Of a stretch of DNA of 34,347 nucleotides, positions 1 through 34,347 are shown piece by piece. The translations under genes and the position numbers were made by a program. Position 1 is the first letter of the stretch, and every line of letters begins with the position of its first letter. The stretch spans positions 1-34,347 of the IMG/VR virus record IMGVR_UViG_3300023115_000059; one strand, written 5' to 3'. The notes under the pieces were generated by a model. The model saw nothing but the letters and a program-made list of their open reading frames with translations, searched no databases and was not told the DNA's origin. Source of the stretch: a virus.

Positions 1-2
1 AG

Positions 3-119
3 CAGAACTACTCTGATAACAAACAAGTAGTGTCAGATATTATCAACCTTGACGAGATTCATGTAACGTCGTGTGTTTGTGACCTGTGTAATCCAGATCG
101 CAAACACGACGACATGTAA
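3..119 (+). CDS. Partial CDS, C-terminal end of unknown protein
   Basis: An open frame enters from the left edge and ends at TAA 117-119, giving 38 residues. The other two plus frames stop within about 30 bases. The tail holds a Cys-x-Cys-x2-Cys cluster followed by a charged end (KHDDM), which could be half of a metal site, but no family is recognisable from so little. It runs in the same direction as the nuclease operon and ends 4 bases before the stop of the convergent winged-helix gene, a packing typical of phage genes. It may simply be a chance open frame. Confidence 0.4.
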   Translation, partial: QNYSDNKQVVSDIINLDEIHVTSCVCDLCNPDRKHDDM

Positions 120-123
120 AACG

Positions 124-453
124 CTACTTGGCATCTGATTTTGAAGCAGTTGTTTTTTTAGTCGTTTTTTTCGTGGGGGTAGATGACCCAATTTTTTTAG
201 GTTCGTCGCTTACAGAGTCTTCTGACGGCACGACATCGGAAATGCGTGGCTGTTCCACTCTGCGTAATGAACCGGGCATCTGTGTCCATGTCACTAAACC
301 TGCTTGACGTAAAGCAGCAAGTCGAGTTTTGGTGTATGCACCAGAGATACGCAAGCCTGTAGCAATTGCGCCTGAAGTGCAAGCGTTGTGACGAGCACGA
401 ATCTCGTCAATCGCCTGTAAAATTTTTGTGTCGATGTTGGAAGAATCTGGCAT
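124..453 (-). CDS. Winged-helix DNA-binding protein with basic tail
   Basis: The 109-aa product has two parts. Residues about 8-65 look like a winged-helix domain: a helix (TKILQAIDEIRARH), a TSGAIATGL-type helix-turn-helix, a recognition helix (TKTRLAALRQAGLV) and a wing. This resembles MarR-like or replication-initiator-like wHTH folds. The last 25 residues are Lys/Thr/Ser-rich, like a histone-H1-type tail that could bind DNA non-specifically. It probably acts as a small regulator or DNA-organising protein. It diverges from the nuclease operon across only 35 bases. No Shine-Dalgarno precedes its ATG, but a TATACT -10 box lies 6 bases upstream, so the message is probably leaderless. The exact family and target are unknown. 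Confidence 0.7.
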   Translation of the reverse strand: MPDSSNIDTKILQAIDEIRARHNACTSGAIATGLRISGAYTKTRLAALRQAGLVTWTQMPGSLRRVEQPRISDVVPSEDSVSDEPKKIGSSTPTKKTTKKTTASKSDAK

Positions 454-459
454 GGTGAT

Positions 460-465
460 AGTATA
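460..465 (-). promoter_or_regulatory. Candidate -10 box for leaderless wHTH gene
   Basis: On the minus strand the hexamer TATACT occupies 465-460, with six bases before the ATG at 453. Transcription starting about 7 bases after the box would begin at the A of the ATG, which fits a leaderless transcript, common in Actinobacteria. No convincing -35 is seen. The gene lacks a Shine-Dalgarno, which supports the reading. Confidence 0.45.
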
Positions 466-488
466 TCTGATAACTGAAAGGAACCGTA

Positions 489-1415
489 ATGATTAAACGT
501 GATATTTCTGATCTTCCTCGTTCACAAGGCGATGACGGAGTACCACCTTCTAAAAATAATTTTATTGCTCAACGTTTGGCTGAAGCATGGTTTGCTAAGT
601 ATCAAGCCGAAGGGCATATGGATAAGGCACGGGCTATTCCAGAGTTGCCGTATCGTGCGTCGCAAGCATCAATGCGTTGTGATCGCCAACTGTATTATGC
701 GTTGACTAACGAACCAGCAACCGAACCATTCACGGTTGCATCTGCGTGGGCAATGGGGTTAGGAACTCTTGTTCACGAACATGTTCAAGATGCTGTACAA
801 GAATTGTTTCCTGATGCAATTACTGAACCAACTGTTGACTTGCAGTCGATAGGTATTCCGGGTTCAGGTCACGCTGATCTTATTGTTGATCACGATGGTG
901 ACCGTGTGCTTGTTGAACTTAAAACTACTGGCGGGTTTGGTTTTAAAGATATGGCAACACCTCATGGTGGTCGTCCTAAAGGTCCAAAGTATTCGTACTT
1001 GTTGCAGGCTGGCATGTTAGCGGCGGCTTTAGGCATTGAGAAAGTTGTTATTGCAGTGCTCGCTATGGAAAGTGCGTCTGTTGGTATTCAACGTAAGTAT
1101 GATTTGACTGATGCTGAGCGGTTTTCTGCTGAATGGCATTACCATATTGATGAGTTGATGCCTTACGTAGAGGCTGAACGTGAACGTATTGAAAGGGTTA
1201 TTAATGACGTACGTAATGATCAGTTACCCGCTCGTTTGCTACATGATCCTGAAGTGGCTGAAGGAGCGCAAGTAACAAGACCGTTAAGTGAGCGTGCTCC
1301 GTGGATGGTAAGACAAGTTGATGACAATGGTAACAACATTGTTGTAGAGGCTGGTACTACATGGATGTGTGGCTATTGTCAATGGCGAACCACATGTGAT
1401 CAGGCAGGAGAATGA
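489..1415 (+). CDS. PD-(D/E)XK nuclease, Cas4/RecB-like, with Fe-S cysteines
   Basis: This 308-aa protein is a predicted exonuclease for phage DNA recombination or repair. The nuclease core is visible: H96 and H98 in GTLVHEHVQ, D130 in GSGHAD, E143-x-K145 in VELKTT, then a Q173-containing helix (YLLQAG), i.e. a complete D-x12-E-x-K signature. C64 (MRCDRQLYY) plus C294, C297 and C303 (C-x2-C-x5-C) near the C-terminus reproduce the four-cysteine arrangement that binds a 4Fe-4S cluster in Cas4, AddB and Dna2. The ATG has an AAGGAA Shine-Dalgarno. No cas gene or CRISPR array is nearby, so a stand-alone phage recombination role is more likely than adaptation. The Gp3-like gene starts one base after its stop. 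Family is confident; substrate is inferred. Confidence 0.88.
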   Translation: MIKRDISDLPRSQGDDGVPPSKNNFIAQRLAEAWFAKYQAEGHMDKARAIPELPYRASQASMRCDRQLYYALTNEPATEPFTVASAWAMGLGTLVHEHVQDAVQELFPDAITEPTVDLQSIGIPGSGHADLIVDHDGDRVLVELKTTGGFGFKDMATPHGGRPKGPKYSYLLQAGMLAAALGIEKVVIAVLAMESASVGIQRKYDLTDAERFSAEWHYHIDELMPYVEAERERIERVINDVRNDQLPARLLHDPEVAEGAQVTRPLSERAPWMVRQVDDNGNNIVVEAGTTWMCGYCQWRTTCDQAGE

Positions 1416-1416
1416 T

Positions 1417-1791
1417 ATGCCTCGCAATACTATTACCCCGTTAAGTAACATTGATCGACGTGCTCCTGAAGCCGGACGTATTCGTATCGGTATTAAAAGC
1501 GGTCGTGCTATGAAATCTATTGACACGTTCCGTTTTACGTCACCTCATCAAGATGTGATTGAACAGTTGGCTGATATGTACGGTGGCACTGCTGAACCGT
1601 GGAGCGATGATCGTGCTCGTATTCGTGACCAGTTTCAAGTAGTTACTAAAACGAATCAGATACCTGTGTATTTACCGGCTAATGGGTTGTCTGTGTATTA
1701 TGAGAAGTGGAGCGGCGGAGGATGTGAACGGCGTTGTGATGGGCAGTCATGTGAGATTGTTCAGAGCCGTGGTATGATGTTGATTTTGTAA
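1417..1791 (+). CDS. Gp3-like (recombination directionality factor-like) protein, 5' part of split gene
   Basis: Start 1417 (ATG, GGAG upstream, one base after the preceding stop) gives 124 aa. The hallmarks match the actinobacterial family related to phiC31 Gp3: PLSNIDRRAPEAGRIRIG near the N-terminus, then TFRFTSP, YGGTAEPW, and YYEKWSGGGCERRCDG. In that family the next residues are a Cys-rich stretch and a TTRLNV motif. Here the frame instead runs through EIVQSRGMMLIL to TAA at 1789, while the expected sequence continues in another frame. A one-base loss or -1 shift after about 1752-1755 restores it. phiC31 Gp3 controls excision by serine integrase, but relatives occur in phages without integrase and the role here is unknown. 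Confidence 0.75.
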   Translation: MPRNTITPLSNIDRRAPEAGRIRIGIKSGRAMKSIDTFRFTSPHQDVIEQLADMYGGTAEPWSDDRARIRDQFQVVTKTNQIPVYLPANGLSVYYEKWSGGGCERRCDGQSCEIVQSRGMMLIL

Positions 1792-1820
1792 GCACGCCTT
1801 GTATCTGTGTTAATAAAGGT

Positions 1821-2351
1821 GTGCGTGAATGTTCACCTTATACACGTTTGAATGTGGTGATTCCGACGTTGCCGTTTTATGGTACGTGGCGTTTGGAAAG
1901 CAAGGGTTGGAATGCGTTGCATGAGTTGCCGGGAATGTTTGAAATGATTCGTTCGCTTGACGAGTCGGGTCGTATGGTGCAAGCAATGTTGTCTGTTGAA
2001 AAGCGTAGCGATAAACAGAATGGTCGTACTCGCCATTTTGTTGTGCCTAAGTTGACGTTGGCTCAGTCTCCTGAAGAGTTACAAACTGGTCAGGCAAGTG
2101 TTGCATCTATTTCTGCTGGAGAAACTGCTGAGTTGCCGTCTGTTACACCTGCTATCCATAATGAGATTGTTGAATTGTTACGTGCAGATGCCGCAGAGTT
2201 CGGCATTGATGAAGAGTTATTTATTGAGGTTGTAATGGATACAACTAATGGTGATGTTGATCGTATTAAAACGATGCACAGTAAGTTAGTGGATGGTAGT
2301 TTGACTCCTGCCGAAAGCGAAGGGACAATCGTATGGATCAAAACGACGTAA
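1821..2351 (+). CDS. Gp3-like (recombination directionality factor-like) protein, 3' part of split gene
   Basis: This is the continuation of the preceding gene in the neighbouring frame. The frame is open from 1755, where it reads DCSEPWYDVDF and then PCICVNKGVRECSPYTRLNV, with the family motifs PC-x-C, REC and TRLNV. It continues through GTWRLESKGWNALHELPG and RTRHFVVPKL, also typical of Gp3-like proteins, and ends with an acidic 90-residue tail. The GTG at 1821 has only a poorly spaced AAAGG upstream, and starting there would drop conserved cysteines, so it is not a convincing independent gene. It overlaps the next gene by 19 bases. The whole product would span 1417-2351, about 310 aa. Confidence 0.65.
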   Translation: MRECSPYTRLNVVIPTLPFYGTWRLESKGWNALHELPGMFEMIRSLDESGRMVQAMLSVEKRSDKQNGRTRHFVVPKLTLAQSPEELQTGQASVASISAGETAELPSVTPAIHNEIVELLRADAAEFGIDEELFIEVVMDTTNGDVDRIKTMHSKLVDGSLTPAESEGTIVWIKTT

Positions 2352-2620
2352 CATTTGTTGATACTACTGAGTTAACTGATAACAATAGTGTTGATAATCC
2401 GGCGCATCTTGCTGATTCTTATTTGATTACGTCAAACATTATTGAGTTGGCTGGTATGGAAATGCCTGCTATTTTGTTTGAGTTTTCTAATTCGTTATCT
2501 TCTGAAGTGCAAAGCATTATGCTTGTTGGCAGTAACGAAAGTTTTGATTTGTTGCGATCTCATGTTCGTCAAGCAGTTGATAAGTGTGCTCTCGAAATGT
2601 CGAAGCGTGTTCAACAATGA
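2333..2620 (+). CDS. Hypothetical protein, 95 aa
   Basis: No family is recognised. The protein is acidic in its first third (MDQNDVTFVDTTEL), with a mixed beta/alpha C-terminal part (MPAILFEFSNSL, IMLVGSNESFDLLRSHVRQAV). The ATG has an AAGGGA Shine-Dalgarno about 7 bases upstream, inside the end of the Gp3-like gene. Its TGA overlaps the resolvase ATG as ATGA, so the two are translationally coupled. The position suggests an accessory DNA-metabolism role, but nothing in the sequence proves it. Confidence 0.75.
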   Translation: MDQNDVTFVDTTELTDNNSVDNPAHLADSYLITSNIIELAGMEMPAILFEFSNSLSSEVQSIMLVGSNESFDLLRSHVRQAVDKCALEMSKRVQQ

Positions 2621-3093
2621 TTATTGGTATTGATCCCGGTTTGTCAGGTGGACTTGCGTGTGTAGATGGTGCTGTGTTGTTGGGTGTTTCTCCAATGCCT
2701 ACAAAACCAATGCCAACTAACACGAAAAAACAAATGGTTGATCCTGACGGTGTAGCCCGCATCCTTAAAGATTGGTTTATGTTGTGGGATGTTAACGATG
2801 GTTGTATTGAACAAGTGAGTGCTCGCCCAAATCAAGGTGTGACTTCTATGTTTAATTTCGGTACGTCGTATGGGATTATTCTTGGTGCGTTTGCAAGTGC
2901 TGACATGAATTTGTCATCTGTGACAGCGCATCGTTGGAAAAAAGATTTAGGTTTAACTAGCAACAAAGATGAATCACGGCAAATGGCGTTAAAGTTATGG
3001 CCTGATTTTGATGATTACTTTAAAAGGAAAAAAGATGACGGCATTGCTGAAGCCGCACTTATCGGATTATGGTACGACTCTCATGTCAACTAA
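2617..3093 (+). CDS. RuvC-like Holliday junction resolvase
   Basis: This 158-aa RNase H-fold endonuclease is predicted to cut branched DNA intermediates before packaging. D6 lies in IIGIDPGLSGG, E65 in CIEQVSA, and the C-terminal acidic pair in KKDDGIAEAALIG (D141, E145) replaces the HDxAD of bacterial RuvC, as in many phage resolvases. The Q-rich FNFGTSYGII helix is also typical of phage RuvC relatives. Start 2617 places the GIDPG strand at the very N-terminus and overlaps the previous stop as ATGA. An upstream ATG at 2584 would only add 11 residues lying over the preceding gene. Its end overlaps the next small gene by 11 bases. Confidence 0.88.
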   Translation: MIIGIDPGLSGGLACVDGAVLLGVSPMPTKPMPTNTKKQMVDPDGVARILKDWFMLWDVNDGCIEQVSARPNQGVTSMFNFGTSYGIILGAFASADMNLSSVTAHRWKKDLGLTSNKDESRQMALKLWPDFDDYFKRKKDDGIAEAALIGLWYDSHVN

Positions 3094-3295
3094 ATATCCG
3101 CCGCCGTTATATCACCATAACGGTAATACGGTGTCATGGTACACCTACAAAAACGAAGCCGATGCTAAACGTGCCTCAATAATTGCGGAACATGTTGCGA
3201 TAACAGGTGGTGGCATCAACCATAGTTGGCTGTATCATTTGCCGGGACAAATTATCGTGAACTCTGATGGAACATACACAGTAACAGTCGTATAA
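3083..3295 (+). CDS. Hypothetical small protein, 70 aa
   Basis: The start at 3083 (MSTKYPPPLYHHNG) is preferred because the upstream in-frame ATG at 3008 lies deep inside the resolvase gene. The product is rich in aromatic and Thr/Val residues and ends in a beta-hairpin-like NSDGTYTVTVV. A central helix is seen at NEADAKRASIIAEHVAITGG. No family is recognised. It is the last gene before a pair of hairpins facing a convergent gene. Confidence 0.6.
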   Translation: MSTKYPPPLYHHNGNTVSWYTYKNEADAKRASIIAEHVAITGGGINHSWLYHLPGQIIVNSDGTYTVTVV

Positions 3296-3303
3296 TAAGA
3301 TCG

Positions 3304-3377
3304 CCGTTGCTTGAGAAGTTTGTTCCTTTCACTCGCAACGGTAGGGCAGGGGTATGCAAGCCGGTGTACCCCTGCCC
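3304..3377. terminator. Paired hairpins between convergent genes
   Basis: Two perfect inverted repeats lie between the converging stops at 3295 and 3383. The first pairs CCGTTGC at 3304-3310 with GCAACGG at 3335-3341. The second pairs GGGCAGGGGTA at 3344-3354 with TACCCCTGCCC at 3367-3377, an 11-bp stem with a 12-base loop, followed on the plus strand by ACTTTCTA. The U-tract is weak, but position and stem strength suggest a bidirectional terminator. Confidence 0.6.
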
Positions 3378-3382
3378 ACTTT

Positions 3383-3670
3383 CTACCATTTAACTTTGTC
3401 AGCCCAGTAAGCGGCAGACATTTTGCCTTTTTTAATGTTGGCTGCATGACGTGCTTTAAACGACGCACGTTTCTTTTTCATGGCCGCTGACTCGCCTGCT
3501 TTTGGTTTGCCTGCCGTCTTTGCGCCTTGCTCACCAAACCGAATGGTTTTAATTTGGTCGCCTTGTTTAGCCACAACAACATGTGACTTAGTAGGATGAT
3601 TAGGTGTACGCTTTGGTTTATTAAAACCTGTGACACCTGCTCTTGCTAAACGTGGATCTTTTTTTGACAT
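3383..3670 (-). CDS. DUF6321-like basic phage protein
   Basis: This 95-aa, strongly basic protein ends in a pattern I recognise from many aquatic phages: HPTKSHVVVAKQGDQIKTIR, FGEQGAKTAGKPKAGES, KKKRASFKARHAANIKKGKM and SAAYWADKVKW. The family (DUF6321-type) is widespread in cyanophages and other marine phages and has no established function; its charge suggests nucleic-acid contact. It is the only minus-strand gene inside the plus-strand WhiB/resolvase block, diverging from WhiB across 16 bases and converging on the hairpins at 3304-3377. No Shine-Dalgarno is seen; a TACACT box 6 bases upstream suggests a leaderless message. Confidence 0.8.
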   Translation of the reverse strand: MSKKDPRLARAGVTGFNKPKRTPNHPTKSHVVVAKQGDQIKTIRFGEQGAKTAGKPKAGESAAMKKKRASFKARHAANIKKGKMSAAYWADKVKW

Positions 3671-3682
3671 ATACTAAGTGTA
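3670..3682. promoter_or_regulatory. Overlapping divergent -10 boxes (DUF6321-like gene / WhiB)
   Basis: The 16 bases between the two start codons carry TATACT on the plus strand (3670-3675), 11 bases before the WhiB ATG. They also carry TACACT on the minus strand (3682-3677), 6 bases before the DUF6321-like ATG. Neither gene has a Shine-Dalgarno. The plus TATACT overlaps the first base of the minus start codon. -35 elements are not convincing on either side. Confidence 0.45.
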
Positions 3683-3686
3683 ACAC

Positions 3687-3974
3687 ATGACATTTTCAGC
3701 GGCACCCAAATGGTTTACACATGCAAACTGTAAACACAAAACACATTTGTTTTTTCCTGCCCGTGGACACAGCACCATTAACAATGCCCGTTTACTGTGT
3801 TTAACATGTCCAGTACGAAAACAATGTTTTGATTACTCCATAGAATTAGCCCAACAATTTAATGTCGATGGTTTGTGGGGCGGAGCAAGTAAAAAAGAAA
3901 GGGAACATTACATGAAACAAAAAGGACTACACATATCACGACGTACCACATTAGCGTCTGATAACAATGAGTGA
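3687..3974 (+). CDS. whiB: WhiB-family transcriptional regulator
   Basis: This 95-aa Wbl protein has the full 4Fe-4S set, C15, C38, C41 and C47 (C..CxxCx5C), followed by the beta-turn GLWGG at 62-66 and a basic segment (ASKKEREHY) that binds DNA in this family. Wbl proteins are essentially limited to Actinobacteria and their phages, and they work by contacting region 4 of the primary sigma factor. Mycobacteriophage TM4 WhiB represses host whiB2 and causes exclusion. A role in redirecting host transcription is therefore inferred. It is the strongest host clue in the window. It overlaps the next gene by 8 bases and probably has a very short or no leader. Confidence 0.93.
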   Translation: MTFSAAPKWFTHANCKHKTHLFFPARGHSTINNARLLCLTCPVRKQCFDYSIELAQQFNVDGLWGGASKKEREHYMKQKGLHISRRTTLASDNNE

Positions 3975-4320
3975 AGAACTGCCACCACTTCCAATGTGGT
4001 TAAAAAAAGAACGGGCTAAAGCATTACGGTACTCTAAAGCACTACGACATTTGTACGGTACGGGTCTCAAACCTTTAACTTATGAAGACGATGCATGTAA
4101 ATGGGACGGCCCTTTGTTGCCGTTAGAACCAATGGACCGTGGCTACATGATGGAACGTGATGTGCAACACGGAACGACTGCTGGCTATCAATACCATCGA
4201 CGTAACGGCCAAACTCCATGTGAAGATTGTCGTACTGCACAATCTGATTACAACCGTGCGTCACGTCAACGAAAGTTACGTGAACAGGCTAACGGTCGTA
4301 CTGAGGAAACAACTGCTTAG
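3967..4320 (+). CDS. Small HGTxxGYxxHRR / CxxC protein
   Basis: This 117-aa protein has a basic N-terminal half (WLKKERAKALRYSKALRHLYG) and a C-terminal module HGTTAGYQYHRRNGQTPCED followed by Cys and RTAQSDYNR. The HGTxxGYxxHRRxGxxPCxxC pattern recurs in small actinophage and actinobacterial proteins, often near WhiB or at the ends of other proteins, and looks like a compact zinc-binding module of His plus CxxC. It starts inside the end of whiB (8-base overlap), so the two are co-translated and may act together. Its 3' end overlaps the convergent membrane-protein gene by 32 bases. Function unproven; DNA or RNA contact is a guess from the charge. Confidence 0.75.
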   Translation: MSEELPPLPMWLKKERAKALRYSKALRHLYGTGLKPLTYEDDACKWDGPLLPLEPMDRGYMMERDVQHGTTAGYQYHRRNGQTPCEDCRTAQSDYNRASRQRKLREQANGRTEETTA

Positions 4321-4675
4321 CCAAACGTTCATTGCCTTTTGCTACTTGCCAATATGTTGTTGTTGCTGGTCGCACACGCATTAACGCAATCATCCACATA
4401 CACATATTTGCCACCACTGTAAAGAACACTCGCATAACTAAACGTTGCTTGAATGTTACGACGAGCAAGCACATGTTGAGAGCGAGCCATAGATAACTGA
4501 GTACTGTTACTGGGTGAATTTCGTACATTACTCGCCGTGAATAATAGTCGTATATTGGTGTTTGTTGTTCTTGTTCAAGTTTCTGTATGTACCAATCAAC
4601 AAACATATTGATGTAACCAATAATTGTGTCTCTCGCATATATGTGCGCCCACGATTTGTATTCCACAACTATCAT
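4289..4675 (-). CDS. Two-helix membrane protein, 128 aa
   Basis: No family is recognised. Two hydrophobic helices at about 56-75 (PVTVLSYLWLALNMCLLVVT) and 79-99 (VMRVFFTVVANMCMWMIALM) are separated by a short basic turn (FKQR), giving a hairpin with both ends probably in the cytoplasm. The N-terminal 55 residues are soluble and Tyr-rich. The ATG overlaps the exonuclease stop as ATGA. It ends the long minus-strand operon, overlapping the convergent gene by 32 bases. Its place downstream of the lysis region makes a spanin-like or superinfection role possible, without direct evidence. Confidence 0.65.
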   Translation of the reverse strand: MIVVEYKSWAHIYARDTIIGYINMFVDWYIQKLEQEQQTPIYDYYSRRVMYEIHPVTVLSYLWLALNMCLLVVTFKQRLVMRVFFTVVANMCMWMIALMRVRPATTTYWQVAKGNERLAKQLFPQYDR

Positions 4676-5406
4676 ACTCTTGATTCTGTGCGTGTTGGTT
4701 CTGCTTTGCGTGACCTAAAAAATCCATGGCAACTGTTGCAACAGTATCGTTGATACACCGCTGAGTTTGTGTGCATAAAACCACGTTTGTGAAATGATGT
4801 GGATGCGCAACGTGTACATGCCAACGCTTGATTGTTTGCAAGCGCACGATTTGGATGCGGTTTAATCCACGGTAACAGTTCGTCATAAAGTTGTTCTGTT
4901 AACACAACATCTTGTTTGTTGTATCGACGCATAATGTTCCATGCTTTTTCTTCGTTGTTCATACATGCCAGCCACAAATCAAATCCGTCGTGTTGCACTT
5001 TGGAGCCGAGTTCTAATTGTGTTGCAACATGTTGAAGTTTGTTCGATGGAAACTTAAATGACTTCTTAACCGTAGATAACAAATCAATGTCAGCATGTGG
5101 TGACGGTGGAGGCATATGAGCAACCACAAACTCACGATTCAAATGTTTAATATCAAACGCTTTCCCGTTGTAATGAACCACTGCATCTGCTTTGTCTAAC
5201 AATTCCCACGCTGACTGCACCATTGCTTCATGCCCGTCATGAAAATCAGACTTAAAAATCACGTTCTTTGAGCCGTGCCATTTTGCGGCAAACGAAATGA
5301 CTTGACCAGTTTCAGATATCTGATTTAACCCGATGTTCTGATTCCAAAGACCCCAAACATATGCCAAGTTTGGCCGTGTCTCAATATCAATGATCAGAAT
5401 CTGCAT
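4672..5406 (-). CDS. DEDDy 3'-5' exonuclease with C-terminal zinc ribbon
   Basis: This 244-aa protein is a DnaQ/RNase H-like exonuclease. Motif I is D7-I-E9 in IIDIETRP, motif II is D85 in VHYNGKAFDIKHLN, and motif III is Y162-x3-D166 in RRYNKQDVVLTEQLYDEL, so it is DEDDy. C197, C200, C223 and C226 form a C-terminal zinc ribbon (ACTRCAS ... CCNSC) that may bind nucleic acid or a partner. Such proteins occur in many aquatic phages as stand-alone exonucleases used in recombination or host-DNA breakdown. Its position among late and lysis genes rather than the replication block is unusual. It overlaps the 70-aa gene upstream by 20 bases and the membrane gene downstream by ATGA. Confidence 0.88.
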   Translation of the reverse strand: MQILIIDIETRPNLAYVWGLWNQNIGLNQISETGQVISFAAKWHGSKNVIFKSDFHDGHEAMVQSAWELLDKADAVVHYNGKAFDIKHLNREFVVAHMPPPSPHADIDLLSTVKKSFKFPSNKLQHVATQLELGSKVQHDGFDLWLACMNNEEKAWNIMRRYNKQDVVLTEQLYDELLPWIKPHPNRALANNQALACTRCASTSFHKRGFMHTNSAVYQRYCCNSCHGFFRSRKAEPTRTESRV

Positions 5407-5599
5407 TAGTTTTATCTAGATGCCACTCAATATGATGAGTAATTTTGTTGTTTACATCATCTACTCTATTACGAATATCATGCAGTGTGTCAAGGTTATC
5501 TTTATGTTGTTCAGAATTACGTTTATCTAAACGATGCAATAGCCACATTAAAGGACCGCCAATAAGAGCCACAACTATTGAAACTATGGCGGTATCCAT
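5387..5599 (-). CDS. Small membrane protein with coiled coil
   Basis: The product is 70 aa with one N-terminal helix (residues 4-20, IVSIVVALIGGPLMWLL) and a long charged amphipathic segment (25-62, NSEQHKDNLDTLHDIRNR then DDVNNKITHH). This layout resembles small phage membrane proteins annotated as XhlA-like or DUF2746-like lysis accessories. Its start overlaps the previous gene's TAA by one base (TAATG), and its end overlaps the exonuclease by 20 bases. A holin-accessory or spanin-like role is inferred from topology and position only. Confidence 0.7.
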   Translation of the reverse strand: MDTAIVSIVVALIGGPLMWLLHRLDKRNSEQHKDNLDTLHDIRNRVDDVNNKITHHIEWHLDKTNADSDH

Positions 5600-5760
5600 T
5601 ATGAATCCGACACAATTGCGCTAAACACATACAACAAAAGTGATGCAATACTGATACCAACACCCCATTTAAGTGTTGAACCTGACAAAGTAATAAGCAC
5701 AAGACCCGTTCCGCCTAGCACCCAACTCAATTCTTTAAGTTCTTCTGCAAGTTTCTTCAT
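5599..5760 (-). CDS. 53-aa two-helix membrane protein (holin-like)
   Basis: A short frame on the minus strand reads MKKLAEELKELSWVLGG and continues with two hydrophobic stretches, about 12-28 and 32-51, ending SAIVSDS. The ATG at 5760 overlaps the stop of the secreted protein gene (ATGA), and the TAA overlaps the next ATG by one base, so it is embedded in a coupled chain. Two-helix proteins this size next to an endolysin are often class II holins, but a second holin-like gene lies upstream of the endolysin, so which one makes the lesion is open. Confidence 0.7.
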   Translation of the reverse strand: MKKLAEELKELSWVLGGTGLVLITLSGSTLKWGVGISIASLLLYVFSAIVSDS

Positions 5761-6836
5761 GACTTACGTACCTTTGATGCTCTAACAGATCCGGGTAACG
5801 GCAGAAACGAAGTGACTACAGTTACAGATACTATTGTACGCCTTTGGGCTACTGTCACGCTAGAACCAGACGGTATGTAATTGTCATGTGTGCCATCAAA
5901 CACGTTAACTTGTGCTTCGTACGCTTCTTTTTCTTCTATTGAAGCGTTTGTAGATGGCTGTGCAATTGTAGTTGTACTGTTATTCGTCGTTGAAGTAACG
6001 GGAATTGTACTTGTTGTGCTTGTCGTGCTTGTCGTGCTTGACGTTGTACTCGTCGTCGTCGTCGTACTTGTGGAAGACGTTGTAGTGGGAGCCGATGTGG
6101 TAGTCGGGGCAACTGTTGTTGTAGGTGCAACGGTTAGTGGGACAGTTGTTGTGGGGACAGTGGTGCTTGTAGTGGATGTGGTGGGCGCAACCGTCGTGGT
6201 GGATGATGTAGTCGAACTCGATGTGGTAGTCGTTGGTGGCGTTGTTGTCGTTGTTGTCGTGGTTGTTGACGGAAGGACCACGGTAGTTGAAGTTGTGGTC
6301 GTAGTGGGTGGCAGGGTTGTTGATGTCGTAGATGTCGTCGTCGTTGTTGTTGATGTGGTGGTTGTCGTGGAAGTGCTTGTAGTTGTTGATGGTACACCAC
6401 CTAAAGTCATTTCAGTTAACAGTTCGTATTGGCCTCCATCGTACCCTAAACCATTTTGTTGTGGATAGTATCCTGCTCTTAGTCGATAGTCGCCAGCGTT
6501 AAGCGTAAGGTAAAGTTTTGCTGAAAAGCATTGTCCTTGACCATGATTGCTGTCATCATCTGATGCAATAAGTTCGCCTGTTGATTCAGGATTATCGTCG
6601 TACAACCAAAGATATGGGTCAACTGTCAAATTTTCACACGTTTGATTGCTGTTACCATAAATAACAACAAGAGTTTGATCTTCTTGTACTGTAAAGTACC
6701 AGTCTGATTCTTCAGTAACAGTTACAGAACCAGCAAAAGCAGGAGGGGCAAACCATGCCAACAAAAGCACAGTTACCCATCCCGCTACACTGCTACGGCG
6801 TAACCAAAGTTTTAACCGAGACCCATTGCCGCCCAT
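5757..6836 (-). CDS. Secreted protein: PPC-like domain plus Thr-rich stalk
   Basis: This 359-aa protein opens with a signal peptide (basic MGGNGSRLKLWLRR, hydrophobic WVTVLLLAWFAPPAFA, likely cut after AFA at residue 36). Residues 37-145 look like a bacterial pre-peptidase C-terminal (PPC) beta-sandwich: DWYFTVQEDQTLVV, DPYLWLYDDN, IASDDDS, LTLNAGDYRLRAGYY. About 150 residues of nearly pure Thr/Ser with Pro/Val/Ala follow, a mucin-like stalk, then an ordered end with a short hydrophobic run (TIVSVTVVTSFLPLPG) and a basic tail (VRASKVRKS) that could anchor it. It overlaps the endolysin by 25 bases. A cell-surface or cell-wall-binding protein made during infection is the best reading; a virion role is possible. 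Confidence 0.75.
   Translation of the reverse strand: MGGNGSRLKLWLRRSSVAGWVTVLLLAWFAPPAFAGSVTVTEESDWYFTVQEDQTLVVIYGNSNQTCENLTVDPYLWLYDDNPESTGELIASDDDSNHGQGQCFSAKLYLTLNAGDYRLRAGYYPQQNGLGYDGGQYELLTEMTLGGVPSTTTSTSTTTTTSTTTTTTSTTSTTLPPTTTTTSTTVVLPSTTTTTTTTTPPTTTTSSSTTSSTTTVAPTTSTTSTTVPTTTVPLTVAPTTTVAPTTTSAPTTTSSTSTTTTTSTTSSTTSTTSTTSTIPVTSTTNNSTTTIAQPSTNASIEEKEAYEAQVNVFDGTHDNYIPSGSSVTVAQRRTIVSVTVVTSFLPLPGSVRASKVRKS
5995..6390 (-). repeat. Low-complexity Thr/Ser-codon tract
   Basis: Roughly 400 bases are made of degenerate ACN/TCN codons (read as GTNGTN on the plus strand) that encode the mucin-like stalk. There is no single perfect unit, but short units such as repeated GTTGTCGT recur. Such tracts commonly vary in length by slippage or recombination. 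Confidence 0.75.
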
Positions 6837-7522
6837 GTTTTAGGACCAACAATCCCGTCTACATACAAATCGTGTTCCGCCTGCCATGCCTTAACCGAGG
6901 CTTCAGTTTTCGGACCATACTGTCCATCGACATATGCGCCAACGACCTGTTGAACACGCTTAACGTTTTCGCCACGTGAACCAACCTGCAACCAAATCTT
7001 TGTTGCCGCAGGTTTACGTGCAGTTTTCTTAGCAGTTTTAGCAGGAGCCTTACCGCCCTTACCTAACTCACGTTCAAACACTTTACGAATACGTGCCGCA
7101 TCATCAGCCGCATCATTATCTAACTCCCAATGAATCCAGTCTCCGCCCGGAGTACCAGAAAATGCACGGCGTTCATACACTTTCCATGTTCCACGGTCAC
7201 ATTTCCAGCCACGACCCCACGGTTCAGGATAGTAATCGAATACGGCTTCAACACCTAGTTCGTCGGCATGACGTACAAGAAACTCGCAAGCACGTTTAGC
7301 GTCATCATAGTTGCCGGTGCCACGGTACGGTGCGCCACGCCAAGAGTTGTCACCTGCCCGAGCAGTCGCATGAACACTGTAACTGGTTTTGCCACGCTTC
7401 TTGCGTACACCAAACGTACCGTTATTCCACAATCCAAAGTATTGTTCCAAACACTTTGTCATTGCTTCTGTGCCTTCACGTTTACCGTCAGCAATTTTGT
7501 CAAACCCCGTGTACGGTCGCAT
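6812..7522 (-). CDS. Endolysin: M15-like peptidase plus peptidoglycan-binding domain
   Basis: Starting at the ATG at 7522 (MRPYTGFDKI) the product is 236 aa. A further 14 residues would be added from 7564, but these overlap the holin-like gene. Residues 45-135 carry the zinc-peptidase signature S49-x-H51 ... A56-x-D58 (TSYSVHATARAGD) and DWIHWEL with H131 and E133, matching the SxHxxGxAxD and DWPHFEL motifs of M15 peptidases, except that the Gly is Ala. A Lys/Ala/Pro linker (155-174) leads to a PG_binding_1 domain (176-236: LQVGSRGENVKRVQQVV, DGQYGPKTEASVKAWQ, VDGIVGPKTWAAMG). It probably cuts peptide stems of host peptidoglycan. The peptidase class is inferred from motifs; a different hydrolase fold is not excluded. 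Confidence 0.82.
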   Translation of the reverse strand: MRPYTGFDKIADGKREGTEAMTKCLEQYFGLWNNGTFGVRKKRGKTSYSVHATARAGDNSWRGAPYRGTGNYDDAKRACEFLVRHADELGVEAVFDYYPEPWGRGWKCDRGTWKVYERRAFSGTPGGDWIHWELDNDAADDAARIRKVFERELGKGGKAPAKTAKKTARKPAATKIWLQVGSRGENVKRVQQVVGAYVDGQYGPKTEASVKAWQAEHDLYVDGIVGPKTWAAMGLG

Positions 7523-7526
7523 TACT

Positions 7527-7748
7527 TCACGCTTCCTCGAAAGCCTCTTCAATATCTTCTTCACTTAAATTCCCGTCTTTGTATGCTTGTGCAAGTTTTT
7601 GTACAACCGCTAGTACAGCGATTGAACCTGACATTGTAGCACTCTTCCAAACTTCAACTCCAATTGCGGAACCTACCGCTACGTTTGGGATTGCGCTTGC
7701 TACAAATACGCTAACAAGTCTAAGCGTCAGGGGTTTCAGTTGGTTCAT
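7527..7748 (-). CDS. Holin-like membrane protein, 73 aa
   Basis: The ATG at 7748 (MNQLKPLTLRLVSV) has a GGAG Shine-Dalgarno and is preferred over the upstream 7796 start. Two hydrophobic helices lie at about 10-30 and 37-52, followed by an acidic tail (NLSEEDIEEAFEEA). The size, topology and position just upstream of the endolysin (4 bases between stop and start) fit a holin. Its start overlaps the 47-aa gene by 29 bases. Confidence 0.72.
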   Translation of the reverse strand: MNQLKPLTLRLVSVFVASAIPNVAVGSAIGVEVWKSATMSGSIAVLAVVQKLAQAYKDGNLSEEDIEEAFEEA

Positions 7749-7863
7749 TGTTATTCTCCTGTTGTTGGTATTTGCGAAGTTGTACAGCCTGCACACAAAT
7801 CGTCAATTCTTTCGGGAACTGGCGTTCCATTTCTGTTACCAGTTCTTCAATGTTAATGTTCAT
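7720..7863 (-). CDS. 47-aa protein overlapping the holin-like gene
   Basis: A short frame starts at the ATG at 7863 behind a clear GGAG Shine-Dalgarno and stops at TAG 7722-7720. It reads MNINIEELVTEMERQFPKEL and then a helix ICVQAVQLRKYQQQE with a polar end. Small phage proteins with a similar ERxFPxEL...CVQ pattern are common next to structural or lysis genes and are usually uncharacterised. The 29-base overlap with the holin-like gene suggests coupled expression, and it could modulate the holin, but this is inference. Confidence 0.65.
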   Translation of the reverse strand: MNINIEELVTEMERQFPKELTICVQAVQLRKYQQQENNNEPTETPDA

Positions 7864-7893
7864 TGTGTCTTCTCCTAAAAAACTTAATAGGCG

Positions 7894-8118
7894 TTACAGA
7901 ACCGCTTCAACCATAGCAATTATATCAGCCACCGTCTGCACTTGCAGAAAAGAAACATCATCTAATTCAATACCAAACTCTTCCTCTAAAGCAACATCAA
8001 TTTCCATAATGTCTAACTCGTCAACATTCAAATCTGCGACAGTAGACTCAGCCGTTACCAACGACACATCTATTCCCGTTACGTCAGCCACGCACTTAAA
8101 GACTCTGTCGTTATACAT
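7894..8118 (-). CDS. Acyl carrier protein-like, lacking the phosphopantetheine serine
   Basis: The ATG at 8118 sits behind GGAG with perfect spacing, so it is preferred over 8139; the product is 74 aa. It follows the acyl carrier fold throughout: helix I (RVFKCVADVTGID), ESTVADLNVDELDIMEI, helix II VALEEEFGIEL, then QTVADIIAMVEAVL. The near-universal DSL site of attachment reads D33-E34-L35, with Glu (codon GAG) in place of Ser, so it cannot carry 4'-phosphopantetheine at that position. No acyltransferase or synthase gene is nearby. A non-enzymatic role as an acidic binding partner or host-ACP mimic is inferred. It overlaps the upstream gene by 8 bases. Confidence 0.82.
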   Translation of the reverse strand: MYNDRVFKCVADVTGIDVSLVTAESTVADLNVDELDIMEIDVALEEEFGIELDDVSFLQVQTVADIIAMVEAVL

Positions 8119-8473
8119 TAGTTTCTCCAGTAATTCCAAATAAGTGCGATGTCTTAGAAGACAGACCGCTAACTGCCTTAGTTAAATCTTTAACTAAACG
8201 AGTGTGATAATCATTTAGTGCTTCATCTTCGGCAATACGACTCTCTGCCCATTGTTGTAGCATGTCTATTGTCACGTTTTCAATTCCAAAAAAACTACTC
8301 GGTCTAGCCCATTTTAACGGAACTAACATTGCGTCCGATTTCGTGCGACCTGTTTCCGTATCAGTAACAGTGACAACGACATCTAATTCAGTCACAACAT
8401 TAACTAGACCATTCTTATCTGGCTTGCGATTGTACTTGGCATCAAGAACAGCGGTTGTTACTTCAATACTCAC
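8111..8473 (-). CDS. Hypothetical protein downstream of tail fibre, 120 aa
   Basis: GTG start at 8473 overlaps the tail-fibre TGA as GTGA, so it is coupled to the fibre. The N-terminal half is beta-rich (EVTTAVLDAKYN, NVVTELDVVVTVTDTETGR) and the C-terminal half is helical (IDMLQQWAESRIAEDEALND, TRLVKDLTKAVSGLSSK). Small proteins of this layout (a TDTETGR-type strand then helices) often follow phage tail fibres and may be fibre assembly or attachment factors. The family is not recognised with certainty. Confidence 0.7.
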   Translation of the reverse strand: MSIEVTTAVLDAKYNRKPDKNGLVNVVTELDVVVTVTDTETGRTKSDAMLVPLKWARPSSFFGIENVTIDMLQQWAESRIAEDEALNDYHTRLVKDLTKAVSGLSSKTSHLFGITGETNV

Positions 8474-10608
8474 GACAACGTAGCCTCCAAAGCGGCAAGT
8501 CTGGCTTCAACTTCTTGTAAAGCCTTAGTTAAAACCGCAGTCAATGCCAAGCCATCAATAGCACCATTCTCACCCTGATACGGAGAATCAGGTTTCAAAT
8601 TCATATCAGTAGCCTCGGGAATCACTTCACCAACTTCTTCAGCAATAAAGCCGATAGTCCCACGCTTCCAGTTCTGATACATAAAGCATGGTGATTCAGG
8701 GGTATTATTACAGTCACGACCACACAAATGAACCGCCTCTTCACCATCGTACTGATCTTCTCCAGCGGCAACTTTGATTGCGTTCAAGCGGTTTAGCGCT
8801 GACTGACGACGCTCAGTATCCATATCACGTACAAGCCTGTCTTGTTTTTTAAAGCGATAAGACACTGGTCGCAACTGCTTTATCAAATCAGTAGCAGTAG
8901 TGTCATATGTAACATTTACAGCAGAAGACAAAGGTTTTGCTACACCCCAAGATTCAATATCTTGTTTCATGCGGCGGGATGACTGATTGGAAATGTATGC
9001 GGCAACAGTTATATAACCACTATCGTTGTAGTTTCTGGCATACCAAATACCTGATGCTGGTCGCCACTGTCCAGTATGTGTATTACTAGCGTATGATTGA
9101 AAACCAATACCACTATTCTGAGAACTCTGACCTTGCAAGGATACTGAGTCCCAACCAGTACTTCCTGAATACTTGTACGCTCTCAATTGCCCACCGTTTG
9201 TGTACACATGCTTAGCGCTATACGAACGCACCCAACTGGTGTCTTGCATATACCAGCCACCGTTGTAAGACTGGCTGTACCAACCCGTTGCATTAAAAGT
9301 ACGAAACCAGCCTTGCTCTAGGTAAACGCCAGCGGTATCAAAGTAGCAGACGCGATTGTTCGTGTGAATACCAATCTGGACATTACCACCGCCAACCAAA
9401 TACAAAGGCTGACTAGTAGTCCACGAGCAGACAGTTGGCCGTGAGTAATACTCGCCCATTGAAATACCGTAGGACGTATATGACTCTGGAACGATTGCCA
9501 TTCGATACTTGTAGTCGGCGTAGATTTTGTGAACGCCGTATGACCCTCCGCTTCCGCCCGCTATCCTCAATGGAGAGCCAGAACCCAACGACGTCGTTCC
9601 TGCGATGTAAACACCACCTCTGAAATCAACCGTGTTGGAGTTATACGGATACGAGAACACGACCTCGTTTGACCCTCCGCTTCTGCGGAAAAATGAGATG
9701 CGGTCTGCGCTTTCACCTGTAGCGTAGGCGGGCGTGCCGTCGCCGTTGTAGAAGATGCCACCGCCGTACGAGTTTGATTGTCCAGCAAACACTGCGCCAG
9801 TTCCTTGACTGCTTCCCTGCGCTCTGATTTCTGCAAGCCCGGAGTCCGAGGAATGTTCGACCTCCAACATCGTGGATGTTCCTGTGATGTAAAGGTTGTT
9901 CACAAATCGACCGTCGCCGTTGACATCCAACTTGTACGACGGTGTGGTGTCACCAATACCGACATTGCCAGACGAATTAACAACTAACCGAGCCTGAGTG
10001 CCATCATGAAGTTCAATCGTGCCACCTGTGAGATAAGTAGTAAAGTTAGCGTTACCAAAACGACTAGGACCGCCATCGTTCCGTAGTGTCATTGTGTTTA
10101 TTCCACCGTCAGCAGAACGGGTTGAGCCGTTAACGAAGAACACCGCCTTTGGTCCTGTGTCATTATCTGCTCGAAGGAAATAGTTGTAGTCACCAGACCC
10201 ACCACTGTTCTCAATGTCGATAGCAGGTTGCGATAAAGCGGTGCCGCTCCGTGAGATGTTGACGTGTGTCATCCCAACTTGATTCATAATGTCGTCGTAT
10301 GTCAGTCCACTTGCACCGCTGAACGTTCCACCGTTGTTGTACTGAACTTGACCGTCACTACCGCCGGGAGACACCGTAATTGTTCCAGTTGCTACATCAA
10401 TCCATGACGTACCGTCATACAACTGTAATGTTGTGGTAGACTTATTGTAAGCAATCATGCCCGATGTCAACGACCGTGCAAGAGCACTATCCCTATCCGA
10501 AGCGTTATCAAAACGCATAACAGACTGACTCATCAAGTAAGCATTGGCATCAAAACCACGGACGGGTTCATTGTCCGCCCAATATTTTACACCTTCAACG
10601 ATTGCCAT
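8470..10608 (-). CDS. Tail fibre with C-terminal S74 intramolecular chaperone
   Basis: This 712-aa protein begins with a short attachment segment (KYWADNEPVRGFDANAY, LYDGTSWIDVATG), then a long Gly/Ser/Tyr-rich beta region with repeats such as SGNVGIGDTTPSYKLDVNG, typical of trimeric fibres. The last 170 residues are a peptidase_S74 domain: S543 and K548 in QSSRRMKQDI form the self-cleavage dyad, followed by LRPVSYRFKK, GTIGFIAEEVGEVIP and a C-terminal coiled coil (LTKALQEVEARLAALEATL). Cleavage before S543 is expected after folding. The chaperone contains an insert with three cysteines (HLCGRDCNNTPESPC). AAGGAA lies 5 bases before the ATG. It is the most probable receptor-binding protein. 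Confidence 0.9.
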   Translation of the reverse strand: MAIVEGVKYWADNEPVRGFDANAYLMSQSVMRFDNASDRDSALARSLTSGMIAYNKSTTTLQLYDGTSWIDVATGTITVSPGGSDGQVQYNNGGTFSGASGLTYDDIMNQVGMTHVNISRSGTALSQPAIDIENSGGSGDYNYFLRADNDTGPKAVFFVNGSTRSADGGINTMTLRNDGGPSRFGNANFTTYLTGGTIELHDGTQARLVVNSSGNVGIGDTTPSYKLDVNGDGRFVNNLYITGTSTMLEVEHSSDSGLAEIRAQGSSQGTGAVFAGQSNSYGGGIFYNGDGTPAYATGESADRISFFRRSGGSNEVVFSYPYNSNTVDFRGGVYIAGTTSLGSGSPLRIAGGSGGSYGVHKIYADYKYRMAIVPESYTSYGISMGEYYSRPTVCSWTTSQPLYLVGGGNVQIGIHTNNRVCYFDTAGVYLEQGWFRTFNATGWYSQSYNGGWYMQDTSWVRSYSAKHVYTNGGQLRAYKYSGSTGWDSVSLQGQSSQNSGIGFQSYASNTHTGQWRPASGIWYARNYNDSGYITVAAYISNQSSRRMKQDIESWGVAKPLSSAVNVTYDTTATDLIKQLRPVSYRFKKQDRLVRDMDTERRQSALNRLNAIKVAAGEDQYDGEEAVHLCGRDCNNTPESPCFMYQNWKRGTIGFIAEEVGEVIPEATDMNLKPDSPYQGENGAIDGLALTAVLTKALQEVEARLAALEATLS

Positions 10609-10613
10609 TACTT

Positions 10614-10624
10614 TTCCTTAGGAG
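10614..10624. promoter_or_regulatory. Back-to-back Shine-Dalgarno sites, near-palindrome
   Basis: Only 21 bases separate the divergent tail-fibre and lysozyme start codons. TCCTTAGGA at 10615-10623 contributes AAGGAA to the minus gene (10619-10614) and AGGAG to the plus gene (10620-10624), each exactly 5 bases from its ATG. No promoter can fit between, so each promoter must lie inside the opposite gene. Confidence 0.7.
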
Positions 10625-10629
10625 AACAA

Positions 10630-11007
10630 ATGCGTATTCTGTCTACCATTCTACTACTAATACCATTCTTCAACGAACTACCACACGAAGAAACTTATCT
10701 TTGTCCACAGGCTGTACGTCTTGCCGCAAGTGTCGGATGGGTAAACGAAGACCTTGAAATAATTGACCAAATCATGTGGGCTGAAAGCCGATGCCATGTT
10801 GATGTTGTTTCTTCGACAGGCGATTACGGTTTGTTTCAATTAAACTGGTCAGCAAATAGTCGATGGTTGAGTAACGCCGGATATGACCGTGACAATTTGT
10901 TGGTGTCTTCAAATAATGCTCGGGCGGCTTTGATGCTGTCACATTATGCTGAAATACAATACGGTTGTAAGTTCCAGCCGTGGTACATGTCAGGCACATG
11001 GTGTTAA
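10630..11007 (+). CDS. Secreted lysozyme-like / SLT transglycosylase
   Basis: The 125-aa product has a short hydrophobic N-terminus (MRILSTILLLIPFF) suited to export, then a lysozyme-like domain. The catalytic Glu is E52 in IMWAESRC, followed by GDYGLFQLN (residues 64-72), the ES...GLxQIN pattern of SLT/goose-type transglycosylases and Rpf-like actinobacterial enzymes. C25, C55 and a C-terminal pair (GCK, WC) could form two disulfides. It is the only plus-strand gene in the late region. Its stop overlaps the stop of the convergent fibre gene in TTAA (11004-11007). It could act during entry, as a second lysin, or as a separately expressed moron gene. It is small for the family but has all the key motifs. 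Confidence 0.82.
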   Translation: MRILSTILLLIPFFNELPHEETYLCPQAVRLAASVGWVNEDLEIIDQIMWAESRCHVDVVSSTGDYGLFQLNWSANSRWLSNAGYDRDNLLVSSNNARAALMLSHYAEIQYGCKFQPWYMSGTWC

Positions 11008-12233
11008 GCCCAATCGCCCAAAAGTTGATACAAAGTTATTGTTCCGCCAGTGTAATTAATACTATTCCCACCACTATAATCACCATTTTCAACACGAAAC
11101 TGTATGGCGGCTGGGTTATCTCCAGAAGCAACTAAAGTAAAAACACCGGCAAGGTGAAAATTCGCAATTGTATTAGAACCCATAAGTGTTACATTACTAC
11201 CTCTCATAATGTAAGCACTTGAAGCCGCCACTGCGCTTGAGTTGTCTCCTGTTATTGTTGACCGAGTAACATGAACGGCATAAAGAGCATTAGTCCCTAT
11301 CCGCAATCTAGGATATCCAGCAGTATCTGTATCAACTAATGCGATACCATCCGGGTCACTTGTTTCAGTAAGAGTCGGATATTCTACGTATTCAGCATAC
11401 GTTACTGTTCCTCCTGAATAACTGTATGTTGCAACAGGAAACATTGATCTACGACCCAATGCGTAATCAGCAATTTGTTCTGTGTCAACAGCATCATTAT
11501 CAATCTTTGCGTTTGTCACAGCATTGGCCGATAAATGTACTGAGTCAATTGACCCATCAACATAATGTTCAGAATCAATTGACTCATCAGCAATCTTGTC
11601 GCCGTTCACAACGTCAGCCCCTAAATGTACTGTGTCAATTGACCCGTCAACATAATGATCAGAATCAATCGAATTGTCAGCAATCTTGTCGCCGTTCACA
11701 GCATCCGCATTAATTTTATCTGTCGTCACCGCATTGTCAGCAAGTTCAGTAGTGCCAACATCACCCGCCTGAAGGCTCGTGTCAATCCATTCCAACCCAT
11801 CTGTTTCAGCAGAGTTAGCACTCAACACATAACCATTAACGCCAACACTTTTAACAACCGCATTAGTACCATCATGGACAACAAGATCGCCCTTAGCCGA
11901 CTGCAAATTCACATAACTGTTTGCTTGATCAATAGTTGACGCATCCAAAACATGCTCAACAATTTCACCAAGATCATGATCAACTGCTGACGTGTTATCG
12001 TAACCACGTGTCTGAATATTAAACTGATTAGTTACACGACTGCTAACAAGAATCTTTTCTTCATCAGCCGTATTACGACCCAACACAACAACAAATGGAC
12101 CGCTTGCACCATCAGGAAATGTTGAGCCGTCAGTTACAGTAAAACTACTTGGAGTGCCAGAAATCGGCGCAGTAATTGCAGTTGCTTGCGCCCCGCCAGT
12201 AAAAGATTTACGTTCAAAAGATCCTGCCGCCAT
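11004..12233 (-). CDS. Fibre-like virion protein with 30-aa repeats
   Basis: The 409-aa product has three parts. Residues 20-95 form a beta module (FTVTDGSTFPDG, EEKILVSSRVTNQ, RGYDNTSAVDHDLGEIVEH) also seen in the capsid protein and adaptor. Residues about 100-240 are a stalk with tandem units (GDKIADNSIDSDHYVDGSID, then VHLGADVV) typical of phage fibres. The C-terminal 150 residues look like a C1q/TNF-type jelly-roll head ending IQFRVENGDYSG, INYTGGTITLYQLLGDWA. The ATG has GGAG upstream, 3 bases after the nozzle-like gene stop. It is a likely head or tail fibre; no enzymatic motif is seen. Confidence 0.8.
   Translation of the reverse strand: MAAGSFERKSFTGGAQATAITAPISGTPSSFTVTDGSTFPDGASGPFVVVLGRNTADEEKILVSSRVTNQFNIQTRGYDNTSAVDHDLGEIVEHVLDASTIDQANSYVNLQSAKGDLVVHDGTNAVVKSVGVNGYVLSANSAETDGLEWIDTSLQAGDVGTTELADNAVTTDKINADAVNGDKIADNSIDSDHYVDGSIDTVHLGADVVNGDKIADESIDSEHYVDGSIDSVHLSANAVTNAKIDNDAVDTEQIADYALGRRSMFPVATYSYSGGTVTYAEYVEYPTLTETSDPDGIALVDTDTAGYPRLRIGTNALYAVHVTRSTITGDNSSAVAASSAYIMRGSNVTLMGSNTIANFHLAGVFTLVASGDNPAAIQFRVENGDYSGGNSINYTGGTITLYQLLGDWA
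11533..11712 (-). repeat. Two 90-bp tandem repeats in fibre stalk
   Basis: Nearly identical 90-bp units start at 11533 and 11623 (each with AAATGTACTG-GTCAATTGACCC and ending near CAATCTTGTCGCCGTTCACA). They encode successive 30-residue stalk units. Partial, more diverged copies flank them on both sides. Confidence 0.8.
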
Positions 12234-12236
12234 TGT

Positions 12237-14261
12237 TTACTCCACACTAATTAATTGTACTGTTAACACTAATTCAAGCCATTCACCTGCATCATCCCAT
12301 TTATTTGGCTCAACACTAAAATTATCTATCCGCACTCTATTGTAATGCACACCCTCGGTGTACGTAAAGACCGTACGATTACGCCACAAATCACGCACAA
12401 AATTTATTTCATCCCACGGATCATACGAAACCAACGCACCCTCAGTGCCACCAACCAAAGTTGTGCGACCAATGATTAACGGTATCTGCCATTGTTGGGT
12501 GGAAGGCGCAATAGGGTATGCCGACATTTTCCATTGACGCACAACAGGTGTACTTGTGCCGGGACCATTTAATGTCAACTTCAGATGAGCACGATTAAAC
12601 GTTGTGCCTTGTGGTGTTAACACCAATTCTTTTGCACCGGGAACTGCAACAGTACGAGAACCAATAACTGTCCCTGTTTCGCTATCAATTACTTCGCATA
12701 CAACAGACTCGCCTGTGTTGAGAGCATCAAATCGTACTTCGACTCGTCCTAATGATTTGTTTTCCGCTGTACCAAAATATATGTCGCCAGTAGTTAGATA
12801 GCCTGTTGTTACAAAGTCGCTTGTAATGTACCGCAATTGTCCATCTGAACCTAATACCCATGTGAATGGTTCGGTAAATGTGTCTGGTTTGCCTGCGATG
12901 TCAAACGTTGTGTCAACAAATGAACCGATGTATAACGATGCAACAGTTGTCAAGTCGTCGCTAATAAGGTCTGTTGCGTATGCCGGTGTGAGTGTGTCAG
13001 TAAAATCTTCAAGCGAAATACGTCCGAGTTGAAGTTTGCCGTCTGGCCTATCCCACCCAAACCATATAAACTTTTGGTAGGCGTATGCTGTTGTTACTGG
13101 CAGATCAGTTTCGATGAGCCCGCCGTATGTGAGTGAGCCGTCGCCTGACAACGTAGCAAATCGTAGTCCTCGGTTGCCCCACAAAATTGCGTTACCAGCG
13201 TATCCAAAACCGCCGTACAGTTTTTCGTCTGATGGGAATACGGTTGCTTGTGAACCAATAGCAAGGTTGCCTGTTGAGGTAACAGTCATTGCAAACATTG
13301 ATGATTCGTCTGCGCCGTAACCGCCTACATAAATCCGTGAACCAATATTAAATGCTGTTGTCCATTGGAATTTTTCGTCGATGTGTGTGTAAAGCGCTGT
13401 TGCAATTACGTTTGTTGCGTCGGTTGTAATTTCATAGATTGTGTTTCTAAAACCACATAGCAACGTGTTGCCAACAATTTTAAATAGGGTTGGTGGAGGT
13501 CCGTATCCAAGATCACCAGTTTTTTGTACTAACGTTTCATGTTGTTTGCTTGTTAATACATCGTTTTGAATGATGCCGTAACACAGTTTTTGTTTGTTGT
13601 TATAAAAATCAATACCAATAATTGTGTCGTTGCGATCTTCTACAACAGAATAAAACTGGTTGTGTATGGTTTCAAAATTTGTGACGTATCCGTTACCAGA
13701 ATTGCAAATAATGTGCGCACCAAACGACTCGGATCCATTTGTAGTGTAAGGAACTGCCGCACCATTTTTGTCAAGAATCATTGTCTCAAAACCGTTAGAC
13801 ACAATTAGATAGTCGTTAATGTCGTAACGATATTTATGAATCCATGATCCCAACAATTGGTATCCGGTGCTAGACAGCGGCTGGTATTTGTCTGCTAGCA
13901 GAGGTTGCAATGATAATGCGTTAGGTTCCCACGGATTTAAACCTTCTGAATAATCGTAACGGCGACCAAGCACATCGTCATCAAGATCAGCAATAGGTTG
14001 CCCCATGCCATATGACCAGTCGTAACGGTAACGCCACCAGCCACCATTAGGATTAAACAACTGGTCAGATGGTTCTCCTGATGACACTACTCCTTCACGA
14101 AATGACGGCAACCCTGTATGACGGTAACCGTTCAAATCCATTGCATAGATACGTCCATCTAACGCAACAGAGTTCGCAGGCACCGACGTAAATGTCGCAC
14201 CTGTCCCCGCATAAAACGGGGTAGGTGGACTAAACGTTTGTGTTACCTGCGTGCCTGCCAT
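12237..14261 (-). CDS. Beta-propeller-like tail (nozzle) protein
   Basis: The start is taken as the ATG at 14261, which overlaps the adaptor's TAA by one base (TAATG); an in-frame TTG two codons earlier is less likely. The 674-aa product is almost all beta, with repeated blade-like segments (IYAMDLNGYRHTG, YLIVSNGFETMILD, TLLCGFRNTIYEITTD, IYVGGYGADESSMFAM, ILWGNRGLRFATLSGDG, FIWFGWDRPDGKLQLG). The end is a jelly-roll-like domain (VRIDNFSVEPNKWDD). By fold style and place directly after the adaptor, it fits the nozzle proteins of podoviruses (P22 gp10 or T7 gp12 type). Sequence alone does not prove this; it could be a tail tip or host-range protein. Confidence 0.7.
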   Translation of the reverse strand: MAGTQVTQTFSPPTPFYAGTGATFTSVPANSVALDGRIYAMDLNGYRHTGLPSFREGVVSSGEPSDQLFNPNGGWWRYRYDWSYGMGQPIADLDDDVLGRRYDYSEGLNPWEPNALSLQPLLADKYQPLSSTGYQLLGSWIHKYRYDINDYLIVSNGFETMILDKNGAAVPYTTNGSESFGAHIICNSGNGYVTNFETIHNQFYSVVEDRNDTIIGIDFYNNKQKLCYGIIQNDVLTSKQHETLVQKTGDLGYGPPPTLFKIVGNTLLCGFRNTIYEITTDATNVIATALYTHIDEKFQWTTAFNIGSRIYVGGYGADESSMFAMTVTSTGNLAIGSQATVFPSDEKLYGGFGYAGNAILWGNRGLRFATLSGDGSLTYGGLIETDLPVTTAYAYQKFIWFGWDRPDGKLQLGRISLEDFTDTLTPAYATDLISDDLTTVASLYIGSFVDTTFDIAGKPDTFTEPFTWVLGSDGQLRYITSDFVTTGYLTTGDIYFGTAENKSLGRVEVRFDALNTGESVVCEVIDSETGTVIGSRTVAVPGAKELVLTPQGTTFNRAHLKLTLNGPGTSTPVVRQWKMSAYPIAPSTQQWQIPLIIGRTTLVGGTEGALVSYDPWDEINFVRDLWRNRTVFTYTEGVHYNRVRIDNFSVEPNKWDDAGEWLELVLTVQLISVE

Positions 14262-15175
14262 TACCAAGCCACCATCGGATACTTGGTACGCAATTTCATA
14301 ATTTCTGCACTATAACGACGCAAATAATTTGCACGCATAGTTTGTGCTAACTCCAAACCACGGTTGACAGCCACATCACCAGCACGCCGTGACTCGTCAG
14401 CAGGTTGACGACTAGCACGATTGTTCTCATCGTCGGATAACAACCGCACTTTAATTCCTAACGCCAACAAATCAAGCATTGAACGCTGTAAACCAACATC
14501 TGCTACAAGATCATCAGACTGCGCCAATGTATCATCAACAATAAACGGATACGCAATTTGAGCATGTACCTGACCGTTACGGCTAACACCATTATGTGTC
14601 ACCAACCGAATCAACAAACCGCTTGCGGACGCACCTGACCAAACAGACGGATCACCCCGTTGCAACCTAAACTTTAATGACGGCCACGAAGAAGAATCAG
14701 ATTCTTCCCAATTACGACGCACACGAATAACACCAATAGCGTCAGCCAACGATGACGGCAACTCTACTGTTTCGTCCTCTGTGTCAACTGTCCATTCGTA
14801 ATCAACAACAGAAAACAAATCAGGTTCCCACGAAGTAATCTCATCAATCAACGCATCGTAAGCCTCAAACCGTGTAAACCGTGGATTAACTACAATCTCA
14901 TCCCCAGCAGAATGTGCCTCAACATTAGAATCCTGCCAGCCACGCAACACCTCAACAGTTTTAGTTGACGTATCAACAGACAACACCCGCATCAACTCAA
15001 GGCCAACTGCAAGCACAGACCCCAAACGATAAGCAGGTGTTAACTCGTACGACAACGTGAGCGTCGTCCCAGACGTGCTTACATTGTTCGCTAAAGTATT
15101 TAACTCATTACGTACAGACGAATTAAGTTGTCGAATAGTACGATCTAAAAGTGATTCAACAGTTGTTCTTGCCAT
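14261..15175 (-). CDS. Head-tail adaptor protein
   Basis: Starting at the ATG at 15175 with GGGGAGAG upstream, the product is 304 aa (MARTTVESLLDRTIRQL). Residues 33-98 hold a beta module (GTTLTLSYELTPAYRLG, LELMRVLSVDTSTKTVEVLR, GWQDSNVEAHSAGDEIVV) that is shared with the capsid protein and fibre. The rest is mixed, with helices that include FEAYDALIDEITSWEPDLFS and a C-terminal basic helix (TMRANYLRRYSAEIMKLRTK). Its size and place after the capsid gene and before the nozzle-like gene match adaptor or tail-tube-A proteins that dock under the portal in short-tailed phages. Assignment is by context and fold style. Confidence 0.65.
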   Translation of the reverse strand: MARTTVESLLDRTIRQLNSSVRNELNTLANNVSTSGTTLTLSYELTPAYRLGSVLAVGLELMRVLSVDTSTKTVEVLRGWQDSNVEAHSAGDEIVVNPRFTRFEAYDALIDEITSWEPDLFSVVDYEWTVDTEDETVELPSSLADAIGVIRVRRNWEESDSSSWPSLKFRLQRGDPSVWSGASASGLLIRLVTHNGVSRNGQVHAQIAYPFIVDDTLAQSDDLVADVGLQRSMLDLLALGIKVRLLSDDENNRASRQPADESRRAGDVAVNRGLELAQTMRANYLRRYSAEIMKLRTKYPMVAW

Positions 15176-15186
15176 GATCTCTCCCC

Positions 15187-15223
15187 TTGTGTGGAGGAGG
15201 GAACAACGTCCCCTCCCCCACAA
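15187..15223. other. Strong hairpin between capsid and adaptor genes
   Basis: TTGTG (15187-15191) pairs with CACAA (15219-15223), and GG plus GGAGGG inside pairs with CCCTCC plus CC, allowing single-base bulges at 15192 and 15195. This gives about 13 pairs around a 9-base loop. On the minus-strand message it lies just upstream of the adaptor's GGGGAGAG. No U-tract follows in that direction, so attenuation, mRNA end protection or control of adaptor translation are all possible. Confidence 0.5.
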
Positions 15224-15252
15224 CTATTGTGTTTTACTAGGGGTTAACTAGA

Positions 15253-16407
15253 TCAGACAAGATCCGAAGGCAACGCCGCAGTGTTATCAAGCCCAGTCCA
15301 ACGTGCCATGTGACGCTGACCCTTGACTTCAAAACCGCCTTCAGCGACAAACATGTAGTTGTCCTTGTCGTCGGTCTTAGCAAGTGGCTGCATAACCATT
15401 GGCTGGAACACACGGTAAATCACGTTTTCACGGTTCAAACCGAATGCGTCAGTTGCCTTACAGTAACGGTTGCGAACAAGCAGAACGTCACCAAACTCGG
15501 TGATGACGCTAGTTGCACGACGACGACCACGACGCTCGTCTTCAACAGTTACAGTTTGAATGCGCTCTGCGCCAGCAAGGTTGTTGAGTGCCGCAAAGTT
15601 TGCAGGGTTTGACACAATAGCGGTGAACTGTCCACCTGCGTCGTATGCAACCTGCTGTACACGCTCAACTTCTTCAACCGTCAACCAGTCACCTGATGCG
15701 GCTCCGTTGTATACGTTGCTCGTAATAAACTGTGACACGCCGCCAGTTGCACGAGTTGTGCCTGACTGGTACTTAACACCGTAAAGAAGTGCCTGCTCCA
15801 TGTTGACACCTTCAGCCAACATAACCTTACGAGTCTGACGTGCCAACTCGTTAGCAATACCATACTTCGGAATACGCTGTGCAGTACGACTGATCTGAAT
15901 CTTTGAAGTCCAAATCTGCGTGTAGTTGCTGTACTTGGTACGACCAGTGAACTGTTCGTCACCAATTGAACCTTCAGAAAGAAGCGTACCAATACCAATA
16001 ACTTCTGCGTTAATCAAGTGCGTTGCGGCAGTGGTGCCTGCGGCTCCACGAACAACAGTCAACGTGTCGCCGCTAATTGATGTAACAGTCATAACTTCAT
16101 CGTCAATACGAATCGCGTCACCTGCGGCAAAACGCTCGCCTGAACCTGCGGCAACGTCAACCTCAGTTTCGGTTGCATCAAGTGCTTCACCGGCTGTTGT
16201 CCGTGGCGTAAGGAACTCGTCCTCTAGCCAGTAAAACTCGGTGTTGTCAACAGGCTGACGAGGAACAACAGGGAATCCGTCGCTGTTTACACCGCCAAGC
16301 ATTGGCAGATCGTCAGGGTTAAGCATGTAGATCAACTCATCAATGTTGATCTTTGTTTCGACCGTTAGGTCGTTAGAGTAAATTGGGTTAGCCAACTGTT
16401 CAGCCAT
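15253..16407 (-). CDS. Major capsid protein, HK97 fold (SU10/DUF5309-like)
   Basis: The 384-aa product shows features of the SU10/DUF5309 capsid group: an N-terminal LIYMLNPDDLPMLGG and FYWLEDEFLTPRT, a long central domain (TKYSNYTQIWTSKIQISRTA, LAEGVNMEQALLYG), and a C-terminal beta domain (ADAFGLNRENV-like strand, VEGGFEVKGQRHMARWTGL-like end). Residues about 77-130 are an inserted beta module (ETEVDVAAGSGERFAAGDAI, DDEVMTVTSISGDTLTVVRG, AAGTTAATH), probably a surface or E-loop insertion. GGAGA lies 7 bases before the ATG. The scaffold and a 94-aa protein precede it, and it ends at a strong hairpin, as expected for the most abundant late protein. Confidence 0.88.
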   Translation of the reverse strand: MAEQLANPIYSNDLTVETKINIDELIYMLNPDDLPMLGGVNSDGFPVVPRQPVDNTEFYWLEDEFLTPRTTAGEALDATETEVDVAAGSGERFAAGDAIRIDDEVMTVTSISGDTLTVVRGAAGTTAATHLINAEVIGIGTLLSEGSIGDEQFTGRTKYSNYTQIWTSKIQISRTAQRIPKYGIANELARQTRKVMLAEGVNMEQALLYGVKYQSGTTRATGGVSQFITSNVYNGAASGDWLTVEEVERVQQVAYDAGGQFTAIVSNPANFAALNNLAGAERIQTVTVEDERRGRRRATSVITEFGDVLLVRNRYCKATDAFGLNRENVIYRVFQPMVMQPLAKTDDKDNYMFVAEGGFEVKGQRHMARWTGLDNTAALPSDLV

Positions 16408-16421
16408 GATATTCTCCTAAA

Positions 16422-16706
16422 CTATTTATTTAAATGAGGTAGTTTTTCTCGGAGTTTCTTGACTTTGACTTCTGCCTCTGACTTTTGTTTAATAGGTAAT
16501 GCTTTACCATCTGCACCAAGATATGGCATGAATGTTCCATGCCCTCGGTTTTCTCCTGCAACACCTTTTTCCCAATTATTATTGGTATGTTCTGCCGGAG
16601 GTTTACGATTGTGACGTGAAGGCGTTGCCTTCATCGAAACACCAATTCCTTTACGTCTTAGTTGACACGCATAGGCTTGGCATTCACAACCATACGGATG
16701 AATCAT
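16422..16706 (-). CDS. Small Cys/His N-terminal basic protein, 94 aa
   Basis: No family is named with certainty. The N-terminus has C7, C9 and C14 with H3 (MIHPYGCECQAYACQLRRKG), a possible small metal site. A middle section (SRHNRKPPAEHTNNNWEKG, then ENRGHGTFMPYLGADG) and a basic helix (EAEVKVKKLREKLPHL) follow. The ATG overlaps the scaffold's TAA by one base (TAATG). The place between scaffold and capsid suggests a small head-assembly or decoration component. Confidence 0.7.
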   Translation of the reverse strand: MIHPYGCECQAYACQLRRKGIGVSMKATPSRHNRKPPAEHTNNNWEKGVAGENRGHGTFMPYLGADGKALPIKQKSEAEVKVKKLREKLPHLNK

Positions 16707-17242
16707 TACCCTAGATGTCCAAAGGCTTGACTATCGTTTTGCCATTGTGCATCGTTAAACTTTGCAGAGGAATCACCGTTAGCCGCCGCCGCAATAAATG
16801 ACGCAAACGCCATATCTTGAGCATCGGCATTACTTAGACCTTGCTTTCTTGCACTATTCCACTCATCGAATGCACGATCAGTTGCTGATACTTGTGGTGG
16901 TTCATGCGGTGCAGAGTTGCCACCAGAAAAAGATTCACGAGTTTGCTGGAACTGTGCTTGTGTTTCGTCCACTTCCGGCACACTCATTGGTTCTTCTTCA
17001 GTTTTAATAAGCCCAATTTCAATTGCTTCATTTCTGATAGCGTCTGAAGTCAATTCGCCTTCATACGTTTTCATCAACATCTGCCCAATTTTAGACTCAG
17101 TATCAATACCAGCCTGCAAAAACGCAATTTGACGTTCCTTACGTTCCAACTCTCGTTGCAACGTTTTGGCTTGTTCCGCCTCGGCACGCAATTTCTTGAT
17201 GTGCTCTGGTGAATCATCCGTCATTTCAGAGTCGTTTGCCAC
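16706..17242 (-). CDS. Capsid scaffolding protein
   Basis: The start is GTG at 17242 with GGAG upstream, product 178 aa. The first 45 residues form a charged coiled coil (EHIKKLRAEAEQAKTLQREL, ERKERQIAFLQAG), followed by a helical segment (ESKIGQMLMKTYEGELTSD), an acidic Gln-rich low-complexity middle and an Ala-rich C-terminal part. This composition and the position one gene before the capsid gene are typical of phage scaffolds, which direct shell assembly and then leave. A structured leader (17243-17395) precedes it, behind a candidate late promoter. No protease is seen nearby. Confidence 0.78.
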   Translation of the reverse strand: MANDSEMTDDSPEHIKKLRAEAEQAKTLQRELERKERQIAFLQAGIDTESKIGQMLMKTYEGELTSDAIRNEAIEIGLIKTEEEPMSVPEVDETQAQFQQTRESFSGGNSAPHEPPQVSATDRAFDEWNSARKQGLSNADAQDMAFASFIAAAANGDSSAKFNDAQWQNDSQAFGHLG

Positions 17243-17287
17243 TTAGATTCTCCTAATATTTTGTTGTTACTCCCGGCTTTACCTACT

Positions 17288-17332
17288 ACCATTTTGCGGG
17301 GTGGAAATGGTGATGGCTGTTGGTTGCCCAAC
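17288..17332 (-). other. Leader hairpins upstream of scaffold gene
   Basis: Within the untranslated leader two inverted repeats are clear: GTTGG/CCAAC at 17319-17332, whose minus-strand RNA loop is GCAA (a GNRA tetraloop), and ACCATTT (17288-17294) with AAATGGT (17305-17311), a 7-bp stem with a 10-base loop. Together they may stabilise the capsid-operon message or present the Shine-Dalgarno. Confidence 0.45.
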
Positions 17333-17380
17333 TGTTACGGCCAAACGACGGCCCAACGAGCACACATCGAATAGCGCACA

Positions 17381-17396
17381 TAACTATGTATAGTTA
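17381..17396. promoter_or_regulatory. Operator-like palindrome at late promoter start site
   Basis: TAACTAT (17381-17387) and ATAGTTA (17390-17396) form a 16-bp inverted repeat with a 2-base centre. It starts at the last base of the candidate -10 box and covers the predicted transcription start, a common repressor or activator placement. The binding protein is unknown; the wHTH protein or WhiB are possible. Confidence 0.5.
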
Positions 17397-17423
17397 GTGT
17401 ACCACAAAACAAATACACGTCAA
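17396..17423 (-). promoter_or_regulatory. Candidate late promoter for scaffold-capsid operon
   Basis: On the minus strand TTGACG (17423-17418) is followed after 16 bases by TACACT (17401-17396). This is a good sigma-70/SigA-type match with normal spacing, about 150 bases upstream of the scaffold start and directly after the stop of the 35-aa gene. Confidence 0.6.
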
Positions 17424-17531
17424 TTATTGATATCGGTACGTGCGAATAACACGAGGCTTATTCACTCGTGTTTGGTCAATAGAACGTTTTGAAGATTGCC
17501 GTCGATTAGACGGATGATTTTTGCGTGGCAT
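17424..17531 (-). CDS. 35-aa basic protein
   Basis: A tiny frame reads MPRKNHPSNRRQSSKRSIDQ and then TRVNKPRVIRTYRYQ. Its ATG overlaps the stop of the 43-aa gene by one base (TGATG), and it stops exactly where the late promoter begins. About a third of the residues are Arg or Lys, so nucleic-acid binding is plausible. No family is recognised. Confidence 0.5.
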   Translation of the reverse strand: MPRKNHPSNRRQSSKRSIDQTRVNKPRVIRTYRYQ

Positions 17532-17662
17532 CAACGCACTTTGGTGCCACCAGACGGAGCAGGGGTTTTATCCAAACCTGCACGAGTGCTGGAAGAAGAA
17601 CCAGTAACAACTTTGCTACCAGTCCGTGACTTCTTATCATGTGAACACATTGTGTAACTCAT
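17531..17662 (-). CDS. 43-aa Ser/Lys-rich protein
   Basis: The ATG at 17662 sits behind a strong AAGGAG, the best Shine-Dalgarno in this stretch, and the frame reads MSYTMCSHDKKSRTGSKVVT then a Ser-rich run and PAPSGGTKVR. It is followed without a gap by the 35-aa basic protein. Both are missed by length cutoffs but have proper start signals. Function unknown. Confidence 0.6.
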   Translation of the reverse strand: MSYTMCSHDKKSRTGSKVVTGSSSSTRAGLDKTPAPSGGTKVR

Positions 17663-17688
17663 AAATAACTCCTTAATACATAATTAAA

Positions 17689-18723
17689 TTATAGACCAAT
17701 AACCCCTTGCTGTGTCAAGGCGGCTCCACCTTGACCAGCAACATTAATTGCTCCACGTGAAATTCGACGACGTTCAAGTGCATTACGTGCAGAAACATTT
17801 TGATCAAATTCTGCGCTAATCAAATCTGCCTCAGTGATATCAGTTCTTTCACCAACTGATTCCATACTAAGTCCACGACTAGCCGCAACAGTTTGGAACG
17901 TATCATCAATACCTGCTTCAGACATTGGCAACTCACCAATACGTTGCGCTGTTCCTTGATCAACATTAAATCCATAACGTGCGCCAATACCACCCGCATA
18001 CGCTGTGCGTGACGCTCGGTTAATAGACTGAATTGTTTTTTCTGGATCTAGAATGTATGACGCTAACGCACCTTCCGCATCTTTTAGTCCGTAATACTCT
18101 GTGAACTTTTGCATTACTTCAGGCGGAGCATTGCTCACATATTCGTAAGCAACGTTAATACGTTCTTCAATTGCATCAACTGACAAACCACTCATCAAAC
18201 GCCCTTGAATATCTTCAACTGCGTTATCATAAAACCACTCAGGCAAACCAGCACGCCTAAAAGTGTTGGTTAATTGTTCTTCGTATTGCAACAATTCTGA
18301 TGGAGTCCAAACACGAGTAGGGGTTCCTGACGCATTTAAATCTTGTTGAAATTTAATTAACGGAAAACGTTGTTGGAACGTATCTGTTTCTTGCAATCCA
18401 ATTAACAACTGCTCAACGCTAGTCACACCATTTTTTACTTGTTCCCACAACCACCCACCGGGGGTGTCGCCTGTCATAGTGAACAAATCACTTAAACCAA
18501 TTGAACTTAAATATGAAGCCAACGTTTTAAAATCGTTTAACGCAGGCGTTGTATCTTCATCTTCTACAGGTGTTGGATCTACTGGCCTTGGAATAGAAAT
18601 TCTATCGCTAGGATCCCAATCTTCTGGAAGCGGATCGCCTCGTTTCCAACCGTCAAACTCTGGCGGTTTAGGCCCTTTACCCCACGGCGGCAAACCTTTA
18701 TCTGGCACTCTTACAGGTGGCAT
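17689..18723 (-). CDS. Probable internal virion protein, 344 aa
   Basis: The N-terminal 55 residues are Pro-rich and charged (PPVRVPDKGLPPWGKGPKPP), the rest helical. Two segments, FRRAGLPEWFYDNAVEDIQG and ARYGFNVDQGTAQRIGELPM, resemble the about 40-residue repeat of the adjacent 433-aa protein, so the two probably share ancestry. The ATG overlaps the upstream stop as TAATG. No enzyme motif is seen. As part of the block between giant protein and scaffold, it is a candidate ejected core protein; a portal-associated structural role is an alternative. Confidence 0.65.
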   Translation of the reverse strand: MPPVRVPDKGLPPWGKGPKPPEFDGWKRGDPLPEDWDPSDRISIPRPVDPTPVEDEDTTPALNDFKTLASYLSSIGLSDLFTMTGDTPGGWLWEQVKNGVTSVEQLLIGLQETDTFQQRFPLIKFQQDLNASGTPTRVWTPSELLQYEEQLTNTFRRAGLPEWFYDNAVEDIQGRLMSGLSVDAIEERINVAYEYVSNAPPEVMQKFTEYYGLKDAEGALASYILDPEKTIQSINRASRTAYAGGIGARYGFNVDQGTAQRIGELPMSEAGIDDTFQTVAASRGLSMESVGERTDITEADLISAEFDQNVSARNALERRRISRGAINVAGQGGAALTQQGVIGL

Positions 18724-20024
18724 TAGAAACCTCTCAATCCAAACAGGTCTGCAACAGCAGACGTAACACTAGCCATAGACGAACGAGCCGCATCAGTAGA
18801 TTGCCAACGCACATCATTACGACCTGCTTGAGCAATTTCCGTTAACGTAGCCCCACGAGTCACACCATTCTCGTTAACAATCATCATGTCTCTAAACACC
18901 GGATCATTAATCAAATCAATATCGCTACTATTCATTTCCAATGTTTGTGCAAGGTATTCTTTAGATGGCGCAAAATAATCTGCTGGTGTAACACCTTGAT
19001 CAATCAAATCAGACATCCAAGCAAACTGTCCTTTAGCCTGATTTTTAAACATTGACTGAATACCAGCATCATCTAACTCTCCACGCATTTGCCGTAACGC
19101 CATATCCAAAGATTGTTGACTTGACACTGGCAACAAATATGCGGCACCACTTACCTCAATAGCATCTTGCAATGCTGTGACCGTGCCTTGTTTAAACGCA
19201 TACGTTGAGTCAATGCCCTCAAACATTGCTGATTGCAACTGTTGGTCAGAAAAATTTTGCAACGTTGCTTGTTGCGCAATTTCATTAATGCGTTCATCAG
19301 ACAACGTTAAACCGTATCGTTCAGCGTTTGCACGAATGTTTTCTTTATTAGTTTCATATGTTTGAACATTTCCGCCAACATTAATTAACGGTGCGTATTC
19401 TGAGTTTGCGTTAATTGCTAACTGTCGAATCTGTTCTGTAACGCCTTCTAACGTAATATCGCCACGTGCAACGTTTAACGCCAAACTGCGGGCAGTACCT
19501 TCATCTAAATCAAAATTGAATTGTTGTGCGGTTTCACGTAACGCAGTCGCCGCCGCTGTTAAATTGCCGACACTAACGGTAGACGGATCAACGTCAACTA
19601 AAATGTTGTCAATAAGAAGATTGTTATCCCAGTTTTCATTGACTGCGGATTCTGCTAAAGAATTAATTCGGTCTTCAGTTACGGCAATACCAAATTGTGA
19701 AAATGTGTCTCGAAGAGATGCAACAATGTTGGCTTTGCGTTGTGCTCTGCTTACTCCGCTACCGCCACTTGTACCAATGATGTCTTTGGTTTGGAGCAAT
19801 AAGGCTTGGCCACGTGGATCCCCAACTAATTGAGAGTTGAGCCAATTTAAACCACGTTCAGGACGTGTAACATATTCTTCAACTAGTCCTCTCGCCCATT
19901 CGTCGTTAGCAAGTGGAGTAAAATATGGGTTGTATTGACTTAAAAAATCAATTGTTTGTTGTATGTTGTATTCTGTTTCTACACCAGCAACTTCGCCGTA
20001 GTAGTCATTAGTAAAATTAGTCAT
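18723..20024 (-). CDS. Probable internal virion protein with 40-aa helical repeats
   Basis: The product is 433 aa, all helical, with three visible copies of a repeat: 103-142 (LRDTFSQFGIAVTEDRINSL), 161-202 (LRETAQQFNFDLDEGTARSL) and 230-270 (IRANAERYGLTLSDERINEI), each followed by a second helix with hydrophobic spacing. The N-terminus (YNIQQTIDFLSQYNPYF) and the C-terminus are unique. It overlaps the upstream gene by 8 bases with its own GGAG. The repeats suggest an elongated or multimeric structure. The family is not recognised and the internal or ejected role is inferred from position. Confidence 0.68.
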   Translation of the reverse strand: MTNFTNDYYGEVAGVETEYNIQQTIDFLSQYNPYFTPLANDEWARGLVEEYVTRPERGLNWLNSQLVGDPRGQALLLQTKDIIGTSGGSGVSRAQRKANIVASLRDTFSQFGIAVTEDRINSLAESAVNENWDNNLLIDNILVDVDPSTVSVGNLTAAATALRETAQQFNFDLDEGTARSLALNVARGDITLEGVTEQIRQLAINANSEYAPLINVGGNVQTYETNKENIRANAERYGLTLSDERINEIAQQATLQNFSDQQLQSAMFEGIDSTYAFKQGTVTALQDAIEVSGAAYLLPVSSQQSLDMALRQMRGELDDAGIQSMFKNQAKGQFAWMSDLIDQGVTPADYFAPSKEYLAQTLEMNSSDIDLINDPVFRDMMIVNENGVTRGATLTEIAQAGRNDVRWQSTDAARSSMASVTSAVADLFGLRGF

Positions 20025-21120
20025 TGCCGAACGCTCCTCTAAACATGTCGCTTGTCAAATCTGGTGGAGCCAGCGGGTCTGAACTTCGTATACTTCCCGG
20101 TCTCCAATTCATTAAATCCATTACTGCATTGTTTTGAGAAAATTCTTGAATTTCAATAGGTAACATTTGTTGCAACGCACGAATTGCATCTGCTTCCATA
20201 TTTGGTGTTTCACCTTCAACAGCAAACAAACGTTGTTCTTCCTCATCAAACTGTGTCACTGTGTCTAACACACGTTGCAACTCGCTTTCTGAAAGATTAC
20301 GACCCAACAACGACTGACTCACATTGTTAATCATCATTCCAGTATTAGGAGTGTTACGAGCAACCCACTTATTTAACTCGTCAAGATTGGCTTCAACTTT
20401 ACTTGTAAGTTGTGTAGCAATATTTGTGTCGTTAGATAAAACATCTCGCAACAACATGTCCCATGCCCGTTGCAGATACGGGCTAGACGGGTCTGTAATG
20501 GGTGCCGCCGTGCCGCCTGCCGCCCGAATGTAGCCACCTAACTGTAATTTGTTGACCATTTCTTTAAGGCCATCATCAGTCAAATAATACGGAAGTTGAC
20601 GGATTTCAGAAATACTCATGCCGTCAGCCATGATGTCCCAATATTGTTCGTCAACCCATTGACCTTCGTTGCTTGCAACAATCTGTCCGCCCACTGTTTC
20701 AAACGCTTCAGGCGAAAAAATATTGAAATTAACTGCATCAAGAATGTCTTGAATTTCGTAGTCTTGTGCCGCAACAGTGCCACTTGGAGTATTTACAAAA
20801 GCAACTTGGTTAGATATAAACCCCTCAAGCCCTGATTCAACAAATTGTTTATATTCGTCTAAGGCATCCATGAAGGATGCATTAGTGCGGATAATCCAAA
20901 CAAAATCTTGACCTGTAAATTTTTCCCAGTCGTATGTAATACCGGAAAGATTTGTTGTAGTAGCCGTATTGTTTGTTGTTGAAGTTGACGGTTGAACCGT
21001 AGTTGAAGTTGTTGTTCCAGTTGACTGCGGCGGCATTGACCACGTTGGTGGCATAGTTGTTTGTGTGGCACCAGTCGGTGGGTTCATGCCGGGAGGAGTA
21101 GGCGTGTTGCGAATAATCAT
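20017..21120 (-). CDS. Probable internal virion protein with Pro/Thr-rich N-terminus
   Basis: The first about 58 residues are a disordered Pro/Thr/Ser stretch (TPTPPGMNPPTGATQTTMPP and more), followed by a mainly helical domain (WIIRTNASFMDALDEYKQFV, WVDEQYWDIMADGMSISEIR, SQSLLGRNLSESELQRVLDT). The protein is 367 aa. Its ATG overlaps the giant gene's TGA (ATGA), so production is tied to the giant protein. No catalytic motif is evident. The LSESELQRVLDT helix is similar in style to the repeats in the next gene. Assignment is positional. Confidence 0.65.
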   Translation of the reverse strand: MIIRNTPTPPGMNPPTGATQTTMPPTWSMPPQSTGTTTSTTVQPSTSTTNNTATTTNLSGITYDWEKFTGQDFVWIIRTNASFMDALDEYKQFVESGLEGFISNQVAFVNTPSGTVAAQDYEIQDILDAVNFNIFSPEAFETVGGQIVASNEGQWVDEQYWDIMADGMSISEIRQLPYYLTDDGLKEMVNKLQLGGYIRAAGGTAAPITDPSSPYLQRAWDMLLRDVLSNDTNIATQLTSKVEANLDELNKWVARNTPNTGMMINNVSQSLLGRNLSESELQRVLDTVTQFDEEEQRLFAVEGETPNMEADAIRALQQMLPIEIQEFSQNNAVMDLMNWRPGSIRSSDPLAPPDLTSDMFRGAFGND

Positions 21121-24100
21121 CTGATACTACTTTCTGGCTTGTAAATTGATTTCCAAAGCATTTCAATATCTGGATTCATCAATGCCCATTCCTCACCAAA
21201 CGCTTCAAACCTGTCATCAAGTGCTTGGCGTTCCTGAGCAGACCTAGACGAATTACCTGTGATACGTGAACGACTAAACTCGTAAATATCAAACTCTTTA
21301 CTTAGCGAATAAATAGCACCAAAGTATTCAGATTCAATTGGATCAGTCATGTTTACAAGTTCACGGATGTCTGTGATTGTGCGTTGACGTGACGTGCGTC
21401 CGTTTGATTGTTCAAGCATTTCAGTGAACAACGGATGCGTAATTTTAAAATCTTTAATTTCTTGTTGGTGTTCTAACACCAAACCTGCTTGTTTGTTATC
21501 TCGACCAATCGCCGCTAATAGTTCTTTTTCATGGCGGTCAAGCATGTCGTAATATTCATACGCATCTGTTTTAAAAATCAACGCCTCATAAAACTCATCG
21601 CTGTCAATACGTTCACGCAAACCGTTACGCATAATTTGATTCCACACATACGCTGACGTTTCAATATCGTTGTTGTATCCTTGATTTGGAACAAACCATG
21701 ACACACCGTCTGGATACTCTGTCAACAAAGCATCATTGTTTGTGTAAAACTCCCATGCTTGTTCAGTTGCAACAATTGGTCCTGTAACTTGGCGTTCTGT
21801 TCCGGCAACAAGGAACGCTAATGGATTAATAATTCCATATTCTGTTGCTGTCGGGTTGTCCCGCACGTAACGGTAAATGCCTTCGTCGTATCCAAACGTG
21901 CTGACATAATCTCTGAACTGTTGAGTGAACACGTCTTTGATATCGACTTGCGAAATACTTGACAAAATTCCGTCATCGTCTTTTTGTCCAGCAACAGAAA
22001 GGTCAACTGTGCCGGGAACAGGGAACACTGTGTTGATGAAGAAGTTTGCAAACAAAGCGATGCGTGCGGCATTGCGTGCTTCATTCATAAAATCTTCTCG
22101 GTCTTTAGCAGTTGATCCTTCACCGGGGAACGAGCCGTCAGCAACAGCGTATTGTGCGAAGTTATTGAAGTTTGATGTTAAACCGATGCTCATATGTTCT
22201 GGATCAACTAGCCCGTACACACTGTTTACTAATTTTGCTAACACAGGTGGCAGAACTGTTTCGTGTAAGCGGCGGGTGGCTCCGAGGTCGCCCATAAGAT
22301 TGCGGCGTAATGGTTGCAACTCTGGGAAAATGTTTGACGCAAGTGCCATTGGGAATGCACCTAATGGCCCGAACTGTGGTTCGCCAACACGACTGTTGAA
22401 ACCGGGAAGCAAATTATCTAGACGTGATTTGCCCATCAAGTTGACATCAGTTTGATCCATTCCAAACAAACCTAAGAATGTTCCTACTGCTCGGTGTACA
22501 AGTCCTGATCCGGGTATAGCAATCCAGTAGTCACCGTTAGGATCTTCAGTAATGATGCCTGCTTCACGGAAACCGTTGAAAATTAATTGTGCTTGGTGAA
22601 TGTCTCGTAATAAGAAGTCGTCGGATTCGCCAAAAATTTTAACCCATCGTCTGTAGAAGTTTGATTCCGCATAGTGGAACGGCATCAATGTGTTTACTTT
22701 GTTTGCAAAAATTGTGCGTTCTCTTGGATCGTCAATGTAAGGGATGACGCTTGCAATTGCTTCTTCTGATGCAATGTCTTTTTGACGGCCAATATGGTTG
22801 CGTGCAGAAACAAGAATTTCTCCGAGTTCTTGCATGTCTTCTAATGTTCCGTCAATTGCGAAATCTACGTCGTTCACAATTTGGTATGCCGGTGTGCCAT
22901 CAAGTGTTTTGTTGCGCAAGATTCGTGTGATGTCTTCGGCACTTAACTGGCCTTGTTTGAGTTGCAACAAGTACACGTCGGGTACAGCGTCGAACAATTC
23001 ATCTAACACAAATACGCTTTGATGTTCGAGGTTGCTAAAGGCTTCAGTCAAAAAGTCTTTTGCTTTGTTGCTTGTAGCCGAGGTGCCATATCGAATGTTG
23101 CGTGATGCAATTGTGCTCATGCGTACATCCATAAACGAGTCAGCAATGCTCAACCGGACTGGTAACGCTGTTACAAATCCGTGCATTGCTTGCGGTGTAC
23201 GGCTTAAAGAATCAATTGCTGGTCCAAAAATTTCGCTAAACGTTTTTGAAATCATTCGTTCAATCAAATTTTTGTCATTAACAACTTCGGTAAGCCGACG
23301 GCCAATAACTACGCCGGGACGATCAACTGGGTCTACGTTATAGATGTCTCCTTGACGGCTGAACGTGTAACGAGTTAATGAACTGTCACTAGACGAGAAC
23401 ACTTCGTTTTGACCCATGACACGAGCGTCAACACTGCCAATCAATTGGCTGTTTGTAAGATCATCAAAGTTGTCTAGCAACACTGGTCCAACGGTTTGCC
23501 ATTGAATTTCTTTTGGTTTTGATACAACTTCTTCAGCAAAAAATTGTGGGTCACCAAGATTGATTGGATCGCCGTTTCTATCAAACAATTTGTCTGTGAA
23601 TTGGAACTCTGAATCTGGTGGAACTTCTTCTAGTTCGCCTGTCAAGGTGTTTTTGCGGAACACTTTGAGTTCTTCAAGTTCGTCTGGTGTGAGTGGCCCG
23701 TAGCCGCCTGAAGGTGCTACTTGGTATCGTGGCCGGTAACGAGTGTCTGTGCCTTTCATGATGACTTGTTCGACTCGTTCAACACCTTGTTGTGCGTATT
23801 CTAAAGTGGCACGTGGCCGTGATACACCTAATACTGCTCCGTTACCTTGAGGATAAACGGGTCCAGTTAAATTTTGCCATGAATCAACTGACGGAGTATC
23901 AAAATAAAATGTTTGTCCAACAGTTGTTGGTTTGTTAGAGCGAATAACGTTTCCTGCAATTGCTACTTCTGTTTGGTTACCTGTTCCTGCCCAACGTGGA
24001 ATCACTGTTGAATAGATGCTTGCTACTTTGCCTTCATCTAACACAGAACGACTGAGTACGTCTTGTACGAACAATGCTGTGCGAGGATCTGTTAATCCAA

Positions 24101-27100
24101 TTGTTGGGACAAACCAGTTTCCGGGCATGTTGTACAATTGTCCGGCATCAAACCTTCGGAAAATGTCGCCAACATATTCTGTGACAACTTGACGCAAATC
24201 ATCAATGTTGCTTGCGTCTAGCAAAAATCCTGTTGATTTGTGTGCTTCATAGTTGCCAAACAATTTTGTGACTACGTTGTCAACAATTTCGTCAAAATGA
24301 TCTTCAACGTTAGGGAATAGTTGACGTGAGGCTTCCCATTCTTTTGCTAAATATTTTGGTTCAACCAAAGAAACAGTAAACAAACGTTTTTGATACGGGT
24401 TGTAACTGTCCGCTACGTGATAACCGTTAAGTGTTTCAACCATAAACTCTGAACGGTTAATTTGATCAACGTTGTATGGTGCGTAATAATCTGCAAATAC
24501 TGCGTCAACCAAATTTTCTCGTGCCGCATCGTCGTATCCTGCATGAACTCTTCCGGTTTCTCTCGGCAAATATCCGTACACGCCACGTTCTGCACGACTA
24601 ATTGACGACGGGTCTAGCCATCCCATAGTTCCAAACGAACCAATTACTTTGTCACCAAATGTGTGCTCGGCTATTAAACCTGCAAGATAACGCTGATTAT
24701 AAATGCCTTGCTGTCCAGAAAGATTTCCGCCATCGACAAAAGGAATTGATGTTACTGGTGATTGATAGCCCGTAGTGTACAGTGCTGGTCGATCACCAAG
24801 AACGTTTTGCACTTGTGCTATAGACGCTTGCCTATACGGTCCAGCCGCAACTGTAGGCATGTCTTCTCCAAACACAGAAATTGTGTATGCCGCTCTTAAA
24901 GCATCTGTGTCTGACCCAGTTAATGTATCAGTTAACCAATCCTCCATTTTGGTATCAAATTGCTCAACTTGTAAATCGTCAATTAAACGATGAAATTTTG
25001 GATCAAGCAAAATTTCATTTAAATAATCAAATTCTTGATGTTTAAGATTACCGACAACCCAGTCAACAAAAGTATAATGACTGTCATTTCGACCCATCAA
25101 GAAACCGCCGCCGCCATTAAAGCCTTCTCTTATTTCTGATGTTAAATTGGTTGCCTCTTTTTGAAATTGTAAACGGACTAACTCTTTTAGTTCTGCGTTG
25201 TTTGTAGGACCGCTAGTTCTATTGATAACACCGTAATTTTTACTTGATCCACTGGGGCTGTATTTAACACGTGCGCCGCCTCCGAATGTCTGTGGAGTGG
25301 TTTGTGATGCAAAAATGCGCCACGCTTCTTTTCCGTATGTTTCTTCAAACGCATCCCAAATATCGTTAAACAATACGTCTACAATTTCTTCAGTACTCTG
25401 ATTTGCACCTTTTAATGTTGTAACATAATTTTCGTACTCATCTACAAGATCATCGAAGATTTCAAATGGTCCACCGTTTTCAGGTGTGCCTTGTAAGTAT
25501 CGTGCCAAAATAGGATTACGGCGTTCCAACGCATCATAAAAATTGGCTGAGTATGGAGTAACATTTGTTGTATGAAACTTAGATGCAATCTCATCAAGAC
25601 GATTTGTTAATGCAGACCGCAACATAGTAATGCGTTCTTCTGTTTGTGCATTAAAAAAGTTTTCAAAAAAGTCTAATTCAAGATTCCCAGTTGGTCCTAG
25701 AAGGTCTTGCATTTCCTCTAATGTTAAATCAAAATCTGCCAACATGCGTCTCAAAGAACCTTGACTGTCAAGAGCCGCATTAAAAAATGGGTCTGACAGC
25801 GGATTGTCAATAGTCAATTCAGAATCTGGTAAACGCCGCCACGTTCCCGGAGGCATAACTACTTCGATTACATTTGTTGATCCGAAAGCAATTTCGTGTT
25901 CCCGTCCTGATCCATTGCCTCGTGTCATACGGACAATAATGTCATCAGTCCCAAGCGCACTTTTGTCGGCAACGCTTACGCCGTCAGGTATATTACCAGT
26001 CGTATAATATGGTGCAGGCGCTTGATCAATAAGATCGTCCCAAGTTGGAGCATTGTTAAATTGGCTTGCAAGCGCATCAAAATCTAGTTCGTAAACAATG
26101 CCTTCAAGTCCACCTAATTGAGCATTGCGCCCAACAGTAATTGGAATACCAGCATAACTAAAAGTTTGTGTTTTCGATAGCGAAGTTGAAATAGCCCTAT
26201 AAGGATCGTTCCAATGATCTTGCGGTTGCAATGTCATAATAAGATTGCCGTTTTCAACACGAATAGCAGGTTCAACTGCAGCACCAAACGTCAACCCTGT
26301 GTTGATATTAGGTGTAGCACGATAAACAACTCGTGGTGCAACCTGTGGCATTTCTAAACCAGAACGTGGATTGACACCTACATTTAACGGATTGAGTGGA
26401 CCAGCAAGAGGTGCTTGATTCCACGGGTTTGCATCAATGTAATCAATGATGTCGTTACCAAAATACGGGCGGTTGTATGCAGTTAGATAGGCTGATTGCG
26501 CACGGTGAGACACAAGGAGATGCATAAAATCGTCTTGACTCAATGTGCCTGCATCCATAGCGGCTCTGATCTGATTGCTTAAACGAATGTTTTCGTACAG
26601 TTTGGCTTCTTCAGCCAACCAGTTCACTCCACCAATTTTACGGTTTTGTGCATCAATTACTGCGTTACGTAATTGCTGTTCTAGTTGTGGTGGGAGATCA
26701 GTAATGTCAGTAACAACTGCACCGCCGCTACTGTAATGAACCTGCCGGAACCACTCGTCAAGCACATCGGCGTATGCGCTATACACAGGATGTATGTTTT
26801 CTCCGTCAAGGCGAAGCCCGTCAATCAACACTCGTACCGAATCATCTTGCGCATAATTCATGTGGACAAACACTCGGTTTGATAACGGAGTATCTGCTGT
26901 AACTGACCGAACAACTTGTGTCCATAGCCCTTTATCCCAATCTGGATTAGATGGGAAATAACGTGGAATAGAATCTGTTAATACTTGACTCATTGTTGTG
27001 TCACGAACTAGAACACGTTGCAATTCGTCGTGTGCCGCAAACCCATACATCAATTCGTCTTGAACAGTAAACCGTTCAAACTCGTTGCCAACTTGCACCA

Positions 27101-30100
27101 ATGGTGTAGCCATAGCCTCACCATTTTCATAAACAGTAAGACCAACTGTTGATTGTCCAATTTCAGGTGCAAACATTGAACGGTTGTTAGCACTTAATGC
27201 TTCCATGATTGCTCGTGAATTACGATGCACATACTGTTGCGCTCCATACATCAAACGAGCATTTACTCCTCGTGCCGCTACACGTCGCCACGAATTTTCT
27301 TTACCAGCAAGCAAAGTTGTTGCCAATTCGTTTTTAACACTTAACTTGCCAAGCCTGCTTTTACCAACTAGCCCTGCCCCACGTTGCGCTAACTCTGGTG
27401 AAATACCATGCTCAAACACGCCACGAACCCAACGTTCCATTGTGTCAAGCGTAGAACCAACAACACTTCCGCCTATTGCTTCCCATTTATGAATTTGGTT
27501 ATTAACAAAACCTCGTCCACCTTTTTTAAGTATTGCTCTTTCAGCAGACGTTAACGCAGGTGCTAAACCGTATTTTGTTGCTTTTTCTGCTTTTTGAACA
27601 ACACGCAAATATTCGTTGTAGTTCTGTACTTTTCGTGCGCCGTAAGATGCAACAAGTTCAAGATTCGCTACACGGCTAAAGAATGCTAACAATTCTTCGC
27701 CGCCGTTACGAGGGATATATGCGCCACGCAACAAGACAAGTGGTCGCCAGTACTTCATTGCGTTCTGCTCAAGAATTTTTGCGCCATCAGCCAACATCAA
27801 ATGGTCGCCTAATGCCGCAATACGTTGCGCTCTAATAACCTCGCTAATATCAGGCACAACAAAATCAATTGCTTGATCAAGACCCAACACGCCACGAGGC
27901 ACAGTCTTGGTGCTATTAGTTACTGAACGTGCCTGATCAATACGGCCTAGCCCATACCCTGTAAACAGCCGGTCAAACTCGTCATACACTTGTCGTCCGG
28001 CTTTGCTTGACGTAAACCCTGTTGCATCAAACAATGTGTCATAAAAGGCTCGTAAAATTCTGGCTCGTGCCGCAACGTCACCAGTTGACATGATTTGATT
28101 CAACCATGTATTTGTAAATGATTTAGGCAAACCCATAACAGATCCGATTGAGTTGACTGCTCGGTCAATGCCTTCGCCTGTCACAAGGTTAACTGCTCCT
28201 CGGTTTGCCATAATTGAAACCGAGTCCATTAGTTTGCCAAGTGTGCCACCAGTAGCACGGTTTATCCAAGCAAATTTGCGTCCAACAATTTCTCCCGGCA
28301 AACCAATAAGACCAGTTGTTGCTTCTTCTGAAATGTCAAGAAGTCGTCCGTCAAGCAACAGTCCTTCAATGTTTTCTGGATTAAATGAAACGAGTTCTTC
28401 ACCTGATTCTGCCAACACATTATTGATATTGCGCATAGAAACAGGATCAGTAAAAGCGTTTCTGAAACCTAAAAGATTGTTTCGTATTGCGGCACGTACA
28501 CCGACGTTGCGTTGTGGAGCAAACATCAACATTCCGTGTGCTCCACGTTTCAAACCAATACCTTCACGCAACAAATGCGAATTAATTTCTTCACCAAAAA
28601 ATTCAATAACGTGGCTATTATCAAGTTCTTTTAATGGCTGATACGTTTTGCTCATGTAACCTTTAGCAACAGCCCAATCTCTAAACGGCTGATACACTTG
28701 TCGAAGATTCGGCACGACATCCGTGTAACGTCCAGCAACAGCGGCGTTAACAAAATCAGTGTGCGCTCGTCTTACTTGACGGTTAGTTTGAGCAACATGG
28801 ACAAAACGCTCTTTGCTAAATGTGCGACCACTTTCAACGCCGAGTCTTCTGAAACGAGAATACGAAACTGCTGGTGCAACTAGGTTTGCAGGATCAGCAA
28901 ACCATCTCCATGTAGCATCACCTAAACCAGAAACAAAACCATATGCTCTAGTTCCCGGTGTCAAAAACAAACCGTTAGCCAAGCCACGACCGGGACTGTA
29001 TTTGCCTTGTTGTAACAACCGAACAGCCTGTTGGAACTCAGGGGCTTGCAACAAGTTGTCAACTTCTACTGCAAGTTGATGATACTCTCTTGTGTTCCGC
29101 TCGTAAAACTGTTCAGCGTACGCTTGAGTTTGCATTAACTGAACGCTTTGTTGGTCAGCGTTACGAACACCTGCAAAGTATGCGGCAAGTTCATAAGGGT
29201 CAACGTTTTGACCAATAGAGTCAGCCAAATAATAAATATCTGAATGATTTAATAGTTCTTTGGCTTGAGCAATTGCGGCTGGGTTAAACAACTTTTCGCC
29301 GTCAGCGGCACGCCGCCAATTCTCAACATATTGGTTTTCGTTGCCAGTAACAGCGGCAATAACTGTTTCGCCAGTCATTGCGGCGATGTTGCCTCCGGCT
29401 AAACCAGCCAATGTTGCAAATGTAGCGGCGGCACCTAAACCTGCTAATGATGAACCAAACGTTGGACCAGCAAGTGCAACAGAAGCAACAGCAGTAGCGG
29501 CGGCGGCAGTCCAATATAAAGCGGCTTTCCATCCGTCAAACTGTGCAAGAGTACGATATCCACGATTAACTGTTTCGCCCGCAAACTCTAACCCTTTAAG
29601 AACGTTACCGCCTGCCCATGTTAGACCTTTGCCGACAACAGGAACACCGCCAACAAAATCACCAACTGCACCCAAACCTTTCATAAACCAGTTTTTGCCT
29701 GCGTGGTCTGCGGCTTCAAGGTCATATCCTGATTGCACAAGTGCTTTCTGTTCACTTGTTGTGAGTTGATCAAACACAACTCGTTGATCGCTTGGTGCTA
29801 AACGTTCAATAGCAGTACGCACTTGGTCTGTCGTTGTGTACTGTTCAATAACTGAAACACCATTAGCCAAATCAATAATGTCAATGTCTTCTTGAGCAAT
29901 TTGAAATAACAAATCTTCGTTCGCTTGCCAAAACTTTGGAGCGACTTCTCGCATCACATCAACTTTGTATTGGATCTCTCCGGCTTGATTAATAGTAGAT
30001 TCTAGATCGCTCCACGGATCGCCACTATTACTGCCGACAAGATCAGGGGTGTACCCTGACCTGCGATTGTTGTATTCACTTCCAATAAAATTCGGTTGAT

Positions 30101-30113
30101 CAGTAAACGTCAT
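21117..30113 (-). CDS. Giant (2998 aa) virion protein with ADP-ribosyltransferase-like module
   Basis: This gene fills a quarter of the window and is coupled by ATGA on both sides. Residues about 143-178 are Gly-rich amphipathic and about 195-258 are a long Ala/Gly hydrophobic stretch (AAAATAVASVALAGPTFGSS and on), suited to membrane insertion during DNA entry. Residues about 1262-1425 match the R-S-E ADP-ribosyltransferase pattern: R1265 in VVYRATP, S1309-T-S1311 in RAISTSLSKTQTFS, E1405-H-E1407 in GREHEIAFGST. Most of the remainder is helical, with a hydrophobic segment near 2690 (ALFANFFINTVFPVPG). No lysozyme motif was found. Best reading: an internal or ejected protein, analogous in role to T7 gp16 or polyvalent ejected proteins, carrying an effector enzyme. 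The ART assignment is moderately sure. Confidence 0.75.
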   Translation of the reverse strand: MTFTDQPNFIGSEYNNRRSGYTPDLVGSNSGDPWSDLESTINQAGEIQYKVDVMREVAPKFWQANEDLLFQIAQEDIDIIDLANGVSVIEQYTTTDQVRTAIERLAPSDQRVVFDQLTTSEQKALVQSGYDLEAADHAGKNWFMKGLGAVGDFVGGVPVVGKGLTWAGGNVLKGLEFAGETVNRGYRTLAQFDGWKAALYWTAAAATAVASVALAGPTFGSSLAGLGAAATFATLAGLAGGNIAAMTGETVIAAVTGNENQYVENWRRAADGEKLFNPAAIAQAKELLNHSDIYYLADSIGQNVDPYELAAYFAGVRNADQQSVQLMQTQAYAEQFYERNTREYHQLAVEVDNLLQAPEFQQAVRLLQQGKYSPGRGLANGLFLTPGTRAYGFVSGLGDATWRWFADPANLVAPAVSYSRFRRLGVESGRTFSKERFVHVAQTNRQVRRAHTDFVNAAVAGRYTDVVPNLRQVYQPFRDWAVAKGYMSKTYQPLKELDNSHVIEFFGEEINSHLLREGIGLKRGAHGMLMFAPQRNVGVRAAIRNNLLGFRNAFTDPVSMRNINNVLAESGEELVSFNPENIEGLLLDGRLLDISEEATTGLIGLPGEIVGRKFAWINRATGGTLGKLMDSVSIMANRGAVNLVTGEGIDRAVNSIGSVMGLPKSFTNTWLNQIMSTGDVAARARILRAFYDTLFDATGFTSSKAGRQVYDEFDRLFTGYGLGRIDQARSVTNSTKTVPRGVLGLDQAIDFVVPDISEVIRAQRIAALGDHLMLADGAKILEQNAMKYWRPLVLLRGAYIPRNGGEELLAFFSRVANLELVASYGARKVQNYNEYLRVVQKAEKATKYGLAPALTSAERAILKKGGRGFVNNQIHKWEAIGGSVVGSTLDTMERWVRGVFEHGISPELAQRGAGLVGKSRLGKLSVKNELATTLLAGKENSWRRVAARGVNARLMYGAQQYVHRNSRAIMEALSANNRSMFAPEIGQSTVGLTVYENGEAMATPLVQVGNEFERFTVQDELMYGFAAHDELQRVLVRDTTMSQVLTDSIPRYFPSNPDWDKGLWTQVVRSVTADTPLSNRVFVHMNYAQDDSVRVLIDGLRLDGENIHPVYSAYADVLDEWFRQVHYSSGGAVVTDITDLPPQLEQQLRNAVIDAQNRKIGGVNWLAEEAKLYENIRLSNQIRAAMDAGTLSQDDFMHLLVSHRAQSAYLTAYNRPYFGNDIIDYIDANPWNQAPLAGPLNPLNVGVNPRSGLEMPQVAPRVVYRATPNINTGLTFGAAVEPAIRVENGNLIMTLQPQDHWNDPYRAISTSLSKTQTFSYAGIPITVGRNAQLGGLEGIVYELDFDALASQFNNAPTWDDLIDQAPAPYYTTGNIPDGVSVADKSALGTDDIIVRMTRGNGSGREHEIAFGSTNVIEVVMPPGTWRRLPDSELTIDNPLSDPFFNAALDSQGSLRRMLADFDLTLEEMQDLLGPTGNLELDFFENFFNAQTEERITMLRSALTNRLDEIASKFHTTNVTPYSANFYDALERRNPILARYLQGTPENGGPFEIFDDLVDEYENYVTTLKGANQSTEEIVDVLFNDIWDAFEETYGKEAWRIFASQTTPQTFGGGARVKYSPSGSSKNYGVINRTSGPTNNAELKELVRLQFQKEATNLTSEIREGFNGGGGFLMGRNDSHYTFVDWVVGNLKHQEFDYLNEILLDPKFHRLIDDLQVEQFDTKMEDWLTDTLTGSDTDALRAAYTISVFGEDMPTVAAGPYRQASIAQVQNVLGDRPALYTTGYQSPVTSIPFVDGGNLSGQQGIYNQRYLAGLIAEHTFGDKVIGSFGTMGWLDPSSISRAERGVYGYLPRETGRVHAGYDDAARENLVDAVFADYYAPYNVDQINRSEFMVETLNGYHVADSYNPYQKRLFTVSLVEPKYLAKEWEASRQLFPNVEDHFDEIVDNVVTKLFGNYEAHKSTGFLLDASNIDDLRQVVTEYVGDIFRRFDAGQLYNMPGNWFVPTIGLTDPRTALFVQDVLSRSVLDEGKVASIYSTVIPRWAGTGNQTEVAIAGNVIRSNKPTTVGQTFYFDTPSVDSWQNLTGPVYPQGNGAVLGVSRPRATLEYAQQGVERVEQVIMKGTDTRYRPRYQVAPSGGYGPLTPDELEELKVFRKNTLTGELEEVPPDSEFQFTDKLFDRNGDPINLGDPQFFAEEVVSKPKEIQWQTVGPVLLDNFDDLTNSQLIGSVDARVMGQNEVFSSSDSSLTRYTFSRQGDIYNVDPVDRPGVVIGRRLTEVVNDKNLIERMISKTFSEIFGPAIDSLSRTPQAMHGFVTALPVRLSIADSFMDVRMSTIASRNIRYGTSATSNKAKDFLTEAFSNLEHQSVFVLDELFDAVPDVYLLQLKQGQLSAEDITRILRNKTLDGTPAYQIVNDVDFAIDGTLEDMQELGEILVSARNHIGRQKDIASEEAIASVIPYIDDPRERTIFANKVNTLMPFHYAESNFYRRWVKIFGESDDFLLRDIHQAQLIFNGFREAGIITEDPNGDYWIAIPGSGLVHRAVGTFLGLFGMDQTDVNLMGKSRLDNLLPGFNSRVGEPQFGPLGAFPMALASNIFPELQPLRRNLMGDLGATRRLHETVLPPVLAKLVNSVYGLVDPEHMSIGLTSNFNNFAQYAVADGSFPGEGSTAKDREDFMNEARNAARIALFANFFINTVFPVPGTVDLSVAGQKDDDGILSSISQVDIKDVFTQQFRDYVSTFGYDEGIYRYVRDNPTATEYGIINPLAFLVAGTERQVTGPIVATEQAWEFYTNNDALLTEYPDGVSWFVPNQGYNNDIETSAYVWNQIMRNGLRERIDSDEFYEALIFKTDAYEYYDMLDRHEKELLAAIGRDNKQAGLVLEHQQEIKDFKITHPLFTEMLEQSNGRTSRQRTITDIRELVNMTDPIESEYFGAIYSLSKEFDIYEFSRSRITGNSSRSAQERQALDDRFEAFGEEWALMNPDIEMLWKSIYKPESSIR

Positions 30114-30526
30114 TTGTTGTGCCTATTCATCATTTCTGCATACAACGGATCGCCAGTAATTTTGAACATGGCTTGTAATACTTTAATGCTCGGTTTGTAA
30201 GCGGCACGTTGACGTTCAAAAGGTTGAGGCATACGACCGGGACCAAACGGCATACCTGATGTAGCGGGACGTGTATCGTTACCACCTAACAAGTTTGTTG
30301 GCATTTGCTGTAACGCCACCATAGGGTCAACAGGTACTCGTGGCATTGCTGGTTGTTCTGATGATGCAGTTTGTTGCACAGGAGGAACAGCATTGTTTTG
30401 CATGTCAGGAGCAGGCATTGCTTCTTGCATAGCGGCTTGCTTCACACCTTCGCCATACCGTTGTCCCGGCACAGACTTTACTGCTTGTGCATCTTCACCA
30501 CTCAACGTTTTCTTTTTACGTGGCAT
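30110..30526 (-). CDS. Pro/Met-rich protein between portal and giant genes
   Basis: The product is 138 aa. It has a basic N-terminus (MPRKKKTLSG), a long disordered Pro/Gln/Met-rich centre, and a C-terminal helix pair (YKPSIKVLQAMFKITGDPLY, AEMMNRHNK). It starts in the portal stop (TAATG) and ends in the giant start (ATGA). Its composition resembles the portal's own C-terminal tail. It may be a portal-associated plug or core component; no family is recognised. Confidence 0.65.
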   Translation of the reverse strand: MPRKKKTLSGEDAQAVKSVPGQRYGEGVKQAAMQEAMPAPDMQNNAVPPVQQTASSEQPAMPRVPVDPMVALQQMPTNLLGGNDTRPATSGMPFGPGRMPQPFERQRAAYKPSIKVLQAMFKITGDPLYAEMMNRHNK

Positions 30527-32403
30527 TATCTACCACCCATCCCAGACTGCATCATTTGACGCATCTGATCTCCTTGTGTTGGTTGCGGTTGCGCTTGTTG
30601 TGCTTGCAAAGCGGCCATTACTTCTGGCGGAATTGCGCCAGCCGCCGCCGCTTCAGGACCTGCCGCCAAACCCATTTGGGCTTGTGGCGACATCTGTTGT
30701 TGCATAGCCATTTGTTCTTCCATTGCCGCTTGTTGTGCCGCCATCTGTTCTTCACGTACTTCTTCGTCAACCGCAACAGTCGCCGCAAAAATATCCATTG
30801 ATCCGTCCCGCATTTTTTCACGGATACGTGCAAACACAGACATCGGCATTTGTCCAGAAACAACTTGTTGCAACAAACCGTTTACTGCACCCTTTTCAAG
30901 TTTCTCATCAGTAATACGTGTTTGTTCAGAATGAGGATCTTCAATCCACGGATGATGACGTTGGAATGTTTCCGAACTAATAGTTTCAGAACCCAACATC
31001 GAACCAAGAACCTGAGTGATCTGAATAATGTCAGCACCCGGAATAGCATAAGTAACAGTGTTATCTGTTGTTTCAATCACTTGGTTAGGTACGAACTCTA
31101 CCTGTCCACGATCACCTGACCAGCCACTAAACAACGTGTACTTCTTGTCACCCCACCATGCTTTATAACAGTTAAGAATTGCTTCATTAACTTTTGGCAT
31201 CCACACTTCGTCGATCTCATGTACCTCTTGGATACGTGGATCAACAGCAAAGTCAGCCATCTGGCTGAGCGCACGTCCTGTACGCAATGCGGCTCCCGGT
31301 GTTTCGCCACCAAACATTGGAGACAACCCTGAAGATACACGGAAGTTACGTTCAAGCCGGTCAATCATTTGTGATGTGCGAACGTCTGGCATTTGATTAA
31401 TGGTGCCAATGCGTTCAGCGTCAGTGACAATGTTTATTTCGCCGTCACGTCCGTCATGCCATTGACCGTCCATCAATCTTGGTGCAGAGCCACGTGAACC
31501 CATCACATACATGTCAGGGAACACAGCCTTTTCTTGTGCCAACATGTCAAGCGCCAGCAGTTTAGATTGCCATTTAGCGTTTTCTAGCAACGCATTCAAG
31601 CGGTTACCGATACGATGAAGAGTGACTGCGCCGGGAGTTACAGCAAGGCATTGTCCTGTCAAGTTAGGTAGCGGGTCGGTCAGTGGCATCCACGGTCCGC
31701 CAAACCAACTGTAATTACGGTTGATGTGGTTTCCGTCTGCTTGTACTGGTCCGAGCAAACCGAATCTGATTTGTTCTCGGTCTACCCATTCAAATACGTC
31801 CCAAAGTTCTGTAGTGTCAACGTCAGCAATTGGTCCGCCTAGTTCGCCACGTACTGCTGGGAACCTGTTCCGTAGGTAATCACCTGAGTATCGTGTAATG
31901 AACGCTACGTATTCTGGTGATTCCATTGACTCAAGAGCACGTTCTTCGGGGAATGTTTGTAGCGGGTCACGTACTCGAAGACGTGGCATACCTGTACGGA
32001 AGTCTGGTTCAACCATTAAAGACGCAGTATCGTAAGCATTAAGGTGTCGCATGTATCTACGACGCAACAAACCCCATCCGTTTTGATGGTAGGTTGCTGA
32101 AAGAATCCTGCGACGATCTGTAGCCAGTGCTTTACTACGTACTCCAGTTTCTTTGTATGGATCTAATGCAGGTGAAAACACGGTTGGTTTCACACTTGCG
32201 GCTCGCATTGCCAATCCATCTACTACATCTGTAATAAGAGATGGCGTAAGGTTAGGCATGTCAGGTTCGTCAGCAACATCAGGCATAGGAATAATGACAT
32301 CTGCCTCATACGAGTTGCGGATCTCTTCCATCTTTCGCAACACAGGAGAACGCCGATTTTGCAAATCAATTGTCATTTGCCGTATTGTGTCAAAATCTCT
32401 CAT
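30526..32403 (-). CDS. Portal protein
   Basis: The 625-aa product follows TerL and has the general form of phage portals: an N-terminal helical region (TIRQMTIDLQNRRSPVLRKM), a NLTPSLITDVVDGLAMRAAS segment, RDPLQTFPEERAL, a wing region, then FRVSSGLSPMFGGETPGAAL and TGRALSQMAD, typical of the clip and stem region. The last about 80 residues are Gln/Met/Ala-rich and disordered (AAQQAAMEEQMAMQQQMSPQ and on), possibly a barrel or internal tail. It forms the 12-fold DNA gate in this class. The gap to TerL is 8 bases. Assignment rests on motifs plus gene order. Confidence 0.85.
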   Translation of the reverse strand: MRDFDTIRQMTIDLQNRRSPVLRKMEEIRNSYEADVIIPMPDVADEPDMPNLTPSLITDVVDGLAMRAASVKPTVFSPALDPYKETGVRSKALATDRRRILSATYHQNGWGLLRRRYMRHLNAYDTASLMVEPDFRTGMPRLRVRDPLQTFPEERALESMESPEYVAFITRYSGDYLRNRFPAVRGELGGPIADVDTTELWDVFEWVDREQIRFGLLGPVQADGNHINRNYSWFGGPWMPLTDPLPNLTGQCLAVTPGAVTLHRIGNRLNALLENAKWQSKLLALDMLAQEKAVFPDMYVMGSRGSAPRLMDGQWHDGRDGEINIVTDAERIGTINQMPDVRTSQMIDRLERNFRVSSGLSPMFGGETPGAALRTGRALSQMADFAVDPRIQEVHEIDEVWMPKVNEAILNCYKAWWGDKKYTLFSGWSGDRGQVEFVPNQVIETTDNTVTYAIPGADIIQITQVLGSMLGSETISSETFQRHHPWIEDPHSEQTRITDEKLEKGAVNGLLQQVVSGQMPMSVFARIREKMRDGSMDIFAATVAVDEEVREEQMAAQQAAMEEQMAMQQQMSPQAQMGLAAGPEAAAAGAIPPEVMAALQAQQAQPQPTQGDQMRQMMQSGMGGR

Positions 32404-32411
32404 AAATTTGC

Positions 32412-34271
32412 CTACACTCTTCGCATCCCTGCTGGCAATAACAGTCCGCTTTTTGTTGCCTTATAAGGCATCGCTTCTCGTCGCCAGTTATTTGTATTTG
32501 CTTTACCGCTACTTGGTTGTTTCCACCGTTCTCTCCACATAATCCAACAAAACCACAACGCCATTACCCTGTCTTGTCGCAATCTGTTGCCACGAACTCC
32601 CGGCTTCCACGCATACAACTGCCGACAAAGTTCGTCTATTTCAAATCTTGTATAAGTATCGTCACAATATGGTAACACAATCTCTTGTTTTCTAAAAGAT
32701 TCCGCCATAGACGGCACACCAATATCTGGATCATATTTGTTCCAGCCAGTCAAATGATCTCGAATTGCAAAACCCCAATAGTCACGTAGTTCTAAAAGGT
32801 TCTCGTCGTAAATAAGACCTTTCTGAAACGCCATTGCTTCAATAACTACGTCAGTTACTTGCGCTCCACCTTGCGAACAATAGTCAATTGTTTGTGCAAG
32901 CCGATCAATAATTTGACTGTTTGTTTTAAAGTCAATGTCTTCAATAATGCGACGCACAATCAATTTGTGATCAGGTGTTGCTTCAACTGCAATAATGCAG
33001 TTCTTGCCGCCCAACGCAGGGTCAATCCCGATATAGACAATACTGTGTTCTGACGGTGTATGAGTGAGCGAAATGTCAGAGTTTTTGCAAGGTTCTACTG
33101 CTTCTTTATCAAACGTGCCACGCCCACGGCTAGATACACCGGGGTTCTGCATGTAGTTTCTGTCCCATGCTTCTGCCCCAACCTTTTTCTTTTGGCGTTC
33201 AAGTTTGTCTAACGGCCATTTTTCTGGCCACAACGACTTTTCTTCACCTGTATCGTGATCTGTAATGATTGCTGGAAACCGCAATACCTTCATAATGGAC
33301 TGATCAAGGTCAGGATCATCCATCAATGTTTCATAAAAATCGCCTTCTGCAACACGCGTACCACAAACTGTAGTGATCCCGGTTTCGCCGGGACGTGACA
33401 ACAAGTCCTGACGAAACCAATTAACAAACTTGTTGGTTTGTGCAATGGTGTTTGTTGATTGGATATCGTCTACATGGGCATGATCAGTACGTGTAGACAC
33501 AATGTTTTTTGATCCTGCGCCTACAGCAAGCATTGAATAGTCACGTTCATCGTTTTTGCGTGCGCCACGTACACTAAAACGCACATCAGACCATGCTTGT
33601 CTCGCACGACCGTCACCTGTTTGTGGCATAAACGGACCGAAACGGCTCACATACTCAGGTGACGGACCGTTCGGATCCATACGATCCATGACACGACCAA
33701 GAATTTTTTGTGCAATCGACTTAGATTCTGATGCTACAAGAAATCTGTATGAAGGATCTAATGCTAATTTGCGACTGGCATGATCTTCAAACGTTGTTGT
33801 TTTACCAAACTCTGGTGGCCACAACACCATAAGAATGTTTCCGGGCGGCGTTTTTTCTAGTTCGCTAATAAACATCAATTGGAACCATGTTGGTATATGC
33901 CCAAAAAACGAACCAACAAAAGAAGCGGCGGAGCCGTCCCAACCTGCTGTGCCTCCCATTTGAGCAAGAGCACGAGCCTCGTCACATTTAGCGGCAAACT
34001 GTGGGTAACGTTGCCGGTATGATGCGTATGTGTAGTAAGTGATTCCTTCGAGTTCGCAGGCTTCGCCTACAGATTTTTTGCCACGTAAATGCGTAATAAT
34101 GTTTCTGCGGCGTTGTTCTGCTTGTGCATGTCCTCTGTGGTTGCCAGCAGGTTTGACGATTTCTTCGTATGGTTCTGCTGGTTCTGCTAGTTCAATGTCT
34201 TTTGTTGCTTGTTGAATTTCGGCAAGAAGATCACTGATTAAAGCAGGGTCGTCAATACGTTCGTCGGACAT
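32412..34271 (-). CDS. terL: Large terminase subunit with N-terminal HTH
   Basis: The 619-aa packaging motor has a Walker A at 152-159 (PPEFGKTT, K157), a Walker B-like D268-D269 in HVDDIQS, a coupling segment (TVCGTRVAEGDFYETL), and an RNase H-like nuclease starting with D417 in YIGIDPALGG, continuing VVIEAMAFQKG and LPYCDD. Residues about 60-100 hold an extra helix-turn-helix-like domain (LRGKKSVGEACELEGITYYT, YASYRQRYPQFAAKC), a type more often found in small terminase subunits, and no separate TerS gene is seen. GAGGTG lies 3-8 bases before the ATG. The second acidic residue of Walker B is Asp rather than the usual Glu. Confidence 0.92.
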   Translation of the reverse strand: MSDERIDDPALISDLLAEIQQATKDIELAEPAEPYEEIVKPAGNHRGHAQAEQRRRNIITHLRGKKSVGEACELEGITYYTYASYRQRYPQFAAKCDEARALAQMGGTAGWDGSAASFVGSFFGHIPTWFQLMFISELEKTPPGNILMVLWPPEFGKTTTFEDHASRKLALDPSYRFLVASESKSIAQKILGRVMDRMDPNGPSPEYVSRFGPFMPQTGDGRARQAWSDVRFSVRGARKNDERDYSMLAVGAGSKNIVSTRTDHAHVDDIQSTNTIAQTNKFVNWFRQDLLSRPGETGITTVCGTRVAEGDFYETLMDDPDLDQSIMKVLRFPAIITDHDTGEEKSLWPEKWPLDKLERQKKKVGAEAWDRNYMQNPGVSSRGRGTFDKEAVEPCKNSDISLTHTPSEHSIVYIGIDPALGGKNCIIAVEATPDHKLIVRRIIEDIDFKTNSQIIDRLAQTIDYCSQGGAQVTDVVIEAMAFQKGLIYDENLLELRDYWGFAIRDHLTGWNKYDPDIGVPSMAESFRKQEIVLPYCDDTYTRFEIDELCRQLYAWKPGVRGNRLRQDRVMALWFCWIMWRERWKQPSSGKANTNNWRREAMPYKATKSGLLLPAGMRRV

Positions 34272-34296
34272 TGCACCTCGAATGCAAAAAAATTTT

Positions 34297-34347
34297 TTAG
34301 AATACGGTTGGGATTTTCACGACTGATACGTCCATGCCTGCGGCGCT
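34297..34347 (-). CDS. Possible partial CDS at right edge
   Basis: An open minus frame enters from the edge, gives 16 residues ending MDVSVVKIPTVF, and stops at TAA (34299-34297). Another minus frame is also open from the edge and runs into the start of terL. Too little is present to choose. An A/T run at 34285-34298 separates this from terL. Confidence 0.25.
   Translation of the reverse strand, partial: SAAGMDVSVVKIPTVF

Follow-up and report, generated by a model that had tools for sequence, protein, structure and literature searches.

A homologous domain of about 70 residues is common to the major capsid protein, the neck adaptor and the N-terminus of a tail fibre protein, all encoded on one stretch of viral DNA of 34,347 nucleotides, an IMG/VR virus record (hereafter the window). 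The window belongs to a short-tailed, podovirus-like phage that has one copy of this module each in shell, neck and fibre protein. We consider it fairly probable that one small six-stranded barrel is used here as a plug-in domain at three sites of the particle, with the separate roles proposed below. The module copies and the proteins that carry them are as follows.

15253..16407, minus strand: major capsid protein of the SU10/DUF5309 family, 384 aa (Pfam SU10_MCP, E 3e-50; VP1 capsid 9in6, E 5.6e-22)
15985..16200, minus strand: capsid module, residues 70-141, insertion in the E-loop region (profile match 15994-16188; also based on the clean insertion relative to SU10/9ny2 and HTVC106P and on the allele swap relative to L007)
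14261..15175, minus strand: neck adaptor (head-tail connector), 304 aa (Foldseek matches to neck/connector proteins; PHROG 7578)
14879..15106, minus strand: adaptor module, residues ~24-99 with the ATG at 15175 as codon 1, lying between predicted helices 1 and 2 (profile match 14885-15097)
12237..14267, minus strand: 676-aa protein between adaptor and fibre, putative nozzle by gene order only (PHROG 11667, function unknown)
11004..12233, minus strand: tail fibre protein, 409 aa, consisting of the module and a D/T/K-rich repeat region (PHROG 23837, 38058 and 892)
11934..12182, minus strand: fibre module at the N-terminus, residues ~18-100 (profile match 11949-12176; AF2 model; top Foldseek match GP4 8jov_1)

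The three segments quoted in a preliminary description of this DNA were all recovered, in the minus-strand ORFs 15253-16407, 14261-15175 and 11004-12233. Membership of the capsid protein in SU10_MCP is clear (171.8 bits over residues 14-373, against a cut-off of 24.1), and the PHROG matches of the fibre are tail-fibre and virion-structural families. The adaptor ORF as listed begins at an upstream TTG; the ATG at 15175 gives the length of 304 aa. A search of the window with the mixed profile located only the three module places, also when E values up to 10 were admitted, and the 676-aa protein gave no match in this search.

The similarity had originally been described as a motif, E-x-hydrophobic-x-V followed by RG and H. 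This motif is present in all three copies, but it is looser than claimed: neither RG nor H is invariant (the capsid of L007 reads GAS for RGA, and L002 and L003 have F for H), and the formula (V/I)-x-RG fails literally in the fibre, which reads IQTRG. A count over the ORFs of all six frames of the window gives exactly three occurrences, where shuffled sequences give 0.04. However, the pattern was composed after the matches were known, so the count is weak evidence when taken alone.

Stronger evidence comes from profile comparisons. The capsid and adaptor modules match each other with hhalign at E 3e-9 (1.6e-12 with deeper alignments), and their profiles cross-match as well. The fibre copy requires more care. 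Compared directly with capsid and adaptor, a fibre family of three sequences gives a weak result, single-family profiles set only some fibres apart from shuffles, and the window fibre taken singly against the window capsid or adaptor is not significant. These last comparisons are what one would expect if a short RG...H motif had merely turned up by coincidence in unrelated beta-rich segments. Yet a capsid plus adaptor profile, built with the fibres held out, finds the family of 23 fibre modules at E 9.4e-11 with a score of 55.2, whereas 100 column-shuffled decoys peak at 13.7. When the fibre modules are scored singly, 13 out of 23 beat all 4600 shuffles; the window fibre module alone reaches 10.5 bits, a value equalled by one shuffle in 4600. 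Moreover, phrog_7578 and phrog_4406 each match the capsid, adaptor and fibre copies. Since the direct three-sequence comparison is weak, the homology of the fibre copy depends on the depth of its family and on structure, where adaptor and fibre strands agree in order and spacing and both models independently match the VP1 capsid. With both lines of evidence at hand, a coincidental match is hardly credible.

The suggestion that such segments are FCCH-like could not be upheld. E1_FCCH is absent from the Pfam matches of 21 modules at E <= 10, a literature search on FCCH in phages returned nothing relevant, and the name can at best describe an analogy of fold. The module has no Pfam or NCBIfam model of its own, and no Ig family occurs among its matches in either collection. 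As both databases leave the module unnamed, many virion segments listed as 'hypothetical' could be annotated with it. We also noted a weak match of the module profile to the head-tail joining protein gpFII of lambda (PDB 1k0h, residues 59-95, E 0.01); tail_join_FII from NCBIfam turns up for the module too (E 0.033).

Predicted structures agree with a common fold. In the AF2 model of the adaptor (pLDDT 82.8; 86-94 in the module) strands are placed at residues 24-28, 38-41, 54-57, 60-68, 73-77 and 93-96, with a helix at 102-115. The fibre model (pLDDT 85.6) has strands at 18-20, 30-33, 47-51, 59-67, 70-78 and 91-95 and a helix at 98-112. Strand order is thus identical and spacing nearly equal: six strands, then a helix. 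In both models the module is predicted to form a small six-stranded barrel. For the capsid copy the same fold is suggested by homology to 9in6, the capsid protein of Vibrio cholerae phage VP1. Foldseek connects both models to that capsid (fibre E 0.018, adaptor E 2.4e-4; about 12-14% identity), although superposition is poor when the alignments are taken as a whole (rmsd 7.6 and 17.9), probably since they extend into other parts. The fibre model ranks chain 1 of 8jov first in the PDB (TM 0.69, 29% identity) and the VP1 capsid second. This chain is a putative tail fibre of Ralstonia podophage GP4, with 439 aa of which 116 residues are modelled. A search of predicted viral structures with the fibre module returned the ends of numerous tail fibre proteins of phages. 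The adaptor model aligns with the hub of phage JBD30 over 86 columns at 3.1 A and 23% identity. It further matches the connector folds of KHP30 (2.7e-5), P1 (5.2e-4), DT57C, B2, GP4 and T4, which groups it with the head-tail adaptors (gp6/gp11/gp13-type neck proteins); with TM-scores of 0.2-0.4, these predicted similarities point to a fold class rather than a close match. Together with the profile homology, these models bear out the earlier expectation of a shared fold.

Searching solved structures with the mixed profile places the module in a wider family. The best matches are the JBD30 hub (8rk3, 5.5e-7) and a tail protein of phage Chi (8vjh, 1.4e-6), followed by the VP1 capsid (9in6, 0.0038) and residues 16-86 of the GP4 tail fibre (8jov, 0.0068). 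As single queries against the PDB, the adaptor and fibre sequences gave no matches, a fibre-only profile retrieved just weak unrelated PDB entries, and a direct search of phages with the window fibre N-terminus found no match. The module is widespread in phage virions and not special to the phage of the window. PMC11445458 describes domain VI of the JBD30 hub as a small beta-barrel of six strands, and by our own reading the matched hub residues 502-554 are this domain. JBD30 domain VI and the Chi tail-tip protein are homologous in sequence to the module, but their copies are located in a siphophage tail hub, whereas those of the window are in capsid, neck and fibre. The VP1 major capsid protein belongs to the same family as the window capsid and has the module at the same place; in GP4 the module is known only as the fibre copy, residues 16-86. 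A literature search on 9in6 and 8vjh found no VP1 paper, and Chi was named in one figure legend. One domain family thus joins the separately solved hubs of JBD30 and Chi, the fibre of GP4 and the capsid of VP1.

Comparable situations exist for other folds. Fraser and colleagues reportedly described promiscuous Ig-like domains in tailed phages, which occur in proteins of capsid, tail and fibre alike and are exchanged between phages. The module is like these in being an accessory beta domain at several virion sites, but it differs in fold and in being inserted in frame within the E-loop of the capsid protein. In its E-loop placement it rather resembles the beta domain that T4 gp23 and gp24 carry inserted in their capsid E-loop, where it is thought to brace subunits.

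In HK97-fold shells the E-loop lies on the outer face. According to a profile alignment to 9ny2/SU10 and a direct alignment to Pelagibacter phage HTVC106P, the window capsid module is a clean insertion of ~75 residues; it follows the N-arm and precedes the return strand that comes ahead of the P-domain. The domain order of the GP4 capsid (PMC9698820) identifies this insertion region as the E-loop. Because the E-loop of HK97-fold shells faces outside, outward display of the module is likely. The capsid proteins of SU10, 9ny2 and HTVC106P lack the module, and those of VP1, Sporosarcina phage Lietuvens, Fusobacterium phage phiRTG5 and Bacillus phage phi18-2 have it at the same spot. The E-loop module is a variable, not a defining, trait of SU10_MCP/DUF5309 capsids. 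In the adaptor, the subunit of the neck ring, the barrel separates helix 1 from helix 2 and most likely faces outward. The SU10 adaptor has a fibre-dock domain of its own (PMC9509320).

Full sets of capsid, adaptor and fibre copies were found in 10 of the 18 other records (G002, G003, G004, G005, G007, G008, G010, G011, G012 and G014; the partial contig of L007 is excluded from this count). Other combinations occur as well. G001 has capsid and adaptor copies without a fibre copy, G009 has the same two and its record ends there, and in G013 the adaptor and the fibre have copies but the capsid has none, as in Streptomyces phage FlowerPower. G015-G019 have a single copy each, some as a stand-alone protein of ~112 aa. 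Stand-alone proteins of this length (L021:7995-8330, L022:410-745, L026:5155-5490 and L034:4746-5081) hold little beyond a fibre-type module and a helix; perhaps they are fibre adaptors. We had initially taken the adaptor to be absent from G002 and G003, which proved wrong: in G002 it is a 517-aa ORF with an N-terminal extension, elsewhere in the contig, and G003 has a matching frame of 534 aa. The G002 extension (L066:54-690) fuses ~210 T/S/G-rich residues in frame ahead of the adaptor; the window has none.

Three copies in one genome might also mean that, within the window phage, one module was recently copied from gene to gene. The tree contradicts this: modules cluster by host protein and never by genome, with support of 100/99 for the fibre clade and 100/100 for the adaptor clade, and no phage was seen whose capsid copy is most closely related to the adaptor or fibre copy of the same genome. 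We reject recent intragenomic duplication on this basis and regard it as very improbable. Since the grouping follows the host protein, the copies are old residents: each position has a lineage of its own, and the three do not strictly occur together.

The capsid copy shows a remarkable local variability. The 17,231-base contig of L007 (L065) is 99.1% identical to the window overall. Outside the capsid module only 74 mismatches are counted in 17,009 bases (99.6% identical), whereas the 222 bases of the module contain 66 mismatches and 8 gap columns (66% nucleotide identity). At the protein level the module is 60% identical, against zero amino-acid changes in the flanks. The dense tract of differences covers capsid residues 69-144, with a thin silent tail to ~193 (window 15829-16222). 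Synonymous divergence in the capsid gene amounts to 0.53 in the module versus 0.09 elsewhere, and this local rise indicates recombinational replacement and not fast point mutation. Two further pairs behave similarly: in L028/L029 the pS of the capsid module is 0.55 versus 0.25, and G010/G014 are 70% identical at the capsid module against 95-98% at the adaptor module, though G010/G014 show mosaicism in other regions as well. A search for more strain-level capsid relatives returned only the one already known. The window and its relatives are metagenomic, so that a chimeric assembly can resemble an allele swap; a chimera could mimic one swap but is less likely for three pairs. The capsid module, then, behaves as an exchangeable cassette. 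Whole-domain allele exchange is unusual in a major capsid protein, which is among the most constrained proteins of the virion.

It might be argued that the module is only a stability brace that stiffens capsomer contacts in the E-loop, its variation being neutral drift. JBD30 domain VI has been described as stabilising the baseplate (PMC11445458), in line with such a role. L002 and L003 show another pattern, with equal pS (0.077 and 0.076) but seven nonsynonymous changes in the module versus one in the other ~310 codons (p 4e-5); this too is compatible with relaxed constraint, and rapid change of the capsid module could reflect relaxed constraint in a functionless insert. Nonetheless, a brace touching conserved neighbours should not change 40% of its residues while all flanking residues stay fixed, and neutral drift gives no local rise in synonymous divergence. 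We therefore hold the brace to be unlikely, though worth keeping in mind.

The preliminary description had further proposed a common surface or docking unit. The domain is indeed shared across shell, neck and fibre, but a single docking role is not what the data suggest. In its strictest form, the three copies would bind each other or a common partner, that is, homotypic docking of fibre to adaptor and of neck to shell. The exact set in ten other records would suit such an arrangement, as would the match of the fibre copy to the fibre N-terminus in the GP4 portal-tail complex. Against it stand the records in which copies lack each other (G001 without a fibre copy, G013 and FlowerPower without a capsid copy), the separateness of the three sequence lineages and the pair G010/G014, in which the capsid copy has been exchanged but those of adaptor and fibre have not. 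Free change of the capsid copy between near-identical phages is also ill-suited to a domain locked onto a fixed partner. Homotypic docking is thus quite improbable.

We favour the plug-in domain with roles that differ by site. In the shell the barrel would be a built-in decoration domain in the E-loop, most likely on the outer surface. There it tolerates variation that may be selected, and homologous recombination via the conserved capsid flanks would swap whole alleles. In the fibre, the N-terminal barrel and the following helix most likely hold the fibre to the tail; docking is likely here because the copy matches the N-terminal stretch of the GP4 fibre that is modelled in a solved portal-tail complex. 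If the fibre copy probably docks and the capsid copy acts as a variable surface cassette, this argues against one common docking role. A more far-reaching version, in which the capsid barrel is a selected exchangeable cassette for variable contacts and the barrels of shell, neck and fibre together give a shared low-affinity binding surface for putative partners, is speculative and in our judgement unlikely. If true, the variable alleles would, as in surface antigens, reflect contact of the shell with the host envelope, other particles or capsid-directed defence. With the capsid swap, it becomes testable what phage shells come into contact with.

Some additional observations concern the surroundings of the module-bearing genes. 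Residues ~150-260 of the fibre (window 11450-11790, minus strand) form a shaft with degenerate repeats of the type NAV-x-DKIAD-x-SIDSxHYVDGSI. A second fibre of 712 aa (window 8470-10608, minus strand) ends in a C-terminal Peptidase_S74 chaperone domain, and its N-terminal 80 residues are kept in L001, a phage without module-bearing fibre. Between the two fibre genes, on the opposite strand, lies a small SLT transglycosylase/lysozyme-like gene (window 10630-11007, plus strand; Pfam SLT, 1.2e-6). In G002 an ORF close to the fibre likewise lies on the opposite strand; it has a motif that looks similar and no Pfam match. Finally, a 2998-aa ORF without PHROG match (window 21117-30113, minus strand) perhaps encodes a giant virion protein or an ejected protein.

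What the first reader, a model, noticed from the sequence alone, without database searches (positions are those of the whole stretch)
25850..26340. R-STS-ExE ADP-ribosyltransferase-like module buried in a 2998-aa phage protein
Seen: R1265 in VVYRATP, STS at 1309-1311 followed by an aromatic FSY, then E1405-x-E1407 in REHEIAFGSTNVIEVVMPPG, the same order and local context as clostridial-type (C3/VIP2/MuF-linked) transferases. Known: ADP-ribosyltransferases occur in some ejected phage proteins (T4 Alt) and at least one freshwater actinophage was reported to encode an AB-toxin ADP-ribosylating part. Inference: the enzyme is carried in the virion and modifies host (or predator) targets at once on infection. 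The STS-to-ExE gap of about 95 residues is longer than usual, with an insert (GGLEGIVYELDFDAL).
Basis: partly seen in the sequence, partly recalled or inferred. Interest (0 to 1): 0.85.

Follow-up and report, generated by a model that had tools for sequence, protein, structure and literature searches.

The report
ADP-ribosyltransferase-like module in phage ejection-type protein
A probable actinobacterial virus carries, in the middle of a 2,998-residue protein that it probably injects with its DNA, a module that resembles enzymes some phages use to modify host proteins; near-identical viruses carry very different versions of the whole gene block, with or without this module.

Summary
Alone it is weak (77 of 2000 shuffles hold such a pattern); relatives make it credible. 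The protein belongs to a family (2321-3073 aa) encoded between portal and capsid genes; nine lineages carry a homologous module in a variable central slot, others lack it. The family profile matches T4 ModA/ModB (Arg on Arg, SxS on SxS; ranks 1-2 of 63 T4 proteins; 0 of 150 column shuffles), and a model of the sister module L006 retrieves ADP-ribosyltransferase-fold chains for at least 30 of its top 31 PDB hits, none below E=0.001. The window's own model is too weak to test this. Corrections: E1405 is unique to this phage; E1407 is shared by all nine lineages, but the ModA/B alignment puts the canonical Glu on E1417; the supposed insert is a conserved core strand; two relatives have Met for Arg, so some members may be inactive. 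Phages with 96-99% identical portals carry giants only 28-33% identical, with or without the module. Virion carriage, activity and target are inferred, not shown.

The parts
21117..30113 (-). giant 2998-aa protein gene
   Evidence: ORF; relatives of 2321-3073 aa at the same place between portal and capsid genes
26844..30002 (-). conserved N-terminal backbone, residues about 38-1090
   Evidence: BLASTP to L006, L007, L008, L009 and others, 23-29% identity
29391..29525 (-). Ala/Gly-rich hydrophobic stretch, residues 197-241, candidate membrane-active segment
   Evidence: hydropathy; Ala/Gly-rich consensus in the family alignment
24534..26816 (-). variable central region (cargo slot), residues about 1100-1860
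   Evidence: about 600 aa shorter in L008, L009, L031, L036, L045
25794..26396 (-). ADP-ribosyltransferase-like module, residues 1240-1440
   Evidence: nine-lineage alignment, ModA/ModB profile match, fold hits of the sister module
26319..26321 (-). R1265 (Arg of strand 1)
   Evidence: Arg in 7 of 9 lineages, Met in L007 and L034; aligned with ModA/ModB Arg
26181..26189 (-). S1309-T1310-S1311
   Evidence: S-x-S (S-F-T in L032) in all nine lineages; aligned with ModA SAS
25893..25901 (-). E1405-H1406-E1407
   Evidence: E1407 matches, in a hand alignment, a Glu present in 9 of 9 lineages; E1405 only here
25863..25865 (-). E1417, rival catalytic Glu in VIEVVMPPGTW
   Evidence: hhalign places ModA EQEVMIPAG on VIEVVMPPG; Glu in 3 of 8 lineages, Asp in 1
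21132..24521 (-). conserved C-terminal backbone, residues about 1865-2994
   Evidence: BLASTP to relatives, PF[WH]YAE-type motif
30110..30526 (-). small gene (138 aa) at the edge of the exchanged block
   Evidence: homologues 43% identical between L007 and L009 while the portals are 96%
17689..21120 (-). three further genes of the block (367, 433 and 344 aa), candidate ejection proteins
   Evidence: homologues of the second and third 41-48% identical between L007 and L009, the first without a match, while flanking genes are 96-98%
30526..32403 (-). portal protein
   Evidence: weak SPP1 portal / phrog_64 portal matches; used to find relatives
32412..34271 (-). terminase large subunit
   Evidence: phrog_38, 5e-43
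15253..16407 (-). major capsid protein, SU10 type
   Evidence: PF17236, 3e-50
3687..3974 (+). WhiB-like gene, marker of an actinobacterial host
   Evidence: PF02467, 1.2e-15

Best explanation
The module is an R-S-E type ADP-ribosyltransferase-fold domain, distantly related to T4 ModA/ModB, carried as optional cargo in the central slot of a giant ejection-type protein of a probable short-tailed actinophage. Most likely the protein sits in the virion with the products of the three next genes, goes into the host with the DNA, and the domain then binds NAD and transfers ADP-ribose to a host factor at once on infection, as T4 Alt does. Shown: sequence anatomy, homology among the phages, optional presence, divergence of the gene block against near-identical flanks. 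Supported but not proven: the fold and the kinship to ModA/ModB. Inferred: virion carriage, ejection, catalysis, host target.
For: Module homologous in nine lineages at the same slot; L090 was found by a profile built without it, E about 1e-9. Profile-profile match to ModA/ModB homologues, score 40.4, probability 84.5% one way and 31% the other, 0 of 150 column shuffles as high; ModA and ModB rank 1 and 2 of 63 T4 proteins; the part without the Glu segments also beats all 150 shuffles (28.6 against 18.6). AlphaFold model of the L006 module pTM 0.68; 30 of its top 31 PDB hits are ParT, RES/MbcT, diphtheria-type, SAIP or PARP chains. Gene order portal - small gene - giant - 3 genes - scaffold - MCP, and the five-gene block diverges together against 96-98% identical flanks, as the ejection-protein cluster of P22-like phages does (PMC10883804). 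The module evolves faster than the backbone (dN/dS about 0.6-1.0 against 0.18-0.24, one pair). Precedents: T4 Alt; ARTs in head-packaged and polyvalent proteins (PMC9503650, PMC5512222).
Against: No Pfam, PHROG or PDB sequence hit. No fold hit below E=0.001; the window's own model (pTM 0.61) gave no meaningful hit, only RES toxins among weak ones, and a viral fold library gave weak mixed hits. Arg is Met in two lineages. The canonical-position Glu is Ser/Thr in four of eight. T4 Alt itself ranks only 6. The Glu segments in the profile were placed by hand and long inserts left out. No proteomic evidence for the virion.
Confidence: 0.55

Rival explanations
1. A degenerate ART fold kept as a binding or structural module of the ejection protein, without catalysis.
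For: Arg to Met in L007 and L034; only this phage has ExE; the canonical-position Glu is lost in several lineages; dN/dS in the tail near 1.
Against: A Glu can be matched in all nine lineages in a hand alignment, the first Ser of SxS in all, the Arg in seven; the window and L006 keep R, STS and both candidate Glu residues.
Confidence: 0.25
2. An ART-fold enzyme that consumes NAD or modifies a small molecule or metabolic enzyme, like RES or ParT toxins, rather than a ModA-like protein modifier.
For: RES toxins are among the best-TM hits of the window model and ParT, MbcT and RES among the top hits of the sister model; a relative's slot (L078) holds a cpYpsA SLOG domain, a fold linked to NAD-derived signals.
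Against: Motif order is R-S-E, and sequence profile similarity is to ModA/ModB.
Confidence: 0.12
3. A toxin aimed at eukaryotic predators (Trojan horse), as proposed for VIP2-like genes of freshwater phages (PMC6802176).
For: Such genes have been reported in freshwater phages, some of Actinobacteria.
Against: Here the module is inside a giant ejection-type protein next to portal and capsid genes, with no secretion or translocation part seen.
Confidence: 0.03
4. Chance motif in a non-ART protein.
For: About 4% of shuffles hold the loose pattern; no library hit.
Against: Conservation in nine lineages, ModA/B register, ART-dominated fold hits.
Confidence: 0.05

Closest known systems
T4 ModA/ModB (and virion-borne Alt)
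   Same: R, S-x-S and strand order; phage ART acting on host proteins; Alt is carried in the head and injected
   Different: very low sequence similarity; here embedded in a 3000-residue protein; ExE not kept in the family; Alt itself does not score above background
ART in the N4-like vRNAP of Roseovarius Plymouth podovirus 1 (polyvalent protein, PMC5512222)
   Same: ART inside a giant virion protein of a short-tailed phage
   Different: that one is the H-Y-D class joined to an RNA polymerase; here R-S-E order and no polymerase or protease domain found
MuF-ART and other head-packaged Alt/VIP2-type ARTs (PMC9503650)
   Same: ART linked to a virion-associated protein near portal and terminase genes
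   Different: no MuF domain found; central, not terminal, position; no VIP2 family hit
Ejection proteins of P22/T7-type podoviruses (PMC8954989, PMC10883804)
   Same: gene cluster beside structural genes, highly mosaic and exchanged while neighbours stay conserved
   Different: much larger protein with an optional enzyme-like cargo; no homology detected by the libraries used

Membership tests
ADP-ribosyltransferase superfamily (R-S-E type) | Arg in strand 1 | tested here: met
   R1265 aligns with ModA/ModB Arg and lies in a predicted strand; Met in two relatives
ADP-ribosyltransferase superfamily (R-S-E type) | S-x-S motif on a strand followed by a helix | tested here: met
   STS 1309-1311 in strand 92-97 of the model, then helix 100-108; S-x-S or S-F-T in all nine
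ADP-ribosyltransferase superfamily (R-S-E type) | catalytic Glu on the later strand | tested here: inconclusive
   two candidates, E1407 (matched in 9/9 by hand) and E1417 (canonical spacing to PPG)
ADP-ribosyltransferase superfamily (R-S-E type) | ART fold | tested here: inconclusive
   sister module: ART chains dominate the hit list but none below E 0.001; window model uninformative
ADP-ribosyltransferase superfamily (R-S-E type) | R, S and E in one pocket | not testable with these tools
ADP-ribosyltransferase superfamily (R-S-E type) | NAD-dependent activity | not testable with these tools
   needs an assay
C3/VIP2-type family | match to a Pfam family model | tested here: not met
   no Pfam family at E<=10 for the window module or any of nine members
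Polyvalent / MuF-ART proteins | linked MuF, MPTase, ParB, RNAP or other known polyvalent domain | tested here: not met
   no Pfam or PHROG domain in the giant
Podovirus ejection proteins | encoded beside portal/capsid genes and diversifying as a set | tested here: met
Podovirus ejection proteins | present in the virion and ejected | not testable with these tools
   needs virion proteomics

The most novel reading that the evidence does not exclude
These phages keep a pool of interchangeable ejection gene blocks whose giant protein has a central slot for injected effectors (ART-like, SLOG, unknown), so that otherwise near-identical phages deliver different effectors at the moment of entry, much as polymorphic toxins swap their tips.
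Probability: 0.35. Interest if true: 0.75.

Novelty: new variant of a known kind. Interest (0 to 1): 0.5.

Why it matters
If right, it adds an ART-like effector that family libraries do not see to the probable virion proteins of aquatic actinophages, in short-tailed-type phages where ARTs are rare (3% of podoviruses, PMC9503650), and shows that the whole ejection block differs between near-identical phages, with or without the effector. That offers a natural comparison for what an injected ART does at entry.

Tried and rejected
Pfam, PHROGs and PDB sequence searches of the giant and the module: nothing. Close-relative scans with the module or giant alone returned only one 100% identical contig; a first portal-alignment scan added nothing and was replaced by the portal core; a scan of prokaryote genomes gave one distant locus. 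Fold search with the window's own model: no significant hit. Fold search in the viral library: weak and mixed. MAFFT did not align the Glu segments across members, so these were placed by hand. Streptomyces Beephvirinae gp9 lies at the same place but gives only a weak 76-column profile match (P 6e-4), so it is not claimed as homologous; the ct2KA10 giant is homologous and has no match to the module. No toxin of a listed germ was fetched as a yardstick; T4 ModA/ModB were used instead.

Full report
Observation. The window is a 34,347-base virus record. A loose form of the pattern is found in 77 of 2000 shuffles of this long protein, so the motif alone proves little.

Setting. Upstream on the same strand are a terminase (phrog_38, 5e-43) and a portal (weak matches); downstream are three proteins without known function, a small candidate scaffold protein and an SU10-type capsid protein (3e-50). 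No long-tail genes were recognised; a short tail is inferred from gene content. A WhiB gene (1.2e-15) points to an actinobacterial host (PMC10202952).

Relatives. Portal-based scans gave about 80 loci. Complete giants in the portal family nearest the window are 2321-3073 aa. They share about 1000 N-terminal and 600-1100 C-terminal residues, mostly at 23-29% identity with the window, while the centre varies from about 510 to 1220 aa. A Y[RM]...G[NDS]...S[TMF][ST]....Y...E module sits in the centre in nine lineages: the window, L006, L007, L027, L029 (with L025 and L028), L032, L034, L039 and L090. A scan of 51 records with the profile found only the L090 and L028 copies. Several records are fragments and may hide others.

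Active-site residues. Arg is kept in seven lineages and is Met in L007 and L034; the first Ser of S-x-S is kept in all. A Glu followed by a hydrophobic strand (xE[ILF]x[ILF]) can be found in all nine (window E1407), but the residue two before it is Glu only in the window. This column was placed by eye because MAFFT did not align it. A second candidate is E1417 in VIEVVMPPGTW, which matches the ExEhhhPxG spacing of ModA (EQEVMIPAG); it is Glu in the window, L006 and L034, Asp in L032, and Ser/Thr in four others. Which Glu is catalytic is open.

Homology to ARTs. Before any hand-placed Glu segment was used, the profile A8 aligned with single T4 ModA and ModB sequences with Arg on Arg and S-x-S on S-x-S (P 0.035 and 0.024), ranking 4 and 1 of 63 T4 proteins, Alt 19. 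The hand-assembled family profile against a ModA/ModB alignment gave score 40.4, probability 84.5%, E 7e-6 one way and 31%, 5e-4 the other. Column shuffles reached at most 23.1 in 150 tries; for the part up to the YELD region and its helix alone, 28.6 against 18.6; ModA and ModB rank 1 and 2 of 63, Alt 6. The tail segment was chosen after its likeness to the PxG turn was seen, so the full score is somewhat favoured; the core result is not.

Structure. The window module with nine sequences: pTM 0.61, pLDDT 58.6; R1265, STS and E1407 each in predicted strands, STS followed by a helix. Its PDB search gave nothing significant; RES toxins had the best TM-scores among weak hits. The more compact L006 module: pTM 0.68; of its top 31 PDB hits, 30 are diphtheria-type, ParT, MbcT/RES, SAIP or PARP chains, and the first, VPA0770, is to my knowledge an ART-type toxin too; best E 0.019, probability 0.84, none below 0.001, TM-scores mostly 0.1-0.5. 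Many are repeat chains of one protein, diphtheria toxin above all. This is consistent enrichment, not a confident single match. The viral library was uninformative.

Divergence of the block. L007 and L009 have 96% identical portals and 98% identical capsid proteins, but giants 28% identical; the small gene before the giant is 43%, and of the three genes after it the first has no match and the others are 41% and 48%. L025/L029 and L031/L045 have 99% identical portals and giants 32-33% identical, the former with and the latter without the module; nucleotide identity of 94% ends just before the giant. Recombination is the simplest reading. On a backbone tree the module needs 4 gains or losses, at least 3 by well-supported branches; long branches make the window's own place unsure. 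L078 has a cpYpsA SLOG domain in its central region, outside the backbone that it shares with L075, L080 and L083. For the one pair tested (L027-L025) dN/dS is 0.24 and 0.18 in the backbones, 0.63 in the R-to-SxS core and 0.8-1.1 after it, where the alignment is poor.

Mechanism. Ejection proteins of short-tailed phages form a conduit and are highly mosaic; [quoted passage not shown] PMC8954989). Gene position, co-divergence and an Ala/Gly-rich hydrophobic stretch fit this role. The most likely action is NAD-dependent modification of a host factor on entry, as with T4 Alt. ARTs packaged in heads or polyvalent proteins are known (PMC9503650), including one in a podovirus vRNAP of the H-Y-D class (PMC5512222). 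The present case differs in its R-S-E order, its carrier protein, its invisibility to family libraries and its optional presence in a divergent block. An inactive, binding-only ART fold is the main rival; escape from superinfection exclusion could drive block divergence without any role of the ART.

Noticed in passing
L007/L009, L025/L031: A five-gene block (small gene, giant, three genes) is diverged to 28-48% identity (L007/L009) between phages whose flanking genes are 96-98% identical.
   Followed up: yes
L078, giant residues about 1381-1540: cpYpsA SLOG domain (PF12694, 1.5e-25) in the central region of a distant giant.
   Followed up: partly
window 1369-2351 (+): Gp3-like recombination directionality factor (PF18897) split over two ORFs in different frames: profile 2-97 in 1369-1791 and 111-190 in 1821-2351; a frameshift or an assembly error.
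   Followed up: partly
window 10630-11007 (+): Small SLT transglycosylase-like gene (PF01464, 1.2e-6) on the strand opposite to the structural genes.
   Followed up: no
window 5757-6836 (-): Putative secreted protein with a long Thr/Ser-rich repeat, no Pfam hit.
   Followed up: no
one giant of alignment A7 (L055-L090): Helix-hairpin-helix matches (PF12836, 1.5e-13) in one distant giant; not located.
   Followed up: no
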